Below, piece by piece: positions 1 through 64,000 of a stretch of 64,000 nucleotides of DNA (positions are counted from its first letter, which is position 1; each line of letters begins with the position of its first letter). Both the position numbers and the translations under genes were made by a program. The DNA lies in assembly GCF_001895025.1 (NCBI RefSeq), contig NZ_BCXI01000010.1, positions 1-64,000 on the forward strand, in the 5' to 3' direction. Below the pieces are notes generated by a model that was not told the DNA's origin, did not search any database, and saw only the letters and a program-made list of their open reading frames with translations. Source of the DNA: Rhodococcus zopfii NBRC 100606 = JCM 9919. Its GTDB lineage: Bacteria > Actinomycetota > Actinomycetes > Mycobacteriales > Mycobacteriaceae.

Positions 1-266
1 CACGTGCTCGGCCTGTGGGCGTGTCGACGGGAAGAAACCGTTGTCGGTGCGGGAATGGTCGTGTCCCTGCGGGGTTGTGCACGACCGCGATCGCAATGCC
101 GCCGTCAACGTCCTCGCCGCCGGACGGGCGGAGAGGTTAAACGCCTGCGGAGAGACGGTAAGCCTGCCCGCCTAGCGGGGAGCACGACTCGATGAAACAG
201 GAACCCACCGAGAGCGCCGCCGGCGCTGGCAGGAATCCCCAGCCTTCAGGCCGGGGAGGACGTCAA
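1..266 (+). mobile_element. Right end of an IS200/IS605-family (TnpB-type) element
   Basis: The window opens inside an insertion sequence. After the TnpB stop codon comes a non-coding tail of about 90 bases ending in a GC-rich hairpin (left arm from 237, right arm to about 257), then GGAGGACGTCAA at 255-266. This layout is typical of the subterminal hairpin at the right end of TnpB-carrying IS605-group elements. In such elements the tnpB 3' end and right end also give rise to the guide (omega) RNA, so 100-266 may encode one; this is inference. The last bases overlap the pcaL stop codon (263-265). The left end and any TnpA lie outside the window. Confidence 0.75.
2..175 (+). CDS. tnpB: TnpB-family RNA-guided nuclease, C-terminal part
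   Basis: Partial gene, open at the 5' edge, ending at TAG 173-175. The 57 visible residues hold a zinc-ribbon pattern (C-x2-C, then C-x-C) followed by the signature DRDRNAAVNVLAAG, which carries the last catalytic Asp of the RuvC fold in TnpB/OrfB proteins. It ends NACGETVSLPA, a common tail of IS605 OrfB proteins in actinobacteria. TnpB proteins are small RNA-guided nucleases that promote retention of the element. Nothing can be said about the N-terminal half or whether the gene is intact upstream. Confidence 0.85.
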   Translation, partial: TCSACGRVDGKKPLSVREWSCPCGVVHDRDRNAAVNVLAAGRAERLNACGETVSLPA

Positions 267-1453
267 TCGTCCGCCGGTCCGGGTTGCACGTGCGACGGTG
301 CTTCCCCGTCCGCAACCGCGTCCTTGGTGAGCGCGAACGCCCGGTTGCTGTTGGGTACACCCGCGTAGACGGCGGTGTGCAGGAACACCTCGACCAGTTC
401 GTCCGGGTTCATCCCGGCGCGCAGGGCTGCCCGGATGTGCATGTCGAGTTCGTGCTCGTTGCCCACGGCCGTGAGAATCGCCAGGGTCAGCAGCCGGCGG
501 GTGTGGTGGTCCAGGCCGGGCCGGGCCCAGATGTCGCCCCACGCGGTGCGGGTGATGAAATCCTGGAACGGCGCGGTGATCTCGGTTGCCGCCGCCATCG
601 CCCGGTCGACGTGGGTGTCGCCGAGCACCGACCGCCGCACCCGCATGCCCTGTTCGAAAGCGGCGGTGCGCTGCGCACCGGCGGGGGTCGCGCGGGTGAT
701 GTGCTCCCGGACGAGGGCGGTGATCCGGCCGGCCTGCTCGACGTTCGCCAGATGCGCGCCGGGACCGACGATGTGGAATGCGGCGCCGGCGATACCGTCG
801 GCGAGCTGCCGCATCACCTCCGGTGGGGTCGCCGGATCCTGCGCACCCGCGACGACGAGAGTGGGCGCGACGATCCGGTCCAGGTCGGCGCGTCCGTCCC
901 ATGTCGCGAGCGCCTCGCAGCAGCCGGCGTAGCCCTCGCCGCTCGTCGCCGACACCATCGCGACGTGGCGGGTGATCAGGGCGCGGTCGCGGCCGGCGAG
1001 CTCGGGGGTGAACCAGCGGCCGACGATCGACTCGGCGATCGAGGCCACCCCCTCGGCGCGGACGGTCGCTGCCCGGTCCCGCCACGGTTCGGCCGGAAGG
1101 AACGCTGCGGAGGTGCACAGCAGCGTGAGCGTGCGTACCCGTGCCGGATGGCGGGCGGCGAGCCACTGCCCGACGGCGCCGCCGAGTGAGAGGCCCACGA
1201 CGTGGACGGAGTCGAGACCGAGCGCGTCGAGCACCGCGACGACGTCGCCGCCGAGGTCGTCCATCGCGTACGGCCCGTCGGCGACCGGTGACTTGCCGTG
1301 CCCGCGGTGATCGACAGCGACGACGTGTGCGAGAGGCGAGAGCGCGGCGATCTGCGGCTCCCACATCGACAGGTCGGAACCGAGCGACCCGAGCAGCAGC
1401 ACGGGCGGCGCGGAGGGATCGCCGTGCTGTTCGTAGTGGAGAGCGACGGTCAT
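263..1453 (-). CDS. pcaL: 3-oxoadipate enol-lactonase / 4-carboxymuconolactone decarboxylase fusion
   Basis: A 396-residue fusion typical of actinobacterial protocatechuate pathways. The N-terminal half is an alpha/beta hydrolase (PcaD-like) with nucleophile elbow GLSLGG (Ser89) and HRGHG near residue 50. The C-terminal part, from about residue 265, is a carboxymuconolactone decarboxylase (PcaC-like; GNEHELDMHIRAAL, FLHTAVYAGVP). It converts 4-carboxymuconolactone to 3-oxoadipate. The ATG overlaps the pcaB stop (ATGA), so the two are translationally coupled. The stop codon lies inside the right end of the IS element, so the insertion lies at the very end of the gene. Confidence 0.95.
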   Translation of the reverse strand: MTVALHYEQHGDPSAPPVLLLGSLGSDLSMWEPQIAALSPLAHVVAVDHRGHGKSPVADGPYAMDDLGGDVVAVLDALGLDSVHVVGLSLGGAVGQWLAARHPARVRTLTLLCTSAAFLPAEPWRDRAATVRAEGVASIAESIVGRWFTPELAGRDRALITRHVAMVSATSGEGYAGCCEALATWDGRADLDRIVAPTLVVAGAQDPATPPEVMRQLADGIAGAAFHIVGPGAHLANVEQAGRITALVREHITRATPAGAQRTAAFEQGMRVRRSVLGDTHVDRAMAAATEITAPFQDFITRTAWGDIWARPGLDHHTRRLLTLAILTAVGNEHELDMHIRAALRAGMNPDELVEVFLHTAVYAGVPNSNRAFALTKDAVADGEAPSHVQPGPADD

Positions 1454-2787
1454 GCCGGTCCTTTCGTTGTCTCGTGGCGGGCGACCGCGCGGTCGACCAG
1501 ATCGCCGGCGTGACCGAGATAGCGGGTGGGGTCGAGCAGCTCGCGCACCCGGTCGGCGCCGAGATGCCCGGTGATCGACTGGTCGCGGTCGAGCGGGGTG
1601 CCGGCCACCGCCGCGGCGGTGACGATGTCGCGGGCATCGTCGGTGTGTTCGGCCAGCGCCGCGGTGACCTTCTCCGCGAGGATCGCACCGCCCGTCAGCC
1701 CGAGGTTGCGGGCCAGGGCGTCGGGATGCACGTGCAACCCGCCGAGGCTCACCGAAAGCTGATGTGCGGCACCGCCGGACAGCCGGATCAGATCGGTGAT
1801 GGTCTCCCACTCCGCGTGCCAGGCCCCGGCGGCGCGGGCGAACTCGTGGTCCGCGGCGGCGAGTGCGGTCGCGACCAGGCCGGGCACCCGGCGTGCGGCG
1901 GCCCGCGCGGTGATCGCCGCGACCGGGTTGCGTTTGTGCGGCATCGCGGAGGACCCGCCGGGTGCGTCCTCGCTGACCTCGCCGAATTCTGTCGTGGCCA
2001 TGAGCACCACGTCGGTGGCGGCCTTCGAGACCGAGCCGGTGGCGACACCGAGCGCGGAGGCGAGGCGCGTGATCGGCGTGCGCGCGGTGTGCCACGGCAC
2101 GACCGGCCGGGCGAGACCGAGCAGGTCGGCGAGCGTGTCGGCGAACGCCGGTCCGTCGGGGTATACCGCGGCGAGAGTACCTGCCGCCCCGCCATATTGG
2201 GCAGGCAGCATCTCGAGTGCCCGCTCGAGTTCGGTGACGCCGTCGTCGAGCGCGACGAGCCAGGTCGCCGCGAGTGCCCCGAACGTCGTGGGCAATGCCT
2301 GCTGGCCCAGAGTGCGGGCGACCATCGGAGTGTCGCGGTGCGCGGATGCGAGCCGTGCCGCGGCATCGGCCGCGGTCCGCAGGTCGGTGACGACGTGCCG
2401 GCCCGCCTTGTGGGCCAGCACCATCAGTGCGGTGTCGAGCACGTCCTGGCTGGTGGCACCGACGTGCACGGCGCCGGCCGGGGCGTCGGCACGCTCCCGC
2501 AGGATCTTCACCAGCGGGATCACCGGATTGCCCCCGGCAGCGGAGAGCCTGCCGAGTTCGGTGGGGTCCAGCTCGCGGGCGATCTCCCCGGCCGCCGCGG
2601 CGACGGCCGCGACGTCGTCCGCCGTGGCGCGGCCGTGGTGCCGGGCGGCGCGGGTGATCGCCACCTCGACGTCGAGCAGGGCCGTCAGCCACGCGCGATC
2701 GGACAACATCGGCGCGAGATCCCCGGCCCCGAAGACGGGGTCGAACAAGCTCCCGCGGGTGTGGTCGGATCGTGCCGGCTCGGACAA
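1450..2787 (-). CDS. pcaB: 3-carboxy-cis,cis-muconate cycloisomerase
   Basis: 445 residues of the fumarase/aspartase superfamily. The signature GGSSAMPHKRNP is clear. The enzyme cycloisomerises 3-carboxy-cis,cis-muconate to 4-carboxymuconolactone. The only upstream start in frame close to pcaG is TTG (2785-2787), with GGGAG a few bases before it; no ATG fits better. It follows pcaG by 12 bases and overlaps pcaL by four, so it is part of one pcaHGBL message. Confidence 0.93.
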   Translation of the reverse strand: MSEPARSDHTRGSLFDPVFGAGDLAPMLSDRAWLTALLDVEVAITRAARHHGRATADDVAAVAAAAGEIARELDPTELGRLSAAGGNPVIPLVKILRERADAPAGAVHVGATSQDVLDTALMVLAHKAGRHVVTDLRTAADAAARLASAHRDTPMVARTLGQQALPTTFGALAATWLVALDDGVTELERALEMLPAQYGGAAGTLAAVYPDGPAFADTLADLLGLARPVVPWHTARTPITRLASALGVATGSVSKAATDVVLMATTEFGEVSEDAPGGSSAMPHKRNPVAAITARAAARRVPGLVATALAAADHEFARAAGAWHAEWETITDLIRLSGGAAHQLSVSLGGLHVHPDALARNLGLTGGAILAEKVTAALAEHTDDARDIVTAAAVAGTPLDRDQSITGHLGADRVRELLDPTRYLGHAGDLVDRAVARHETTKGPA

Positions 2788-2799
2788 CGCAGCTCCCGT

Positions 2800-3381
2800 C
2801 TAGATCGAGAAGAACGGTGTCTCCGCACCGTTCGGATCGAGGTCCTGAACGTACACCGTCCACTCGTAGCCGTCGTCGGACTTGTCGGCGACGAGCTTGG
2901 CGCGTTGCGGCTCGGGCAGGGCCGCGAGCACCGGATCGGTCGCGTGCGCCGCGAGGTCCTCGGGGAAGTACATGCGCGTGTACAGGCGGTCCAGCATGCC
3001 GCGCGCGAAGATCCCGACCAGCAGGTGCGGCGCCTGCTCGCCGTCGGATCCGGGCTTGACGGTGTGGACGACGGCGGTGCCGTCGTCGTCGGCGGCGCTC
3101 CGGGCGAAGGCCCGGAAACCGTCTGTGCCGTAGCGGCCGTCGGTGTCGGCCTGCCACGTTTCGATCATCGCGTCGGCGACCGGCTCGCGGTGACCGTCCA
3201 GGACGGTGATGTGGACGGTGACGCGGCCGGGAGTGTCTGCGGGCACGACGTTCTCGCCGTCGGTGCCCCAGTCGAGGCCGATCTTCCAGTACGGTCCGAC
3301 AGTCTGGGACGGCGTCGGGCCGAAGGTGGCGGTGCTCTGGTCGCCGGGGGTGACGGCGTAACGAGGAGCGAAGTCACTCAT
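2800..3381 (-). CDS. pcaG: Protocatechuate 3,4-dioxygenase, alpha subunit
   Basis: 193 residues. It has the intradiol dioxygenase fold signatures SQTVGPYW near the N-terminus and DGFRAFAR, HTVKPG, PHLLVGIFARG and LYTRMYFPED further on. The alpha subunit is structural and lacks the full iron ligand set of PcaH. It overlaps the end of pcaH by 8 bases, the usual tight coupling of these two subunits, which form an alpha-beta oligomer in the cytoplasm. Confidence 0.95.
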   Translation of the reverse strand: MSDFAPRYAVTPGDQSTATFGPTPSQTVGPYWKIGLDWGTDGENVVPADTPGRVTVHITVLDGHREPVADAMIETWQADTDGRYGTDGFRAFARSAADDDGTAVVHTVKPGSDGEQAPHLLVGIFARGMLDRLYTRMYFPEDLAAHATDPVLAALPEPQRAKLVADKSDDGYEWTVYVQDLDPNGAETPFFSI

Positions 3382-4093
3382 CGTCGTCCTCCTCTTCCTC
3401 GAAGGGGGTGGCCTCGCTGCCGCGCAGCACGATGTCGAAGCGGAACCCGAGGGCCCAGTTGTCGACCGTGGTGTCGTAGTCGAAGGCGCTGACCATGCGG
3501 TGGCGCGCCTCGGCCGGCACGGAGTTGTAGATCGGGTCCTGGAAGAACAACGGGTCGTCCGGGAAGTACATCTGGGTGACGAGCCGCTGCGTGAACGCCG
3601 TACCGAACAGGGAGAAGTGGATGTGCGCGGGCCGCCACGCGTTGTGGTGGTTGCGCCACGGGTAGGCGCCGGGTTTGACGGTGGTGAAACGGTATTCGCC
3701 CTGCGCGTCGGTGACGCAACGGCCGACACCGTTGAAGTGCGGGTCGAGGGGGGCGGGCCAGCTGTCGTTCACGTGGCGGTACCTGCCGGCGGCGTTGGCC
3801 TGCCACACCTCGACGAGGGTGTGCGGAACGGGCTTGCCGTCGCTGTCGAGGACGCGGCCGTGGACGATGATGCGCTGGCCGGCCGCCTCGCCGCCGTTGG
3901 CGAGGGTCAGGTCGGAGTCGCCGTCGTGTACCCGGTCCTCTCCGAAGACTGGACCGGTCAGCTCGCCGAGGCGCTGGGGGATCAGCGTGAGCGGCTGTGC
4001 AGGCCGGCGCAGGGCGGTGGTCCGGTAGTCCGGGAAGTCCAGGGGTGGGTGCACGCCCTCGGGGCGGATGAACCGTGGTGGCAGATGGAGCAC
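3374..4093 (-). CDS. pcaH: Protocatechuate 3,4-dioxygenase, beta subunit
   Basis: 239 residues from a GTG start. It is the catalytic subunit that cleaves protocatechuate between the two hydroxyls (intradiol, non-haem Fe(III)). The iron-binding stretch is visible: GAYPWRNHHNAWRPAHIHF supplies a Tyr and the HIH histidines, followed by TQMYFPDDPL. It lies 45 bases after pobA on the same strand, so PobA product is passed directly to PcaHG. The order pobA-pcaHGBL suggests one transcript. Confidence 0.95.
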   Translation of the reverse strand: MLHLPPRFIRPEGVHPPLDFPDYRTTALRRPAQPLTLIPQRLGELTGPVFGEDRVHDGDSDLTLANGGEAAGQRIIVHGRVLDSDGKPVPHTLVEVWQANAAGRYRHVNDSWPAPLDPHFNGVGRCVTDAQGEYRFTTVKPGAYPWRNHHNAWRPAHIHFSLFGTAFTQRLVTQMYFPDDPLFFQDPIYNSVPAEARHRMVSAFDYDTTVDNWALGFRFDIVLRGSEATPFEEEEDDDE

Positions 4094-4138
4094 GGGAACC
4101 TCGCGTGTCGAAGTGGGAGGGACGGGGACGATCCGGCG

Positions 4139-5335
4139 TCAGTTGTCGGGCCAGCCGGTGTACCCCTCGGCGAGGTACTGCTGCCCGTAGCGGGAACCGG
4201 TGACTGCGGCGAGCTCGCCGAGGGACCGCTTACGCTCGAATGGGGTTGCATCGGAACGGGTGTGGAGCATGGAGGTCATCCAGTACGAGAAGTTCTGGGC
4301 CTTCCAGACCCGCCGCAGCGCGGTCTCGCTGTAGGCGTCGAGCAGCGTGCTCGATCCGGCGGAGAAGAAGGAGTCGAGGGCGTGGAACAGCAGGCCGACG
4401 TCCGCCAGTGCGAGGTTCAGGCCCTTCGCGCCGGTCGGCGGGACGGTGTGGCCGGCGTCGCCGGCGAGGAAGAGGTTTCCGTGCCGCAGCGGCTCGCACA
4501 CGTAGGAGCGGAACGGCAGAACCATCTGCTCGAAGATGCTGCCGCGCTTCAGCTCCAGGCCGTCCGGGCCCTCCACCCGCCGCTGCAGCTCGTCCCAGAT
4601 GCGCTCCTCGGTCCAGGCCGAGGCGTCCTCGGCCGGGTCGCACTGGAAGTACATGCGCTGCACGGTCTCGCTGCGCTGACTGATCAGCGCGAATCCGTGC
4701 TCGGAGCGGGCGTAGATCAGTTCGGGAGCACTCGGGGGTGCTTCGGTGAGGATGCCGAACCAGGCGAACGGATACTCGATGAAGTGGTCGGAGCGCACAT
4801 CCGCCGGGATCGCCCGGCGGCAGATGCTCTGTGATCCGTCCGCGCCCACGAGGATGCGGCATCGGATCTCGACCTCGGTGCCGTCGGCCTCGGTGAAGCG
4901 GATCTTCGGGGTGTCGGTGGTGACGTCGAGGACCTCGGTGTCGCGGACGGAATATCGGACGTCGCCGCTGTCGCGTTCCCGCGCCGCGGCGAGGTCGACG
5001 AACACCTCGTTCTGCGGGTACAGCCACACCGACTCGCCGACGAGGTCCTGGAAATCGATGCGGTGGCTCCGGCCGCCGAACCGCAGGTCGATGCCGTCGT
5101 GCCGGTGGCCCTCGGACAGGACGCGACCGTTGACCCCGCTGTCGTTGAGCAGCTTCACCGATCCGTGCTCGAGGATGCCCGCACGGTGGGTGGTGCGGAT
5201 GGTCTCGTGATCGCGCTTCTCGACGACGATGTTGTCGATGCCCGCCTTGGCGAGCAGATGCGAGAGCATCAGCCCGGCGGGGCCGCCGCCGACGATGCCG
5301 ACCTGCGTGGTGACGGTCGTGCGGGGTGCGCTCAT
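4139..5335 (-). CDS. pobA: 4-hydroxybenzoate 3-monooxygenase
   Basis: 398 residues, matching the usual length of p-hydroxybenzoate hydroxylase. FAD/NADPH-dependent group A flavoprotein. Motifs: VGIVGGGPAGLMLSHLL (dinucleotide fold), a DG motif in LVGADGSQS, and GDAGHTVPPTGAKGLN (second FAD motif). It makes protocatechuate from 4-hydroxybenzoate. ATG 5333-5335 was chosen because AAAGGA lies about 8 bases upstream and the protein then begins in the family pattern; a longer reading would add 20 residues. An IclR-type gene lies upstream on the same strand. Confidence 0.95.
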   Translation of the reverse strand: MSAPRTTVTTQVGIVGGGPAGLMLSHLLAKAGIDNIVVEKRDHETIRTTHRAGILEHGSVKLLNDSGVNGRVLSEGHRHDGIDLRFGGRSHRIDFQDLVGESVWLYPQNEVFVDLAAARERDSGDVRYSVRDTEVLDVTTDTPKIRFTEADGTEVEIRCRILVGADGSQSICRRAIPADVRSDHFIEYPFAWFGILTEAPPSAPELIYARSEHGFALISQRSETVQRMYFQCDPAEDASAWTEERIWDELQRRVEGPDGLELKRGSIFEQMVLPFRSYVCEPLRHGNLFLAGDAGHTVPPTGAKGLNLALADVGLLFHALDSFFSAGSSTLLDAYSETALRRVWKAQNFSYWMTSMLHTRSDATPFERKRSLGELAAVTGSRYGQQYLAEGYTGWPDN

Positions 5336-5411
5336 GGATGTTCCTTTTCGGGGCGGGATGCTCAGGGACGAACGCAAGTGTGGTGTGGCTCTCACCCGAA
5401 ACGAACAGGCC

Positions 5412-5428
5412 TTCTCATTGAACGAGAA
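5412..5428. promoter_or_regulatory. Short inverted repeat upstream of pobA
   Basis: TTCTC (5412-5416) and GAGAA (5424-5428) form a 5-base inverted repeat spaced by 7. It overlaps the stop codon of the IclR gene and lies 77-93 bases upstream of the pobA start. IclR regulators of pob/pca genes bind palindromes in this position, so it could be an operator, but the arms are short and it may be chance. Confidence 0.25.
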
Positions 5429-6200
5429 AATCTGAGGTGGTCCGTCCCGGGGGCTCTTCCCCCGCCGCGCGGGCGATGCCCCTGGCGGCGGCCATGAGCA
5501 CCGCGATGATCGCCTGCCTCTGGGCGACCCCGGTGGGAACCACCACCCCGAGTGCCGCGACAGCCTGCCCGGCCCGATCCACCACGGGCACCGAGATCCC
5601 CGTGGTGCCGTCGTCGAGGACGCCGTCGTAGCTCGCGAATCCGCGGCGCCGGATCTCCGCCAGCGCGCGACGGAAATCTCCTGCCGCAGCGGAGAATCGA
5701 ATATCCACGTCGGTGTGGAGTCGCTGATACTCCTCCTGCACCTCGGCCGGGGAGAACGCGAGCATGACCATGCCCATCGACGTGTCGTGCGCAGACAACC
5801 GGCCGGCCACCGAGGCCTGGTTGATCACCGAGCCGGACGACGAGAGCCGCTCGAGGACGAGAACCTCACCGTCCCGCAGCACGGAGAGCTGCGTGTGCTG
5901 ATGCACGACCGACTGCACGTCCTGCAGGAACGGCAGAGCGGCCTCACGCAGATCCTTCGCCGGTGAGCTGCGCGCGACGAGTTCCCACAGGCGCAGGCCC
6001 AACCGCACCCTGCCGTCCGGTTCCCGCGCGAGGATGCCGTGCTGCACCATCTCGCCCACGAGCCGATACATCGTCGCCTGCGGGATACCGGACCGGCGCG
6101 ACAGGGAGCTGACGGTCAGCGCCGGTTGGGTGTCGTCGAAGGATTCGAGGATGCGGACGACGCGGTCGAGAATCGAGTCACCGGAGGGCGAATTGGCCAT
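5415..6200 (-). CDS. IclR-family regulator, probably of pobA/pca genes
   Basis: 261 residues from ATG 6198-6200. The N-terminal winged helix covers about residues 10-70 (SILDRVVRILESF, LSRRSGIPQATMYRLV). The C-terminal IclR effector domain follows (LRDGEVLVLERL, RGFASYDGVLDDGTTGISVPV). PobR and PcaR proteins of this family sense 4-hydroxybenzoate or 3-oxoadipate. Its place 79 bases upstream of pobA on the same strand favours a PobR-like job, but the sequence cannot separate PobR from PcaR. A longer reading from 6257 is possible but has no better start. Confidence 0.85.
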   Translation of the reverse strand: MANSPSGDSILDRVVRILESFDDTQPALTVSSLSRRSGIPQATMYRLVGEMVQHGILAREPDGRVRLGLRLWELVARSSPAKDLREAALPFLQDVQSVVHQHTQLSVLRDGEVLVLERLSSSGSVINQASVAGRLSAHDTSMGMVMLAFSPAEVQEEYQRLHTDVDIRFSAAAGDFRRALAEIRRRGFASYDGVLDDGTTGISVPVVDRAGQAVAALGVVVPTGVAQRQAIIAVLMAAARGIARAAGEEPPGRTTSDFLVQ

Positions 6201-6320
6201 GCTCCGATTATCGCCGCCGGCGCGGAGCGCACCGTCGTCGAAACGCGGCGGCAACAATCGATCCCTACCGTCACACCGGTGCCCGGTTCGAGACGGGCCG
6301 ACGAAGGGAACGGTGGCCCG

Positions 6321-7868
6321 GTGAGCAGCGGCAGGCGGGGAGTTGGCGGTTCGCGGATCGGTGGCGCGCTCGCCGCCGCCATCGCGAGATCCTGGAACAC
6401 CGAACCTGCCGCGGCGCCGGTGTTCTCGCCGCTACGGGCGCTCGGCCGACGGCAGCTGTCCCAGGTGGACCTGATCGGGCAGTCGCTGTCGACCGTCGCG
6501 CCGGCGACCGGGATGATCTTCATCGCCGCCTGGATCGTCTCGGCGGAACCCGGCTTCGGCGGTCTGGCCGCGATCCTCGGGACCACCGCGGTCGTGGTCG
6601 CCGTCGCCTACTGCATCACCCAGTTCACGCGACGCCTCGCCGCCGCAGGCTCGCTGTACAGCTTCGCTTTCCACGGGCTCTCGCGCCGCGCGACCCTGAC
6701 CGTCGGGGCGGCACTGCTGCTCGCCTATCTCGGCATCTCGATCTCGGTGCTCGCGAACTCCGCCGTCAGCCTTCTCGGGATCGGGACCGCATTGGGGATC
6801 GAGCTGCCGGGCACGGGACCGCTGCTGCTCGCGGCCGCGCTGGTCGCCGGGACGGTCGCGGTGATCACCGTGCGCGGGGTGCGATTCGCGACCCGCGCGA
6901 TCCTCCTCGTCGAGGCCTGCTCGCTCGTGTTGATCGGCATCCTGATGCTCGCCGGACCCGACCTCGACGGCACCGGCGGTGGCCCTGCGGTATCGGGGAC
7001 GCTGCCGTTCCTGGCGATGACGGTCGTGTTCAGCATGGCCGGTTTCGAGAGCGCCGCGTTCTTCGGAGCGGAGGCGAGGCGGCCGCTGACGACCGTCTCG
7101 CGTGCCGTGCTCGTCACCCCGGTGGTGTGCGGGGCCGTGTTCGTCTTCGCGGGCTGGGCCGCGATGTCCGGGCACGCCGACTCGGTCGTCGCGGCCTACT
7201 TCGACGGCACCGCGTCCGGGGCGAGCCTCGGGATGGTGATCGCGGTGAAGATCGGGGTGACCTGCTCGTGGCTCGCCTCCACCCTCGGATGCGCGCAGGC
7301 CGGATCCCGCCTGCTGCTGGCGATGGGCATCGAGGGAACCGTGCCCAGGTCGCTGTCGCGGATCCACGATCGGCTGCGCACCCCGTACGTCGCCGTCGGC
7401 TGGTTCACGCTGGCGAGCGCGATCGGCGCGTGGGTGTATCTGCTGGTGTTCGTGGGGGATTCCACACCGTTCGACGGTTTCGTCGAAGTCGCGATCGTCA
7501 CCGCCTACACACTGCTCGCGGTGTCGTGCCTTCGGTTCCTGCGACGGATCGGGGAGGACGCTCCGTCGACCACCGCATTGTCGGCCGGCGTTGCCGCCGT
7601 CGGCGCGGGCCTGCTCGGATATCTGGTGCTCGACGGCATCACGCACGGACTGTGGGCGATGCCGGTCGCGGTGCTGATCGTCGGCGTGTCCGGCACCGCA
7701 TGGGCCTGGCTGTTGAGACGACGGCGGCCCGAGTCCCTCACGACGATGGGGTCGTTCGACAGCATCGAGACCACCGACCTGCTACCGGGTTCCGGTGAAC
7801 TTGTGCTCGGCGACGACGGCCGGCCCCAGGTCGTGACCGCGCAATCCGGTGCGGGGTTCGGGGCATGA
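6321..7868 (+). CDS. APC-family amino acid/amine permease
   Basis: 515 residues with about 12 hydrophobic segments starting near residue 45 (LSQVDLIGQSLSTVAPATGM). This opening, followed by GFGGLAAILGTTAVVV and QFTRRLAAAGSLYSFAF, is typical of the amino acid-polyamine-organocation superfamily. The substrate is unknown. GTG 6321 was chosen because AAGGGAACGG precedes it and it lies just before the first conserved stretch. The stop overlaps the next start (ATGA), so it is co-translated with the IclR gene. The neighbouring aromatic operons make an aromatic or amino acid substrate plausible. Confidence 0.8.
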   Translation: MSSGRRGVGGSRIGGALAAAIARSWNTEPAAAPVFSPLRALGRRQLSQVDLIGQSLSTVAPATGMIFIAAWIVSAEPGFGGLAAILGTTAVVVAVAYCITQFTRRLAAAGSLYSFAFHGLSRRATLTVGAALLLAYLGISISVLANSAVSLLGIGTALGIELPGTGPLLLAAALVAGTVAVITVRGVRFATRAILLVEACSLVLIGILMLAGPDLDGTGGGPAVSGTLPFLAMTVVFSMAGFESAAFFGAEARRPLTTVSRAVLVTPVVCGAVFVFAGWAAMSGHADSVVAAYFDGTASGASLGMVIAVKIGVTCSWLASTLGCAQAGSRLLLAMGIEGTVPRSLSRIHDRLRTPYVAVGWFTLASAIGAWVYLLVFVGDSTPFDGFVEVAIVTAYTLLAVSCLRFLRRIGEDAPSTTALSAGVAAVGAGLLGYLVLDGITHGLWAMPVAVLIVGVSGTAWAWLLRRRRPESLTTMGSFDSIETTDLLPGSGELVLGDDGRPQVVTAQSGAGFGA

Positions 7869-8617
7869 CCGCACACGTCGACTCCGCGGTGGGATTCGGC
7901 GGGCAGCAGCCGAAGGCGGTGCGCAAGGCACTGGTCATGCTCGAAGCGGTCGCGCACCTCGGACCCGGTGCGACCGCGAAGGAAATTGCCCGGTTCGCGG
8001 GGGTCGCGCCGACCACCGCCTACCGCATGCTCAATCTGCTCGTCGCGGACGGATTCCTGGTTCGGGTGCCGGACCTGTCGGGATTCGCGCTCGGCCGGCG
8101 CACCGCCGAACTGTCCCGCGCCGCGGTCGCGACGGACCCGTCGCCGACCCTGCACGACACGGTCGAGGATCTACGCTCGCACACCCGGTTCGGGTTGCAC
8201 GTGGCGTCGTTCGCCGGTGGCCGGCTGCGGTTCGTCGACCAGGATCCCGATCACGAGATCGTCGGGATCGCGCTGCTCGCGAAGAACCTCCACGCGAATG
8301 CGCTGGGGAAGGTGATGCTCGCGCACAACCCGGCACTCGGGGTCGGGCTCGAGCTGCGCCGCCTGACCGAGCACACCGTCTGCGATCCCGAGCTGCTGCG
8401 CGTCGAACTGTCCCGCGCGGAACTGGCGGGCCACGCCTTCGAGAACCAGGAATGCCGGCTGGGGCGGTCCGCGCTGGCCGTGCCGATCCGCAACCACGCG
8501 GCCGAGGTGGTCGGCGGTCTGTGCCTGCAGGGGTCGCCGCTGCGCGTCTCGCCGACCGACCCGGAACAACTGCGGTTCCTGCACGAGGGATCGCGCCGGC
8601 TCACCGGCTTGTTGTAG
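7865..8617 (+). CDS. IclR-family transcriptional regulator
   Basis: 250 residues. Winged helix at about residues 15-75 (AVRKALVMLEAVAHL, IARFAGVAPTTAYRML); C-terminal IclR ligand domain with HANALGKVMLAHNPALG and RLGRSALAVPIRN. It is coupled to the permease by an ATGA overlap, which suggests that it senses the transported compound or a product of it. The gene ends just before a strong two-way hairpin. Confidence 0.85.
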   Translation: MTAHVDSAVGFGGQQPKAVRKALVMLEAVAHLGPGATAKEIARFAGVAPTTAYRMLNLLVADGFLVRVPDLSGFALGRRTAELSRAAVATDPSPTLHDTVEDLRSHTRFGLHVASFAGGRLRFVDQDPDHEIVGIALLAKNLHANALGKVMLAHNPALGVGLELRRLTEHTVCDPELLRVELSRAELAGHAFENQECRLGRSALAVPIRNHAAEVVGGLCLQGSPLRVSPTDPEQLRFLHEGSRRLTGLL

Positions 8618-8619
8618 CT

Positions 8620-8668
8620 CCGGCCGGATCTCGAACCGCACACCGACTGCGGCTCGAGATCCGGCCGG
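8620..8668. terminator. Bidirectional hairpin between convergent genes
   Basis: A 21-base stem (8620-8640 with 8648-8668) with one wobble mismatch and a 7-base loop lies two bases after the IclR stop and 27 bases before the end of the flavin monooxygenase gene on the other strand. No T-run follows, as usual in high-GC actinobacteria. Confidence 0.75.
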
Positions 8669-8694
8669 GCCCCGGGCGGCCGCGGATCGTCCCG

Positions 8695-10218
8695 TCAGCG
8701 TGCCGGTGTGCGGTGCACCGGCCGTCGCACCGACGCCTCGCCGATTCGGCGGCGCAGCTTCTCGGTCGACGCGCGGTAGGCGCCGGGATCGGCAGGGAGC
8801 AGCCACTGGCGGAATCGGACGAGCGGTCCGACGTTCACGCCGATCTCGTCGAGCACTTCGTCGACCTGGCGCAGCGAGAACGGGATGATGTTCGTCCCCC
8901 GCGCGTGTTTGCCCTCGGTCCGATCGATCATCCAGCGCAGCCGCTCTCTGGCGAAGGCACTGCGTTCGGCCTCCGGCGGGAGATCCAGGTGCTCTGTCAG
9001 ATAACTGACGACCCACATCGCGGCGGCTTCGGCGCTGAGAGGACTGAACAAGGAGGAACCGTAGCCGACGAAGAACAGCCGTGGAACGTCGAGAGGCAGG
9101 ATCTGCCGGTACAACTCGAAGTTTCCGTCCTCGTCGGTGAGGCGCCGTTGCAGGTCTCCGCGGAGGAACGGGACGTGCTGGCGGAATCCGGTGGCGCACA
9201 CGACCGCGTCGGCCGCGCGGACCGTGCCGTCGGAGAGTTCGACGGTCGGCCTGCCGTCCTTCTCGTGGAGGCCGGCGATGACCTGTCCGCGGTGGACGTC
9301 GATGATGCCGTCCCGGACCTTCTCGTAGAAGTTTTCGGTGGCGAGACCGACCGCGTGCCGGACGATGCGTTCGAACGGGCCCGGCGGCACCAGACCGACA
9401 CGATCGAGGATCAACTGGCGCCTCGTGACGGCGCCGACCGCGTTGAGCAGACCGTCGCGCAGGAAGCGGCCCGGTCCGGTGAGAAACCGCCCGAATCCGC
9501 GCTGCTGGTGGTGTTCGAACAGTCCCTCGTTGAGCCGGGTGAGCAGAAGGTACTTGTAGTTGAGCACGCCTGCCAGCCGACGAGGCATCTTCCACGTGAC
9601 TTCCCTGGCCACCACGGTCGTCGACCGGCCCACCTCGCTCAGGGCTTCGGCGATGTCGCACGCGGACTTGCCGTATCCGACGACCACGATGTCCTTGCCC
9701 ACCGCGTCCGACAGTTCGTTGAAATCGGATGCCGCGCACACCCGGCCCCCCGCCGCGACGAATTCGTCGAGGCCGGGGTATTCGGGGACGAATGGGTCGC
9801 AGAAGATGCCGTTCGCGACGATCAGATGATCGAATTCGGTTTCGGCGGTGGCACCCGTGCCGATCTCGCGGATTCGCAGGGTCCATCTTCCGGCCGTCTC
9901 GTCCAGGTCGGCGGATTCCACCGCGTGACCGAGCCGGATCAGGCGTTCCAGATCGAACCGGCGGGCGTAGTCGTGCAGATAGGCCTGGACCTGCTTGCCG
10001 GTGGGCCATTCGGGATACTCGTCGGGCATCGGGAAGTCCGAGAACCGGTACGTCCCTTTGTTGTTCTGGGTGGTCACCCCGGGATACCGCCGGGTGCGGC
10101 TCCATACCCCGCCGATGTCGGGGGCGGATTCGAACACCGTGACATCGAATCCGAACTCGGTGAGTAGCTTGGCGGTGCACAGCCCGGAGATGCCGGCACC
10201 GACTATTGCGATCGTCAT
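8695..10218 (-). CDS. Flavin-containing monooxygenase (CzcO/FMO type)
   Basis: 507 residues with two dinucleotide folds: FAD motif IAIVGAGISGLCTAKLL at the N-terminus and NADPH motif VVVGYGKSACDIAEAL near residue 180. It is closest to FMO-like proteins that oxygenate heteroatoms or do Baeyer-Villiger chemistry. The FMO fingerprint between the folds is degenerate: I find no FxGxxxH histidine, only FVAAGGRVCAASDF. The last gene of the eight-gene operon, 72 bases after the hydrolase, it may have its own translation start. ATG 10216-10218 is preceded by GGAGAG. Substrate unknown. Confidence 0.8.
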   Translation of the reverse strand: MTIAIVGAGISGLCTAKLLTEFGFDVTVFESAPDIGGVWSRTRRYPGVTTQNNKGTYRFSDFPMPDEYPEWPTGKQVQAYLHDYARRFDLERLIRLGHAVESADLDETAGRWTLRIREIGTGATAETEFDHLIVANGIFCDPFVPEYPGLDEFVAAGGRVCAASDFNELSDAVGKDIVVVGYGKSACDIAEALSEVGRSTTVVAREVTWKMPRRLAGVLNYKYLLLTRLNEGLFEHHQQRGFGRFLTGPGRFLRDGLLNAVGAVTRRQLILDRVGLVPPGPFERIVRHAVGLATENFYEKVRDGIIDVHRGQVIAGLHEKDGRPTVELSDGTVRAADAVVCATGFRQHVPFLRGDLQRRLTDEDGNFELYRQILPLDVPRLFFVGYGSSLFSPLSAEAAAMWVVSYLTEHLDLPPEAERSAFARERLRWMIDRTEGKHARGTNIIPFSLRQVDEVLDEIGVNVGPLVRFRQWLLPADPGAYRASTEKLRRRIGEASVRRPVHRTPAR

Positions 10219-10290
10219 GGATTCTCTCCAGTCGCCAGGATTTCCGGCCACGATGCGGCATCAACGCCCGTGCGCCGGGAGGGTGGAAGG

Positions 10291-11133
10291 CTACGCGGTG
10301 AGGCCTTCGCGGAAGAACCCGTCGACGAGCCGGTGGAATCGTTCGGCGTGTTCGATCTGGGTCCAGTGCCCGCAGCGGCCGAATGCATGGAGCTGCGAAT
10401 TGGGAATGGTGTGGAACATGTGGAGGGAGGCGTCGAGCGGTACCACCCGGTCCTCGCGGCCGTGCAGGATCAGGACTTCGTGCTCGATCGCGGCGAGTTC
10501 GCCGTCCGGCACGATCTGGGCGTCCAGCCAGCGTTGCCGCGGCGCCGGGAAGACCTGTTCGAAGGCTTCCTGGGCGCCGGGCCGGATCGTCGCACGGTAG
10601 CGTAGTTCGGCGAGCTCGTCGGTCACGAGTGACCGGTCGTACGCCATGATGTCCATGATGCGCTTCATGTTCTCGACCGACGGTGTGTAGCCCCACAGGG
10701 CGTCGAGTTCGTCGGTGAACTCGATCTGCACACCGCCTGCGCCCATCAGCACGATCCTGTCGAGCCGGTCGGGATGCCGGGTCGCCAGGTGCAGGGCCAG
10801 CCCGCCACCGAACGAATTGCCGACCACGTGCGCCTTCTCGATGCCGAGGTGGTCGAGAAGGCCGATGATCTGGTCGATCCATGTATCGAAGATCGAGAAC
10901 CGCACCGGGTCGGGCAGCGTGGTGTATCCGAACCCCACCAGATCCGGTGCGATGACACGGAATCCCTTCGACAGCACGGGGATGAGTCCTCGCCAGTTCG
11001 CCCAGGCGGAGACACCCGCCCCGGAGCCGTGCAGCAGCAGGACCGGGTCGCCGGTGCCGACGTCGTGGTAGTTGGTGTCGAACGTGCCTGTGCGCAGGCT
11101 ATGTCCGATCTCGGGATTGGCGACGTTCGTCAT
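10291..11133 (-). CDS. Alpha/beta hydrolase, meta-cleavage-product hydrolase type
   Basis: 280 residues resembling DmpD/TodF/BphD enzymes, which hydrolyse C-C bonds of ring-fission products. Motifs: LLLHGSGAGVSAWANWRG (oxyanion hole), GNSFGGGLAL (nucleophile Ser near 107), HGREDRVVP (Asp) and GRCGHWTQIEHAERF (His). It lies in an operon with an extradiol dioxygenase, which fits: the dioxygenase opens the ring and this enzyme cuts the product into a dienoate and an acid. Which acid is released cannot be told. It follows the racemase-like gene by 12 bases. Confidence 0.85.
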   Translation of the reverse strand: MTNVANPEIGHSLRTGTFDTNYHDVGTGDPVLLLHGSGAGVSAWANWRGLIPVLSKGFRVIAPDLVGFGYTTLPDPVRFSIFDTWIDQIIGLLDHLGIEKAHVVGNSFGGGLALHLATRHPDRLDRIVLMGAGGVQIEFTDELDALWGYTPSVENMKRIMDIMAYDRSLVTDELAELRYRATIRPGAQEAFEQVFPAPRQRWLDAQIVPDGELAAIEHEVLILHGREDRVVPLDASLHMFHTIPNSQLHAFGRCGHWTQIEHAERFHRLVDGFFREGLTA

Positions 11134-11145
11134 GATCGTTTCCGT

Positions 11146-11904
11146 TCAGTTCTGCAGGACCGGGGGACGGACAGCGGACAGGAGCCCGTCCTGGACGAGG
11201 CTCGGGGAAGGGTAGGCGCGTTTGCTGTGCGAGAGACCGGTCGTGACGAGGAGTTCGCACATCTTGTACGCCACGACACCGGGATTGAGCACCGGGACGT
11301 CGAGAACCCTCTCGAGGTAGGCGTGGCTCTGGTGCATGGTCGTCGAACCCAGAATGATGACGTCCGCACCGTCCTCGTCGATCGCTGCCCGCGCTTCCCG
11401 TTCGAGCGCCTCGAACACGAAATCCTCCTTACCGGCCAGAAGTTCGGCTGCATTCGGCGGTACCCCGATGTCGCGCACCGACGCCAGCTTCGCGGTCAGG
11501 CCGTGTTCGCGGGCAGCCTTGAAGTACAGTTCGTGCCATTGCGGCCACATCGTCACCACCGAGAACTTCTTGCCGAGCAGTGCGGCGAGAAGCATCGAGG
11601 CCTGGCTGGGGGCTACCACCGGAATGGTCAACCGTGAGCGCAGTGCGGCCAGAGCGGAATCGCTCATCGAGTTGACACACACCGCCGCGTAGCCCTGTTC
11701 TTCTGCGCGACAGCCCGCTTCGAGCACGAACGCGTCGGCCAGAGTCGTCTCGTAGGCGCTGTCGAGGGACGTGCCGCCGGCCTGGGCGCAGACGAAGACG
11801 TTCTCGAAGCCCGGAAACACGATCGCGGGCGGAATCTGGGCGGCAAAGGCGCCCAACGCCTCCGGCGGTACCGGAACGGGCACGATGTTGAGAACCTTGT
11901 TCAC
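11146..11904 (-). CDS. Asp/Glu/hydantoin racemase superfamily protein lacking both catalytic Cys
   Basis: 252 residues. The fold-level signatures of the hydantoin racemase family are present: a hydrophobic strand then NSMSDSALAAL at about 78-88, LGSTTMHQ at 185-192 and PVLNPGVVAYKM. In normal racemases the two strands carry ACFGDPG and LGCAGM; here the Cys positions are Ser79 and Ser187, although Cys76 lies three residues earlier. The nearby gene at 20912-21658 keeps both Cys. The enzyme is therefore unlikely to be an ordinary racemase; a lyase, hydrolase or decarboxylase role is possible. The GTG start overlaps the upstream stop (GTGA). Confidence 0.75.
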   Translation of the reverse strand: MNKVLNIVPVPVPPEALGAFAAQIPPAIVFPGFENVFVCAQAGGTSLDSAYETTLADAFVLEAGCRAEEQGYAAVCVNSMSDSALAALRSRLTIPVVAPSQASMLLAALLGKKFSVVTMWPQWHELYFKAAREHGLTAKLASVRDIGVPPNAAELLAGKEDFVFEALEREARAAIDEDGADVIILGSTTMHQSHAYLERVLDVPVLNPGVVAYKMCELLVTTGLSHSKRAYPSPSLVQDGLLSAVRPPVLQN

Positions 11905-13241
11905 AGTTCGAGTTCCTCTCGGGTACGAGTGAGGGTGTCGACGACGGCGTACACGACGGCGCGTGCCGCGGTCATCACGTCGCCGACGGAGGCGACGCCC
12001 ATGCCGCCGAGGCCTTCGTTCAGTTCGGCGGGGGCGGCGGCCGGCGGCCAGGGATAACCGATACGGGCACAGGGAACGCCGAGTCTGCGGATGAGGGTGC
12101 CGTCGGTTTGCCCGCCGAGCAGGGGAGTCGATTCGTACGGGCGGCCCTCGACCTCCTCCCAGCCGCGACGGCAGGACTGGATGATCCAATTCTCCGGGTC
12201 GGTGGCGCCACCGGGCAGTGAGCCGTACATGTCCCAGTCGAGTTCGAAGTCGGGATGTGCAGCCCGGATCCGGTCGATCAGCCGGGCGAACTGGTGGCGC
12301 ACGTCCGCGGGGGTGGTCCGGGGGTTCACGCGCACGTCGAGAAAGATCTCGGTGGTGGCCGACGGGAACGCCGGCTTGTCCGGATTTCCGGATCGGATCG
12401 CCGAGATCCAGCCCTCCGGAAGGGTCGATCCCGACGTGTTGCGTGCGGTGTACTCGGGAAGCCACGCTTCGATCTCCTGGACGACGGTGGCAGCCGGGAC
12501 GATGGACGAACGGAATCCCGGTGTTCCCCGGCTGATTCCCGCGTACCCGAAGGTTCCGCGGACGGACACCTTGAACCAGCACATCCCCGGTTCCTCCGGG
12601 TAGACCGCCCACCACGGCTTGAACACCACGGCATGGTCGGGCATCGCCCCGTGTGTGAGCAGGTGGAAGACCCCGCTGCTCATTCCGACGTTGTCGCGAG
12701 CGCTCATGGACACCGGCATCCCGCCGCCTGCGAACCCGATCGTCAGGTCGCCCCGAAGGGGAATTCCCGCCTCGACGACCGCGTGCGCGACTTCCGTCAG
12801 TCCTGCGACCATGCACTTGGGGTTCGAGGCGCCGAGTCCGATGACGAGATCGCCGTCGACAACGGCCCGGGGAATCATGTCCGGTCGCAGTTCGGGTCCG
12901 ACCCAGGGGACGTCTGCTTCGGGATCGATGTGCGTGTCGATCGGCGCGTAGAGCAGCAGTCTGCTGCCGCCGCCGCTGCCGCGGTGTTCACCGAGCGCGT
13001 TCCCCGTGTGCTCGCTCACCGGCTGGTACCGGGCGTCGATCCCGACCGTCCCGCGCAGGTAGTCGGCCATGAACTCGGACGCCGGCCGTTCCCGCCCGGT
13101 CGGGCTGTGGATGTCGATCAGCGCGACGAGCAGGTCGCGGAACCGGTTCGGATCGAGTCGCGCGCACGCGGCCTCGTACATCTCCCGTCGTTCCGCGTCG
13201 AACGGTAGGTGTCGTGTCGGGATGTCCGTCGAGGTGGTCAT
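11901..13241 (-). CDS. M20-family-like metallohydrolase with altered metal site
   Basis: 446 residues resembling M20 deacylases/peptidases (ArgE/DapE, carbamoylases). Recognisable parts are ALIDIHSPTGRE at about 48, LLYAPIDTHIDP in place of the GHxDxV strand, GLGASNPKCM in place of GxGASDMKG, and GGQTDGTLIRRLGVPCARIGYP near the C-terminus. The canonical bridging Asp is Asn here, and no Glu-Glu pair is found in the segment GFAGGGMPVSMSARD where DEE is expected. So catalysis may differ from the family. ATG 13239-13241 overlaps the amidase stop. It probably acts on an amide or ureido intermediate; inference from the operon. Confidence 0.7.
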   Translation of the reverse strand: MTTSTDIPTRHLPFDAERREMYEAACARLDPNRFRDLLVALIDIHSPTGRERPASEFMADYLRGTVGIDARYQPVSEHTGNALGEHRGSGGGSRLLLYAPIDTHIDPEADVPWVGPELRPDMIPRAVVDGDLVIGLGASNPKCMVAGLTEVAHAVVEAGIPLRGDLTIGFAGGGMPVSMSARDNVGMSSGVFHLLTHGAMPDHAVVFKPWWAVYPEEPGMCWFKVSVRGTFGYAGISRGTPGFRSSIVPAATVVQEIEAWLPEYTARNTSGSTLPEGWISAIRSGNPDKPAFPSATTEIFLDVRVNPRTTPADVRHQFARLIDRIRAAHPDFELDWDMYGSLPGGATDPENWIIQSCRRGWEEVEGRPYESTPLLGGQTDGTLIRRLGVPCARIGYPWPPAAAPAELNEGLGGMGVASVGDVMTAARAVVYAVVDTLTRTREELEL

Positions 13242-14524
13242 CGGCGCTCCTCGGGGAGGGGGCACCGCTGGGCGATGCCGATCCGGTCCGTCAAATACGA
13301 GGCGATGTCGACGAGGCCGCGGTCGCTGTGTGCGGGCCCGATGAGCTGTATCGCCAGGGGTAGATCGTGTTCGCCCCTCCCGGTGGGCATCCCGATCGCG
13401 GGGGTCCCGGCGATGCTGGCCAGTTTGTTGAACACCGGATCGCCGGTGCCGGCGTCGAGGCGGGGTGCTTCTCCCGGCGATGCGAGGGTGAGCAGCACAT
13501 CGAACCCGGCATGCGCCGTGGCGACGAAATGCCGTGCTTCGCGCAGGGCCGCCCGGGCGTTCTGGATGTCACCGGCCGAGGCGTCACGGCCGGCGGCCAG
13601 GAACCGCACGAGCTGGTCGCTGATCGTGCCGGTGGGGCGCGAGATCCGGTCGGTGAGGGCGGCCGATGCCTCCGCGGCCATGATCAGCGTGTGTGCCTCG
13701 TCGATCGCAGCGAGGTGATCCGGAACGTCGACGTCGGCGACCTCTGCGGCATGGCTGCGCAGATCGACGACGATGCGCTCGAGCATCGCCGCGGCCGCCG
13801 GACTGGCCCGGTTCGCCCACGGAGGCCGCAGCACTCCGATGCGGAGTCCCGGCAGGCCGGGCAGGGGCGTGTTCGCGTGGTCGTTGCGGAGTTGCCGATC
13901 GAGGTGGCCGAGCAGTGCTGGGTGGCGGGCGAATCCGCCTACTGTATCGAAGGTCAGTGCGACCGGCAGGACGCCGTCGAACGGCCACCGCCCGTAGGTG
14001 GGTTTGAGCGTGTACACGCCGCAGAACGCGCCGGGACGCAGCACGGATCCCGCGGTTTGGGTGCCCAGCGCGAGAGGGACCTGGCCGTCGGCGACCGCGG
14101 CCGCGGAACCGCTCGACGATCCCCCCGGTGAATGCTCGAGGTGGTGTGGGTTGCGGGTGGCGGTCGGCCGGTACGTCGCGAACTCGGTGGTCGTGGTCTT
14201 GCCGAGGATCACCGCGCCGGATTGCCGGAGGCGGGAAATGACGTGTGCGTCCTTCGGCGGCCGATGACCCTGCCACAGCTCCGAGCCGTAGGTGGTCGGC
14301 TGATCGGCGGTCTCGATGATGTCCTTGATGCCGACCGGTGTGCCGTGCAGCGTCGAGACCGGTGCGGTGCGGTCCCGCTCGCGTGCCTGGGCCAGGGCCA
14401 GGTCGGGATCGAGAAACGCCCAGGCCTTGATCTCCCGGTCGCGGGCATCGATGCGGCGCAGTAGCCTCTCGACGGTCTCGGTGCTCGAACCTGCTGCGGT
14501 ATAGGTGGTTTCGGTATCGATCAC
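13238..14524 (-). CDS. Amidase-signature-family hydrolase
   Basis: 428 residues. The Ser-cisSer-Lys machinery is visible: Lys67 in GTPVGIKDII, the Gly/Ser-rich GGSSSGSAAAV at 134-144, and Ser160 in GTQTAGSVLRPGAF. Such enzymes hydrolyse amides, ureides or carbamates (ureidomalonase and allophanate hydrolase belong here). The GTG start overlaps the extradiol dioxygenase stop (GTGA), and the stop overlaps the M20-like start (ATGA), so the product is made in fixed ratio with both neighbours. Substrate not deducible. Confidence 0.85.
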   Translation of the reverse strand: MIDTETTYTAAGSSTETVERLLRRIDARDREIKAWAFLDPDLALAQARERDRTAPVSTLHGTPVGIKDIIETADQPTTYGSELWQGHRPPKDAHVISRLRQSGAVILGKTTTTEFATYRPTATRNPHHLEHSPGGSSSGSAAAVADGQVPLALGTQTAGSVLRPGAFCGVYTLKPTYGRWPFDGVLPVALTFDTVGGFARHPALLGHLDRQLRNDHANTPLPGLPGLRIGVLRPPWANRASPAAAAMLERIVVDLRSHAAEVADVDVPDHLAAIDEAHTLIMAAEASAALTDRISRPTGTISDQLVRFLAAGRDASAGDIQNARAALREARHFVATAHAGFDVLLTLASPGEAPRLDAGTGDPVFNKLASIAGTPAIGMPTGRGEHDLPLAIQLIGPAHSDRGLVDIASYLTDRIGIAQRCPLPEERR

Positions 14525-15402
14525 TGCCGACCGGCCTTCTGCGGCTCGTGCCCCCACCGGGACGGTGAGCGATAGGTCTTGACGACCCAGCCATCCTCGA
14601 CGAGATCCCCGCCGTAGCCGACCTCGATGCCGAAGCCGGACGGGGTCGACAGATAGAACGAGGTGACGCCGTCATTGGTGTGTCGGCCGAAGGTCATCTT
14701 GAGGTCGATGCCGGCGGCGTTGATCCGGTCGTAGGCCCTGCCTACGTCGTCGAGAGAGGCCACCTCGATCATCAGGTGATTGAAGTCCCCGCCGTTGAAG
14801 TCGAAACACTCGTTCATCAGGGCCAGACTGTGGTGGCGCGGATTGCAGTGGAGGAACGTCGCATCGGCGCCGTCCCACACGATGTAGTCCGAAAGGTCGA
14901 ATCCCAGAACGCGCGTGTAGAAGTCGACCGCCTCGGGATACTTCCGGCACATCAGCACGACGTGTCCGAGGCCCAGTTCTCCGGTGACGAATCCGCTGAT
15001 GACACCGCCGGGCCGGAGGGGCTCGTGGTCGATCGTCGGGCCGAAGCAGATCTCGTTCGGGAAACCGTCGGCGTCCAGAAAACGGAACGAGGCCACCGCG
15101 TTGCGGGATTCGGGGTCCGCTTCCGGCGCCCATTCGACGTCGATGCCCTCGGCGCGAACACGATCGGCGAGCGTGCGCAGTTCCTCCGGGCTGTCGACCT
15201 CCCAGGTGATCGCTCGAATCCTGTCCTCGGCGGCCGGATACAGCGCGATCCGGTACCGGTGGTCGTCGATGCGGATCAGCAGGGGATCGTTCTCGTTCGC
15301 ACGGGGCTGTGTCTGGAGGCCGAGCAGATCGACGAGGAGATGCTGCCAGGCTGGAAGATCGGCTACGTCGACGCTGAGCGCGCCGAGTCTCGAAATGCTC
15401 AT
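14521..15402 (-). CDS. Extradiol ring-cleavage dioxygenase (BphC type, two-domain VOC)
   Basis: 293 residues, the standard length of type I extradiol dioxygenases. Fe(II) ligands are readable at almost the BphC numbering: His147 (GLGHVVLM), His209 (DFNHLMIE) and Glu260 (SGFGIEVGYGG). His241 and Tyr250, which shape the active site, are also present, as is a His pair at 190-191. It should cleave a catechol-type ring next to the hydroxyls, in meta position. Partner genes are the reductase and Rieske oxygenase upstream and the C-C hydrolase downstream. Confidence 0.92.
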   Translation of the reverse strand: MSISRLGALSVDVADLPAWQHLLVDLLGLQTQPRANENDPLLIRIDDHRYRIALYPAAEDRIRAITWEVDSPEELRTLADRVRAEGIDVEWAPEADPESRNAVASFRFLDADGFPNEICFGPTIDHEPLRPGGVISGFVTGELGLGHVVLMCRKYPEAVDFYTRVLGFDLSDYIVWDGADATFLHCNPRHHSLALMNECFDFNGGDFNHLMIEVASLDDVGRAYDRINAAGIDLKMTFGRHTNDGVTSFYLSTPSGFGIEVGYGGDLVEDGWVVKTYRSPSRWGHEPQKAGRQ

Positions 15403-15449
15403 GTGATTCGCAATCTGTGCTGGAGTGGTTCGAATACGGCGGGACTCGA

Positions 15450-16508
15450 TCAGCTCGGCAGGAACTGCTCGGAGTGGATCCGGTCGCGGGGCATGCCGAG
15501 CACTTGCAGGCGTTCGTGCGCGGCGTCGAGCATTGCGGGCGGGCCGCACAGGTACGCGGACGATCGCGGGTCCGCGACGTCCTCAGGGGTGAGGACACTC
15601 ACCGGGTTTCCGGTGAGAATCCCGGACCGATCGGTGGGTTCGTCGACGACGACCCGCACGTCGAGTCCGGTGGTGAAGCCGCGGCGCGCCTCGATCTCGT
15701 CGAGATGGAACAGATCCGCCATCCGGGCGCACCCGAAGACGAGTCGGATCGGGTGCCGTTCGCGCGCCGTCTGCAGGGTTTCGAGCATCGACAGCATCGG
15801 GGCCAGTCCGGTTCCGCCGGCGATCATCAGGACTGGGCCGGGAGAGTCCTCATCGAGTCCGAAAGATCCGAAGGGGCCTTCCATTTCGAGCTCGTCGCCG
15901 ACAGCCGCCCGATTCCTCAGATAGTCGGACATGGCGCCGTCGGGGAGCAGACGGATCGTGAACGCCAGGCGCCGGTTGTGCCGCTGACCCGATGCCATGG
16001 AGTACGAACGCCATTCCGCGGTTCCGGGTATGCGGAACCTGACGTACTGGCCGGGGCGGAATGAGAATCTGGGTGATTTCGGCAGCCGTACGACCAATTC
16101 GACGACCGTGTCGGCGAGCCGATCGAGCCCGGCGACCTTGACCGTGGTCGCGACGACGGGATGGTCGTCGAGCATGGCTGCCGGATAGTCGAGGTCGACG
16201 TCGGTCTCGGCGAGGGCATGGGACTGGCACAGCAGTCGCATGCCCTCACCGATCTCGTCGGAGCGCAGTGGGTAGACGCGCCCCTCCGCCATCGCCAGTT
16301 CTCCGGTCCTGACCCGGCCGACGCATGTTCCGCAGGTGCCGATCCGGCACTGGTTCACCAGTCGTGCCCCCGCGGTCTCCGCTGCCTCGAGGACGGTGGA
16401 GCCCGTAGGGACCACGATTTCCTTCGTGACGTCGGCGTAGTTCAGGCGTACGCAGTGGCCGGTACCTGCTGAGGTGCCGGGCCGGATTTCGGTCGGAGAA
16501 AGCGACAT
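15450..16508 (-). CDS. Class IB oxygenase reductase ([2Fe-2S]-FAD-NAD)
   Basis: 352 residues in three domains. An N-terminal plant-type ferredoxin domain has C54-x4-C59-x2-C62-x31-C94. A FAD-binding domain follows with RFRIPGTAEWRSYSMAS, and an NAD domain with MIAGGTGLAPMLSML and YLCGPPAMLDAA. This matches BenC, XylZ and the 2-oxoquinoline 8-monooxygenase reductase. It passes electrons from NADH straight to the Rieske oxygenase; no separate ferredoxin gene is present nearby. It begins three bases after the oxygenase gene. Confidence 0.92.
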   Translation of the reverse strand: MSLSPTEIRPGTSAGTGHCVRLNYADVTKEIVVPTGSTVLEAAETAGARLVNQCRIGTCGTCVGRVRTGELAMAEGRVYPLRSDEIGEGMRLLCQSHALAETDVDLDYPAAMLDDHPVVATTVKVAGLDRLADTVVELVVRLPKSPRFSFRPGQYVRFRIPGTAEWRSYSMASGQRHNRRLAFTIRLLPDGAMSDYLRNRAAVGDELEMEGPFGSFGLDEDSPGPVLMIAGGTGLAPMLSMLETLQTARERHPIRLVFGCARMADLFHLDEIEARRGFTTGLDVRVVVDEPTDRSGILTGNPVSVLTPEDVADPRSSAYLCGPPAMLDAAHERLQVLGMPRDRIHSEQFLPS

Positions 16509-16511
16509 CGG

Positions 16512-17705
16512 TCAGTCCTCGTCCTCGTAGGGGGATTCGAAGAAGCCGCGCGGGTGACGGGCGGCCATCTTGCGCCACGCGATGATGGAATAGTCCATGT
16601 CGCAGAGGACTTCGTTGTTCCATCCGTCGAAGCGCGTGTAGTGCTCCTCGGTGGCCTCGCGTGCGAACACGTCGCTGTTGTTGAATCCCTCCAGCGCCAG
16701 CGGCAACATGAAGTTGTCGTACTTGAAGTTGAATTCGGCGATCTCGTCGTCGGTGCTCGCGCGGGTGACGATGACCTCCCAGTATTCGTGGTGGTGGTCG
16801 TCGATGGGCACGTAGAACTCGTACTGGACGTGGTCGGTGATGGGCCAGTGTTCGACCATGAGAACACCGGGTACCCACAGGGACGTGCGGAAGTAGTGCG
16901 GCACGGTACCGCGAGCCTTCATGTTGACCTTGGGGTTCGCCAGAACGGGCTCGTACAGATCCGGCCGGTCGTACCGGTTCATGACGCCCTTCGGGCCGTT
17001 CTCGATGTCGATCTCCTCGGTCGCCGTGTCCGTCAGGGCGTTGACGCCGAGCGGGAGGGCGCGGTCGAGCGCGACGAGGATCTGGTTGTCCCAGTGCACG
17101 AGCAGGTGTCCCGGGTCGAGCCCGTTCTCCGCGGCGAGTCGCCAGTTGCCGACGAGTTTGCGGTGGATGCCTCGGATGACGATGCCGTCGTCGAGAAGGT
17201 GAGGAACAGGAGAGTTGTTGGGATCGTTGGCTACTCGCATGGGAAGGTCGGACTCGAGGGGCGGTGGCGTGCCGTAGTCCTGGTCGCCGACGAAGACATA
17301 GATGATGCCGTTGACTTCTTCGACAGGATAGGTGCGGATACCGGCCTTGCCGATCAGCGAGTCGTTGGGATTGCCGACGATGGTGGTCAGGCTTCCGTCG
17401 TCGAGACCGTAGGTGAATCCGTGATACCAGCACGTAATTGTGCCCTCGGACAAGCACATCGGCTTTGCGGAGAGCTTGACTCCACGGTGGATGCACCGGT
17501 CCGAGACGGCGTAGGTCTTGCCGGCGGAGCGACGAAGGGCGATGTCGTGACCGCCGATCGTGATCCCTTTGGCGGTACCGTCTTCGAGTTCGTGCGACAT
17601 CAGGGCGGGGTACCAGTGGTTGGCGTAGCCCCAGTCCGCTTGGACGTAGGGCGCGTACTGCCGGGTGACTCCGGCGGAGGATCCACTGTATGAGGAAACG
17701 GACAT
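16512..17705 (-). CDS. Rieske oxygenase, CarAa/2-oxoquinoline-8-monooxygenase-like
   Basis: 397 residues, oxygenase alpha subunit without a beta-subunit gene. Rieske cluster: C71-x-H73 (CIHRG) and C92-x2-H95 (CWYHG). Mononuclear iron ligands: His200, His204 (ENGLDPGHLLVH) and Asp345 (EGFNNSDVFARE). The start APYVQADWGYANHWYP and the block EGFNN-DxxARE resemble carbazole 1,9a-dioxygenase CarAa and OxoO, homotrimeric oxygenases acting on fused N-heterocycles. The first gene of the operon, facing a divergent MarR-type gene. No dihydrodiol dehydrogenase is nearby, which suits angular dioxygenation or monohydroxylation. True substrate unknown. Confidence 0.9.
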   Translation of the reverse strand: MSVSSYSGSSAGVTRQYAPYVQADWGYANHWYPALMSHELEDGTAKGITIGGHDIALRRSAGKTYAVSDRCIHRGVKLSAKPMCLSEGTITCWYHGFTYGLDDGSLTTIVGNPNDSLIGKAGIRTYPVEEVNGIIYVFVGDQDYGTPPPLESDLPMRVANDPNNSPVPHLLDDGIVIRGIHRKLVGNWRLAAENGLDPGHLLVHWDNQILVALDRALPLGVNALTDTATEEIDIENGPKGVMNRYDRPDLYEPVLANPKVNMKARGTVPHYFRTSLWVPGVLMVEHWPITDHVQYEFYVPIDDHHHEYWEVIVTRASTDDEIAEFNFKYDNFMLPLALEGFNNSDVFAREATEEHYTRFDGWNNEVLCDMDYSIIAWRKMAARHPRGFFESPYEDED

Positions 17706-17808
17706 GATTCGACCTCCAGGGATGGGTCCGCGCGGCTGGGCGCGGATGTGGTGTGAGGTTCGGGATGTGACCGAGGAAGGGGGACTGCTTCAGGGCGTGT
17801 CCCACGTC

Positions 17809-17836
17809 ACTCTACTCAATATTCGTGAAGAGTCAA
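17809..17836 (-). promoter_or_regulatory. Predicted sigma-A-type promoter of the catabolic operon
   Basis: On the minus strand TTGACT (17836 down to 17831) and TAGAGT (17814 down to 17809) are spaced by 16 bases. They resemble -35 and -10 boxes and lie about 100 bases upstream of the Rieske oxygenase start. One copy of the repeated motif TTGAGTAGAG overlaps the -10 box, as expected of a repressor site. Confidence 0.5.
17810..17819 (-). promoter_or_regulatory. Operator-like motif TTGAGTAGAG, copy 1
   Basis: Perfect 10-base motif, read on the minus strand, overlapping the predicted -10 box of the catabolic operon. An identical copy in the opposite orientation lies at 17911-17920. The pair brackets the gap between the oxygenase operon and the MarR-type gene, so the MarR-type protein is the natural candidate binder. 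Confidence 0.5.
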
Positions 17837-17843
17837 TAGAAAT

Positions 17844-17858
17844 TTGATGGATCTTCAA
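17844..17858. promoter_or_regulatory. Palindrome TTGA-N7-TCAA in the operon/marR gap
   Basis: TTGATGGATCTTCAA is an imperfect palindrome centred on GATC, just upstream of the predicted -35 box. It could be a second regulator site. MarR proteins often bind palindromes of about this length. Confidence 0.35.
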
Positions 17859-17910
17859 TGTTTGGGGTGGGAGTGCGCCCCCCGGCCTGCGAGCTGCGGG
17901 TGAGGCAGTG

Positions 17911-17920
17911 TTGAGTAGAG
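17911..17920 (+). promoter_or_regulatory. Operator-like motif TTGAGTAGAG, copy 2
   Basis: Second perfect copy, in inverted orientation to the one at 17810-17819 and 53 bases before the MarR-type start. Its position would allow autoregulation. Confidence 0.45.
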
Positions 17921-17972
17921 GACAGCAGTTGGATGTCACTTCCGTGACCAGTACAGAAAGCGCGCGCAATCG

Positions 17973-18608
17973 ATGAATGCCGCCGAACAACCGGCCACCG
18001 GCGAGGCCGCCGAACTCGATGCGGGTCGTCGCTGGCATCTGGCGCAGGACGCCTACGAAGAAGCGATGACCTCGTTCGAGTTCGCGGTTCTTCAGGTGCA
18101 GCGCGGCTTCGAACGCTTCGCGGTGCAGGCCGTGCACGTCGCGGGCGACCTCGACCTGGCGTTCAACGAGGTCGTAGCGTTGCACGTCGTCAGGATGCAG
18201 GAGCGGCCGAAGGACACCGCCACGATCGCTCAGCTCACCAACCGCGACGATCTACCCAATCTGCAGTACAACCTGCGCAAACTCGTCAGCCTGGGGCTCC
18301 TCGAACGGAGCAAGTCGGGCACGTCGTCGGTCTTCGCGATCACGCCCGCGGGGAGGGAGATCACCGACCGGTATGCGGAGTTGCGCCGTCATTCGTTGAC
18401 CTCCAACCTCGCCGAACTGACGGATGTGACGACGAAACTGCACCACGCGATCCGCTCGATGCAGATTCTTACCGGGCTGTACGAGGCGGCGAGCCGCGAT
18501 CTGGCGACGATCAACCCGACGGTGCTGTTCACGGACCGAGCGGATTCGGCACCGGAAGTGGACGACGACCCGGAGGTCTCGCCGCCGGCGCGCAGACGTC
18601 GATCCTGA
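17973..18608 (+). CDS. MarR-like winged-helix regulator
   Basis: 211 residues. A predicted winged helix spans about residues 60-130: FNEVVALHVVRMQERPKD, IAQLTNRDDLPNLQYNLRKLVSLGLLERSKSG and VFAITPAGREITDRY. The tail after residue 190 is acidic then basic and probably disordered. Family members respond to aromatic ligands and repress catabolic genes. It is divergent from the Rieske operon and is flanked by the inverted 10-base motifs, so repression of that operon and of itself is likely (inference). Confidence 0.8.
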   Translation: MNAAEQPATGEAAELDAGRRWHLAQDAYEEAMTSFEFAVLQVQRGFERFAVQAVHVAGDLDLAFNEVVALHVVRMQERPKDTATIAQLTNRDDLPNLQYNLRKLVSLGLLERSKSGTSSVFAITPAGREITDRYAELRRHSLTSNLAELTDVTTKLHHAIRSMQILTGLYEAASRDLATINPTVLFTDRADSAPEVDDDPEVSPPARRRRS

Positions 18609-18653
18609 TTCGCCGTGTCCTCCGGTCGGACCGGGTACCTCCCATCGGTCGGC

Positions 18654-20054
18654 TCAGTCGGCGAGGAGCGCCTTCTTCTGGACTTTCCCCATCTCGTTGC
18701 GGGGTAAGGAGTCGACCACCCGGACTTCACGGGGGCGCTTGTGAACCGACAGCGACGCCGCGACGAAGTCGATGATCGCTGTGGTGTCGGGGTTGTCGCC
18801 CACGACGTAGGCCACGATGCGCTGGCCGAGGTCGGCGTCGGGCTCGCCGACCACAGCGGCCTCGCGGACCCCGGGATGGGCGAGAAGCGCGTGCTCGACC
18901 TCGCCCGCGCCGATTCGATATCCACCCGACTTGATCATGTCGACCGATTCCCGGCCGACGATCCGGTGGAAGCCGCCCCGGTCGACGACGGCGATGTCAC
19001 CGGTCCTGAACCAGCCGTCGGGTGTCATCGTTTCGGCGGTCTTGACCGGATTGTTCAGGTAACCGGAGAACAACGTCGGGCCCGCGATCTCGAGCTGGCC
19101 GAGCGTCTCGCCGTCGTGCGGGGCGAGTTCGCCGCTCTCGGTACGCAGCCGTGTGCGCACCCCGTCGAGGGGTAGTCCCACCCAGCCGGGCCTGCGCTCG
19201 CCGTCGACGCGGGTGCTGATCGTGATGACGGTTTCGCTCATGCCGTACCGCTCGATCGGCGCGGAACCGGTCAGCGCAACCAGATCCTCGAACACGGGTA
19301 CCGGGAGCGGAGCGCTTCCGGACACGAGCAGGCGTGCTGACGACAGTGCCCGTGCCGCAGCGGGTTCCGCGCACACACGGGACCACACGGTGGGCACGCC
19401 GAAATACAGTGTGCCCTGGGCTGCGGCATACCGGTCCGGTGTCGGGCGCACCGTGTGCACCAGCGGCGAGCCGATCCGCAGTGCACCCAGGACACCCAGG
19501 ACGAGACCGTGCACGTGGAACAGCGGAAGCCCGTGGACCAGACGGTCCCCGGGAGTCCAGTCCCATGCGCGCGCAAGCCCGTCCACGCTCGCGGCGATCG
19601 CGCGCCGAGGCAGGACGACCCCCTTGGGGGCTCCCGTGGTGCCCGATGTGTAGACGATCAGTGCGGGAGCATCGGCCGGTGGTTCGGGCCGGACCGTGGC
19701 CGATCGTCGGCTCGGATCGATCGGGACGGACGGAATGGGAAGGCCGGGCCGGGGATCGCCCAGCCAGAGCTCCGCTCCCGAATCGGCGAGGATGTGCTGC
19801 AGTTCGCGTCCGCCGGAATCGGGTGGAACCGGCACGGCGGCGACACCGGCGAGCAGGCACCCGACGACGGCGACGACGGTCTTCACATCGGCGCGCGCGT
19901 CGATGGCGACTCGCTCGGCCCCGGAGATGCGATCGGCGACCGCGGCGGCGGCCCCGACCAGTTCCTCGCGGGTGAGTGTGTCGTCTCCGACGGTGACCAG
20001 CGGCGCAGCATCGTCCCGTGCCTCGGACAGCGCAGTCAGCAGGGTTGCGGGCAT
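18654..20054 (-). CDS. matB: Malonyl-CoA-synthetase-like acyl-CoA ligase
   Basis: 466 residues of the AMP-forming ligase superfamily. The P-loop-like LIVYTSGTTGAPKGVVLP, LPLFHVHGL, RYGMSET, GWFRTGDIAVVDRGGFHRIVGR and the C-terminal EMGKVQKKAL (catalytic Lys) are all present. The block IERYGMSETVITISTRVDGERRPGWVGLPLDGV is the region where MatB enzymes have their malonate signature and is similar to them. It would make malonyl-CoA from malonate and CoA. ATG 20052-20054 starts the conserved part. It is divergent from an IclR gene with a large palindrome between them. Confidence 0.72.
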   Translation of the reverse strand: MPATLLTALSEARDDAAPLVTVGDDTLTREELVGAAAAVADRISGAERVAIDARADVKTVVAVVGCLLAGVAAVPVPPDSGGRELQHILADSGAELWLGDPRPGLPIPSVPIDPSRRSATVRPEPPADAPALIVYTSGTTGAPKGVVLPRRAIAASVDGLARAWDWTPGDRLVHGLPLFHVHGLVLGVLGALRIGSPLVHTVRPTPDRYAAAQGTLYFGVPTVWSRVCAEPAAARALSSARLLVSGSAPLPVPVFEDLVALTGSAPIERYGMSETVITISTRVDGERRPGWVGLPLDGVRTRLRTESGELAPHDGETLGQLEIAGPTLFSGYLNNPVKTAETMTPDGWFRTGDIAVVDRGGFHRIVGRESVDMIKSGGYRIGAGEVEHALLAHPGVREAAVVGEPDADLGQRIVAYVVGDNPDTTAIIDFVAASLSVHKRPREVRVVDSLPRNEMGKVQKKALLAD

Positions 20055-20086
20055 CGGTTCCAACCTTTCGGGTTGTGCCGTATTGT

Positions 20087-20109
20087 GGAACACTGTGCTA
20101 CAGTGTGGT
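20087..20109. promoter_or_regulatory. Palindromic operator between matB-like gene and iclR
   Basis: The perfect inverted repeat ACACTGT-GCT-ACAGTGT (20090-20106) is extended by GGA on the left and GGTCC on the right. It sits in the 113-base gap between the divergent matB-like and IclR genes, 33 bases before the matB-like start. IclR proteins bind palindromes of this form, so it is probably the operator of the adjacent regulator. Confidence 0.65.
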
Positions 20110-20167
20110 CCGATGAAGCTACAAGCGCGTCCGGATCCCGTCAAGGGACGGCGTTGAGGAGGCAAGG

Positions 20168-20902
20168 GTGAACAGCGTGCTCACGGCGCTGCGTGTATTC
20201 GAGGCTGTCGCCGCGTCCCAACCCGTCGGCGTCAGTGAGCTTGCCCGAGGTCTCGACATCCCGAAGAGCACGGTGCAACGCTGCCTCAGAACTCTGCAGC
20301 GGGCCGGTTGGGTGCGCGCAGACCCGGCGGATTCGAGCTGGTCGATCACCGGCAGGGCCTTCACGATCGGCAGTGCCGTCGCGTCGACCGATCATCTGCG
20401 CGAGGCGGCTCTCCCGGAGTTGGCGGCGCTCCAGGCCGAGGTGGGTGAGACGATCCACCTCGCGGTTCCCGACGGCGACGAACTGGTGCTCGTCGAACGA
20501 CTCGACAGTCCGCATCAGCTCCGCGCTTTTCTCGCGCTGGGTACCCGCCTGCCCCTGCACGCGGCGGCCACCGGCAAGGCGTACCTGGCGACTCTTCCGG
20601 ACCGGGAGATCACGTCCTACCTCGCGACCGGGCCGGTCAAGGTCACCGAGCGGACGCAGACGGATCCCGCCGCCCTGCGGGCAGAGATCGAACTGATCCG
20701 CAAGCGTGGTTACGCCACCACCGAACAGGGTTTGCACGAAGGTATTTCGGCGGTCGCAGTGGCGCTCCGCGATCGTTCGGGAACCGCGCGGGCGTGTTTC
20801 AGCATCTCGGGCCCGTCGTCCCGGGTCACGCCCGACCTGTTCGAGGCCTACGCAGCGAAGGCGCACGGCACCCGAGATGCCATCGAACGGATGCTGCGGT
20901 GA
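20168..20902 (+). CDS. IclR-family transcriptional regulator
   Basis: 244 residues from GTG 20168 with AGGAGG-like GAGGAGGCAAGG just upstream. Winged helix at residues 1-65 (ALRVFEAVAASQPVGVSELARGLDIPKSTVQRCL), effector domain with VPDGDELVLVERLDSP, AATGKAYLATLPD and RGYATTEQGLHEGISAVAV. Divergent from the MatB-like ligase and ends 9 bases from the racemase gene on the other strand. Likely controls the ligase gene. Confidence 0.88.
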   Translation: MNSVLTALRVFEAVAASQPVGVSELARGLDIPKSTVQRCLRTLQRAGWVRADPADSSWSITGRAFTIGSAVASTDHLREAALPELAALQAEVGETIHLAVPDGDELVLVERLDSPHQLRAFLALGTRLPLHAAATGKAYLATLPDREITSYLATGPVKVTERTQTDPAALRAEIELIRKRGYATTEQGLHEGISAVAVALRDRSGTARACFSISGPSSRVTPDLFEAYAAKAHGTRDAIERMLR

Positions 20903-20911
20903 GCGGATCGC

Positions 20912-21658
20912 CTACCCCCGGGTTCCCTCCGCGCGGCCGAACGGCGCGAGCAGGCCCGAGTACGGCTTGACCGGCGGCGCCGCGAACTCGCCGCGCTTAC
21001 CGGTCGTGAGGCCCAACGTGACCAGCGACTGCACCGTCAGGGTTGCCGCGGCGACACCGTCGATCACCGGGGCGCCGATGTCGGCGGAAATCTGCGCGCA
21101 CAGATCCGCCATTCCCGCGCAGCCGAGTACGACGGCGTCGGATCCGTCCGCGCCGAGGGCGTCGAAGCACGCCTCGGTGACGATCTTGCGAGCGTCGGGA
21201 TCGGTTTCGAGCGCCAGCACGGGGATCTCGCATGCGTGCACACCCCGGCACGCGTCGCGCAGCCCGTAGCGTTCGGCCAGGTCCCGGGCCCGGCCCGTCG
21301 TGCGACCCAGGGTGGTGACGACGGAGAAGCCGCGGCCCAGGAAACTCGCGGTGTGCATCGCGGCCTCGGCGATCCCCACGACCGGTCCGGTCGCGATCTC
21401 ACGGGCCGCGTCCAGACCCGGGTCGCCGAAGCACGCGATCACGTAGCCGTCGGCGCCGTCGTGTTCCCCCCGCGTGATCTCCGCGAGGACACCGGGCACG
21501 GCGAGCGCCTCGTCGTAGTGGCTTTCGATCGACGCCGGCCCCATCCGAGGGCTGACCGCCGCGAGGCGTGTGCCCGGAGCTGTGACGGCCCGGGCACACG
21601 CCTCGATGGTGGCGGTCATCGACCACGTGGTGTTCGGGTTGATGACCTTGATGAACAT
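20912..21658 (-). CDS. Hydantoin/allantoin racemase family protein
   Basis: 248 residues. It opens with IKVINPNTTWSMT, the usual start of this family, and keeps both catalytic cysteines in VIACFGDPGL (near 75) and VLGCAGMADL (near 185). It should racemise hydantoins or allantoin by two-base proton transfer. It follows the NCS1 permease by 5 bases, so uptake of the ring compound and racemisation are coupled. No hydantoinase or allantoinase lies in the window. Confidence 0.85.
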   Translation of the reverse strand: MFIKVINPNTTWSMTATIEACARAVTAPGTRLAAVSPRMGPASIESHYDEALAVPGVLAEITRGEHDGADGYVIACFGDPGLDAAREIATGPVVGIAEAAMHTASFLGRGFSVVTTLGRTTGRARDLAERYGLRDACRGVHACEIPVLALETDPDARKIVTEACFDALGADGSDAVVLGCAGMADLCAQISADIGAPVIDGVAAATLTVQSLVTLGLTTGKRGEFAAPPVKPYSGLLAPFGRAEGTRG

Positions 21659-21663
21659 GTGTA

Positions 21664-23181
21664 TCAGGCGACTTTCTCTGTGGGGGAGTGGTTTTCGGGT
21701 ACTCGCGCCGCGAGCCGGGTGCGGGTCGCGAGCAGGTGGTAGACCGCGAACCCGAGTCCGCAACCGATGAACCAGCTGTACTGCGCGGTCGTGTGCATGC
21801 CGGGGGCGTCGTTGAACAGCACCGGGATCATCGCGACGACGGCGCCGACGACGGTCGCGATCACCGCGGCGGGGTTGTAGCCCTTCCGGTACCAGTAGGC
21901 GCCCTTCTCCGACATCGTGAACAGGTCGTCGACGATCACCTGCTGCTTGCGGACCAGGTAGTAGTCGGCGATGAGAATGCCGAACAGCGGGCCGATGAAC
22001 GCCCCGAGCGTCTCGAGCGTGTAGTGGATGACATCCGGGTTGTTGTACAGATTCCACGGGGTGATGAGCACCGAGCCGACGGCGGCGATCATGCCGCCCG
22101 CCCGCCAGCTGATCCGCTGCGGGCTGACGTTCGAGAAGTCGAACGCCGGGGAGATGAAGTTCGCGACGATGTTGATGCCGATCGTGGCGATCGCGAAGGT
22201 GAGTGCGCCCAGGACGATCGCGAAGGTCGAGTCGATGCGAGCGACCGTCTCGACCGGATCGGTGATCAGCTCGCCGTACACCGGCAGGGTCAGGGACGCG
22301 GTGATCACCACAAGGAGGGAGAACACCAGGAAGTTGACCGGCAGGCCGAGGAAGTTGCCCCGCTTGACTGCGGCGAACGAGCGTCCGTAGCGGGAGAAGT
22401 CACCGAAGTTGAGCATCGGACCGGAGAAGTACGAGACGACCAGTGCGATCGCGCCGAGCATCACCGGCAGCGCATCCAGGCCCGTGTGGGTCACCGTGCC
22501 GAGGTTCAGATCGATCGCGCTCCATCCGGCCTTCGAGATCAGGTACCCGCACAGCAGGAACATCACGACGTACACGGCGGGGCCGCAGAAGTCGATGAAC
22601 CTGCGGATCGATTCCATGCCGCGCCAGAACACACACGCCTGCAGGACCCAGAGCGTCAGGAAGCTGACCCAGCCGAGCGCGGACAGACCGGCGAAACCGT
22701 AGTCCTCCACGACGGCATACGGCGCCAGCGACGGAAACAGCTTGATGAGCACCACATCCAGCGCCGCCGACGCCAGGAACGTCTGGATTCCGTACCAGGC
22801 CACCGCGATCAGCCCGCGGATGATCGCCGGGATGTTCGCGCCGAGCACACCGAACACGCTGCGGCAGATCACCGGATAGGGAACACCCGTCACCTGGCTG
22901 GGTTTGGCGACGAGGTTGCAGAAGAAGTAGACGATCGTGATGCCGGCCAGCAGCGACACCAGTACCTGCCAGCTCGCCAGCCCCAGGGCGAAAAGGCTTC
23001 CGGCCGTGACATACCCGCCGACGCTGTGTACATCGGACATCCAGAAGGCGAAGATGTTGTACGACCCCCACCGCTGATCCTTCAGCGGGGCCAGGTCGTC
23101 GTTCGTCAGCCGCGGATCATACGGCGGTGCGGACGGCGAACCGGCGGCGGAGATGGCGGGTGGTGAGATCACATCGGTCAT
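21664..23181 (-). CDS. NCS1-family nucleobase/hydantoin/allantoin permease
   Basis: 505 residues with about 12 membrane segments. The family start DLAPLKDQRWGSYNIFAFWMSDVHSVGGYV (around residues 32-61) and WYGIQTFLASAALDVV are clear, as are FGDFSRYG and TPWNLYNNP. NCS1 carriers import uracil, allantoin, hydantoin or purines with Na+ or H+. The partner racemase favours allantoin or a hydantoin. ATG 23179-23181 was chosen over an upstream reading that adds 34 residues of Arg/Thr-rich sequence. A GntR gene lies upstream on the same strand. Confidence 0.88.
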   Translation of the reverse strand: MTDVISPPAISAAGSPSAPPYDPRLTNDDLAPLKDQRWGSYNIFAFWMSDVHSVGGYVTAGSLFALGLASWQVLVSLLAGITIVYFFCNLVAKPSQVTGVPYPVICRSVFGVLGANIPAIIRGLIAVAWYGIQTFLASAALDVVLIKLFPSLAPYAVVEDYGFAGLSALGWVSFLTLWVLQACVFWRGMESIRRFIDFCGPAVYVVMFLLCGYLISKAGWSAIDLNLGTVTHTGLDALPVMLGAIALVVSYFSGPMLNFGDFSRYGRSFAAVKRGNFLGLPVNFLVFSLLVVITASLTLPVYGELITDPVETVARIDSTFAIVLGALTFAIATIGINIVANFISPAFDFSNVSPQRISWRAGGMIAAVGSVLITPWNLYNNPDVIHYTLETLGAFIGPLFGILIADYYLVRKQQVIVDDLFTMSEKGAYWYRKGYNPAAVIATVVGAVVAMIPVLFNDAPGMHTTAQYSWFIGCGLGFAVYHLLATRTRLAARVPENHSPTEKVA

Positions 23182-23335
23182 GTGTGCTCCTGGACATCGG
23201 CGGGGGAGAAGTGCCGAAACCGTTGTCGGCGACAGGCCTCGGCTGAATTCCCGCGTGAGGGTGTGTGTCCGGAACGCCAGCAACGACGATGACGTCCGAT
23301 GGGGAAGACGCTATCGGCGTCGTGTTGCCGCTGTA

Positions 23336-24058
23336 TTACCCGAACTGTATATCTTCCCGGTTCAACAGGCCCGTGTCGACCGGCAGCGTCTCGATCGCCG
23401 AGTCCAGCCGGCGATTGTGCACCTCGGTCGCGGCGAGCAGTCCCCGCACGTCGCGGGCGAGGAAGCTGTCGAGCATGCGGCCGTGATCTGCGTGGAGAAC
23501 GGCACGATGGTCGGCGGTCACATGAACCATCGGTTGAACGGGTTCGGTGATGTTCCACGCGGATTCGAGCATGTGCAGCAGCCGGTACATACGAGACGGC
23601 GTGGTCAGTGCAGTGTGGAACACCCGGCTCTCCCGATGGTAGGCGACCGGATCGTTCTCGGCGACGGCCTGTTCGAGCCGTTCGTGGCTGGCGCGTGCCG
23701 CCGCATGATCCGCGGCGGTGGCGTGCGCGACCGCGGCGGTCAGCGACGCCGTCTCGAGAGTCTCCCGCACCAGGTACATTTCGCGCAGCTCGGCCGCGGT
23801 CAACCGTGCGACGGTGTAGCCGCCGTTCTGCCGGTGATCAACCAGTCCCTCGCCGATGAGGGTCTTGAGTGCCTCCCGTATCGGTATCCGGCTCACCCCG
23901 AACAGGTCCGCGACCTCGCCGACCGGAATCGCCGTGCCGGGCGGGGCCGCGCCCGACAGGACCACGCGGCGTAGCTCGTCCAGGATCGCCTGCTGAGGGC
24001 GGCCGGGACCGTCGACGTCGAACTGCGCAAGCAGAGCAGAGCGTGGGCGTGGTGGCAC
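23336..24058 (-). CDS. GntR-family (FadR/FCD type) regulator
   Basis: 240 residues from GTG 24058, preceded by GAGAGGAG at about 8 bases. N-terminal wHTH at about residues 18-80 (ILDELRRVVLSGAAPPGT, VADLFGVSRIPIREALKTLIGEGLV), then an all-helical FCD ligand domain (LREMYLVRETLE, HRESRVFHTAL, ADHRAVLHA). It lies upstream of the NCS1 permease-racemase pair on the same strand with a 154-base gap, so it probably controls it. Confidence 0.88.
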   Translation of the reverse strand: MPPRPRSALLAQFDVDGPGRPQQAILDELRRVVLSGAAPPGTAIPVGEVADLFGVSRIPIREALKTLIGEGLVDHRQNGGYTVARLTAAELREMYLVRETLETASLTAAVAHATAADHAAARASHERLEQAVAENDPVAYHRESRVFHTALTTPSRMYRLLHMLESAWNITEPVQPMVHVTADHRAVLHADHGRMLDSFLARDVRGLLAATEVHNRRLDSAIETLPVDTGLLNREDIQFG

Positions 24059-24195
24059 GGCGGACTCCTCTCGGACGGAACTGGACGCCGTCGTCACCGA
24101 CGCCGGGCGTGGAGCCGGCAACGCGGGCGACCGTATCCCCCAGATGTTTCGGACACGTGTCGTCGATGGTGGAGGTCCGGCGTAGGGTGGCCGCC

Positions 24196-25062
24196 ATGAC
24201 CGCTTGGACCACACGGGACATTCCGGATCAGCACGGTCGCACCGTCGTCGTGACGGGCGCCAACAGCGGATTGGGGGAGCAGACGGCACGTGCCCTCGCC
24301 GGGGCGGGCGCGGACGTGATCCTCGCGTGCCGCGACGTGAAGAAGGGCGAGGTCGTCGCTGCGGCGATCGGCTCTCGTGCGCAGGTGAAGCGCCTCGACC
24401 TGGCTGACCTGGCATCGGTGCGCGAGTTCGCCGCGGGCGTCGAGAAGGTCGATGTCCTGATCAACAACGCCGGGGTCATGGCGGTGCCGCTGCGCCGGAC
24501 CGCCGACGGCTTCGAGATGCAGATCGGCACCAATCATCTCGGGCATTTCGCGCTGACGAACCTGCTGCTCGACCGCATCACCGAGCGGGTCGTCACCGTC
24601 TCCAGCTCGGCCCACAAGATCGGGCAGATCCACCTCGACGATCTCAACTGGGAACACCGCCGCTACCAGCGCTGGCTCGCCTACGGGCAGTCGAAGCTGG
24701 CGAATCTGCTGTTCGCGTACGAGCTGCAGCGCCGGCTGACCGCTCAGGTTTCGTCGGTGCTGTCGCTGGCCGCGCACCCCGGATACGCCCGGACGAACCT
24801 GCAGTCGCACACCGAGAGCTTCCAGGATCTGGTGATGAAGATCGGCAACCCGTTCCTCGGGCAGTCCGCCGAGATGGGGGCGCTGCCGTCGCTGTACGCG
24901 GCGACCTCACCCGACGTCGTGCCCGGCGGATACTACGGACCCGACACGCTGTTCGAGACCCGTGGTCATCCACATCGGGTGCGGTCGAACGCCCGCTCGC
25001 ACGACGAGACGGTCGCGCGGCAGTTCTGGGAGCTGTCCGAGCAGTTGTGTTCGCTCACCTGA
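24196..25062 (+). CDS. Short-chain dehydrogenase/reductase
   Basis: 288 residues. Classical SDR motifs: TGANSGLG (NAD(P) binding, near residue 18), NNAGVM, and the catalytic YGQSK preceded by VSSSAH. It resembles the retinol-dehydrogenase/WW-oxidoreductase-like SDRs common in mycolata. The substrate is unknown. It is divergent from the GntR gene; its last 8 bases overlap the 3' end of the helicase gene on the other strand. Confidence 0.88.
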   Translation: MTAWTTRDIPDQHGRTVVVTGANSGLGEQTARALAGAGADVILACRDVKKGEVVAAAIGSRAQVKRLDLADLASVREFAAGVEKVDVLINNAGVMAVPLRRTADGFEMQIGTNHLGHFALTNLLLDRITERVVTVSSSAHKIGQIHLDDLNWEHRRYQRWLAYGQSKLANLLFAYELQRRLTAQVSSVLSLAAHPGYARTNLQSHTESFQDLVMKIGNPFLGQSAEMGALPSLYAATSPDVVPGGYYGPDTLFETRGHPHRVRSNARSHDETVARQFWELSEQLCSLT

Positions 25063-27382
25063 GTTCCGCGGTGGGGGTTTCGGGTGCGCACGCGCCGGGC
25101 ACGGGCAGCGCGGCGCGTTCGCACAGACCTGTCTGGCCCACCAGATCCAGGGTGCGCAGATAGCGCCGCAACAGGTCGCCCGGCGAAATGTCGCTGTCGA
25201 CGGCGCGCATCGCGGCGGCCAGGCCGTCGCCGCGCGCGAGCCGGTGGATCGCGACGACCGCGACCGGATCCGGTTCGGGTGAGACCGGAAGCGCCAGCCG
25301 CTGTTCGGCACCCGCCAGTTCCGCCCACATTCGCCCGGTCGCGCGCAGCGCCTCGTCGACCGCGGCGGTGGCCGACCCCGACCGTGCCGGTACGCGGCTG
25401 CGTGATTCACCGAGCACACTCGACGCGACCGCCGCCAGCTCGGCGTGGTCGAGACCGGCCCATGCGCCGCTGCGGAGACACTCGGCGACGAGAAGATCGT
25501 TGGTGCAATAGATCCGGGCCAGGCGGCGCCCGTCGTCGGTGACGTGGGCGTCCCCGCCGTGTGGATCGAGAAGGACGTGGCCGCGTTCGTCGAGCAGCGC
25601 CAGCACGCCGTCGAACGTGTCGGTGAGGCGGCCGGTGACGGTCGCGATGCGGCCGCGCATCCCATCGGTGTCGGCGCCGAGTGTGCGACGCCGGTCCGCG
25701 AGAGCGAGCAGGCGGTCGCGGTCGCCGCGCCGGTGTACCGGATGGGACCGCACCGCCCGCGCCAGTGCCGTGACCGCGTCCGGGGTCGTCACGCCGCGTG
25801 CCGCGACGAGCCGGTCGCGCAGCGCCACGTATTCCGCAAATCCCTCGGCGGCAGCGAGTTCGGTGTCGAGTTCGTGCACTGTCGCGGTGTTGGTCCGGGC
25901 CGCGGCGGTGAGGGCGGCGACGGACTTCTCCGCCTGGAACTGCGCGAACGAGCGCCGCAGGAGGTCGCGGGCGGCGGGCGCGCCGAGTCGGCCCACCAGG
26001 TTCACAGCCGTGTTGTAGCCGACGCGCAGCGAACTGGTCAGCGGATAGGTGCGGGTGGAGGCGAGACCGGCGACCGTCGCCGGTTGCACCTCGGGAGTCC
26101 ACAGCACCACGGCGTGCCCCTCGGTGTCGATGCCGCGGCGCCCGGCGCGTCCGGTGAGCTGCGTGTACTCGCCGGGGGTGAGTCGCTCGGGGCCGTCCGC
26201 GGTGGGTTTGACGAGGCGTTCGAGCACGACGGTGCGCGCCGGCATGTTCACCCCGACCGCGAGTGTCTCGGTCGCAAAGACGACGCGGACCAGACCGAGC
26301 CCGAACAGTTCCTCGACCGCGTGCCGGAACACCGGCACCATTCCCGCGTGATGGGCCGCGAAGCCGCGTTCGAGCCCGTCCAGCCATTCGGCGAAACCCA
26401 GTGCATCGAGATCCTCGGGAGGCACTGTCGCCGTGTGCTTTTCGACGACCGCGCGGATTCGGTCGACATCCCCGGCGTCGGTCAGCCGCAGCGACGAGCG
26501 CAGACATTCGTCGACGGCGGCGTCACAGCCGGAGCGGCTGAACCGGAACCAGATCGCGGGCAGCAGTGTCTCGGCCTCGAGGCGCGCCACCACCTCCGGG
26601 CGGTCGGCGCCGGCGGGGCCCGGGGTCGCGGTGCGGCGACGGCGGCGTCCGCGACCGGGCACCGCGGGTGCGGCCTCGACGAGCTGCCGGTGCGCGATGT
26701 ACCGGACGAGCTGCTCGTCGACGGTGCCGGTGACGGGGGAGAACAGGTCGAACAGCCGGCCACCGGCGAGGACGTGCTGCCACAGCGGGACCGGCCGATG
26801 CTCCTCGACAACGACGGTCGTCGGGCCGCGCACCCGGCCGATCCACTCGCCGAACTCCTCGGCGTTGCTCACCGTCGCAGACAGGCTCACCAGGCGGACG
26901 GCCGGTGGGAGGGTGAGGATCGATTCCTCCCACACTGCGCCGCGGTCGCGGTCGGCGAGAAAGTGCACCTCGTCCATCACGACGTGGGTCAGCCCATCGA
27001 GCAGCGGGGAGTCGCCGTGCAGCATGCTGCGCAGCACCTCGGTCGTCATCACGACCACGGGTGCGTGCGGATGCAACGAGAGGTCGCCGGTGAGCAGGCC
27101 GACGTGGTCGTCGCCGAACCGCGCGGCGAGATCGCTGTACTTCTGGTTGCTCAGCGCCTTGATCGGCGTGGTGTAGAAGCATTTGCCCGCACCGGCGAGT
27201 GCGAGGGTCGCGGCGAACTCGCCGACCACGGTCTTGCCGGATCCGGTGGGCGCGCACACCAGCACGTCCCGGCCTTCGTCGAGGGAACGGCAGGCGCGGA
27301 GCTGGAAATCGTCGAGGGCGAAACCGAGGGTCGCCGTGAACCTCGCGAGCCGCGATTCGTCCTGCCTGCACACACTCACCAC
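25055..27382 (-). CDS. helY: Ski2-like DEAD/DEAH-box helicase HelY
   Basis: 775 residues. Motif I APTGSGKT near 45-52, motif II DEVH in VVMDEVHFLAD, motif III SLSATVSN, and motif VI QLTGRAGRRGID. It matches actinobacterial HelY, a Ski2/Mtr4-like RNA helicase usually encoded near the proteasome or tat genes; that context is absent here and the protein is somewhat shorter than the roughly 900-residue mycobacterial form. The GTG start is tentative; two further GTG codons follow closely. Confidence 0.88.
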   Translation of the reverse strand: MVSVCRQDESRLARFTATLGFALDDFQLRACRSLDEGRDVLVCAPTGSGKTVVGEFAATLALAGAGKCFYTTPIKALSNQKYSDLAARFGDDHVGLLTGDLSLHPHAPVVVMTTEVLRSMLHGDSPLLDGLTHVVMDEVHFLADRDRGAVWEESILTLPPAVRLVSLSATVSNAEEFGEWIGRVRGPTTVVVEEHRPVPLWQHVLAGGRLFDLFSPVTGTVDEQLVRYIAHRQLVEAAPAVPGRGRRRRRTATPGPAGADRPEVVARLEAETLLPAIWFRFSRSGCDAAVDECLRSSLRLTDAGDVDRIRAVVEKHTATVPPEDLDALGFAEWLDGLERGFAAHHAGMVPVFRHAVEELFGLGLVRVVFATETLAVGVNMPARTVVLERLVKPTADGPERLTPGEYTQLTGRAGRRGIDTEGHAVVLWTPEVQPATVAGLASTRTYPLTSSLRVGYNTAVNLVGRLGAPAARDLLRRSFAQFQAEKSVAALTAAARTNTATVHELDTELAAAEGFAEYVALRDRLVAARGVTTPDAVTALARAVRSHPVHRRGDRDRLLALADRRRTLGADTDGMRGRIATVTGRLTDTFDGVLALLDERGHVLLDPHGGDAHVTDDGRRLARIYCTNDLLVAECLRSGAWAGLDHAELAAVASSVLGESRSRVPARSGSATAAVDEALRATGRMWAELAGAEQRLALPVSPEPDPVAVVAIHRLARGDGLAAAMRAVDSDISPGDLLRRYLRTLDLVGQTGLCERAALPVPGACAPETPTAELR

Positions 27383-27398
27383 AGTAGGGGCATAGGCG

Positions 27399-27821
27399 TC
27401 AGTCTTCTGCCACCTCGAGCGCGACCTCGATGTTGCCGCGGGTCGCGTTGGAGTACGGGCACACCTGGTGCGCCTTCTCGGTCAGTGCGAGTGCCTGGTC
27501 GCGCGGCACGTTCGGGAGGGTCACCTCGAGCGTGACGGTCAGTTCGAAGCCGCCGTCGTCGTTCGGGCCGATGCCGACGCGGGCGCCCACTGCGGAATCG
27601 GTGATGTCGGCCTTCTCCTGGCGGGCGATGAGCTGCAGCGCCGAGTGGAAGCACGCGGCGTAGCCGGCGGCGAACAGCTGTTCGGGGTTCGTGCCGTCGC
27701 CGGAGCCTCCCATGGCCGGCGGCATGGCGAGCCCGAGGTCGAGTCGGCCGTCGGAAGTGCGCACATTGCCGTTTCGGCCGGCACCGGTGGAAAGAGCCTC
27801 GGCGGTGTAGAGGACGTTCAT
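27399..27821 (-). CDS. ohr: Organic hydroperoxide resistance protein
   Basis: 140 residues of the OsmC/Ohr family. Both redox cysteines are present: AACFHSAL near residue 60 and QVCPYSNATRGN near 124. It reduces organic peroxides with lipoyl or thiol donors. The ATG overlaps the stop of the MarR gene (ATGA), giving an ohrR-ohr operon. Confidence 0.95.
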   Translation of the reverse strand: MNVLYTAEALSTGAGRNGNVRTSDGRLDLGLAMPPAMGGSGDGTNPEQLFAAGYAACFHSALQLIARQEKADITDSAVGARVGIGPNDDGGFELTVTLEVTLPNVPRDQALALTEKAHQVCPYSNATRGNIEVALEVAED

Positions 27822-28288
27822 GTTGTGCTCCCTGGTGTCGGTGATGCGGTTGTCGATGGAGTGGTGCGGAGTGCCGCGGTCATGCGGTGGAGTGTGTCGC
27901 GCAGCGCGAGCAGCTCCGGAATGTCGAGCCCGGACGCACGGGCGATGCATTCCGGGATGTGCTGCGCGGCCGAGCGCATCTCGGTGCCTGCGTCGGTCAG
28001 GTGCACGACGACGCGGCGTTCGTCGGTGCTCTGCCGGCGCCGTTCGATCAGCCCCGCGGTTTCGAGCCGCTTGAGGAGCGGCGAGAGTGTCCCCGTGTCG
28101 AGATCGAGCGCGTCGCACAGGTCGTGCACGCCGCGACCGTCGCGTTCCCACAAGGCCAGCATGACCAGATACTGCGGATAGGTGATGCCGAGGCGGTCCA
28201 GATGCGGCCGGTAGACGGCGGTGGTGGCCCGCGACGCCGTGTAGAGGGCGAAGCAGACCTGCTGGTCGAGGGCGGATAAGTCGGACAC
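27818..28288 (-). CDS. ohrR: OhrR-type MarR-family peroxide sensor
   Basis: 156 residues from GTG 28288. The N-terminal sensing Cys is in LDQQVCFALYTASR (residue 11), the hallmark of OhrR, and the winged helix holds LDTGTLSPLLKRLETAGLIERRR. Oxidation of that Cys by organic peroxide releases the repressor. It is followed without gap by ohr, the normal target. Confidence 0.93.
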   Translation of the reverse strand: MSDLSALDQQVCFALYTASRATTAVYRPHLDRLGITYPQYLVMLALWERDGRGVHDLCDALDLDTGTLSPLLKRLETAGLIERRRQSTDERRVVVHLTDAGTEMRSAAQHIPECIARASGLDIPELLALRDTLHRMTAALRTTPSTTASPTPGSTT

Positions 28289-28314
28289 GAGAAACAAAGT
28301 AGTACCCCGTTGTG

Positions 28315-28324
28315 TTGTGCGCAA
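28315..28324. promoter_or_regulatory. Candidate OhrR box
   Basis: TTGTGCGCAA is a near-palindrome about 27 bases upstream of the ohrR start, in the only gap before the operon. It is in the right place for autoregulation by OhrR. The short length makes it tentative. Confidence 0.35.
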
Positions 28325-28397
28325 TATAGACGGGCGCAACCGTATGGGTGATACAGATCACGCATGCGCGGGAATTGATCGGGTATTCCGCACGTTA

Positions 28398-28418
28398 GTT
28401 GAGTTCGTACGACTCAAG
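28398..28418. promoter_or_regulatory. HAIR element (HspR operator)
   Basis: GTTGAGT-N7-ACTCAAG matches the HspR inverted repeat consensus CTTGAGT-N7-ACTCAAG in 13 of 14 arm positions. It ends 20 bases before the Clp ATPase start codon. HspR with DnaK represses heat-shock genes in actinobacteria at such sites. Confidence 0.85.
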
Positions 28419-28438
28419 TTTCTTAGAAAGGCTTCGGA

Positions 28439-30862
28439 ATGCCGTCATTCTTCGGGCCTGGTGGCCCTGGCCGCATCGACATCACCCGTTTCCTCGGTCG
28501 CGGCACGCAGGACCTCATGGCCGCTGCCGCCCGTTTCGCCGCCGAACGCGGCGACGCCGACCTCGATGCGCTGCACGTCCTCCGCGTCATGGCGGAGCAG
28601 GACCCCGCCCGGACGGTCATGACCCGCTCCGGGGCCGACCCCGCCGCGGTCGTCGCGGCCGTCGACGAACGGCTCCCGGAAGCGGGTGCCGCGGACGGCG
28701 CGACCGCGCCGGTGCTCAGCGGCACCGTCCGGACCGCGCTCCTCGAGGCGCACCAGCTGGCACGCGCGCTCGGCTCGACCTACATCGACCCCGAGCACGT
28801 GTACTTCGCGCTCGCCGCCGACCGCACCCGCGGGCCGGGCCGGCTGCTCGCGTCGCTGGGCGTGACCCCGCAGTCGCTGCAGGCCGCCCTGCAGCCGGCC
28901 ACCGCGCCGCCGCAGGCCGAGTCCGCCACCCCGACCCTCGACAAGTTCGGCGTCGACCTGACCTCCCGCGCCCGCGACGGGCACATCGACCCGGTCATCG
29001 GCCGGGCCGACGAGATCGAGCAGACCGTCGAGATCCTGTCGCGGCGCACCAAGAACAACCCGGTGCTCGTCGGTGAGGCCGGTGTCGGCAAGACCGCGAT
29101 CGTCGAAGGCCTCGCCCAGCGCATCGTCGACGGGGACGTGCCGGACACGTTGCGCGACAAGCGCATCGTCCAGCTCGACCTGACCGCGATGGTCGCCGGG
29201 ACCCGCTACCGCGGTGACTTCGAGGAACGTCTGACCAGCGTGCTCGACGAGATCACCGCGCAGTCCGGTGAATTGATCGTGTTCATCGACGAGATCCACA
29301 CCGTCGTCGGCGCGGGTGGCGGAGGCAGCGAAGGCGCCATGGACGCCGGCAACATCCTCAAGCCGAAGCTCGCGCGCGGCGAACTGCACGTCGTCGGCGC
29401 CACGACCCTCGACGAGTACCGCAAGCACATCGAGAAGGACCCGGCGCTGGAGCGGCGGTTCCAGCCGGTCGCCGTCGGCGAACCCACCCACGCGGACGCC
29501 GTCGCGATCCTGCACGGCCTGCGCGACCGGTACGCCGAGTTCCACGGGGTCGTCTACACCGACGACGCGCTCGAAGCCGCGGTGGACCTGTCCGTCCGGT
29601 ACCTGCCGGACCGGCACCTGCCGGACAAGGCGATCGACCTGATCGACCAGGCCGGTGCCCGGCTGCGGTTGCGCACCCCGCGCGTGGACACCACCGCGCT
29701 GCGGGAGCGCCTGACGACCCTCGAAGCCGAGAAGGACGCGGCCGTGAAGGCGGAGCAGTACGAGCGGGCGTCGCGTCTGCGCGACGAGATCGCCGGTGTG
29801 CAGGCACGTCTCGACTCCGGGACCGCCGGGCCGGACGATGCCGACATACCGGAAGTGAACTCCGAGCTGATCGCCGAGATCGTCTCGCGGGCAACCGGAA
29901 TCCCGGCGACCCGCATGACACAGGCCGAGAAGGACCGGCTGCGCGGCCTCGAGGACGAACTGCACAAGCGGGTCGTCGGGCAGGACGACGCGGTGCGCGC
30001 GGTCGCGCGGGCCGTGCGCCGCAGCCGCGCCGGGATGGCCGATCCGCACCGGCCCGTCGGCAGCTTCCTGTTCCTCGGACCGACCGGCGTCGGCAAGACC
30101 GAACTGGCCAAGGCGCTCGCCGAGGTGCTGTTCGGCGAGGAGAACAAGATGCTCCGCGTCGACATGAGCGAATTCGGGGAACGGCACACCGTCAGCCGCC
30201 TCGTCGGTGCCCCTCCCGGGTACGTCGGCTACGGCGAGGCCGGTCAGCTCACCGAGCAGGTGCGGCGCAACCCGTACTCGGTGGTCCTGCTCGACGAGAT
30301 CGAGAAGGCACACCCCGACGTGTTCAACACGCTGCTGCAGGTGCTCGACGACGGCCGGCTCACCGACGGCCAGGGCCGCACGGTCGACTTCACCAACACC
30401 GTGGTGATCATGACCAGCAACCTGGGCTCGGACATCATCTCCAGCCGTGGTGGGGCGCTCGGCTTCACCACCGGTGACGCCGAAGCCGCCGAGAAGCCGC
30501 TGCGGGACCGGGTGATGGGCCGGCTGCGCGAATCGATGCGACCGGAATTCCTCAACCGCATCGACGAGATCGTGCTGTTCCGCAAGCTCGACACCGAACA
30601 GCTGCACCGCATCACCGACCTGCTGCTCGACGAGTCGCGGGACCGGTTGCAGGCCAAGGGAATCGAGCTCGAGATCGCGGCCGACGCGGTCGACTGGATC
30701 GCCGAGCGGGGCCACCAGCCCGAGTTCGGGGCCCGGCCGCTGCGCCGCGCCATCCAGCGCGAGGTCGACGACCGCATTGCCGACCTGCTGCTCGACGACG
30801 AACTCATCGAAGGTGGCGTGGTGACGGTCGCGGTCGAGGACGGCGAACTCGTCGTCCGGTAG
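28439..30862 (+). CDS. HspR-controlled ClpC-like AAA+ unfoldase
   Basis: 807 residues. An N-terminal Clp repeat domain (about 20-150) precedes AAA1 with GEAGVGKT and DEIHTV, a UVR-type linker ([15 protein letters not shown] near 440) and AAA2 with GPTGVGKTE and [18 protein letters not shown] near 675 resembles the ClpP-docking loop LGF of ClpC. It differs from the standard essential ClpC1, whose N-terminus starts differently, so this is a second, stress-type Clp ATPase. The HAIR box just upstream indicates heat-shock control by HspR. Annotation as ClpB is also possible since ClpB is the usual HspR target. Confidence 0.88.
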
Positions 30863-30879
30863 CCGCCGCACGCGCAATG

Positions 30880-30910
30880 GTGCCCCTCGCCCGATTCGGG
30901 CGAGGGGCAC
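30880..30910. terminator. Bidirectional terminator between clp and whiB
   Basis: A perfect 14-base stem (30880-30893 with 30897-30910) and 3-base loop ends exactly where the whiB gene ends on the other strand (30911). It serves both convergent genes. Confidence 0.85.
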
Positions 30911-31282
30911 TCACGCATGCTCGGCACCTTTCGATGTCGTGGCCTCAGGCCGGGATCCCGAGCCTGTCGATCGTCGGTCGTGTCGGTTCCGTGCTGTGGC
31001 GGAGTGAGAAACCGAATAGGTCGACGAGTCTCGACCCCGCTCGTATTCTGATGTCCCGCCCCATATTCCGTGAGGTTGTCGGGTAGTCAGTGCGAACTGC
31101 TTGCAGTGTTCGCGGACGGCGCAGGTTGCACAGATGCGTTTGGCTTCACGTTCGCGGCGCTGCTGCTCTCCTCGGGTTTCGTGGTCCGGGCCGAAGAACA
31201 GGGCCGGACCGTAGAACAGGCAGGCAGCGTGATCCCACCATTGCGAGTCCCGGTGGTGGGCAGTTCGATGTTCGAGGGGCAT
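30911..31282 (-). CDS. WhiB-family iron-sulfur regulator
   Basis: 123 residues from ATG 31280-31282. Four cysteines bind the [4Fe-4S] cluster: one in DHAACLFYGP, then ICATC-x5-C (C-x2-C-x5-C). The turn HGIWGGTSEYERGRD follows, as in WhiB proteins that contact sigma-A. It lies 41 bases downstream of prpR on the same strand, so the two may share a message. Which WhiB subtype it is cannot be told. Confidence 0.92.
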   Translation of the reverse strand: MPLEHRTAHHRDSQWWDHAACLFYGPALFFGPDHETRGEQQRREREAKRICATCAVREHCKQFALTTRQPHGIWGGTSEYERGRDSSTYSVSHSATARNRHDRRSTGSGSRPEATTSKGAEHA

Positions 31283-31323
31283 GGTCTCGTTCGAGAGTGA
31301 GGCGGTACCGCGGCGTGATGGGG

Positions 31324-32751
31324 TCAGTGGGGCCTGTCCGGGACGTAGGGGATCGCCGAGGCGCGGTTCTCGTCCGCGGCGAGTGGTCTGCCGATCTGGG
31401 GGAAGGCGCGCTGGGCGCAGTCGGCGCGGTCGCAGACACGGCAACCGGCACCGATGGGGACAGCGGTGCCCGGATCGTCGAGGTCGAGGCCGCGGGCGTA
31501 GACGAGCTTCTGGGCATGAGAAAGGTCGCACCCGAGACCGACGGCAAACCCGCGAGGTTGTGATCGGAAACCACCGATGGAAGGTTCGTCGGTGGTGCGA
31601 GCGATCCACAGATAGCTGCGCCCGTCGGGCATCTGCGCAATCTGTGTGCGGATGCGTCCCGGCGTCGCGAAGGTGTCGTGCACGATCCACAGCGGGCACC
31701 TGCCTCCGACGCGCGAGAAGTGGAAGGCCGTGGCGGACTGCCGTTTCGAGATGTTGCCAGCCTTGTCGGTACGAACGAAGAAGAACGGAACTCCCCGCCG
31801 ACCGGGCCGCTGCAACGTGGACAAACGATGGCAGACCGTTTCAAAGCCGACCTCGAATTTCGCACACAGAAGGTCGATGTCGTAACTCAACGCTTCGGCC
31901 GCCTGCAGAAACGGCGTGTACGGCAGGAGCAACGCTCCGGCGAAGTAGTTGGCCAGGCCGATGCGTGCCAGTGGCCGTGACTGCGGCGGAAGATCGGTTG
32001 CGGTGTCGACGAGCGCGTCGATGGTGTGATTTTGGGTGAGAAATGCCAACTGGGTGGCAAGCTGAAAGGCGCGCTGCCCGTGGGTGAGCCGGCGAGCAAG
32101 GCTGATCGTGCCGGCTGCCGGATCGTAGGTGCGTTTCGGACCGGGAGCGTCAGGTTCGTCGGTGCGGATGCGGACGGTGATGTCGTGTTCGTCGCGGAGC
32201 AGACGTGCAAGCTGCAGGTCGAGTCCACCGAGCGTGAGGTTGTGGGACAGAAACATCTGTTCTGCGGCGTCGTCGAGTTCGCGGATGTGGTTGCGCCGGT
32301 CGTAGAAGAAGTCGCGCACGTCCTCGTACGGCATCGAGGAGGCAACGCCTGCGACGCCATTCTCGTGGGCCGGGGACAACCGCTCGACTTGCGCTGTAGC
32401 CCCGCGCAGCCGGCGGTGCATGCCGACCAGAGTCCTGGCCACGGCGGGAAACCGTGTCACAAGCTCGTCGATCTCGGCAGTAGTGACATCTGCGCTCTCC
32501 GGGTTGTCAGCGAACACATCCTGCAGGTCGGCGAGCAGACGAGCGTCTGTGTCGACAGCGAAGAAACCCACGTCGAGGTCGAAAGCTGCGTTGAGGCGGA
32601 GCAGGACCGGTACGGTCAACGGGCGTTGGTCGTGTTCGAGCTGGTTGACGTAGCTGGTGGACAGCCCGAGGCACTGCGCCAAGGCCACCTGGGTCAGCCC
32701 CTGCTCCTCGCGCAAGCGGCGCAGCCGGCCACCGGCGTACATCTTCTGCAT
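31324..32751 (-). CDS. prpR: PrpR/RamB-type XRE regulator of propionate metabolism
   Basis: 475 residues. N-terminal Cro/C1-type HTH at about 5-60 (LRRLREEQGLTQVALAQCLGLSTSYVNQLE), a central IrrE/ImmA-like domain, and a C-terminal DUF2083-type domain with four cysteines at 408, 437, 440 and 445. In mycobacterial PrpR these bind an iron-sulfur cluster and the protein senses short-chain acyl-CoA. It is divergent from prpDBC, its expected target, with a TTTGCAAA box between them. Confidence 0.92.
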   Translation of the reverse strand: MQKMYAGGRLRRLREEQGLTQVALAQCLGLSTSYVNQLEHDQRPLTVPVLLRLNAAFDLDVGFFAVDTDARLLADLQDVFADNPESADVTTAEIDELVTRFPAVARTLVGMHRRLRGATAQVERLSPAHENGVAGVASSMPYEDVRDFFYDRRNHIRELDDAAEQMFLSHNLTLGGLDLQLARLLRDEHDITVRIRTDEPDAPGPKRTYDPAAGTISLARRLTHGQRAFQLATQLAFLTQNHTIDALVDTATDLPPQSRPLARIGLANYFAGALLLPYTPFLQAAEALSYDIDLLCAKFEVGFETVCHRLSTLQRPGRRGVPFFFVRTDKAGNISKRQSATAFHFSRVGGRCPLWIVHDTFATPGRIRTQIAQMPDGRSYLWIARTTDEPSIGGFRSQPRGFAVGLGCDLSHAQKLVYARGLDLDDPGTAVPIGAGCRVCDRADCAQRAFPQIGRPLAADENRASAIPYVPDRPH

Positions 32752-32784
32752 ATGCGGAATCTAGCAATTCCGGCTTTCACAGCT

Positions 32785-32792
32785 TTTGCAAA
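32785..32792. promoter_or_regulatory. PrpR/RamB-type box TTTGCAAA
   Basis: A perfect 8-base palindrome in the 145-base gap between prpR and prpD; a half-like copy, CTGCAAAACA, follows at 32861-32870 close to prpD. RamB and PrpR proteins bind pairs of TTTGCAAA-like sites, so this is probably the operator. Confidence 0.6.
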
Positions 32793-32896
32793 TTCACAGG
32801 GTTGGATCCGCAGAAATCCCCATGTGCAAGGCATTTTCCAGCCCACGTGGTGTGCATAACCTGCAAAACAGCCCAGTTGTCTGTTGGAGGTTCGCA

Positions 32897-34399
32897 GTGA
32901 AAACCCACATTGTCCGCACTCATCGCTCCGCCGAAGAGTTCCCCAAGCACGAACACCTCGCATGGAAGATCGCCGAGGTCGCCACCGATGCGGTCGAAGT
33001 ACCGAACGAGACCGAGGAGATGATCGTCAACCGGATCATCGACAACGCCGCGGTCGCGGCGGCGTCGCTGACACGGCGTCCGGTTTCCAACGCTCGCGCT
33101 CAGGCTCTGGCGCACCCCTACCTCCCCGGTTCGACTGTGTTCGGTGTCGGCGGCACCTTCTCGCCCGAGTGGGCGGCGTGGGCCAACGGCGTCGCGGTGC
33201 GCGAGCTCGACTTCCACGACACGTTCCTCGCGGCGGAGTACTCGCACCCGGGCGACAACATCCCGTCGATCCTTGCCGTCGCACAGCACACCGGCCGCAG
33301 CGGTGCGGACCTGATCCGCGGTCTGGCCACCGGCTACGAGATCCAAGTCGACCTGGTGCGTGCGATCTGCCTGCACGAACACAAGATCGACCACGTCGCC
33401 CACCTCGGACCCGCCGCCGCCGCCGGCATCGGTTCCCTGCTCGGCCTCGATACCGACACCGTGTACCAGGCGATCGGCCAGGCACTGCACACCACGACCG
33501 CGACCCGTCAGTCGCGCAAGGGCGAGATCTCGAGCTGGAAGGCCTACGCGCCGGCCTTCGCTGGGAAGATGGCCGTCGAGGCCGTCGACCGGGCGCTGCG
33601 CGGCGAGGGAGCGCCGTCGCCGATCTGGGAAGGCGAGGACGGTGTCATCGCATGGCTGCTCGGCGGGCCGAATGCCGAATACCATGTGCCGCTGCCCGGT
33701 CCGGGTGAAGCCAAACGGTCCATCCTCGACACCTACACCAAGGAGCATTCGGCCGAGTACCAGAGCCAGGCACCGATCGACCTGGCCCGCCGGATGCGCG
33801 AGCGCATCGGCGACCTGGACCAGATCGCGTCGATCGTGCTGCACACCAGCCACCACACCCACGTCGTCATCGGCACCGGATCGAACGATCCGCAGAAGTT
33901 CGATCCGCAGGCCAGCCGCGAGACGCTCGATCACTCGGTGATGTACATCTTCGCCGTCGCGCTTCAGGACGGCACCTGGCACCACGAGCGCTCCTACGCG
34001 CCCGAGCGTGCGCAGCGGTCAGACACAATCGACCTGTGGCGCAAGATCTCCACCGCGGAGGACCCCGAGTGGACCCGCCGCTACCACTCGACCGATCCCG
34101 ACGAGAAGGCGTTCGGCGCTCGCGCCGAGGTCACGTTGAGGAGCGGTGAGGTGATCGTCGACGAACTCGCAATCGGCGACGCGCATCCGCTGGGCGCGCG
34201 GCCGTTCGCCCGCGACCAGTACATCGCCAAGTTCCGCACCCTCGCCGAGGGGGTCGTCGCACCGGCCGAGCAGGACCGTTTCCTCGACGCCGCGCAACGC
34301 ACCCCCGAGCTGAAGGCCGGCGAGCTGAACCAGCTCACGTTCACCGTGTCCGACGAGGTTCTCGCCCGCGCACCGAAGTCGCCGAAGGGGTTGTTCTGA
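32897..34399 (+). CDS. prpD: 2-methylcitrate dehydratase
   Basis: 500 residues of the MmgE/PrpD family, dehydrating 2-methylcitrate in the methylcitrate cycle. Family stretches [41 protein letters not shown] and [18 protein letters not shown] are clear. GTG 32897 was chosen: TTGGAGG ends 6 bases upstream and the protein then starts like its relatives; the longer reading would run through the PrpR box region. First gene of prpDBC. Confidence 0.95.
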
Positions 34400-34400
34400 C

Positions 34401-35315
34401 ATGTCCGGTCTCATCTCCGCCACGACCTCCGCGGCCGACAAGCGCAGTGCCTTCCGTGCGTCGCTGATCTCGGAGAAGATCACTCGGCTCCCGGGCGCCA
34501 TCAATCCGCTGACCGCCAAGCTGATCCAGGAGATCGGTTTCGAGGGCGTCTACGTCTCGGGGGGCGCGTTCTCGGCCGCTCTCGGTCTGCCGGATATCGG
34601 TCTGACCACACTCACCGAGGTCGCGGCGCACAGTGCCCAGATCGCGCGTTCCACCGATCTGCCTGTGCTGGTGGACGTGGACACCGGATTCGGTGAGCCG
34701 ATGTCGGCGGCTCGCACCGTGACGGTCTTCGAGGACGCGGGCATCTCGGGTCTGCACCTCGAGGATCAGGTGAACCCCAAGCGCTGCGGGCATCTCGACG
34801 GCAAGGCGATCGTGCCGACCGACGAGATGGTCCGGCGGCTGCGCGCCGCGGTGTCCGCGCGGCGGGATCCGAACTTCGTGATCTGTGCACGCACCGACGC
34901 CGCTGGCATCGACGGGATCGACGCCGCGATCGACCGTGCACGTGCGTACGCGGATGCCGGCGCGGACATGATCTTCACCGAGGCGCTGCACACCCACGCC
35001 GATTTCGAGAAGTTCCGTGCGGCAGTGGATATTCCGCTGCTGGCGAACATGACCGAGTTTGGCAAGTCGCAGCTGATCCCGGCGCAGGTGCTCGAGGCGA
35101 TCGGTTACAACGCGGTGATCTATCCGGTCACCACCTTGCGTCTTGCGATGGGCGCCATCGAGAAGGGCCTGCGGGTGATCCACGAGGAGGGCACGCAGGA
35201 GACCGTCGTGGACCAGATGCAGACACGGTCACGGCTGTACGAACTGCTCGACTACGAGCGCTACAACGAGTTCGACTCCGGAGTCTTCAACTTCACTCTC
35301 TCGAGGAGCCAGTGA
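34401..35315 (+). CDS. prpB: 2-methylisocitrate lyase
   Basis: 304 residues of the PEP mutase/isocitrate lyase superfamily. The catalytic loop NPKRCGHLDGK carries the essential Cys, and VDVDTGFGE supplies metal ligands. It cuts 2-methylisocitrate into pyruvate and succinate. It starts one base after prpD ends; the stop overlaps the prpC start. Confidence 0.97.
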   Translation: MSGLISATTSAADKRSAFRASLISEKITRLPGAINPLTAKLIQEIGFEGVYVSGGAFSAALGLPDIGLTTLTEVAAHSAQIARSTDLPVLVDVDTGFGEPMSAARTVTVFEDAGISGLHLEDQVNPKRCGHLDGKAIVPTDEMVRRLRAAVSARRDPNFVICARTDAAGIDGIDAAIDRARAYADAGADMIFTEALHTHADFEKFRAAVDIPLLANMTEFGKSQLIPAQVLEAIGYNAVIYPVTTLRLAMGAIEKGLRVIHEEGTQETVVDQMQTRSRLYELLDYERYNEFDSGVFNFTLSRSQ

Positions 35316-36457
35316 TGACCGAAACCCCCGCGATGACCGAAGCCGCCGTCCCCACCATCTACAAGGGCCTGGCCGGTGTCGTCGTCGACACCACCGCGAT
35401 CTCCAAGGTGGTGCCCGAGACCAACTCGCTGACCTACCGCGGCTACGCGGTCCAGGAGCTGGCAGCGAACTGCAGCTTCGAACAGGTCGCCTACCTGCTG
35501 TGGAACGGCGAACTGCCCACCGACTCCCAGCTCGGACTGTTCTGTCAGCGCGAGCGCGCGAATCGCCGTGCGGACCGGTCCCTGCTCGCTCTCGTGGCGA
35601 AGCTGCCCGAGAACTGCCATCCGATGGATGTGGTGCGCACCGCGATCAGCTTCCTCGGAGCCGAGGATCCGCAGGAATGGGACAACGATCCGAAAGCGAA
35701 TCGCGAGAAGGCACTTCGCATGATGGCTGTGCTGCCGACGATCGTCGCGGCCGACCATCGGCGCCGTCGCGGCCTGGACCCGATCGCTCCGCACCACTCG
35801 CTCGGGTTCGCCGAGAACTTCCTGAACATGTGCTTCGGGAAGGTGCCGGACGCCGAGATCGTGAAAGCGTTCGAGGTGTCGCTGATCCTGTACGCGGAAC
35901 ACAGTTTCAACGCCTCCACGTTCGCCGCTCGTGTCGTCACCTCCACCCTGTCGGACATCTACAGCGCTGTTACCGCCGCGATCGGCACCCTCAAGGGTCC
36001 CCTGCACGGCGGTGCGAACGAAGCCGTGATGCACGACATGCTCGAGATCGGCGAACCCGAACTCGCCGAGGAATGGATGCGCGGCAAGCTTTCCCGCAAG
36101 GAGAAGGTGATGGGCTTCGGTCACCGGGTGTACAAGAACGGTGACTCCCGGGTGCCGACGATGAAGAAGGCCTTCCTCGACGTCGCCGCACACACCGGTG
36201 GTGAGAAGTGGGTGCGGATGTACGACATTCTCGAGACGACCATGGGTGATGCCACCGGCATCGAGCCGAACCTCGACTTCCCCACGGGGCCGGCCTATTA
36301 CCTGATGGGCTTCGACATCGAGGTGTTCACCCCGATCTTCGTCATGAGTCGGATCACGGGGTGGACCGCGCACATCATCGAACAGTGCCAGTCCAATGCG
36401 CTGATTCGTCCACTCAGCGAGTACACAGGCGTCCCGCAGAGGTCCGTCGTGGCCTGA
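35315..36457 (+). CDS. prpC: 2-methylcitrate synthase
   Basis: 380 residues of the citrate synthase family. Catalytic blocks: LHGGANEAV, MGFGHRVYKNGDSR and, near the C-terminus, NLDFPTGPAYYLMGFD. It condenses propionyl-CoA with oxaloacetate. ATG 35315 was chosen because GAGGAG lies six bases before it; a GTG one codon earlier is the alternative. Overlaps prpB (TGATGA). Ends the prpDBC operon. Confidence 0.95.
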   Translation: MTETPAMTEAAVPTIYKGLAGVVVDTTAISKVVPETNSLTYRGYAVQELAANCSFEQVAYLLWNGELPTDSQLGLFCQRERANRRADRSLLALVAKLPENCHPMDVVRTAISFLGAEDPQEWDNDPKANREKALRMMAVLPTIVAADHRRRRGLDPIAPHHSLGFAENFLNMCFGKVPDAEIVKAFEVSLILYAEHSFNASTFAARVVTSTLSDIYSAVTAAIGTLKGPLHGGANEAVMHDMLEIGEPELAEEWMRGKLSRKEKVMGFGHRVYKNGDSRVPTMKKAFLDVAAHTGGEKWVRMYDILETTMGDATGIEPNLDFPTGPAYYLMGFDIEVFTPIFVMSRITGWTAHIIEQCQSNALIRPLSEYTGVPQRSVVA

Positions 36458-36637
36458 CGATCACCGAGCAGCACCCCGGAGTGGCGTCACTCACCGTCTG
36501 GCGCCTCGGTTCGGTCCGGACTGTCGAATTCGATTCGGGCCGAGACGAATCGCTCGATCTTTCAGTCCGCCCACGTTGAGCTCGCTGTTGCTGTCCGCGG
36601 CCGGGAATGCGCGAGACGCTGATCCTCACAGGCCGCA

Positions 36638-36675
36638 CCTGTGGCCCGGACCGACAGGCCGGTCCGGGCCACAGG
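36638..36675. terminator. Hairpin terminator between prpC and metE
   Basis: 15-base perfect stem (36638-36652 with 36661-36675) with an 8-base loop, placed between the convergent prpC and metE genes, 16 bases after metE ends on the minus strand. The other bases of the 36458-36690 gap show nothing recognisable. Confidence 0.8.
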
Positions 36676-36690
36676 TTCATCGCGTGTCCG

Positions 36691-38970
36691 TCACAGGATT
36701 TCGGCGCGCACGGCCTTGGCCGCAGCGACCATGTTCGCCAGTGATTCCTTCACTTCCGCCGGTCCGCGGGTCTTGAGCCCGCAGTCCGGGTTGATCCACA
36801 GGCGCTCGGCCGGAACCGCAATCAGAGCCTTGCGCAGCAGCGACGCGATCTCCTCGACGCTCGGAACTCGCGGTGAATGGATGTCGTACACACCCGGGCC
36901 GACACCGAGGTCGAACCCGGCGGCGTCCAGATCCGTGAGGATCTCCATGTGTGATCGGGCCGCCTCGATGGAGGTGACATCGGCATCGAGCCGGGCGATC
37001 GCGTCGATCACTTCACCGAACTCGGAGTAGCACAGGTGGGTGTGGATCTGAGTGTCGTCGCGGACACCCGATGTCGCGAGCCGGAATGCGCCGATCGACC
37101 ACTCGAGGTATGCATCCTTGTCCGCGGCTCTCAACGGCAGCAGCTCGCGCAGCGCCGGCTCGTCGACCTGGATGATGTCGACGCCGGCATTCTCGAGGTC
37201 GATCGTCTCCTGCCGGATGGCAAGAGCAACCTGGTCGGCGGTGTCGGCCAGCGGTTGGTCGTCGCGCACGAACGACCAGGCGAGGATCGTCACCGGTCCG
37301 GTGAGCATGCCCTTGACCGGTTTGGCGCTCTGTGACTGCGCATACGTGATCCAGTCCACGGTCATCGGGCTGTTGCGGGTGACGTCGCCGTACAGGATCG
37401 GCGGTCGCACACATCGGGTGCCGTAGGACTGAACCCACCCGTTGTCGGTGGCGAAGAAGCCGTCGAGCTGCTCGGCGAAATACTGCACCATGTCGTTGCG
37501 TTCGGGCTCACCGTGCACGAGGACATCGAGACCCAGCTCTTCCTGCAAGGCGATGACGTCGTCGATCTCGGCACGCATCCGGTGCACGTACTCGGCTTGT
37601 TCGATACGGCCGGCCCGCAGGTCCGCGCGAGCGATCCGGATCCGGGACGTCTGCGGGTACGAGCCGATCGTCGTGGTCGGCAGGACAGGCAATCCGAGAC
37701 GCGCCTGTTGGACGCCGCGACGCTCGGCCGCCGGCGTGCTGCGGCCGCGATGGTGGCCGACCACGCCGAGATCTGCCCGGACCTGGGCATTCCGGAGACG
37801 CGGGTCGCCCCGTCGCACCGCGGCGGCAGTTCGTGAGGAGGCCAACGCGTCGGCGACGGCGTCACGCCCGTCGCTCAGTGCGGTCGCGAGCGTAACCACT
37901 TCGCGTTCCTTCTCCGCACCGAACGCCAGCCAGCAACGCAACGACTTGTCCAGCCGGGTCTCGGCGACGACGGTGTACGGCACGTGCAGCAGGGAGCAGG
38001 ACGTCGAAACCGCCACTGTTGCTGCCGTATTCCGCAGCCCGATGAGGGTCGTGAGGGACTGCTCCAGGTCGTTCCGCCAGATGTTGCGGCCGTCGACGAT
38101 GCCGGCAACCACCAGCTTGTCGGCCAGCTCCGGAACATCGGTGAGCGAATCCGCAGAACCACTGGCCAGGTCGACCGCGATTCCGTCGATCGCCGTGAGG
38201 GCAAGTCGCGGAAGGGCCGGGCCGAGCTGCCCGAAGTAGGAAGCGACGAGAATCGCCGGGCGATGCCGGACCTCACCGAGCCGCTGGTACACGACGGTCA
38301 CAGCATCGAGATCTGTGTCGTCGAGGTCGGTGACCAGGGCCGGTTCGTCGATCTGCACCCAAGAGGCTCCGGCGTCGCGCAGCCGGCCGAGCAGAGACAC
38401 GTACAGCGGGACCAGCTCGTCGACCCGGTCGAGCAGCGGGCCCTGGCCGTCGACGGGCTTGCTCGATTTCAGGAATGTGATCGGGCCGAGCACCACCGGG
38501 CGTGCCGGTACTCCCAGCGTGTGGGCTTGGGCGACCTCCGCGAGCAGACGGGTGGCGTCGAGCCGGAACACAGTGTCCGGCCCGATCTCGGGCACCAGAT
38601 AGTGGTAGTTGGTGTCGAACCACTTGGTCATCTCGAGAGGTGCGACGGACGCGGTACCGCGGGCGGCCGCGAAGTAGCGGTCGAGGTCGTTGGGGATGCC
38701 GGCGACTCGCTCGGGCACGGCACCGAGCATGAAAGCGGTGTCGAGCACGTGATCGTAGAGGGAGAACGTGCCGACCGGGATCGAGTCGAGGCCCGCGGAG
38801 CGTTGCCTGGACCACGTGTCCGCGCGCAGTTGCGCGGCGACCGCTTCGAGACCCGGTCGCTCCAGGCGGCCGGACCAGTAGGCCTCGATCGCTTTCTTCA
38901 GTTCACGGTTGGGGCCGATACGTGCCGAGCCGAGCACGGTGGCCGTGAAAGGTGCTGTCGATACAGACAT
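36691..38970 (-). CDS. metE: Cobalamin-independent methionine synthase
   Basis: 759 residues, the normal MetE length. N-terminal domain with [21 protein letters not shown]-terminal domain with [10 protein letters not shown], the zinc-site regions [21 protein letters not shown] (His and Cys) and NPDCGLKTR (Cys). It transfers a methyl group from 5-methyl-tetrahydrofolate to homocysteine without B12. ATG 38968-38970 begins the conserved domain. A cobalamin riboswitch lies upstream on the same strand, so the gene is shut off when B12 allows MetH to work. Confidence 0.97.
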
Positions 38971-39112
38971 CAGGGGGTGGTTTCTCCGGTATTCGTCGCT
39001 GATGGCCTGCCACCCGACGAGCGCACGAATCACCGATACGAGCCCCTGCTTCGAACCCGGTTCGAAGTATTCGCCGATCAGGTCGCGCACCCATTCCACG
39101 AGGTGGCATACC

Positions 39113-39133
39113 GTCGGACACGGCGTGTCCGAC
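39113..39133 (-). terminator. Hairpin after the cobalamin riboswitch
   Basis: GTCGGACAC and GTGTCCGAC (39113-39121, 39125-39133) form a perfect 9-base stem with a 3-base loop directly downstream of the riboswitch core on the minus strand, 143 bases before metE. It may be the expression platform or part of it. No U-tract follows, so Rho-dependent or translational control remains possible. Confidence 0.55.
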
Positions 39134-39137
39134 ACGA

Positions 39138-39340
39138 TCGGCAGGTCTTCGGACTCGCAGGCGCTCCACGTCCGTGTCCGGACGGGAACCTACTGGCCGT
39201 CGCTTCCCGGAACCGGCGAGGTCCCAGTGCTGATGACGGCGGTCGTTCCTGCATACCGCTGCGGGACAGTCCCGGATTCACACCGGGTTCCCTCTCGCAC
39301 CCGACAGGGTGCTTCGACGCACGTGCGTTGTCTTCGGGGC
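39138..39340 (-). promoter_or_regulatory. Cobalamin (B12) riboswitch
   Basis: Read on the minus strand, the core shows GAGAGGGAA, CCGGTGTGAATCCGGGACTG and TCCCGCAGCGGTA, followed by a variable region and the 3' B12-box-like GAGTCCGAAGACCTGCC. These elements in this order define the cobalamin riboswitch. The exact 5' end is uncertain by some 20 bases. It controls metE. Confidence 0.9.
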
Positions 39341-39467
39341 TCCTCACGACAGGCACGGCGAACCGCTCGCAGCGGCGACTATACAACCCTCCGCAGGAAG
39401 AAGCAGGGTCGGATCGGTAACAGGTTCGACGAGGCAGATACCTGCCGCACAGCGAAAAGGAAGCGAG

Positions 39468-40460
39468 ATGAACTCGCTGGACGGTCACACCTCCTATATT
39501 CACGGGATGGAGCACATCCCCACCACGCCGCTGCCGGCCCGCACCCGCTTGTTCGGTGCCGTCCTGCGAGTCCTGGCCAGCGAGCCGTCCGGCGGGCCGC
39601 AGATGGTCGCGTTGCGGGCGCGTCGGGCCCGGTTGATCGACTCTCCGCCGGGACGGCTCGTCGTCGGTACCGACGCCGCAGGGGTCGCCGTGGCCGACCG
39701 GCACATCGACAACGGCATCCGGTTGCGCATCCACACACCGGCCGGCACCGGACCCCGTCCGATCGTGGTGAACTACCACGGCGGCGGCTGGTGCCTCGGA
39801 TCGCCCGAGCAGTCCCGCTGGATAGCGGGTCGGGTCGCCGCACAGGTCGGGGCGATCGTCGTGTCCCCGACCTATCGGCTCGCCCCCGAACATCCCTACC
39901 CGGCGGCCGTCGACGACGCGTGGGCGGCGCTGCAGTGGGTGCGGTCGAACGCCGCCGAACTGGGCGGGGATCCGGACCGGATCGCGGTCATGGGCGACAG
40001 CGCAGGCGGGAACCTCGCCGCTGTCGCATCCCTGCACGCCCGCGATGCCGGTGGTCCCGCACTGCGCGCGCAGGTGCTCGTCTATCCGGCGGTGGAGATG
40101 TACGAGCGGTGGCCGTCCGAGGCGGCCCACGCGCACGCGCCGCTGCTCACGTCGAAGCAGATGCGGACGTTCGGACGGCTCTACCTCGGCGACGGCTACG
40201 GCACCGAGGACTGGCAGGCATCGCCGATCCGCGCCGCCTCGCACGCCTCGCTGCCGCCCGCGCTGATCCTCACCGCTGGGCACGATCCGTTGCGCGACCA
40301 CGGCTTCCGCTACGCCGACGCGCTGCGGACGGCGGGGGTGGCGACCGAACACCACCACTATCCCGACACGATCCACGGTTTCGCGGCCCTGCCGGGCGTG
40401 GCGCCCGCGGCGCACACCGCGGCCCGCGACGTCGTTGAGTTCCTGCGTCGCGCACTGTGA
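39468..40460 (+). CDS. Alpha/beta hydrolase, HSL-type esterase
   Basis: 330 residues of the hormone-sensitive-lipase family. The oxyanion motif YHGGGWCLG, nucleophile GDSAGGN and C-terminal catalytic GHDPLRD and HGF (Asp and His) are all present. It hydrolyses short to medium acyl esters; the natural substrate is unknown. ATG 39468 has AAAAGGAAG upstream. A longer reading would run into the riboswitch region. Confidence 0.88.
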   Translation: MNSLDGHTSYIHGMEHIPTTPLPARTRLFGAVLRVLASEPSGGPQMVALRARRARLIDSPPGRLVVGTDAAGVAVADRHIDNGIRLRIHTPAGTGPRPIVVNYHGGGWCLGSPEQSRWIAGRVAAQVGAIVVSPTYRLAPEHPYPAAVDDAWAALQWVRSNAAELGGDPDRIAVMGDSAGGNLAAVASLHARDAGGPALRAQVLVYPAVEMYERWPSEAAHAHAPLLTSKQMRTFGRLYLGDGYGTEDWQASPIRAASHASLPPALILTAGHDPLRDHGFRYADALRTAGVATEHHHYPDTIHGFAALPGVAPAAHTAARDVVEFLRRAL

Positions 40461-40496
40461 TCCGTAATTCCGTGCGGTTGGCTCCGTACGTTGGTC

Positions 40497-40536
40497 GTGC
40501 GCGGTTTCGGTAGCGGCGGCTACCGAAACCGCGCAC
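40497..40536. terminator. Hairpin terminator after the esterase gene
   Basis: A 17-base inverted repeat (40497-40513 with 40520-40536) starts 37 bases after the esterase stop. The rest of the 40461-40807 gap (347 bases) shows no further gene or motif I can support. Confidence 0.75.
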
Positions 40537-40807
40537 GGGTCGGGTCCGGTGAGTGTCCTGAGTGCAGGCCCGAACCCCCGGCCGGGTGAACCATATGTGC
40601 ACGAAGCTGCCGCTGTGCGGTAGTCGACCGGACCGCCCGTGGGAAACCATCCGCCGGCCCGGATCACGACACGGTCGCCGACAGAAAGTGGCTTCCCGTT
40701 GTCAGGCGCACGCCGGTTGCCGAGGCGCACACTGAAGGTATTCGAATCATCCGAAGGAGGCCCGGGAGCCTGTGCCGGGTCCTTTCTCCTCAGAAAGAAG
40801 CCGGCGG

Positions 40808-41422
40808 ATGCCGTACACCGAAGACGACCCCAACGAAATCGCCGTCCCCGTTCACAGAGGCGCTCACATCGCCGACCCCGGGCCATTGGGTCTGGCGGCC
40901 TTTGCCCTCACCACGTTCATCCTGTCCTGCGCCAACGCCGGATTCATCTCGGCGGATGCGGAAGCTGCCGTCCTCGGGGTGGCGTTGTTCTATGGCGGTC
41001 TCACCCAGCTCGCCGCCGGAATGTGGGAATTCCTCAAGGGCAACGTCTTCGGGGCGACTGCCTTCAGCTCGTACGGCGCCTTCTGGCTGAGCTTCTGGTA
41101 CCTGGTCACCTACGCCACCGAGGACATGGGCGCCGACAGGCACATCGGGGTGGGAATCTTTCTGCTGGCCTGGACCATCTTCACCGCCTACATGTGGTTC
41201 GCCAGTACCCAGGTCAGCAACGCCCTCTTCGTCACCTTCTCGGTACTCCTCATCGCTTTCATCTTCCTGACTCTCGGAGCGCTCCTGGAGCAAACCGGCC
41301 TGACGAGGGTCGGTGGCTACTTCGGACTCGCCGCTGCCGTCGCCGCGTGGTACACCTCCGCTGCCGGGGTACTCAGCACGACGTTCGGGCGCGTAGTCAT
41401 GCCCACGGGCCCACGTGGATAG
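40808..41422 (+). CDS. GPR1/FUN34/YaaH (SatP-type) acetate transporter
   Basis: 204 residues with six hydrophobic segments. The family start DPGPLGLAAFALTTFILSCANAG corresponds to the NPAPLGL signature, and GGLTQLAAGMWEFLKGNVFGATAFSSYGAFW is the typical second stretch. These proteins carry acetate or succinate. ATG 40808 precedes the family signature; an upstream GTG at 40772 would add 12 residues. It may support use of short-chain acids together with prp genes. Confidence 0.88.
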   Translation: MPYTEDDPNEIAVPVHRGAHIADPGPLGLAAFALTTFILSCANAGFISADAEAAVLGVALFYGGLTQLAAGMWEFLKGNVFGATAFSSYGAFWLSFWYLVTYATEDMGADRHIGVGIFLLAWTIFTAYMWFASTQVSNALFVTFSVLLIAFIFLTLGALLEQTGLTRVGGYFGLAAAVAAWYTSAAGVLSTTFGRVVMPTGPRG

Positions 41423-41468
41423 GGAGCCGGGTCCGACGGGTGCGAAAGGTTCTGCTACCCTCGTCATC

Positions 41469-41537
41469 ATGCAGCGCGCATATTTCTGGTTTAGTAGGCC
41501 GGCCCTGGGTGGGCCGGTCGGCGTAACCGAGCGCTGA
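41469..41537 (+). CDS. Aromatic leader peptide controlling aroF
   Basis: 22-residue ORF that begins MQRAYFWFS: four aromatic codons in a row (Tyr-Phe-Trp-Phe). It lies 87 bases upstream of aroF and is followed by alternative hairpins. Ribosome stalling at these codons when aromatic aminoacyl-tRNAs are low would let transcription continue. A TACCCT box at 41455-41460 suggests that the transcript is nearly leaderless. A comparable aromatic leader attenuator has been reported in Corynebacterium. Confidence 0.8.
   Translation: MQRAYFWFSRPALGGPVGVTER
41499..41517 (+). promoter_or_regulatory. Attenuator hairpin inside the leader peptide ORF
   Basis: CCGGCCC-TGGGT-GGGCCGG forms a 7-base perfect stem just after the Tyr-Phe-Trp-Phe codons. 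A ribosome stalled on those codons would cover or free its left arm, the usual pause/antitermination logic. Confidence 0.6.
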
Positions 41538-41551
41538 CTTCTTCCACCTAC

Positions 41552-41572
41552 GAGCCGGACACGGACCGGCTC
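41552..41572 (+). terminator. Attenuator terminator before aroF
   Basis: GAGCCGG (41552-41558) and CCGGCTC (41566-41572) form a perfect stem followed by a T-rich stretch up to 41590. This is the candidate intrinsic terminator of the leader. Confidence 0.7.
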
Positions 41573-41624
41573 GCTGGAATTTCATTTTCTCGAGGGTCGG
41601 CCTGAGAACAGGAAACCGAACCCC

Positions 41625-42710
41625 ATGAGTACCCAGATCGACAGCATCTCGACTTCCAGTCTCGACGAGCAGCGCACCGTGCGGATCAGCCCCCTCGTGG
41701 CGCCGTCCGTCGTGCGCGCCGCGCACGCCCCCGACGAGGTCGCTGCCGCGACCGTGCGTTCGGGTCGCGCCGACACCGTCGGCATCCTCGACGGCTCCGA
41801 CGACCGCCTGCTCGTCGTCGTCGGACCTTGCTCGGTGCACGACCCGGCTGCCGCGATGGACTACGCGCGCCGCCTCGCTGCGAAGGCCGACGAACTGCGG
41901 GACGATCTGCACATCGTCATGCGTGTCTACTTCGAGAAGCCGCGCACCACGCTGGGCTGGAAGGGTCTGCTCAACGACCCGCACCTCGACGGGACGTACG
42001 ACATCAACACCGGCCTGCGGATCGGCCGCAAGCTGCTGCTGGACGTGTCGAGCCTGGGTCTGCCCGTCGGCTGCGAATTCCTCGATCCGATCCTGCCGCA
42101 GTACTACGCGGACCTGGTCACCTACGGCGCGATCGGCGCCCGTACCGCCGCCAGCCAGGTGCACCGCCAGCTGTGCTCGGCGCTGTCCATGCCCGTCGGT
42201 ATCAAGAACTCCACCGAGGGCGACGTGCAGGTCGCGGTCGACGGCACTCGCGCGGCCGGTGCGAGCCACGTGTTCCCCGGCACCGACCTCGACGGCAACA
42301 CCGCGCTGATCGAAACGGCCGGCAACCCCGACTGCCACGTCATCCTGCGCGGTGGCAGCGGCGGCCCGAACTACGACGCCGAGACCGTCGCCGACACCCT
42401 CGCTCGCCTGCGCAAGGCGGGTCTGCCGGAGCGGGTCGTCGTCGATGCCAGCCACGGCAACAGCAGCAAGAACCACGAGAAGCAGGTCGACGTTGTCGCC
42501 GACATCGCCGAGCGGCTCGTGGCGGGGGAGAAGGGCATCGTCGGCCTGATGCTCGAGAGCTTCATCGAGGCGGGTCGTCAGGATCTGACCCTCGGCAAGG
42601 CCGACGAGCTCGAGTACGGCAAGTCCATCACCGACGCGTGCATCGACTGGGCGACGACCGCCGACCAGCTCGACCGTCTCGCCGAGGCTGTCCGAGCTCG
42701 TCGCGCCTGA
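41625..42710 (+). CDS. aroF: 3-deoxy-7-phosphoheptulonate synthase (type I)
   Basis: 361 residues, first enzyme of the shikimate pathway, joining PEP and erythrose 4-phosphate. Motifs of the AroFGH type: VVGPCSVHDP, RVYFEKPRTTLGWKGL, GARTAASQVHRQ, GIKNSTEGD and DASHGNSSKNHEKQ. The gene is preceded by an attenuator with a Tyr-Phe-Trp-Phe leader peptide, so transcription should follow aromatic amino acid supply. Confidence 0.97.
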   Translation: MSTQIDSISTSSLDEQRTVRISPLVAPSVVRAAHAPDEVAAATVRSGRADTVGILDGSDDRLLVVVGPCSVHDPAAAMDYARRLAAKADELRDDLHIVMRVYFEKPRTTLGWKGLLNDPHLDGTYDINTGLRIGRKLLLDVSSLGLPVGCEFLDPILPQYYADLVTYGAIGARTAASQVHRQLCSALSMPVGIKNSTEGDVQVAVDGTRAAGASHVFPGTDLDGNTALIETAGNPDCHVILRGGSGGPNYDAETVADTLARLRKAGLPERVVVDASHGNSSKNHEKQVDVVADIAERLVAGEKGIVGLMLESFIEAGRQDLTLGKADELEYGKSITDACIDWATTADQLDRLAEAVRARRA

Positions 42711-42846
42711 CCCGCATGCTCGCCCCACCCCACCCGCAACGGACGTTCACGTACACAGCCCGATGGGGTCGGTACGGCCGTCGTGCCCTTCGGCCGCGGA
42801 GTATGGTCGCAGCCGAGAAACGGATTCGACGAACAGGCGAGGGACG

Positions 42847-43890
42847 ATGACCGAGACGATGCGCGCAGCACGCTTTCACGCCGATATCAAAACCAATGTG
42901 CTGGAAGATGTCCCGATTCCCGCTCCGGGTCCCGGGGAAGTGCTCGTCAAGGTCGAGTTCTGCGGCATCTGCCATTCCGATCTGAGTCTGCTCGACGGTA
43001 CCTTCCCGGCGATGCTGCCCGTCGTCACGCAGGGGCACGAAGCGTCCGGCGCCATCGCCGCGCTCGGCGCGGGAGTCACCGGATGGCAGGTCGGCGATCG
43101 TGTGATCCCGTCCGCCGGGCGCCCGTGCTTCCAGTGCCGCAGTTGCCGGCGCGGCGATCTGACGAACTGCGAGAACATCCAGCTGATGGCGTTCGCCTAC
43201 GACGGTGCGTGGGCGGAGTACACGGTCGCGCAGGCCGGCGGCCTGACCCGCATCCCCGACAATGTCTCGTTCGAACAGGCGGCGATTCTCGCCGATGCCG
43301 TCTCGACTCCCTACGGAGCGGTGGTGCGGACCGGTCAGGTCCGGGTCGGCGAAGCGGTGGGCGTGTGGGGCGTCGGCGGGGTCGGTACCCACATCGTGCA
43401 GCTGGCACGGCTCGTCGGCGCCGTCCCGGTGATCGCCCTGGACATCGATCCCGTCGTCCTCGACCGGGCTCTCGAACTCGGCGCCGACTACGCCTTCGAC
43501 ACCCGCGACCCCGAGCTCCCGGCCAAGATCGCGGAGGCGACGAACGGCAAGGGCCTCGACGTCGCGTTCGACTCCGCAGGGCTGAAGGTCACGTTCGATC
43601 AGGCGCTGGGCGCGGTGCGCCGGGGCGGACGGGTTGTCGTCGTCGGGCTGAGCGGCCAGGAAGCGTCCCTCGGCCCCACCGCGACCTTCGGGTTGTCGCA
43701 GAAGCAGGTCCTCGGGCATCTGGGTTACAAGAACATCGACATCGAGGTCCTCGCCGAGCTCGTCTCGCGTGGCAGGCTCGACCTGTCCCGTTCGATCAGC
43801 GAGATCGTGCCGCTCGAGAACGTTGCCGAGGGGATCGAGAAGCTGCACAACCACGTCGGCAACCCGATCCGGATCCTCGTCCGTCCCTGA
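42847..43890 (+). CDS. Zinc-dependent alcohol dehydrogenase
   Basis: 347 residues of the medium-chain dehydrogenase family. Catalytic zinc: Cys in CGICHSD and GHE; structural zinc: four Cys in CFQCRSCRRGDLTNC; Rossmann motif GVGGVGTHIVQLA. ATG 42847 starts the conserved N-terminus. It resembles NAD-linked alcohol dehydrogenases acting on primary or aromatic alcohols; substrate unknown. Confidence 0.9.
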   Translation: MTETMRAARFHADIKTNVLEDVPIPAPGPGEVLVKVEFCGICHSDLSLLDGTFPAMLPVVTQGHEASGAIAALGAGVTGWQVGDRVIPSAGRPCFQCRSCRRGDLTNCENIQLMAFAYDGAWAEYTVAQAGGLTRIPDNVSFEQAAILADAVSTPYGAVVRTGQVRVGEAVGVWGVGGVGTHIVQLARLVGAVPVIALDIDPVVLDRALELGADYAFDTRDPELPAKIAEATNGKGLDVAFDSAGLKVTFDQALGAVRRGGRVVVVGLSGQEASLGPTATFGLSQKQVLGHLGYKNIDIEVLAELVSRGRLDLSRSISEIVPLENVAEGIEKLHNHVGNPIRILVRP

Positions 43891-43920
43891 TCTGTCGGTG
43901 GCGGGCAGTACCGTCACCCC

Positions 43921-44346
43921 ATGGGATACGAATTTCAGGTGACGGTCGATTCGAACACCCCGCACACGCAGGCCAAATGGTGGGCGGACGCGCTGGGGTG
44001 GCGGGTCGAGCCGAGCGACGAGAACTTCATCCGCGGTCTCATCGCCGCCGGCCATGCCAGCGAGGACGACACCGAGATCTTCGAGGGCACCCTGGTGTGG
44101 AAGATCGGTGCCGCGATCTCCGATCCGGACACACCGGCCCGGCCGCGCGTGCTGTTCCAGCTCGTGCCGGAGGGCAAGACGGTGAAGAACCGGATGCACT
44201 TCGACATTCGGGCCGGCGACGACCGAGATGCGCTCATCGACAAGCTCGTCGCCGCCGGCGCGACCGTCCTGTACCGGGAGAGTCAGGGCCCATACGAGTG
44301 GGTCACGATGACCGATCCGGAAGGGAACGAATTCTGCGTGGCCTGA
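43921..44346 (+). CDS. VOC (glyoxalase-like) family protein
   Basis: 141 residues, a single glyoxalase-fold unit: PHTQAKWWADALGWRVEPSDENF, KNRMHFDIRA (His) and MTDPEGNEFCVA (Glu). These are metal-binding positions of the fold. Function unknown. It starts 30 bases after the dehydrogenase gene and may be co-transcribed. Confidence 0.8.
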   Translation: MGYEFQVTVDSNTPHTQAKWWADALGWRVEPSDENFIRGLIAAGHASEDDTEIFEGTLVWKIGAAISDPDTPARPRVLFQLVPEGKTVKNRMHFDIRAGDDRDALIDKLVAAGATVLYRESQGPYEWVTMTDPEGNEFCVA

Positions 44347-44370
44347 CCCGGATGTGGCCCGGCCGGCGGT

Positions 44371-45366
44371 TCACCGGAAGCTGCGCGGCGTGGACCCGGT
44401 CCACCGTTTGAATGCACGCCGGAACGCGCTCGGTTCGGAGAACCCGAGCCGCGCGGACAGGTCGTCCACCGATTCACCGCGGCGCAGGCCGGCGATCGCC
44501 GCGTCGCGCAGTACCTCCTCACGCAGCTGACCGAGGGACGTGCCTTCCTGGCGCAGCAGGCGACGCAGGTGCGGAGCGCTCACCGACAGCATGTCGGCGA
44601 TGTCCTCCGCGCTGGCGGTGCGCCCCTTGATGCCCGACTCGAAGATTCGACGGACCTGAGCGGACGCGGTCGACTCGTAATCACGTTCGGACAACATGAG
44701 ATTCGGCGATTCGCGGAGGTACTCCTCGAGGGTGCTCTCGGACTGCACGAGCGGCGACCGCAGCGCGGAATTGTCGATCTCGAGGGCCGCGCGGTCGGCG
44801 CCGAACGTGACGGGAACCCCGAAGATCGCGTCGTAACTGCGGGCGAGGACCGGGTCCGGCTGCGGGTAGGGCAGCACCACCGACTCCAGACGTACCCGCC
44901 CGCCGACCAGCCACGCGGCGAAGCGGTGCAGCAGCATCAGGAGGAAATCGACGGTGACCCGGGTCTTCTCGGTCACCACGTCGGGGAGCGCCACATCCAG
45001 AAAAGTCGTTTCCGCACCGGGCGTCAGCGTCAGGGCGGGCAGGGTCCGCATGACGCGGTTGACCTCGATCATGCGGGTCAATGCGTGCGCCAGGTCGGGG
45101 CAGTGGATCAGAGTCAGGCACATCACCCGGAAGGATCCGCGCGGAACCGGTCCCTCGCCGAGACCGAACAGTTCGTCGTCCGTGATCTGCCACGTCACCT
45201 GGGTGAACCGGCTGACTTGCTCGGGTGTGAGCCGCGCGTGCGGCTGTGCGAGCACCGCCCGGCTGATCCGCGCCGCATCCAGCGCCGGTGCGAGATCGAC
45301 TCCTTCGGCGGCCGCGAGCTGGACCGCCCGGCTCACGAAATCGGACGGAATCGTGGGTGCCGACAC
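44371..45366 (-). CDS. AraC-family transcriptional regulator
   Basis: 331 residues from GTG 45366. An N-terminal arabinose-binding-like ligand domain of the OruR/ArgR subtype (about 10-190) is followed by a C-terminal double HTH with SAEDIADMLSVSAPHLRRLLRQEGTSLGQLRE and LSARLGFSEPSAFRRAFKRWTGSTP. It starts one base after dapC ends, so they are likely co-transcribed, an unusual pairing. Target unknown. Confidence 0.88.
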   Translation of the reverse strand: MSAPTIPSDFVSRAVQLAAAEGVDLAPALDAARISRAVLAQPHARLTPEQVSRFTQVTWQITDDELFGLGEGPVPRGSFRVMCLTLIHCPDLAHALTRMIEVNRVMRTLPALTLTPGAETTFLDVALPDVVTEKTRVTVDFLLMLLHRFAAWLVGGRVRLESVVLPYPQPDPVLARSYDAIFGVPVTFGADRAALEIDNSALRSPLVQSESTLEEYLRESPNLMLSERDYESTASAQVRRIFESGIKGRTASAEDIADMLSVSAPHLRRLLRQEGTSLGQLREEVLRDAAIAGLRRGESVDDLSARLGFSEPSAFRRAFKRWTGSTPRSFR

Positions 45367-45367
45367 G

Positions 45368-46561
45368 TCAGCGCGCCTCCCGTAGGGTCTGCAACCGTCG
45401 GACACCTTCGGCGAGAACCTCGTCGCGCTTGCAGAACGCAAACCGCACGAGATGATTCCACCGCTCGGGATCATCGGCGAACACACTCACCGGCACCGCC
45501 GCGACACCGATCCGCTCGGGCAGGCTGCGACAGAACTCGATGGCGTCGGTCACGCCGATCGGTGTGACGTCCGCGCACACGAAATATGTTCCCGCCGAGT
45601 CGAGTACACCGAAACCTGCGTCGGTCAGTGCCCCGGACAGCAGGTCGCGTCGGCGTTGTAGGTCGTCGCGCTGCGCGGCGACCCAGGCTTGCTCGTGGTT
45701 CAGCGCATACGCGACCGCCGGCTGGAACGGTGCCCCGGCGACGAACGACATGAACTGTTTGGCGGCGCGCACCCCGTCGATCAGCTTGCGCGGGCCGAGC
45801 GCCCAGCCGATCTTCCAGCCGGTCACGTTGAACATCTTCGCCGCGCTCGACACGGTGACGGTGCGTTCGGCCATGCCGGGCAGCGATGCCAGCGGTATGT
45901 GGCGGCGACCGTCGAACACCAGGTGCTCGTACACCTCGTCGGACAGCACCAGCAGGTCTCGTTCGCACGCGAGTTCGGCGACCGCGGTCAGCGTCGCCTC
46001 GTCGTATACGGTGCCCGTCGGATTGTGGGGGGTGTTGACGACCAGCATGCGGGTGCGGCCGGTGACCGCGGCGCGCAGCGCGTCGACGTCGAGCACGAAA
46101 CCCGACCCGGAACGTTCCAGGGGGACCGCGCGCCGGGTCGCGCCCGCCAGCGCCACCGATGCGGCGTACGAGTCGTAGTACGGCTCGGTGAGCAGCACCT
46201 CGTCACCGGGTTCCACGAGTCCGAGGATCGCGGCGCTGATCGCCTCGGTTGCACCGACGGTGACCAGCACCTCGCTGTCGGGGTCGTATTCGAGTCCGTA
46301 CCGTGCGGCGCGATCGGCAGTGATCGCGTGGCGCAGCTCCGGCATGCCCGGACCGGGCGGGTACTGGTTGACGCCGTCCGCGATGGCTTGGCGGGCAACC
46401 TCGAGCATCGCCGCGGGACCGTCGGTGTCGGGGAAGCCCTGGCCGAGGTTCACCGCGTCGTGCTGCACGGCCAGGGCCGTCATCTCGGCGAAGATCGTGG
46501 ACGCGAACGGCCGGAGCCGCGTGACCGTGCGGACCGGTCGTGGTGACGTCGCTTCTGCCAT
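45368..46561 (-). CDS. dapC: N-succinyldiaminopimelate aminotransferase-like PLP enzyme
   Basis: 397 residues of fold-type I aminotransferases. NLGQGFPDTDGP, NTPHNPTGTVYDE, SDEVYEHLVFDG and the PLP lysine region SSAAKMFNVTGWKIGW are clear. It matches mycobacterial DapC (Rv0858c), which acts in lysine and diaminopimelate synthesis. Related kynurenine aminotransferases share these motifs, so the assignment leans on the conserved gene order further right. Confidence 0.85.
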   Translation of the reverse strand: MAEATSPRPVRTVTRLRPFASTIFAEMTALAVQHDAVNLGQGFPDTDGPAAMLEVARQAIADGVNQYPPGPGMPELRHAITADRAARYGLEYDPDSEVLVTVGATEAISAAILGLVEPGDEVLLTEPYYDSYAASVALAGATRRAVPLERSGSGFVLDVDALRAAVTGRTRMLVVNTPHNPTGTVYDEATLTAVAELACERDLLVLSDEVYEHLVFDGRRHIPLASLPGMAERTVTVSSAAKMFNVTGWKIGWALGPRKLIDGVRAAKQFMSFVAGAPFQPAVAYALNHEQAWVAAQRDDLQRRRDLLSGALTDAGFGVLDSAGTYFVCADVTPIGVTDAIEFCRSLPERIGVAAVPVSVFADDPERWNHLVRFAFCKRDEVLAEGVRRLQTLREAR

Positions 46562-46681
46562 TTCGCCAGCGTAGCGGGGGCGCGGTGAGTTCGGTCGGGC
46601 AGTGGGTGTCACGTTCGGGAACGCTACCTCGTCCAAGGGAGTGAGCGGCCCGCACGGGGCCGGTGACGAACGGAGACGATC

Positions 46682-47338
46682 ATGGCTCGCATTCCCGTGG
46701 TGACCCCCGACCAGGCCGGCCCCGCGACCAAGGTCGCGTACAAGATGGCGGCGCGCATGTTCGGGGAGGTGCCCGAGCCGTTCACGGTGCTCGCCCACCA
46801 CCCGGGCCTGATGCGCAGCAACGCCGTGCACGAGATGCTCGCGCAGCGTGCGTCGAAGGTGCTGCCGAAGAACGTGCGGGAGATCGCCGTGTATCGCACG
46901 GCCTGGAACATCGGATGCTCGTGGTGCGTCGACTTCGGGACGATGCTGCAGCGCCTGGACGGCCTCGACACCGAGCGGCTCGAACACATCGCCGACTACA
47001 AGACCTCGGACCTGTACAGCGACGACGAGCGTGCCGCCATCGAATACGCGGACGCGATGACCGGCAATGTCCGTGACGATGTCACCGACGAGCAGGTCGC
47101 CGACCTCGAGCGTCGTTTCGGACGGGCCGGACTGGTCGAGCTGACCTATCAGGTCGCGTTGGAGAACATGCGGGCCCGCATGAACTCGGCGCTGGATATT
47201 CAGGACCAGGGTTTCAGCACCGACGCGTGCCGCGTCCCGTGGGCCGACGCGGTGTCCGGTCAGGGCAGCACGAGTTCCCCGACCGGCCCCGGATTCCAGG
47301 CGACCTCCCAGAAGAACCCGTCGGGGTCGGCGAAGTAG
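46682..47338 (+). CDS. Carboxymuconolactone decarboxylase family (AhpD-like) protein
   Basis: 218 residues. The AhpD-type redox motif is in EIAVYRTAWNIGCSWCVDFG (C-x2-C), with the family helix before it. It could be a small peroxidase or an unrelated CMD enzyme. The last ~27 residues run antisense over the 3' end of the VOC gene on the other strand (47260-47338); this Gly/Ser-rich tail lacks family similarity and may come from loss of an earlier stop. Confidence 0.82.
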   Translation: MARIPVVTPDQAGPATKVAYKMAARMFGEVPEPFTVLAHHPGLMRSNAVHEMLAQRASKVLPKNVREIAVYRTAWNIGCSWCVDFGTMLQRLDGLDTERLEHIADYKTSDLYSDDERAAIEYADAMTGNVRDDVTDEQVADLERRFGRAGLVELTYQVALENMRARMNSALDIQDQGFSTDACRVPWADAVSGQGSTSSPTGPGFQATSQKNPSGSAK

Positions 47339-47676
47339 CCCGTGTAGCCGCCCCATTCGCGGTCCGTGCCGCCGGTGACCCTCCCGGCGCCGGCAGTACG
47401 GGCCGCGGCGAGCACGTCGTCGACCTCGTCGCGTGTCGCGACGTTGTGCGCGAGGGTCACCGGTGCGATACCACCGCTCGAGATCGGCCCGCCGACCTCG
47501 GCTTCGAACGCCGCTCGATCCCACAGGGACAGCACGATGTGCTCGCCGACCCGGAACATCAGCACGTCGCCCGCGATGTCGACGGTCGGTGTCCAGCCGA
47601 GCCCGTCGACGTAGAACGCGCGGCTGCGGGCGACGTCGGCTACGGCCAGGGTCACGAAGCTCAGGCGTTGATCCAC
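47260..47676 (-). CDS. VOC (glyoxalase-like) family protein
   Basis: 138 residues from GTG 47676 with GAGAGGAAG upstream. One glyoxalase-fold unit: LSFVTLAVADVARSRAFYVDGLGWTP, ALNHNV-like TLAHNVATRDEVD and GYTGYFADPDGFFWEVAWNP. It follows the ECF sigma gene by one base, so the pair is one operon. Function unknown. Confidence 0.85.
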   Translation of the reverse strand: MDQRLSFVTLAVADVARSRAFYVDGLGWTPTVDIAGDVLMFRVGEHIVLSLWDRAAFEAEVGGPISSGGIAPVTLAHNVATRDEVDDVLAAARTAGAGRVTGGTDREWGGYTGYFADPDGFFWEVAWNPGPVGELVLP

Positions 47677-47677
47677 T

Positions 47678-48616
47678 TCACTTCCTCTCGGAGTCGGTCG
47701 TCCACGGGGACGGGACCTTGACGCGTCGCAGCTTGTCGGGGTTCGCCATGTCGTAGGCCGCCCACACGGACCCGTCGACGACGGTGCACGCCAGGATGCG
47801 GCCGGGGAATCCCTGGTGCGTGGCGTCACCGGGGGAGCCGCTGTTGACGAATCCGAGTTGCCCGTTGACCAGTGCCGGCGTGAAGTGGAGCAGGGACTGC
47901 TCGCCGTATTTGGCGACGAGACCGAGGAAGAACCGAGCGGCCTTGTCCGGTCCGACGATGACGTTGACGGCGGTGCGGGTGGTGCCGTTCGCGTCGCCGA
48001 TCATCCGGGCGTCGGGATGTAGTGCCGCGACGACCGCGTCGAGGTTGCCCGTCGCAATCGCCTCCATAAGCCGTTGCACGGCGGCGTTGTGCTCGCCGTC
48101 GGTGACCGGCGGGGGCGTGGCGCCCGCGATGCGCCGCGCGCGGGACGCGAGTTGCCGAGCCGTGGCGGTTTCCGTCCCGAGGATGTCGGCGATCTCGCCG
48201 AACGGCACGGCGAACGCGTCGTGCAGCACGAACGCGACCCGCTGTGCGGGAGTGAGGGTGTCGAGCACGACCAGCGCGGCGAGGCGGTTGTCCTCGAACT
48301 GCACGACCTGCTCGAGCGGATCCGGGGGTGCCGCCCCGGACAGCGGGGTGACGATCGGTTCGGGCAGCCACTGACCGACGTACTGTTCCCGCCGGACCGC
48401 CGCGGACCGCAGCCGGTCCAGGCACAAGCGGCCGACCACGGTGGTCAACCATGCCCGCAGGTCGTCGATGCGGTCGGAATCTGCACCGTCCAGGCGTAGC
48501 CAGGCATCCTGGACGGCGTCCTCGGCGTCGGCGACGCTCCCGGTGAGTCGGTATGCGACCGACAGCAGGTGGGGCCGGTGTTCCTCGAACGAATCGACGA
48601 GCGACGCAGCGCGCAT
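47678..48616 (-). CDS. ECF sigma factor with C-terminal SnoaL-like domain (SigJ/ECF41 type)
   Basis: 312 residues. Region 2 at about 10-80 (HRPHLLSVAYRLTGSVADAEDAVQDAWLRL), region 4 at about 125-180 (LDTLTPAQRVAFVLHDAFAVPFGEIADILGTETATARQLASRAR), and a C-terminal NTF2/SnoaL-like domain that acts in place of an anti-sigma factor in this group. ATG 48614-48616 starts region 2. Its immediate target is often the neighbouring gene, here the VOC gene. Confidence 0.88.
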   Translation of the reverse strand: MRAASLVDSFEEHRPHLLSVAYRLTGSVADAEDAVQDAWLRLDGADSDRIDDLRAWLTTVVGRLCLDRLRSAAVRREQYVGQWLPEPIVTPLSGAAPPDPLEQVVQFEDNRLAALVVLDTLTPAQRVAFVLHDAFAVPFGEIADILGTETATARQLASRARRIAGATPPPVTDGEHNAAVQRLMEAIATGNLDAVVAALHPDARMIGDANGTTRTAVNVIVGPDKAARFFLGLVAKYGEQSLLHFTPALVNGQLGFVNSGSPGDATHQGFPGRILACTVVDGSVWAAYDMANPDKLRRVKVPSPWTTDSERK

Positions 48617-48668
48617 GCGTCCGATGGTACGACGCCCGGTCGCATGGTGGGTGGGGGCGCCGTCCTTG

Positions 48669-48692
48669 ATAGGCAAGCAGTCACTTGCCTAT
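48669..48692. promoter_or_regulatory. ArsR-type operator
   Basis: ATAGGCAAG-N6-CTTGCCTAT is a perfect 9-base inverted repeat ending 9 bases before the ArsR start codon. ArsR/SmtB repressors bind such sites and block their own promoter. It lies between the sigma gene and arsR and could affect both. Confidence 0.8.
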
Positions 48693-48701
48693 AGTGGGTT
48701 C

Positions 48702-48982
48702 GTGGCCGACGTCTTCCACGCGCTCGACGACCGGACGCGACGCATCATCCTGGACGAACTCGCGGCCGGCGACGGTCGCACGCTGTTCGAGATCTGTTCC
48801 GTGCTCGCCATGCGTCACGGTCTCGGCCTCACGCGCCAGGCGATCTCGCAGCATCTCGCGGTGCTCGAGGCCGCCGGGCTGGTCGTCACGGAGCGCCGCG
48901 GCCGATCCAAATTCCACTACTTCGACCCCGGTCCGCTCGCCCAGATCACCGAGCGGTGGCCCACCAGCGAAAGGACAGACCG

Positions 48983-48986
<4 letters not shown>
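48702..48986 (+). CDS. ArsR-family repressor
   Basis: 94 residues from GTG 48702. Winged helix throughout: FHALDDRTRRIILDELAAGDGRTLFEICSVL, LTRQAISQHLAVLEAAGLVVTERRGRSKFHYF. No metal-binding Cys cluster, so it belongs to the non-metal ArsR group often linked with SRPBCC or VOC partners. A perfect palindrome directly upstream indicates autoregulation. Its stop overlaps the next start (ATGA). Confidence 0.88.
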
Positions 48987-49369
<383 letters not shown>

Positions 49370-49435
49370 CCGCGGCCGACACGGTCGAGATGTGACCGCA
49401 CGCCGCCACCGCCCGCGGTCACAACCCCCGCGCGG

Positions 49436-51208
49436 TCACAGCCCCTGTGCGATCACCGCCGCGGTGACGCGGTCGTCGATGGAGGACACCGGGTCCTCGC
49501 GCCCGACCCACGCGTCGCCGCCGAAGTAGCCGCGGAAGATCGCCTCGGACGTGCGGGTCGCGAGCGCCTGCGTCGTCAACGTCGGATTGGGCCCGCCCAG
49601 TGCGTTGGCGAGTGCCGAATTGTCCGCGATGAAAAGCCTTTTCACCCATCTGGCCTCGCCGGTGGCGTCGAGCACCGAATCGTCCTCGCTCGTCCCCATC
49701 CGCATGCTGGACTGCGCGTGCAGGATCAACGGCGGCCAGTCGCAGCGGTGCACGGATTTCGCGCCCGCGGCCCGCATCAGTTCGACGGCCTTGCGGGTGC
49801 AGTACTCCCGGTTTCGCCGCGTGCGTTCGGACCGCTGCCGGTGCCGGATCGTCACCTTCGGTGCCAGTCCACCCTCGTCCGGCAAGAGCATCGTCGAGCG
49901 TGTGACCCGATTGCCGGGCTCGACGTCGTCGTCGGTGATCACCAGCGCCGCCAAGGTCCGGTTCGCGTCGTCGAGCGTGCCCAGCAGATCGCGGCCCACC
50001 AGCCGGCCGAGACTGTCGGCCCCGGCGTCGTCGACGACACCGCCCGCCCGGCCGTAACCGTGGATGCCGGAGTCGCTGAACGCCAGCGAATACGCCTGCA
50101 ACGCCGGGGGCATCCCGACCTGTTCGATACCGCCGTAACCGGGCAGGTCGACGCGCGCATTCGATCCGGCGCCCCGGGTCTGACCGGTGTCCTCCTCGAA
50201 CACCCCGAACACCGCGTCCATGTGGTGGTCCGTCAGGCCACGACCCACCCAGTCGTTCGGGTTCGGCAACTCCGACGCCAGCCACAGCCGCGGTGATTCG
50301 ACCGCGCCCGCCGCGAGCACCACGACTTGCGCGCGTTCCTCGTGTTCCTCCCCACCGGTGCTGCGGAACCGCACCCCGCGCGCGGTCGTCTCGCCGCGTA
50401 CGTCCTCGACGAGGATCTTCGTGACCGTCGCATCGGTCACCAGCGTCGCGGCCCGCCCGTGCGGCGACCACGTCTCCGCGGTGAGCATCATCGGGACGTA
50501 CGAGTTGTCCGTCGACCGTTTCGCTTTGAGGTTGCGGGGTGCACCCGCCGGCAGGTAGCAGCCCTGATAGCAGTGACCGCACATCGTGCAACCCTGCGCC
50601 TCGGGATGCCGCAGCCGGTGCGGGTCGCGGGTGCGCCCGGCGGTACCGCCCGGCTGCAGGACCGCGTTCTGCTGCGCGCGGTGCGAGGCGACGGTCGTGT
50701 CGTGTGTCGTCTGGTGCGGCAGTCCGAGCGCCGACGCACCGCGCAGGAAGATCCGTTCCTTCGTGCCCATCGGGGCGGTCTGCACCGGCAGGGTCGCCTC
50801 GACCCACTCGTAGTAGCGGCGGAACTCGCCGTATCCGAACGGGAACAGGTGGTCCGTGTCGTACATGTTCCGGTCCGCGCCGTCGTAGCCGGCGAACACG
50901 CCGGGTACCGCGCGCGGCGAGTTGCCGAAGTAGTGCAGGGTCGTACCGCCGACCCCCGCGACCTGCCACACGTACGAGTTCTGCGGAAGGTCGCGCAGCC
51001 ACGGGGTGCGCGACCGGTCGCCGGGTCCCTGCCGGAGGAAACCGGTGACCGGATTGTTCGCGTCGTCCTCGAAATGCGTCCACTCGCTCTCCGGATCCGC
51101 GAAGCGCGGCCCGGCCTCGACGACGAGGACGTCCAGTCCGCGAGCGGCCAGTTCCTTCGCGACGACCGGTCCGCCACCGCCGGAACCGATCACGATCACA
51201 TCCCTCAT
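49436..51208 (-). CDS. GMC oxidoreductase, dehydrogenase catalytic subunit with Cys cluster
   Basis: 590 residues. FAD motif VIVIGSGGGGPVVAKELAARG at the N-terminus and a C-terminal GMC part with NPTLTTQALATR. Near residue 208 there is CTMCGHCYQGC (C-x2-C-x2-C-x3-C), which may hold an iron-sulfur cluster. The gene starts three bases after the stop of a Tat-signal protein gene. This pairing resembles FAD-dependent sugar/gluconate dehydrogenases, where a Tat-signal gamma subunit carries the catalytic subunit out of the cell. No cytochrome subunit gene is nearby. Substrate unknown. Confidence 0.85.
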   Translation of the reverse strand: MRDVIVIGSGGGGPVVAKELAARGLDVLVVEAGPRFADPESEWTHFEDDANNPVTGFLRQGPGDRSRTPWLRDLPQNSYVWQVAGVGGTTLHYFGNSPRAVPGVFAGYDGADRNMYDTDHLFPFGYGEFRRYYEWVEATLPVQTAPMGTKERIFLRGASALGLPHQTTHDTTVASHRAQQNAVLQPGGTAGRTRDPHRLRHPEAQGCTMCGHCYQGCYLPAGAPRNLKAKRSTDNSYVPMMLTAETWSPHGRAATLVTDATVTKILVEDVRGETTARGVRFRSTGGEEHEERAQVVVLAAGAVESPRLWLASELPNPNDWVGRGLTDHHMDAVFGVFEEDTGQTRGAGSNARVDLPGYGGIEQVGMPPALQAYSLAFSDSGIHGYGRAGGVVDDAGADSLGRLVGRDLLGTLDDANRTLAALVITDDDVEPGNRVTRSTMLLPDEGGLAPKVTIRHRQRSERTRRNREYCTRKAVELMRAAGAKSVHRCDWPPLILHAQSSMRMGTSEDDSVLDATGEARWVKRLFIADNSALANALGGPNPTLTTQALATRTSEAIFRGYFGGDAWVGREDPVSSIDDRVTAAVIAQGL

Positions 51209-51211
51209 GAT

Positions 51212-51892
51212 TCAGTCCTCGATCCGGTCGACGTCTCGGTAGTAGCCCTCGAACTCGTCCCATCCGTCGCCGACACCGGCGTAGCGGGTCAATTCCCACC
51301 CGGCGGGTCGGCCGATGAGGACGCGGCGGCCGGGGTCGAACGCCGACGCCTCCGAATACGCGGCGAATGCGGCGAGCGTGGGGATCGCGTTGACCACGTA
51401 GGTGAGCATGGTTCCGGTGAATTGCGGCTCGGTGTCGAGCAATTCGAAGACCCGGGCCTTCGCGGTGTGACTCAGATTCGCGAACGGTGCCGCGAACGGC
51501 CCGGCGAGCGACCGCGCATCGACGGTGACCGCATACATGTTGACCAGGGCGGCGACAGCGGCTGCGCCGGGCAGGTTCCCGGCGGCACGGCCCAGCAGCG
51601 GCACCGGCGACGCGTGGTCGAAGGTGTGCTCGAGCGATGCCATCGCACCGTCGGTGGCGCCGCCGACCCGATCGGTGGACATGCCCTGGTGACGCGAGTA
51701 GGGGTCGTTGCCGGGGACGACGAACGCGAGGATGCCGCCGATGGTGTCGCGGACCGGCGGGGCACCTGCTGCCGGCCGTGCCGTCGCCTCGGTCGAGAAC
51801 AGGCAGGTCACCCCCACCAAGGCCGCCGCGGTCCCGGTCATTCCGGCCAGGAACCGCCGTCGGTTCCAGACCGGGCCGTCGATTCCGTCCAC
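51212..51892 (-). CDS. Tat-signal small subunit partner of the GMC oxidoreductase
   Basis: 226 residues with a twin-arginine signal: NRRRFLAGMTGTAAALVGV at about residues 10-28. The body resembles gluconate 2-dehydrogenase subunit 3-like proteins in size and composition (IGGILAFVVPGNDPYSRHQG). It would be exported through Tat and carry the GMC subunit along (inference). The gene directly precedes the GMC gene with a 3-base gap. Confidence 0.75.
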   Translation of the reverse strand: MDGIDGPVWNRRRFLAGMTGTAAALVGVTCLFSTEATARPAAGAPPVRDTIGGILAFVVPGNDPYSRHQGMSTDRVGGATDGAMASLEHTFDHASPVPLLGRAAGNLPGAAAVAALVNMYAVTVDARSLAGPFAAPFANLSHTAKARVFELLDTEPQFTGTMLTYVVNAIPTLAAFAAYSEASAFDPGRRVLIGRPAGWELTRYAGVGDGWDEFEGYYRDVDRIED

Positions 51893-51925
51893 GTGTGCTC
51901 CTGTCTCGTCGATCGAGGACCGAGC

Positions 51926-52020
51926 TTAGGGGGTGCGTAGCCGGAACTTCGGATCATGCTGCGCAGAAACGTTGAGCGCGTCGGCTCCGGACTGCACGCT
52001 TGCCGGAGTCGCATCGTCAC
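51926..52020 (-). pseudogene. Possible C-terminal gene remnant, unknown
   Basis: On the minus strand a coding-like stretch ending SAQHDPKFRLRTP and TAA (51926-51928) has no start or upstream continuation before the adjacent remnant. I do not recognise it. It may be chance, but lies in a decayed segment with other gene ends. Confidence 0.25.
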
Positions 52021-52052
52021 CGAGGGGGTTGCCGTGTAAGAGTGTTCGACGT

Positions 52053-52295
52053 GTTGCCGCTGATCCTGCGACCGCCGACGTGCAGATCCAGCAAGGCGCC
52101 GCCGACGGCTTCAACGTCATGCCGCCGTACCTGCCCGATGGACTCGAGGACTTCACCACCAAGGTCGTGCCGACCCTGCAGGAGCGCGGGTTGCCCCGCA
52201 CCGACTACACCGCCACGACACTCCGCGGCCACTACGGCCTGGACCGGCCGGTGAGCCGCCACGCCGCCGCCGAACCGGACGCCGCCACTGCATGA
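52053..52295 (+). pseudogene. Remnant of NtaA/SnaA/DszA-type flavin monooxygenase (C-terminus)
   Basis: The reading frame holds GAADGFNVMPPYLPDGLEDF, VVPTLQERGLPRTDYTATTLRGHYGL, the conserved C-terminus of the NtaA/SnaA/DszA monooxygenases, ending at TGA 52293-52295. The other three quarters of the gene are missing and no start codon fits. It is a truncated gene. Confidence 0.8.
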
Positions 52296-52472
52296 ACCGG
52301 CTTCGCCGCCGGGGCCGTCACCATCGGCGGTCTCGCCCTGGCCGGTGCGGCCTGCATGTTCCGCTTCGTTCCGCGATACTCACCCTGGCTGCGTCGGACG
52401 CTCCAACCGGCACCGACGGGTGCCTCGGACGTAGTCACCGACCCGGCTGCCGTCGACATCCCTTCGAGATAG
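52296..52472 (+). pseudogene. Remnant of a membrane transporter (C-terminus, MFS-like)
   Basis: Directly after the monooxygenase stop and in the same frame, 58 codons give one hydrophobic helix (GFAAGAVTIGGLALAGAACM) and a basic tail, ending at TAG 52470-52472. This is how the last helix of a major-facilitator-type transporter looks. No start codon fits, so it is a second truncated gene end in tandem. Confidence 0.5.
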
Positions 52473-52479
52473 GACATGT

Positions 52480-53466
52480 ATGCGTTTCGGGCTTTTCGTT
52501 CCCCAAGGCTGGCGACTGGACCTCGTCGGCATCGATCCCGCCGACCAGTGGCAGGTGATGCGCGACCTCGCCGTCCGCGCCGACAACGGCCCGTGGGAAT
52601 CGATCTGGGTATACGACCACTTCCACACGGTGCCCGCGCCCACGGACGAGGCGACGCACGAGGCGTGGTCGCTCGTCTCCGCGTTCGCGGCCGTCACCGA
52701 GCGCGTGCGCATCGGTCAGATGTGCACCGCGATGAGCTACCGCAATCCCGCCTACCTCGCGAAGGTCGCCGCAACCGCCGACATCATCTCCGGCGGGCGC
52801 ATCGAGATGGGCATCGGCGGCGGCTGGTACGAACACGAGTGGCGCGCCTATGGGTACGGATTCCCTTCCGCCGGTGAGCGACTCGCCCGCCTCGACGAAG
52901 GCGTGCAGATCTTCCGACAGGCGTGGACCACCGGTTCGGCGACCCTGCAGGGCAAGCACTATCAGGTCGACGGTGCGATCGTCCGTCCGCTTCCGTTGCA
53001 GGACGGCGGTATTCCGCTGTGGATCGCCGGCGGCGGCGAGAAAGTCACGCTGAAGATCGCCGCGAAGTACGCGCAGTACACCAACTTCGACGGCACACCC
53101 GAGGGATTCGCGCACAAGTCGGGTCTGCTGCGCGAGCACTGCGCGGCCGTGGGCACCGACTTCGACGCGATCGTCCGGTCCGCGAACTACAACGTCGCCA
53201 TCGGCCGCACCGAAGCGGAGGTGCAGGAGCGCCTCGAGAACCTGCGGGCGCGGCTCGAACCGTTCGTCGGCGCCGACGCCGCCGACGCCTCCCTCAACGC
53301 GTTCCGCGGGATGCCCGCCGTCGGCACCCCCGAACAGATCGTCGAGAATCTCACGGCCCTGAAGAAGCAGGGCCTCGGCTACGCGATCTTCTACTTCCCG
53401 GAAGCGGCGTACGACACGTCGGGCATCGAACTGCTCGAGAAGGAGGTGCTGCCGCACCTGGCCTGA
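52480..53466 (+). CDS. LLM-class (F420-dependent type) oxidoreductase
   Basis: 328 residues of the luciferase-like monooxygenase superfamily. WVYDHFHTVPAPT, MSYRNPAYLAKVAATADIISGGRIEMGIGGGWYEHEWRAYG and IPLWIAGGGEKVTLK are typical of F420-dependent members in actinobacteria. Substrate unknown. It begins 7 bases after the transporter remnant. Confidence 0.88.
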   Translation: MRFGLFVPQGWRLDLVGIDPADQWQVMRDLAVRADNGPWESIWVYDHFHTVPAPTDEATHEAWSLVSAFAAVTERVRIGQMCTAMSYRNPAYLAKVAATADIISGGRIEMGIGGGWYEHEWRAYGYGFPSAGERLARLDEGVQIFRQAWTTGSATLQGKHYQVDGAIVRPLPLQDGGIPLWIAGGGEKVTLKIAAKYAQYTNFDGTPEGFAHKSGLLREHCAAVGTDFDAIVRSANYNVAIGRTEAEVQERLENLRARLEPFVGADAADASLNAFRGMPAVGTPEQIVENLTALKKQGLGYAIFYFPEAAYDTSGIELLEKEVLPHLA

Positions 53467-53503
53467 CGGTGCCCGGATCGCCGCGCAGCCGTCCGACGGC
53501 GGG

Positions 53504-54067
53504 TCAGGTCGGCCAGCCGGCGACCGGGCCACGTGGATCGTCGGACAGCAGACCGGCGATCCACGTGTCACGCGGAACACCGCGCTGCACGCTGCCGAGC
53601 CGCAGCGTCCCCTCGAACCGGAAGCCGATTCGCTGCGCGACCGCCGCCGACGCGCGGTTCCCGGCGAACGCCCGCCACTCGATGCGCCACGCGGCGAGCC
53701 CGCCCGGCGCGAACGCGAAATCGCACGCCAGCTCCACCGCGGCCGTGGCCAGACCGCGGCCGCGCCCACCCGGCGCGATCCAGTAGCCGATCTCCGGCGC
53801 GGTGCGTTCGTGGTGCAGGAAGCCGACGACTCCGAGTAGCGGGCCGTCGGGGTCGGTGCGGATCGCCCAGGTCGGCGCGGCGTTCGCCCACCCGGCGGGC
53901 ACCATGTCCCCGACGAAGCGCACCGCGTCGGCGCGGGTGTACGGATCGGGCACCGTCGTCCATGCCACGATCTCCCGGTCCCGGCAGGCGGCGGTGATCG
54001 CGTCGACGTCGTGCGGGCCGGGCACGGTCAGATGGACCCGCCCGTCCGACAACGACCTGACGTGCAT
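53504..54067 (-). CDS. GNAT-family N-acetyltransferase
   Basis: 187 residues. RimJ/RimL-like layout: VHLTVPGPHDVDAI at the start, PEIGYWIAPGGRGRGLATAAVELACDFAF (acetyl-CoA binding loop GRGRGLA) and EWRAFAGNRASAAVAQRIGFRFEGTLR. It may acetylate a ribosomal protein N-terminus or a small molecule. It begins one base after the DUF3239 gene. Confidence 0.88.
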   Translation of the reverse strand: MHVRSLSDGRVHLTVPGPHDVDAITAACRDREIVAWTTVPDPYTRADAVRFVGDMVPAGWANAAPTWAIRTDPDGPLLGVVGFLHHERTAPEIGYWIAPGGRGRGLATAAVELACDFAFAPGGLAAWRIEWRAFAGNRASAAVAQRIGFRFEGTLRLGSVQRGVPRDTWIAGLLSDDPRGPVAGWPT

Positions 54068-54068
54068 G

Positions 54069-54737
54069 TCAACGCAGTTCGCCCGGCAGATCGCCGCGAT
54101 CGAGCACCAGCCGGTGGTCGTCCGTCGCGCTGACCTTCTCGGACAGACCGACCTTGGTCTTCAACAACTTCCACTCGGCGTCGTCGATCGCCTCGGTCGC
54201 ATCGCGCAGTACCTTGGCATCCCGGGTACCCCACGCGATCGGCATCGGGCTGACCATCTGCCACGACCCGGTGGTGTTGCGGGTGGTGCGGTCGGACAAC
54301 ACTGCTACACACGGCACCTGCTCGCCGACGCGCTTCTGGTGCCCGGGCACCGCCTGCACATTGCGGGTGACCAGCGCATACCGGCGGTCGGTGGTGCCGG
54401 GCTTGGCGATGTCGACCAGCGCCAGCAACGTCAATCCGCGCGGACGGATCTCGGAGACCACGGCGGGCACCAGCGGGCTCTCGTGATACAGATCCTGTAC
54501 CGATCCGACCTTCCGCGGCGCCCACAACGCAACCCACGCCGACGTGACGGCCGCGACGACGAGGACCGCGCCGACGATGTACGCCCAGGGCTTGCCGAGC
54601 GTGAGCAGCCACGCGGCGCCTGCCGCGCAGAGCAGCGCAACCACGATCCCGGAGAGCCGCAGACTTCGCACCTCGGCGAGGGTCTGGTTCACGGACTTGG
54701 CGTGGGGCAGGTCGACGGGGAACTCGAATCGGCGCAC
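54069..54737 (-). CDS. DUF3239-type membrane protein
   Basis: 222 residues. Two adjacent membrane helices (LSGIVVALLCAAGAAWLLTL and AYIVGAVLVVAAVTSAWVALW) are followed by a cytoplasmic domain with SPLVPAVVSEIRPRGLTLLALVDIAKPG. Such proteins occur in mycobacteria and rhodococci; function unknown. Precedes the GNAT gene with a one-base gap. Confidence 0.75.
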   Translation of the reverse strand: MRRFEFPVDLPHAKSVNQTLAEVRSLRLSGIVVALLCAAGAAWLLTLGKPWAYIVGAVLVVAAVTSAWVALWAPRKVGSVQDLYHESPLVPAVVSEIRPRGLTLLALVDIAKPGTTDRRYALVTRNVQAVPGHQKRVGEQVPCVAVLSDRTTRNTTGSWQMVSPMPIAWGTRDAKVLRDATEAIDDAEWKLLKTKVGLSEKVSATDDHRLVLDRGDLPGELR

Positions 54738-54779
54738 GTCTCCAGCATATGGGAGGGGTTCCGGTCCCCGGACAGACCG

Positions 54780-56438
54780 TCAGCCGATCGGCGGCCCGAG
54801 CAGGTCGTCGGCGTCGGTGATGCGGTACGCGTAGCCCTGCTCGGCAAGGAACCGCTGCCGGTGCGCGGCGTACTCGGCGTCGAGGGTGTCTCGGGAGACC
54901 ACCGAGTAGAAGTGCGCCTGACCGCCGTCCTGCTTGGGACGCAGCAGCCGGCCGAGGCGCTGCGCCTCCTCCTGCCGGGACCCGAATGTGCCGGACACCT
55001 GCACCGCCACCGACGCCTCCGGCAGGTCGATGGAGAAGTTGGCGACCTTCGACACCACCAGAACCTTCAGTTCACCGTTGCGGAACCGGTCGAACAGCGC
55101 CTCGCGTTCCTTCGTCCGCGTCGAGCCCTTGATCACCGGTGCATCGAGGGCTTCACCGAGCTCGTCGAGCTGATCGATGTAGGCGCCGATGATCAGGGTG
55201 GGGGCGTCGCCGTGTTTGGCGAGGATCGACTTCACCACCGGGATCTTGGTGCGGGCCGTCGAGCACAGCTTGTATCGTTCCTCCGGCTCGGCGACCGCGT
55301 ACGCCATCCGTTCCGCGTCGGTGAGCGTGACCCGCACCTCCACGCAGTCGGCCGGGGCGATCCAGCCCTGCGCCTCGATGTCCTTCCACGGCGCGTCGTA
55401 CCGCTTCGGGCCGATCAGCGAGAACACGTCGCCCTCCCGGCCGTCCTCGCGGACGAGGGTCGCGGTGAGGCCGAGCCGACGCCGTGACTGCAGATCGGCG
55501 GTCATGCGGAACACCGGCGCCGGCAGCAGGTGCACCTCGTCGTAGATCATCAGGCCCCAGTCGCGGGAATCGAACAGCTCGAGGTTGCGGTACTCGCCCT
55601 TCGACTTGCGGGTGATCACCTGGTAGGTCGCGATGGTGACCGGGCGGATCTCTTTCTTCTCGCCCGAGTACTCACCGATCTCCTCCTCGGTCAGCGAGGT
55701 GCGGGCGATCAGCTCGCGCTTCCACTGGCGGCCGGCGACGGTGTTGGTCACCAGGATCAGGGTGGTCGCGCCTGCCTTCGCCATCGCGGCGGCACCGACC
55801 ATCGTCTTGCCTGCACCGCACGGCAGCACCACCACACCGGAGCCGCCCGCCCAGAACGATTCGGCGGCGAGTTCCTGATAGTCGCGCAGGTGCCATGGGT
55901 CGGAGTCGAAATCGAGCGTGATCGGATGTGCCTCGCCGTCGACGTAGCCTGCCAGGTCCTCCGCCGGCCAGCCGATTTTCAGCAGCATCTGCTTGAGCCG
56001 GCCACGCTCGCTCGGATGCACCACCACGGTGTCGTCGTCGATGCGCGCGCCGAGCATCGGGGCGATCTTCTTGTTGCGCAGCACCTCCTCGAGCACCGCG
56101 CGATCCGTGCTCGCCAACGTCAGGCCGTGCGCGGGATTCTTCGCCAGCTGCAGGCGCCCGTAGCGGGCCATTGTGTCGACGACGTCGACCAGCAGCGGCT
56201 GCGGCACCGCGAACCGCGAATAGGTGACGAGTGCATCGACGACCTGCTCGGCGTCGTGCCCCGCGGCGCGGGCGTTCCACAGCGCCAGCGGGGTCACCCG
56301 GTAGGTGTGGACGTGTTCGGGGGCGCGTTCGAGTTCGGCGAACGGCGCGATCGCCTGGCGTGCCGCGTCGGCGAGTTCGTGATCGACCTCCAGGAGCAAG
56401 GTCTTGTCGGACTGGACGATCAACGGTCCGTCGGCCAC
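54780..56438 (-). CDS. XPB/Rad25-type DNA repair helicase
   Basis: 552 residues. An N-terminal XPB damage-recognition-like part is followed by a helicase core: LRDYQELAAESF (Q motif-like), LPCGAGKT (motif I), YDEVHLLP (DEVH, motif II), LGLTATLVREDG (motif III) and QRLGRLLRPK (motif VI). It corresponds to mycobacterial Rv0861c, a 3'-5' helicase. The helicase-associated protein at 59453-61738 is the conserved companion, here separated by small genes and a GMC gene. Confidence 0.93.
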   Translation of the reverse strand: MADGPLIVQSDKTLLLEVDHELADAARQAIAPFAELERAPEHVHTYRVTPLALWNARAAGHDAEQVVDALVTYSRFAVPQPLLVDVVDTMARYGRLQLAKNPAHGLTLASTDRAVLEEVLRNKKIAPMLGARIDDDTVVVHPSERGRLKQMLLKIGWPAEDLAGYVDGEAHPITLDFDSDPWHLRDYQELAAESFWAGGSGVVVLPCGAGKTMVGAAAMAKAGATTLILVTNTVAGRQWKRELIARTSLTEEEIGEYSGEKKEIRPVTIATYQVITRKSKGEYRNLELFDSRDWGLMIYDEVHLLPAPVFRMTADLQSRRRLGLTATLVREDGREGDVFSLIGPKRYDAPWKDIEAQGWIAPADCVEVRVTLTDAERMAYAVAEPEERYKLCSTARTKIPVVKSILAKHGDAPTLIIGAYIDQLDELGEALDAPVIKGSTRTKEREALFDRFRNGELKVLVVSKVANFSIDLPEASVAVQVSGTFGSRQEEAQRLGRLLRPKQDGGQAHFYSVVSRDTLDAEYAAHRQRFLAEQGYAYRITDADDLLGPPIG

Positions 56439-56551
56439 GGACGCCTCCTAGCACGGGGAACAGCGGAACTCACCCATTCTCCAGACACCGGGGGCGGCGC
56501 GCCACCCGCGCGCCGCCCCGGTGTTCCCGGGCCCGTTGTCCCGCCGACCCG

Positions 56552-56764
56552 TCAGCTCGTGAGTGAGCGGCGCACCTCCATCACGCATACCAGCGCCTCG
56601 GAAATGCCGGAGCGGTAGCCCGCGTCCTTTTCCGACATTGCGGGGGAGGAATCCAATTCGTTCTCGAGCCTGTCCTGGATTTTATCCAGGGCCGACAGCG
56701 TCCTTTTCACGTGTGCTTCCTGTTTACGTTGTTCGTGAATTCGGTGGATTTCTGCGGAGATCAC
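56552..56764 (-). CDS. Small conserved-looking protein, unknown
   Basis: 70 residues, hydrophilic and helical (RTLSALDKIQDRLENEL, GYRSGISEALVCVMEVRRSL). The GTG start at 56764 overlaps the preceding small gene's stop (GTGA), which suggests coupling. A shorter form from GTG 56710 has AGGAAG six bases upstream and is equally possible. No function recognised. Confidence 0.55.
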   Translation of the reverse strand: MISAEIHRIHEQRKQEAHVKRTLSALDKIQDRLENELDSSPAMSEKDAGYRSGISEALVCVMEVRRSLTS

Positions 56765-56940
56765 ACCATCACAGCGGATTCGGCGGCCTGCTCATCAAGT
56801 GCGAACAGGCGGGCGCGGGCCAGGGCGGCACGGCGACCGTTCGCGAACGAGGGCGACGATCCGCCGTCGTCCGCGCGGTCCGACATGGCTGTGAACTGCT
56901 CGTACAGGCTGTCGAGGAGTTCTCGGGCGGAGATGGTCAC
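56761..56940 (-). CDS. Small protein, unknown
   Basis: 59 residues from GTG 56938-56940 (TISARELLDSLYEQF, ANGRRAALARARLFALDEQ). It ends with TGA overlapping the next gene's start. Composition and the chain of overlaps favour a real gene. No function recognised. Confidence 0.55.
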   Translation of the reverse strand: MTISARELLDSLYEQFTAMSDRADDGGSSPSFANGRRAALARARLFALDEQAAESAVMV

Positions 56941-56956
56941 GGCAGGTCCCGACGGA

Positions 56957-57076
56957 TCAGTTCGACTTGCGCCTCGTCACGAATTCGTCTGCGTTCGTCT
57001 GTTTGCGGCGTTTTTCCGCCCGCCGCTCCTTGATCGACTGTGCCGGTTTCTTGAGTGCTTTACCCTTGTCGGCCAT
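56957..57076 (-). CDS. Small basic protein, conserved in mycolata, unknown
   Basis: 39 residues, starting MADKGKALKKPAQSIKERR and very rich in Lys and Arg. A strong ribosome-binding site (GAGAGGAG) lies just before ATG 57074-57076. Similar tiny basic proteins are widespread in mycobacteria and relatives. First of three consecutive small genes on this strand. Confidence 0.65.
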   Translation of the reverse strand: MADKGKALKKPAQSIKERRAEKRRKQTNADEFVTRRKSN

Positions 57077-57235
57077 TTTTCTCCTCTCGAAAAAGGGGCT
57101 GAACAACCCGACAGGACCCGACCATAGCCCATTTGCAGAAAAAAGCCAGTCGCCGAAAAATCGAACTCGACAGGAATCGGAATCGGCGGGCAGAGGCCGA
57201 ACCGGCTCGTCGACGTCGTGCGGCCAACGGGACCT

Positions 57236-58834
57236 ATGCTGTGCACCGTGGAAGCCGAGGGCAATACGAGAATCGCTGCCGATGTGATCGTGGTCGGCAG
57301 CGGATTCGGCGGTTCGGTCACCGCTCTACGGCTGGCGGAGCAGGGACGTCGCGTTCTGGTACTCGAACAGGGGAGACGCCATTCACGCGCGGACCTGACG
57401 GCCGCGCGCCGCGACCCGCGCCGATACCTGTGGCTGCCCGAACTCGGCCTGCGCGGGTTCTTCTGGCAGCGGGTGTTTGCGCACGTCGGCATCATCGGCG
57501 GTGCCGGCGTCGGCGGCGGCAGCATCGTCTGGGCCGGTGTGCTCCTCGAACCGGAGCAGGCGTTCTTCACCGATCCGGCGTGGCCGGCATCTGAAAAGAA
57601 TTGGCGCGCAGAGCTTTCGGATCACTACGTGACCGCCGCTCGCATGCTCGGTCGCACCACGGCCCCGTTCAGCGGCCCGATGGACGAGCACCTGCGTGTC
57701 GTTGCGCGGACGCTCGGGGTCGAGGAGACGTACGGGCCCACCCCGATGGCGATCTGGTTCGGGGACGAAGGCGTCACCGTGCCGGATCCGTTCTTCGGTG
57801 GCGACGGCCCCGACCGCACCGGATGCCGGCTGTGCGGCGCGTGCCTGATCGGGTGCCCGCACGGCAGCAAGAACACCCTGGACCTGAACTATCTGTGGCT
57901 GGCCGAACGCCGCGGCGTCGAAATCCGGCCCGAGCAGCACGTCACGTCGGTGACCGCACTCGACGACGGATACGAGGTGCAGCTGGCCGGCGGTGAACGG
58001 CTGCGCGCACCCGAGGTGGTGCTCGCCGCCGGGGTGCTCGGAACCGTGGAACTGCTGTACAGGTCCCACGCGAACGGCGGGCTCCCTCATATCTCCGACC
58101 GGCTCGGCGACCGGGTACGCACCAACTCGGAGGCGATCACCGCGGTCCTCGCCGACGACGTCGACACCGATCTGACTCGCGGACCGACCATCTCGAGCGA
58201 GTTCTATCCGGACGAACGCACCCACGTCACCCAGAACCGTTACGTCGGCGGATGGCACATGCGGTTCCAGGTCGGGCCGCTGGTCGACGGCGCCGATCCG
58301 CGTCGACGCCGCCGGGCGGCCGTGGCGACCCTGCTGCGACATCCCGTGCGCCAGGTGCGAACCGTGTTCGCGCGCAACTTCATCGAACGGCTCAGCGTGT
58401 TCACGGTGATGCAGGACGTGGAGAGCGAGATCCGGCTCGACTACGCCCGGTCGCCGATCCGGCCGTGGCGGAAGGTGCTCCGGTCGCGCGGTGTTCCGGG
58501 CCGGCAGGCGCCGAGTTATCTGCCGCAGGCCAACGCGGTCGCCCGCGCATTCGCCGAGTCGATCGGCGGTCGCCCGCTCAACCTGCTGCTCGAGAGCATC
58601 GGAGGCAAGTCCATCACCGCGCACATCCTCGGCGGCGCGGCGATCGGCTCCGACGCGTCGCACGGCGTCGTCGACACCGACCACGAGGTGTTCGGACATC
58701 CCGGCCTGTACGTGGTGGACGGCTCGGCGATTCCCGCGAACGTGGGGGTGAACCCGAGCCTGACGATCGCCGCCATGGCCGAACGCTTCGCCGCGCGGTA
58801 TGCAGCACGGAAGGAAAGCGGGCAGACGACGTGA
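57236..58834 (+). CDS. GMC oxidoreductase, ChoD-like (putative cholesterol oxidase family)
   Basis: 532 residues. FAD motif DVIVVGSGFGGSVTALRLAEQG, and C-x2-C-x2-C-x3-C in GCRLCGACLIGCPHGSKN near residue 200, then the C-terminal GMC block VVDGSAIPANVGVNPSLTIAAMAER. It resembles mycobacterial ChoD (Rv3409c), whose role as a cholesterol oxidase is doubted. ATG 57236 is the best start; GTG 57248 is an alternative. It overlaps the next gene (GTGA). Confidence 0.85.
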   Translation: MLCTVEAEGNTRIAADVIVVGSGFGGSVTALRLAEQGRRVLVLEQGRRHSRADLTAARRDPRRYLWLPELGLRGFFWQRVFAHVGIIGGAGVGGGSIVWAGVLLEPEQAFFTDPAWPASEKNWRAELSDHYVTAARMLGRTTAPFSGPMDEHLRVVARTLGVEETYGPTPMAIWFGDEGVTVPDPFFGGDGPDRTGCRLCGACLIGCPHGSKNTLDLNYLWLAERRGVEIRPEQHVTSVTALDDGYEVQLAGGERLRAPEVVLAAGVLGTVELLYRSHANGGLPHISDRLGDRVRTNSEAITAVLADDVDTDLTRGPTISSEFYPDERTHVTQNRYVGGWHMRFQVGPLVDGADPRRRRRAAVATLLRHPVRQVRTVFARNFIERLSVFTVMQDVESEIRLDYARSPIRPWRKVLRSRGVPGRQAPSYLPQANAVARAFAESIGGRPLNLLLESIGGKSITAHILGGAAIGSDASHGVVDTDHEVFGHPGLYVVDGSAIPANVGVNPSLTIAAMAERFAARYAARKESGQTT

Positions 58835-59313
58835 ACACCGGGGATACCGACGCCCTCCGGAGCTTGCCCGGGTCGATACGCGGGCTGCGCGACCGGTTCC
58901 GGTCCCTGCCCTCGGCCACGACCATGCCACCCGGTACTTACCGCGCCGTTTTCGTCGGACCGGCACTGCTCCGCTTCGCGGCCCCGCGCGCGATCGCTCT
59001 CGGCGGGATGCCGCGCTGGTACGGCAAGCGCGTCGCAGGGGACGGTACCGCGGCCAACCTGCTCGGCGCCGACGACGGGACGCTCCGCGAGCACCTGCCG
59101 ATCGCGGTCGCGACCGGGCCGTCCTGGCTCGACGGCCGGCCCGCGGTGGTGGTCTCCTACGGCGCCGACGGCCCGATCCCGTGGCGGTGGGTGCGCGACG
59201 AGTTCCGTGCCCTCGACGAGCGGACCCTGCTCGGGCTGACCTTCGCAGGGGGATCGTGGTCGCGGGTGGCGGCGTCGCCGTTCGTCCTCGTCCGCGACGA
59301 CCCTCGGTCCTGA
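58831..59313 (+). CDS. Protein of unknown function coupled to the ChoD-like gene
   Basis: 160 residues from GTG 58831, which overlaps the GMC stop (GTGA). Stretches such as PPGTYRAVFVGPALLRFAAPRAIALGGMPRW and GRPAVVVSYGADGPIPWRWVRDEFR suggest a compact alpha/beta protein without signal peptide or membrane segment. I do not recognise a family. The coupling implies joint work with the oxidoreductase. Confidence 0.7.
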   Translation: MNTGDTDALRSLPGSIRGLRDRFRSLPSATTMPPGTYRAVFVGPALLRFAAPRAIALGGMPRWYGKRVAGDGTAANLLGADDGTLREHLPIAVATGPSWLDGRPAVVVSYGADGPIPWRWVRDEFRALDERTLLGLTFAGGSWSRVAASPFVLVRDDPRS

Positions 59314-59327
59314 GCCCGGGCTTCGCC

Positions 59328-59420
59328 CCCCTTTTTCGAGCGAATGTACCGTTCGTCTCCTTCAATCGACTGAACGTATCGTTCGCTCGGAAAGTGGGGG
59401 TGTGCCGCTCGAAAAAGTGG
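59328..59420. repeat. Intergenic inverted and direct repeats between convergent genes
   Basis: GAATGTACCGTTC (59342-59354) and GAACGTATCGTTC (59372-59384) are near-identical 13-mers 30 bases apart; the second is a perfect palindrome. They sit in a larger inverted repeat: CCCCCTTTTTCGAGCGAA on the left and TTCGCTCGGAAAGTGGGGG on the right, with a third TCGAAAAAGTGGGG copy further on. No regulator gene adjoins. It could be a terminator-like fold, a TetR-type operator pair or a dispersed repeat. Confidence 0.55.
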
Positions 59421-59452
59421 GGATGTGCGCCGCTGCGGGCCGGCGACTCGGG

Positions 59453-61738
59453 TCAATCGACCAGTGCGACCGAGGTGACCCGGTGCAGTACGAAGCTACG
59501 CACCGTGCCGGCCGCGGGATCGAACGCTTCGAGCGCGCCGCCGCTCACCGCGACCGGGTCGACGATGCGACGGGTGGCGACGCCCTGCGCGTCGACGTAT
59601 CCCAGGGTGACGCTGCGTTTGCTGTGCACCGCAAGTTGCAGCAGCGCCATCGTGGCGGCGCCCCCGGACCGGCTGCCGTCCGCCTGCACGGACTTCGACG
59701 CCGACGTGGTCGCGGCGCGGTCACCGGCGCGCAGGGTACGGACCAGCGTGTCGAGTTGCTCGGTGGACGGGGGGACCGGACCGGTGTAGCGGGCGCGGGT
59801 GCGCGGCACCGCCAGCCGGGCACCGGGCGGCCGCAGGTCGAGTACCGCGCCCGACGAATCCTCCCCGGCGGGGGAGAAGCCCGCCGCTCTCAGTTGCTGC
59901 AACACCTCGGCCAGCGGTGCCTGGGAGATCGCGACGGTCGGTGCCAGCGCCCGTAGCGCCAGCGCGCCGGCGACCGGCGCGGCGAGGACCTCGGCGAGCA
60001 GCGCCGGATCGTCGGACCGGACGAACGACGACGCGACGCCGGTGCGCAACCGCCCGTGCCGCCGCGCGACGTCGTCGATGAGATAGGTCAGTGCCTGCGG
60101 CACCGGTGTCCGCGAATGCGTTGCGAACAGGGCGTGCAGGTCCCCCGCTCCGGTACCCGCATCGAGGGCCCGCCGAACGCCGGCCTCCCCGATCCGGTAC
60201 ACAGTCGCGGCTCCGGCCGATTCGACGTCGGCGACGAGCGCGATGCGCGCGGCGAGGTCGGGCACCAGCGGTCCGGGCGCGACCACGGTCAGGTCCGCCT
60301 GCACGAGGACATAGTCCACCGGTTCCGGCAGCGCGGCGTCCATCTCGGCTTCGGCGTCGCCGCCGTGCAGCAGGGCCTTGCCGGGGGACGCGATCGACCC
60401 GTGCGCGACGACGGCGAGCACGGTGGCCTCCCGCAACGTCCCCGCGACCGCGTCGGCTCCGAGCCTTCCCGCCCAGCGAGGTCGCCGCCAGGCGAGTGCC
60501 GCGCGCACCTGGGCCGCATCGGGGGCGGAGCCGGGGGTCTCGGCGAGCAACTCGAGCAGAAGCCGCCGGTCGCGGACCGCGGGCGGGGACTGCACCTCGT
60601 CGGACAGCGCGGCGATCGGCTTGTCGTTCGGGTCGCGCCGGCCGACGAGCCACGGTCGCCGAGGACAGTCGAGCCAGGCACCGGCGAGTACCGCCCATCG
60701 GTGTCCGCTGGGTGCCTTCGACCAGCCATCGGCGGATGTCGTCGGGGCCCAGTAGTCGTCGACATCGGTCGGTGGTGGCGGGTCCGGCAGGCCCCGCGCG
60801 ATCAGTCCGGCCGCGGCGAGCACCTCGACGAGCAGCGCCGCGTGGGTTTCGTCGATGCCGACGGTCTTCGCGAGCCTGCGGACTTCGCGCACACCGAGCC
60901 CCCCGGACTTGAGGGCCGGGGCGGGGGCAGAGCCGAGCGCGTCGATCAGTTCCTCGGCGTGCCGCAGCAACTCCAGCGCGGCGCCCGCGGCGGTCGCGTT
61001 GACCTCCGCGACGGTGTGCGTCGCCGGTATCGCGGGTGGCGGCCTGAGCGCGGCCGGATCGAAGGGTGCCTCACCCCGCAGGTGCTGACCCACCCGGTGG
61101 GGAAGTTCGACCGTTTCCTCGTCGAGGCGGATCAGCAGCCCGGACGCGATCAGCTGCTGCACCGGCCGGTCGGTAGGTGTGTCCGGGGCGGCGTCCTTGG
61201 TCCGGCCGACGGGGGAGGTGCGTGCCAGGGTGTCGAGGATGCCGCGGCGGGCGGCGTCGAGGTCGTCGATCATGGCCGCGAGTCGGGTGTCGTCGGGTAG
61301 CTCCGATGCGGTGCTGCGGGCGATGCGCCAGGGCACGGTGTCGGTGGCCGCCGGAACCAGGGACAGTTCGTCGGCGGGACCCCACACGAGCAGCAGGCTG
61401 CGCAACCGGTCGAGGGTGCGGTCGACGTTCTTCGCGGTGGTGCGGCCCGCGAGCAGGTCCAGCAGCGCGCGGCGCGTCACGGGTGCCCTGGTGGCGCCGA
61501 GCCGGGCGAGCGCCTCGATCACACCGAAATCGCCGGTGGTCAGTTCGTCGGCGGCTCGGAACACCGATGCCCGCTGCTGGGCGCGGTTCGCCAGGACGAT
61601 CATGGTGGCCGGCGGGGGCACCACCAGATCCGGCCGGGCGCGCAGCAGGGCGGCCAGGTCGGAGTCGCGACGTCCGGCCAGCCACCGGGCGAGCGACGGG
61701 GGCCGGGCGTCCGGCCCGGACGGGGTGGTGGTGGTCAT
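59453..61738 (-). CDS. XPB-associated helicase-like N-terminal/WYL-type protein
   Basis: 761 residues, rich in Ala and Asp. It shows the N-terminal helicase-associated domain of XPB/Ssl2-type partners (LADELSL..., LTRRALLDLLAGRTT), a central domain with several predicted winged helices, and a C-terminal WYL-like segment (VTLGYVDAQGVATRRIVDPVAV). The homologue in mycobacteria is Rv0862c next to the XPB helicase Rv0861c. It probably works with the helicase at 54780-56438 in DNA repair. Ends directly beside the repeat at 59328-59420. Confidence 0.8.
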   Translation of the reverse strand: MTTTTPSGPDARPPSLARWLAGRRDSDLAALLRARPDLVVPPPATMIVLANRAQQRASVFRAADELTTGDFGVIEALARLGATRAPVTRRALLDLLAGRTTAKNVDRTLDRLRSLLLVWGPADELSLVPAATDTVPWRIARSTASELPDDTRLAAMIDDLDAARRGILDTLARTSPVGRTKDAAPDTPTDRPVQQLIASGLLIRLDEETVELPHRVGQHLRGEAPFDPAALRPPPAIPATHTVAEVNATAAGAALELLRHAEELIDALGSAPAPALKSGGLGVREVRRLAKTVGIDETHAALLVEVLAAAGLIARGLPDPPPPTDVDDYWAPTTSADGWSKAPSGHRWAVLAGAWLDCPRRPWLVGRRDPNDKPIAALSDEVQSPPAVRDRRLLLELLAETPGSAPDAAQVRAALAWRRPRWAGRLGADAVAGTLREATVLAVVAHGSIASPGKALLHGGDAEAEMDAALPEPVDYVLVQADLTVVAPGPLVPDLAARIALVADVESAGAATVYRIGEAGVRRALDAGTGAGDLHALFATHSRTPVPQALTYLIDDVARRHGRLRTGVASSFVRSDDPALLAEVLAAPVAGALALRALAPTVAISQAPLAEVLQQLRAAGFSPAGEDSSGAVLDLRPPGARLAVPRTRARYTGPVPPSTEQLDTLVRTLRAGDRAATTSASKSVQADGSRSGGAATMALLQLAVHSKRSVTLGYVDAQGVATRRIVDPVAVSGGALEAFDPAAGTVRSFVLHRVTSVALVD

Positions 61739-61797
61739 CGGATTCAGATTAGAGACCTGAGGTGGCCCACCGCGAACTCACCTGCCAAAATGAGCGC

Positions 61798-61986
61798 ATG
61801 GCGAACACTTCGAAGAACCAGTACGTTGATCGCGGATGGCCGGAGCTCGTCGACGGCGATCTCGCCGTCACCGAGTTGTCCTCCACGCGTTCGGGTCCGC
61901 TCTCTCCGTACGGTGAGGAGACGGACTTCCCGATCCCGGTCGATTCCCTCCCGTACACGCACCCCCGCACCGTCATCAACCGCTGA
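61798..61986 (+). CDS. Small conserved actinobacterial protein (Rv0863-like position)
   Basis: 62 residues (TSKNQYVDRGWPELVDGDLAVTELSST, YGEETDFPIPVDSLPYTHPRTV). Divergent from the helicase-associated gene, as the small gene Rv0863 is from Rv0862c. No domain recognised. ATG 61798 is preceded by ACCTGCCAAAATGAGCG without a clear ribosome site. Confidence 0.7.
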   Translation: MANTSKNQYVDRGWPELVDGDLAVTELSSTRSGPLSPYGEETDFPIPVDSLPYTHPRTVINR

Positions 61987-61998
61987 TTCCTCAGGTTT

Positions 61999-62058
61999 CC
62001 GGAACACAGCGAAGGGGCCCGCACCGAATCCGGTGCGGGCCCCTTCGCTGTGTTCCGG
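61999..62058. terminator. Very strong bidirectional terminator
   Basis: A perfect 28-base stem (61999-62026 with 62031-62058) with a 4-base loop lies between the convergent small gene and rpf. It ends two bases before the rpf stop. It is the largest perfect hairpin noticed in the window. Confidence 0.92.
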
Positions 62059-62060
62059 TG

Positions 62061-62654
62061 TCAGTTCGGCAGGATGGCCGTGACCTGATTGACCAGGCCC
62101 TGATCGACCGGGATGCCGGCGGCGCGCAGCGCGTCGATGCCCTGTGCGAAGCCCGCCTTGGCGCTCTGCGGCGCCATGAACGGGATGCTCTCCTGCAGGG
62201 TCGGCGCCGCCTCGGGGGCGGTCTGCTCCTGCGTCTCGACCGTGTCCGCGAGGGTGCCGGACGTCGGCGCCGAACGCTGCGACGGTGCGCTGCTCAGGCC
62301 GAGGCTCGAGGAGCAGGACGGCCATGCGCCCCAGCCCTGGCCTTCGAGGACCCGCTCGGCGACGGCGATCTGCTGGTCACGGCTGGCCTGGCTGGCGGTC
62401 GGCGCGTACTGCTGGCCGCCGTAGGCGTTCCAGGTGCTCGGCGAGAACTGCAGGCCGCCGTGGTAGCCGTTGCCGGTGGCGATGCCCCAGTTGCCGCCGG
62501 ACTCGCACTGTGCGAGGCGGTCCCAGTCGGAGTCGGGGGCCGCATTGGCGGTGCCGCTGAATGCGACGCCGGTGACGCCGAGAACCGCGCTGGTCAGCGC
62601 GAACTTCGCGACGGTACGGCCGGTGTTGGTGGGTTTGCGATGGCGTCCGCTCAT
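62061..62654 (-). CDS. rpfA: Resuscitation-promoting factor (RpfA-like transglycosylase)
   Basis: 197 residues. Signal peptide to about residue 39 (FALTSAVLGVTGVAFSGTANA), then the Rpf domain: WDRLAQCESGGNWGIATGNGYHGGLQF with catalytic Glu51, closing with the second Cys of the fold in WPSC. A Pro/Ala/Thr-rich linker and a short C-terminal domain follow. Secreted cell-wall lytic enzyme that helps dormant cells regrow. The leader carries a c-di-AMP riboswitch; a CRP-type site lies further up. Position matches rpfA (Rv0867c). Confidence 0.93.
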   Translation of the reverse strand: MSGRHRKPTNTGRTVAKFALTSAVLGVTGVAFSGTANAAPDSDWDRLAQCESGGNWGIATGNGYHGGLQFSPSTWNAYGGQQYAPTASQASRDQQIAVAERVLEGQGWGAWPSCSSSLGLSSAPSQRSAPTSGTLADTVETQEQTAPEAAPTLQESIPFMAPQSAKAGFAQGIDALRAAGIPVDQGLVNQVTAILPN

Positions 62655-62677
62655 TGCTCCGGTTTCCTCTCCGCACG

Positions 62678-62845
62678 CGCCTACGAGGTCAGCTGTCGGG
62701 TTCGGGCTGAAGAGGTAGCCCGGCCGCGTTGCTCCCGCTGGGAGCGATTCGGCTTCACCCCAAGGGCCGTTGCGTGGTGCTTCGGCCCGGGTGCCTCCTG
62801 GGAACTTCCGCTCCCTGGGAGACCGTGTGGGTCCCCCGTTTCCTG
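62678..62845 (-). promoter_or_regulatory. c-di-AMP (ydaO/yuaA) riboswitch upstream of rpf
   Basis: On the minus strand: AAACGGGGGACCC at the 5' side, then CTTGGGGTGAAGCCG, GGGCTACCTCTTCAGCCCG and ACCCGACAGCTGACCTCGTA near the 3' end. These are hallmark pieces of the ydaO-type riboswitch, which often precedes rpf genes in actinobacteria. The 3' end lies about 24 bases before the rpf start. Boundaries are approximate. Confidence 0.88.
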
Positions 62846-63091
62846 TCCCCTGGATCGTTCGTCGGGGTCCGGTTCCGCGGGACAGGATTTGGCGCGGCGG
62901 ATCCGGGGTGGCCGGACCAGTCCGACCGGAGTCGACGGTAACGGGTCCGGGGGCCGAGTGTCACCAATTGATAACGCGCGATCCTTTGCGCGCGTGCCGT
63001 GACCTCGGGGAGGGCCGATCGGGAACGCGCAGGTAGCGCGCTATCTCGTCCCGTCGAGACCGTTCGAGGCCGGAACGTTATGGCGTCGTGA

Positions 63092-63107
63092 TGTGATGAA
63101 CGTCACA
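63092..63107. promoter_or_regulatory. CRP/GlxR-type binding site
   Basis: TGTGATGAACGTCACA matches TGTGA-N6-TCACA exactly. It overlaps the stop codon of the YccF-type gene and lies about 440 bases upstream of rpf, beyond the riboswitch. rpfA of M. tuberculosis is a known CRP target, which supports function. Confidence 0.75.
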
Positions 63108-63495
63108 GATGTTGCTGGAGTGATCCGACGGGCACGATGTCCTTGCCGAGGGGCATCAGCGAGATCGGGATCATCTTCAGGTTCGCGAGGGCGAGCGGGA
63201 TCCCGATGATCGTGATCGCCATTGCAACCGCGGTCGCAATGTGCCCGATCGCGAGCCACACTCCCGCGACGATCACCCAGATCACGTTGCCGATCAGGGA
63301 CCCGGCCCCGGCTGTCGGCTTGTCCACCACGGTCTTGCCGAACGGCCACAGCGCGTACACCCCGATGCGGAACGCCGCGATGCCGAACGGGATCGTCACG
63401 ATCAGCACGCAGCAGATGATGCCGGCGAGGAAGTACCCCAGCGCCAGCCACAGCCCCCCGAAGATCAGCCAGATGAGATTGAGCAGGAACTTCAC
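63103..63495 (-). CDS. YccF-family inner-membrane protein
   Basis: 130 residues from GTG 63495 with GGAGGTGGGTC upstream. Four hydrophobic segments, including [34 protein letters not shown] and [21 protein letters not shown]; the repeated NxIWxIxxGxWLAxG halves are typical of YccF. It matches Rv0870c in position. The GTG overlaps the preceding stop (GTGA). Function unknown. Confidence 0.85.
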
Positions 63496-63734
63496 GACCC
63501 ACCTCCACGCGCGCGACGGCCCGACCGCAGGGCGAACGTGATGGCCAGCAGGAAGCCCAACGGCCACGCCGCGGTCAGGAGATACAGCACCAGGCCCGGT
63601 TTGCCGTCGGTGACCACCGGGGTCAGAAAAATTGCGACAACCGCGACGATACCGACAGCGAAGCACGCGAGCGCGGCTTTGAGCAGGCCGTTGCTCGGCC
63701 CCGTAGAAGAATCGGAAGTACCCACGTCGTCCAC
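63492..63734 (-). CDS. Small two-helix membrane protein
   Basis: 80 residues with two membrane segments ([24 protein letters not shown] and [22 protein letters not shown]) and a basic tail. Start is uncertain: GTG 63734 or GTG 63725, neither with a strong ribosome site. Overlaps the YccF-type gene, so the two are expressed together. Divergent from cspB. Function unknown. Confidence 0.65.
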
Positions 63735-63810
63735 GGTAGTGCGTCGACGCCGGCACACGACGGTCGCACGGGCTGCCCGAACCCGGATCGGGGTACACTG
63801 GCGCCGTCTA

Positions 63811-63838
63811 CGCGTCCCGCACCCGATTGCGGGGCGCG
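63811..63838 (+). promoter_or_regulatory. 5' leader hairpin of the cold-shock gene
   Basis: An 11-base imperfect stem (63811-63821 with 63828-63838) followed by TTGTTTTGC lies 60 bases upstream of cspB and just after a TACACT -10-like box (63794-63799). It may be a cold-responsive fold of the cspB mRNA, or a terminator. Confidence 0.5.
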
Positions 63839-63897
63839 TTGTTTTGCATATCCACAGGTGCCCGGTGGGCACAGCTGTCGAGGAGCGGGTGAGCGCG

Positions 63898-64000
63898 GTG
63901 CCAAGCGGCAAGGTGAAGTGGTACGACGTCGAAAAGGGCTTCGGCTTCCTGTCCCAGGAGGAGGGCGAGGACGTGTATGTCCGGGCGTCCGCGCTTCCGG
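63898..64000 (+). CDS. cspB: Cold-shock protein, N-terminal part
   Basis: Partial gene running off the window: 34 codons, starting [20 protein letters not shown]. The RNP1 motif KGFGFL and the second RNA-binding strand [11 protein letters not shown] are visible. GTG 63898 gives the family start (MPxGKVKWY); GTG 63889 is an alternative. Matches mycobacterial CspB (Rv0871) in sequence and position. RNA chaperone. Confidence 0.95.

Follow-up and report, generated by a model that had tools for sequence, protein, structure and literature searches.

Organization of the locus

The window, i.e., the whole 64-kb stretch of DNA that was analysed, contained a set of eight ORFs on the minus strand, referred to in the following as genes A–H, with outer bounds at 8695 and 17705. 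The set and its flanking elements are as follows:

17973..18608, plus strand: J, MarR-type (HTH_27) regulator, transcribed away from A (PF13463)
17809..17836, minus strand: candidate operon promoter, TTGACT-N16-TAGAGT (-35 and -10 conserved in an upstream alignment)
16512..17705, minus strand: A, OxoO-like Rieske oxygenase, proposed 2-quinolone-type 8-monooxygenase (PF11723 and Rieske domain)
15450..16508, minus strand: B, class IB-type reductase with 2Fe-2S, FAD and NAD domains (Fer2, FAD_binding_6, NAD_binding_1)
14521..15402, minus strand: C, two-domain extradiol dioxygenase (TIGR03213; BphC, PDB 1han)
13238..14524, minus strand: D, hydrolase of the amidase-signature family that would act on a lactam (or primary amide) (PF01425)
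11901..13241, minus strand: E, of the M20 fold and related to 5-nitroanthranilate aminohydrolase; would deaminate a ring by hydrolysis (PDB 5k8p)
11146..11904, minus strand: F, Asp/Glu/hydantoin-racemase-like protein with Ser replacing both catalytic Cys, isomerase role guessed (PF01177)
10291..11133, minus strand: G, CumD-like meta-cleavage product C–C hydrolase (PDB 1iun)
8695..10218, minus strand: H, FMO-like flavoprotein lacking the His of the usual fingerprint (PF00743; alternative GTG start at 10251)
8616..8671, minus strand: terminator-like hairpin after H, between convergent genes (folding against shuffles)

A and B were separated by 3 bases and F and G by 12 bases, while C and D (GTGA), D and E (ATGA), and E and F (GTGA) overlapped by 4 bases. 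The spacing between B and C was 47 bases, given ATG 15402 as the start of C, and that between G and H was either 39 bases from GTG 10251 or 72 bases from ATG 10218; of these two starts, the ATG is preceded by the better ribosome-binding site. These ORF and family searches bore out the original prediction, made from the DNA letters alone, of eight minus-strand genes at 8695..17705 with three four-base overlaps, one gap of 3 bases and one of 12. Its eight family calls also stood, but two of the labels, "racemase-like" for F and "FMO" for H, need qualifying because the signature residues are absent. Among the NCBIfam matches listed, none reached a curated cut-off for any operon gene, and that library therefore provided an exact name for none of them.

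The hairpin after H had a folding energy of -60.9 kcal/mol (z = -5.4), which was matched by none of 200 shuffled sequences; it has no T-run. The terminator and promoter scans by themselves were at chance level (for the promoter, 1 found and 0.9 expected).

Conservation across genomes

A search for the same neighbourhood in other genomes, one of the checks proposed with the original prediction, showed that the gene set recurs. Using an E-value of at most 1e-15 and at least 40% of the query covered, there were 17 loci of the window's type (L015–L030 and L036). The order from A to G was the same in 16 of these, F being absent from L030; B adjoined A in all 17, and H occupied the last place in 14. 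Because the A–G order recurs in 16 of 17 loci, the grouping of the genes is more than chance. Of 301 genomes in the family, 12 had orthologues of A, E and F, the same 12 for each gene.

The -35 and -10 blocks of the promoter were conserved across 18 aligned upstream regions, more weakly in L029 and L030. A homologue of J was found upstream of A at all 17 loci, divergently oriented in 16 and with no gene in between in 15 (the exceptions again being L029 and L030), as well as at L041, L046, L058 and L094. J is likely the regulator of the operon. An inverted TTGAGTA pair 5' of A was considered as an operator and dropped, since it was not conserved in the relatives.

Other loci carried parts of the set. 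Six MAGs (L033, L034 and L037–L040) had A, B and E without C and D, suggesting that the module serves in other combinations. At the eight loci with orthologues of OxoO, B was present at all eight, D at seven, E at six, C at four and F at one; where D and E were missing (L043 and L044), they would lie past the ends of short contigs. The D proteins of these loci were only 31–43% alike to the window's D. The Paraburkholderia locus (L041) was flanked by genes for porin, SDR, alcohol-dehydrogenase-like, BON and hemerythrin proteins, which were uninformative on the substrate. A Cupriavidus record had no gene annotated in the stretch concerned, and two MAGs with OxoO orthologues (L046 and L064) were titled Klebsiella pneumoniae, a label that we doubt.

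Oxygenase and reductase

In profile searches, A matched PF11723 (213 bits) together with a Rieske domain. Its best PDB match was OxoO (1z01, 410 bits), the enzyme from Pseudomonas putida 86, while carbazole oxygenases reached 298 bits at best. The comparison with OxoO and CarAa in a tree, also proposed originally, grouped A with OxoO, apart from CarAa: A, which is 48% identical to OxoO, was sister to the clade that holds it. That clade, comprising OxoO and eight beta/gamma oxygenases (76–82% identity), had a support of 1.0, and in the midpoint-rooted tree it made up, with the window's clade, a group of 37 tips that had a support of 0.991 and left CarAa outside; CarAa is 38–40% identical to the actinobacterial oxygenases listed. 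The Rieske CxH/CxxH and 2-His-1-Asp iron-ligand motifs were kept in all 24 sequences compared.

B combined Fer2, FAD_binding_6 and NAD_binding_1 domains and was MmoC/BenC-like, with scores below the NCBIfam cut-offs. A and B form a putative pair, a two-component oxygenase with a single adjoining 2Fe-2S/FAD/NAD reductase, and we propose that A would hydroxylate a 2-quinolone-type lactam at C8. The 48% identity to OxoO leaves enough scope for a changed substrate.

Amidase and proposed aminohydrolase

D matched PF01425 (253 bits) and malonamidase E2 (227 bits), and its Lys and Ser motifs were present in 22 and 24, respectively, of the 24 sequences compared. E matched 5-nitroanthranilate aminohydrolase (5NAA-A, PDB 5k8p) with 74 bits by sequence, and the family profile of E gave 141 bits to 5k8p versus 38 bits to the next M20 protein among the solved proteins; the match spans about residues 24–326 of 446. 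"M20-like hydrolase", as E had been called, is therefore correct for the fold, but overlooks this kinship. E was without the conserved His of 5NAA-A, having instead a proline, Pro100, that was invariant in 26 aligned sequences; we take this His to be the metal binder of the first M20 motif. Judged by its profile, E belongs with the M20-derived 5NAA-A subfamily. 5NAA aminohydrolase removes the amino group of an aromatic amine by hydrolysis (PMC4539516). We propose that E would similarly replace a ring NH2 by OH through hydrolysis.

Ring cleavage and the remaining genes

C scored 271 bits with TIGR03213, compared to a cut-off of 366, and 199 bits with BphC (1han); the His-His-Glu iron ligands were kept in all 22 sequences compared. 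The best PDB match of G was 1iun (376 bits), with BphD-type hydrolases at 170 bits at best and 1u2e at 144 bits, placing G nearer to the cumene-type hydrolase, which acts on an alkyl side chain, than to the side-chain-acid hydrolase. Of the 21 sequences compared, 18 carried the GNSFG, GREDR and CGHWTQ motifs, with the Ser, Asp and His; the three that did not were remote. In three of the 17 window-type loci (L017, L022 and L028), G was directly followed by hydratase-, acetaldehyde dehydrogenase- and aldolase-like genes. Their families were verified by profile in L028, with the hydratase under its equivalog cut-off. The window's own genome had one strong lower-pathway aldolase, on a different contig.

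F matched PF01177 (104 bits), and its PDB relative was 3qvk, a putative hydantoin racemase. The term "racemase-like" was right about the family, but did not take account of the catalytic residues: Asp/Glu/hydantoin racemases use two cysteines, and F has neither, Ser79 and Ser187 being invariant in F and 17 homologues. No maleate isomerase appeared among the PDB profile matches of F at an E-value of 0.01, and such a role is therefore only guessed. H belonged to the PF00743 family, with 144 bits to 8z17. The FMO fingerprint is FxGxxxH; in H the position of the His was Ala in 12 of 13 sequences and Pro in one.

Proposed pathway

Gene families and order, conservation, tree position, co-occurrence and the lower-pathway genes in three relatives were established directly; the reactions, the substrate and whether D or E acts first are what we infer. 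It is probable that the operon degrades a 2-quinolone-type lactam, the best candidate being 2-oxo-1,2-dihydroquinoline, to which quinoline is first oxidised, or a closely related natural compound. A and B would hydroxylate the benzene ring at position 8, beside the nitrogen, and D would open the lactam, leaving an acid of the 2-amino-3-hydroxycinnamate type. E would then swap the ring NH2 for OH by hydrolysis, releasing ammonium and yielding a 2,3-dihydroxycinnamate-type catechol, which could close to 8-hydroxycoumarin; alternatively, E might act before D, on the amide. C would cleave the catechol adjacent to its hydroxyls (meta), and G would split the product into a C4 diacid and 2-hydroxypenta-2,4-dienoate, which would be converted further to pyruvate and acetyl-CoA. 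F may work on the cis double bond or on the diacid, while H and a nearby CoA ligase would be peripheral, if they play any part.

For R. gordoniae JH145 on quinoline, masses were assigned to 2-hydroxyquinoline, 2,8-dihydroxyquinoline and 8-hydroxycoumarin, as well as to 2,3-dihydroxyphenylpropionate and its meta-cleavage product (PMC9029321); a second route via anthranilate was also proposed for this strain. R. gordoniae DSM 44689 carries the operon (L015), and the predicted chemistry matches the 8-hydroxycoumarin route reported in this species. Candidate genes for ring hydroxylation, ring deamination and meta cleavage lie together in the operon, E being the presumed deaminase. The end product of the reported route, 2,3-dihydroxyphenylpropionate, requires reduction of a double bond, for which P. 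putida 86 has XenA. No XenA-like or old yellow enzyme (OYE) was among the operon genes, and seven OYE-family matches lay elsewhere in the genome. Quinoline 2-oxidoreductase was also absent from the operon; the genome had Mo-hydroxylase family matches at four places, and in one quinoline-degrading Rhodococcus no quinoline 2-oxidoreductase is annotated. These two missing genes, the 48% identity of A, the low similarity of the D proteins at the OxoO-type loci, the CumD-like character of G, the Pro of E, the signature residues missing from F and H, the second route of JH145 and the loci with A, B and E but without C and D count against this reading.

The sequences support the original prediction of one operon that would hydroxylate and cleave the ring of an N-containing aromatic and break amide bonds. 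Calling that aromatic unidentified goes too far, given the grouping of A with OxoO, the shared neighbourhood and the 8-hydroxycoumarin chemistry. The accompanying statement that no characterised pathway has this set holds insofar as, in the literature searched, we found no paper describing the exact genes, but the chemistry is known.

Alternative substrates

We consider it rather unlikely that the same chemistry serves another lactam or anilide. Candidates would be an oxindole, a 3,4-dihydro-2-quinolone, an N-acyl ortho-alkylaniline or a natural product of the 4-hydroxy- or alkyl-2-quinolone kind. The latitude given by 48% identity between A and OxoO, a CumD-like G suited to a small or less polar side chain, and the lack of a quinoline 2-oxidoreductase in the operon would all fit. 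The record titles of the more distant loci also name MAGs from soil, lakes and the sea, habitats in which the chief substrate is probably not quinoline. Against this, the same partner genes stand beside the OxoO orthologues, and on chemical grounds the conjugated side chain of a product derived from a 2-quinolone should facilitate the exchange of NH2 for OH.

It is very improbable that A is a carbazole- or biaryl-type angular dioxygenase producing an aminobiphenyl-diol for biphenyl-type C and G, even though CarAa is its next solved relative and the operon encodes a BphC-like enzyme (C) as well as a meta-cleavage hydrolase (G). Such a pathway has no task for the amidase and the aminohydrolase, G is much nearer to CumD than to BphD, and the extradiol enzyme of carbazole degradation has two subunits, whereas C is a single-gene glyoxalase-fold enzyme; carbazole was rejected on the oxygenase tree, in which CarAa fell outside the window's clade.

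Equally hard to credit is a hydantoin or ureide pathway, in which D would be the amidase, E a carbamoylase-like enzyme and F the racemase for a phenyl-hydantoin, with C and G removing the phenyl ring. The M20 and racemase folds are reminiscent of hydantoin operons, and the nearby region 20912–23283 contains an NCS1 permease and another gene of the racemase family, but the neighbourhood search found homologues of neither at the 17 window-type loci. Phenyl-hydantoin, our first idea, was dropped given that E's closest solved protein is 5NAA-A and that F has neither catalytic Cys. Lumichrome (flavin), kynurenate and phenazine were dropped because their fused-ring meta-cleavage products are unsuited to a CumD/BphD-type C–C hydrolase and a hydratase/aldolase route.

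Significance and comparison with known systems

Quinoline breakdown via 8-hydroxycoumarin is known chemically, and the conserved D–E pair beside OxoO orthologues offers two candidates, for the opening of the lactam and the loss of its nitrogen. In the open-licence PMC literature searched, neither of these steps was assigned to a gene for 8-hydroxy-2-oxoquinoline; a 2004 paper in Gene on the quinoline gene cluster of P. putida 86 may already list D- or E-like neighbours of oxoO. Replacing an aromatic amine by hydrolysis is seldom seen in enzymes and is of interest for biocatalysis, and the pathway, if true, would account for how actinobacteria and others could clear 2-quinolones from soil, water and wastewater. 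More speculatively, and with less than even odds, E might be the founder of a group of M20-fold aminohydrolases that lack the canonical metal His and remove the ring nitrogen of nitro-free aminophenols. F might then be a Cys-free member of the racemase superfamily with a new reaction (the C4 product could, e.g., undergo cis–trans isomerisation), and the operon would be the first complete gene set for the nitrogen-releasing branch of 2-quinolone degradation, common to actinobacteria and proteobacteria.

The system most like the operon is OxoO/OxoR, whose oxygenase is, like A, of the PF11723 type and its nearest solved relative, and whose orthologues neighbour B, D and E. It differs in the 48% identity and the phylum, and the window has the downstream set in one operon, in a cluster without the Mo-hydroxylase (Qor) gene. 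The 8-hydroxycoumarin pathway of P. putida 86 and R. gordoniae JH145 is alike in the predicted order of intermediates, ammonium release and meta cleavage, while the operon is without a XenA-type reductase and D, E, F and H were unassigned in the searched literature. The 5NAA aminohydrolase of Bradyrhizobium JS329 (PDB 5k8p) is in the same M20-derived group as E, for which conversion of Ar-NH2 to Ar-OH is likewise proposed, but its His is Pro in E, and the presumed substrate of E has no nitro group. Carbazole 1,9a-dioxygenase, although CarAa follows OxoO among A's solved relatives, lies outside the clade, and its partner genes do not match. The cumene and biphenyl upper pathways differ from the operon in their entry reaction and in the nitrogen-handling genes, whereas their CumD and BphC resemble G and C, respectively, both in sequence and in catalytic residues.

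Organization and conservation of the operon

The minus-strand region is filled by eight genes, here lettered A to H from first to last, with a divergent regulator gene, J, upstream:

8695–17705 (−): A, Rieske oxygenase; B, reductase; C, extradiol dioxygenase; D, amidase; E, M20-like hydrolase; F, racemase-like protein; G, meta-cleavage hydrolase; H, FMO-like protein
17973–18608 (+): J, MarR-type regulator, divergent from A

The window corresponds to contig 10 of a genome of 6.3 Mb. The original prediction of three four-base overlaps and gaps of 3 and 12 bases was borne out. The start of C was re-set to the ATG at 15402; the C query used in the family, tblastn and PDB searches ended at 15411 and thus carried three extra in-frame residues, a negligible difference. 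For H, we prefer the ATG at 10218. A hairpin lies 3′ of H (−60.9 kcal/mol, z −5.4), and a −35/−10 pair with a GGAGG site 5′ of A was prominent in an alignment of 18 upstream regions, being weaker in L029 and L030.

When 18 window proteins were compared with 93 loci by tblastn (E ≤ 1e−15, at least 40% of the query), the order A to G was kept in 16 of the 17 loci of the window's type (L015–L030 and L036), F being absent from L030. The hosts are Rhodococcus, Prescottella, Nocardia, Mycolicibacterium, Mycolicibacter, Pseudonocardia and one uncultured bacterium (L030), the closest operon relatives by name belonging to the first three genera. H is the last gene in 14/17 loci (not in L017, L029 and L030), and three loci (L018, L019 and L020) carry a broken E. 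Among 301 genomes of the family, A was found at ≥90% identity in 12, with one extra match at 39%. F and orthologues of E occur in the same 12 genomes, E being in pieces in three (G075, G193 and G223); distant relatives of E (≤44%) occur in 20 further genomes. The operon is real and widely conserved, and the all-or-none inheritance of A, E and F indicates that its genes serve one task.

The oxygenase and its relatives

That task is likely to be the degradation of a 2-quinolone-type lactam by an 8-hydroxycoumarin-type route. The nearest solved protein to A by phmmer is 2-oxo-1,2-dihydroquinoline 8-monooxygenase (OxoO, PDB 1z01; 410 bits), carbazole oxygenases scoring at most 298 bits, though the moderate identity between A and OxoO counts against this reading. 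In a midpoint-rooted FastTree phylogeny of 82 sequences, OxoO grouped with eight proteobacterial proteins (support 1.0) that are 76–82% identical to it (loci L041–L044, L046, L058, L064 and L094). The clade of A was sister to these, forming a joint 37-tip group (support 0.991), with the carbazole 1,9a-dioxygenase oxygenase, CarAa, placed outside.

Beside the eight OxoO-clade oxygenases, B was found in 8/8 loci, D in seven (the L044 contig ends before it), E in six (contigs L043 and L044 end before it), C in four and F in one. D of these loci is weakly like that of the window (31–43% identity), and follows E in the three betaproteobacterial loci. In the gammaproteobacterial loci an upstream hydrolase is 27–28% like G, with differing motifs in all three compared. 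L041 (Paraburkholderia) also carries a second OxoO-like Rieske gene (1938–3383; 46% to A), about 8 kb from the first.

In six metagenome-assembled genomes (L033, L034, L037–L040), whose labels are Deltaproteobacteria, Proteobacteria, bacterium or Binataceae, only A, B and E are present, without C and D. This also counts against the 2-quinolone reading; the product there must leave by another way, and these genomes may use the same oxygenase–aminohydrolase pair with a different product route. The L033 cluster is faced by a CoA transferase gene of the CaiB type. More remote clusters with the order C-A-E or A-E (29–39% identity) were seen in Rhodococcus jostii (L093, 9033–12506) and G251 (C1:150379–152842), and perhaps serve another substrate.

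Gene E

E matches M20 in Pfam below the cut-off, and its top PDB match is 5-nitroanthranilic acid aminohydrolase (5NAA-A, PDB 5k8p; 74 bits), described as converting an aromatic amine to a phenol by hydrolysis (PMC4539516). A profile built from 26 E sequences gave 141 bits to 5NAA-A versus 38 bits to the next M20 protein. Asp102, Asn140, Glu216, Glu217 and Asp380 were invariant in these sequences, as was Pro100, where 5NAA-A has His. Because of this substitution, we claim for E, from its sequence, membership of the 5NAA-A family and not the activity; the missing key His weighs against the 2-quinolone reading.

The remaining genes and the lower pathway

The extradiol ligands are present in C, as are the triad motifs in G. 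The best match of G is 1iun, a cumene-type hydrolase (376 bits), BphD-type enzymes giving ≤170 bits and 1u2e, a hydrolase for a side-chain acid, 144 bits; this closer relationship to an alkyl-type hydrolase is a further point against. Lower meta pathway genes follow G in 3/17 loci: in L028, acetaldehyde dehydrogenase and hydroxy-oxovalerate aldolase were above cut-offs and the hydratase below its own, and the genes of L022 and L017 were assigned by similarity to L028. G therefore probably releases 2-hydroxypenta-2,4-dienoate. The R. zopfii genome has one strong aldolase, on a contig other than that of the window.

D is closest to malonamidase E2, whose Lys and Ser motifs it shares. F has Ser at both racemase cysteine positions in all 17 homologues compared, and 3qvk (Ser at both places) scored 76 bits as printed, above 3qvj (Cys; 71 bits). 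In H, the His position of the FMO fingerprint is Ala in 12/13 sequences and Pro in one.

Neighboring genes

Further genes lie around the operon:

1450–6257: protocatechuate 3,4-dioxygenase beta subunit-like, FAD-binding hydroxylase-like and lyase-like genes with an IclR regulator; a protocatechuate-type catabolic patch adjoining the operon
7865–8617: IclR-type regulator facing the operon end, its own end touching the terminator-like hairpin that follows H
18654–20902: AMP-dependent CoA ligase and divergent IclR regulator
20912–24415: NCS1 permease, GntR regulator and a separate gene of the hydantoin/allantoin-racemase family (196 bits)
31324–36457: short-chain acyl-CoA regulator with PrpD-like, PEP-mutase/isocitrate-lyase-like and citrate-synthase-like genes; likely a methylcitrate cluster

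Thirteen of the loci have the ligase cluster close to the operon, and its region may feed or share the pathway. An enoyl-CoA hydratase-type cluster is nearby in seven, its family checked in L016 only.

Proposed pathway and comparison with the quinoline route

In the proposed pathway, A and B would convert 2-quinolone to 8-hydroxy-2-quinolone, D would hydrolyze the lactam to 2-amino-3-hydroxycinnamate, and E would deaminate this hydrolytically, giving 2,3-dihydroxycinnamate in equilibrium with 8-hydroxycoumarin. A side chain conjugated to the N-bearing ring carbon would aid attack by water there, a chemical reason for placing E before any double-bond reduction. Since D resembles a primary-amide hydrolase, E followed by D, acting on the amide, is equally possible. 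In the proposed pathway, C would then cleave the ring and G hydrolyze the C–C bond, giving the dienoate and a C4 diacid; F may handle the necessarily cis geometry of the ring-derived double bond, which is a guess. Neither an ene-reductase nor a Mo-hydroxylase was found among the operon genes, and both absences count against this pathway. The points against it make the exact substrate less certain than the type of chemistry, and 2-oxoquinoline itself has about an even chance.

In P. putida 86, 8-hydroxycoumarin formed in quinoline degradation is reduced by XenA, 8-hydroxycoumarin reductase (PMC5519977), and in the quinoline degrader Rhodococcus ATCC 49988 no quinoline 2-oxidoreductase was annotated (PMC6588367). 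No gene assigned to lactam opening or deamination was found in the open-licence papers searched. For Rhodococcus gordoniae JH145 grown on quinoline, LC-MS masses were assigned to 2-hydroxyquinoline, 2,8-dihydroxyquinoline, 8-hydroxycoumarin, 2,3-dihydroxyphenylpropionate and its meta-cleavage product, and also to anthranilate, a second route being proposed for the latter; the text of that paper names no genes (PMC9029321). The operon is present in a different strain of that species, DSM 44689 (L015). The pathway itself is not new: the operon represents a known degradation route in variant form and offers candidates for its unnamed steps, with E and F odd enough to merit attention.
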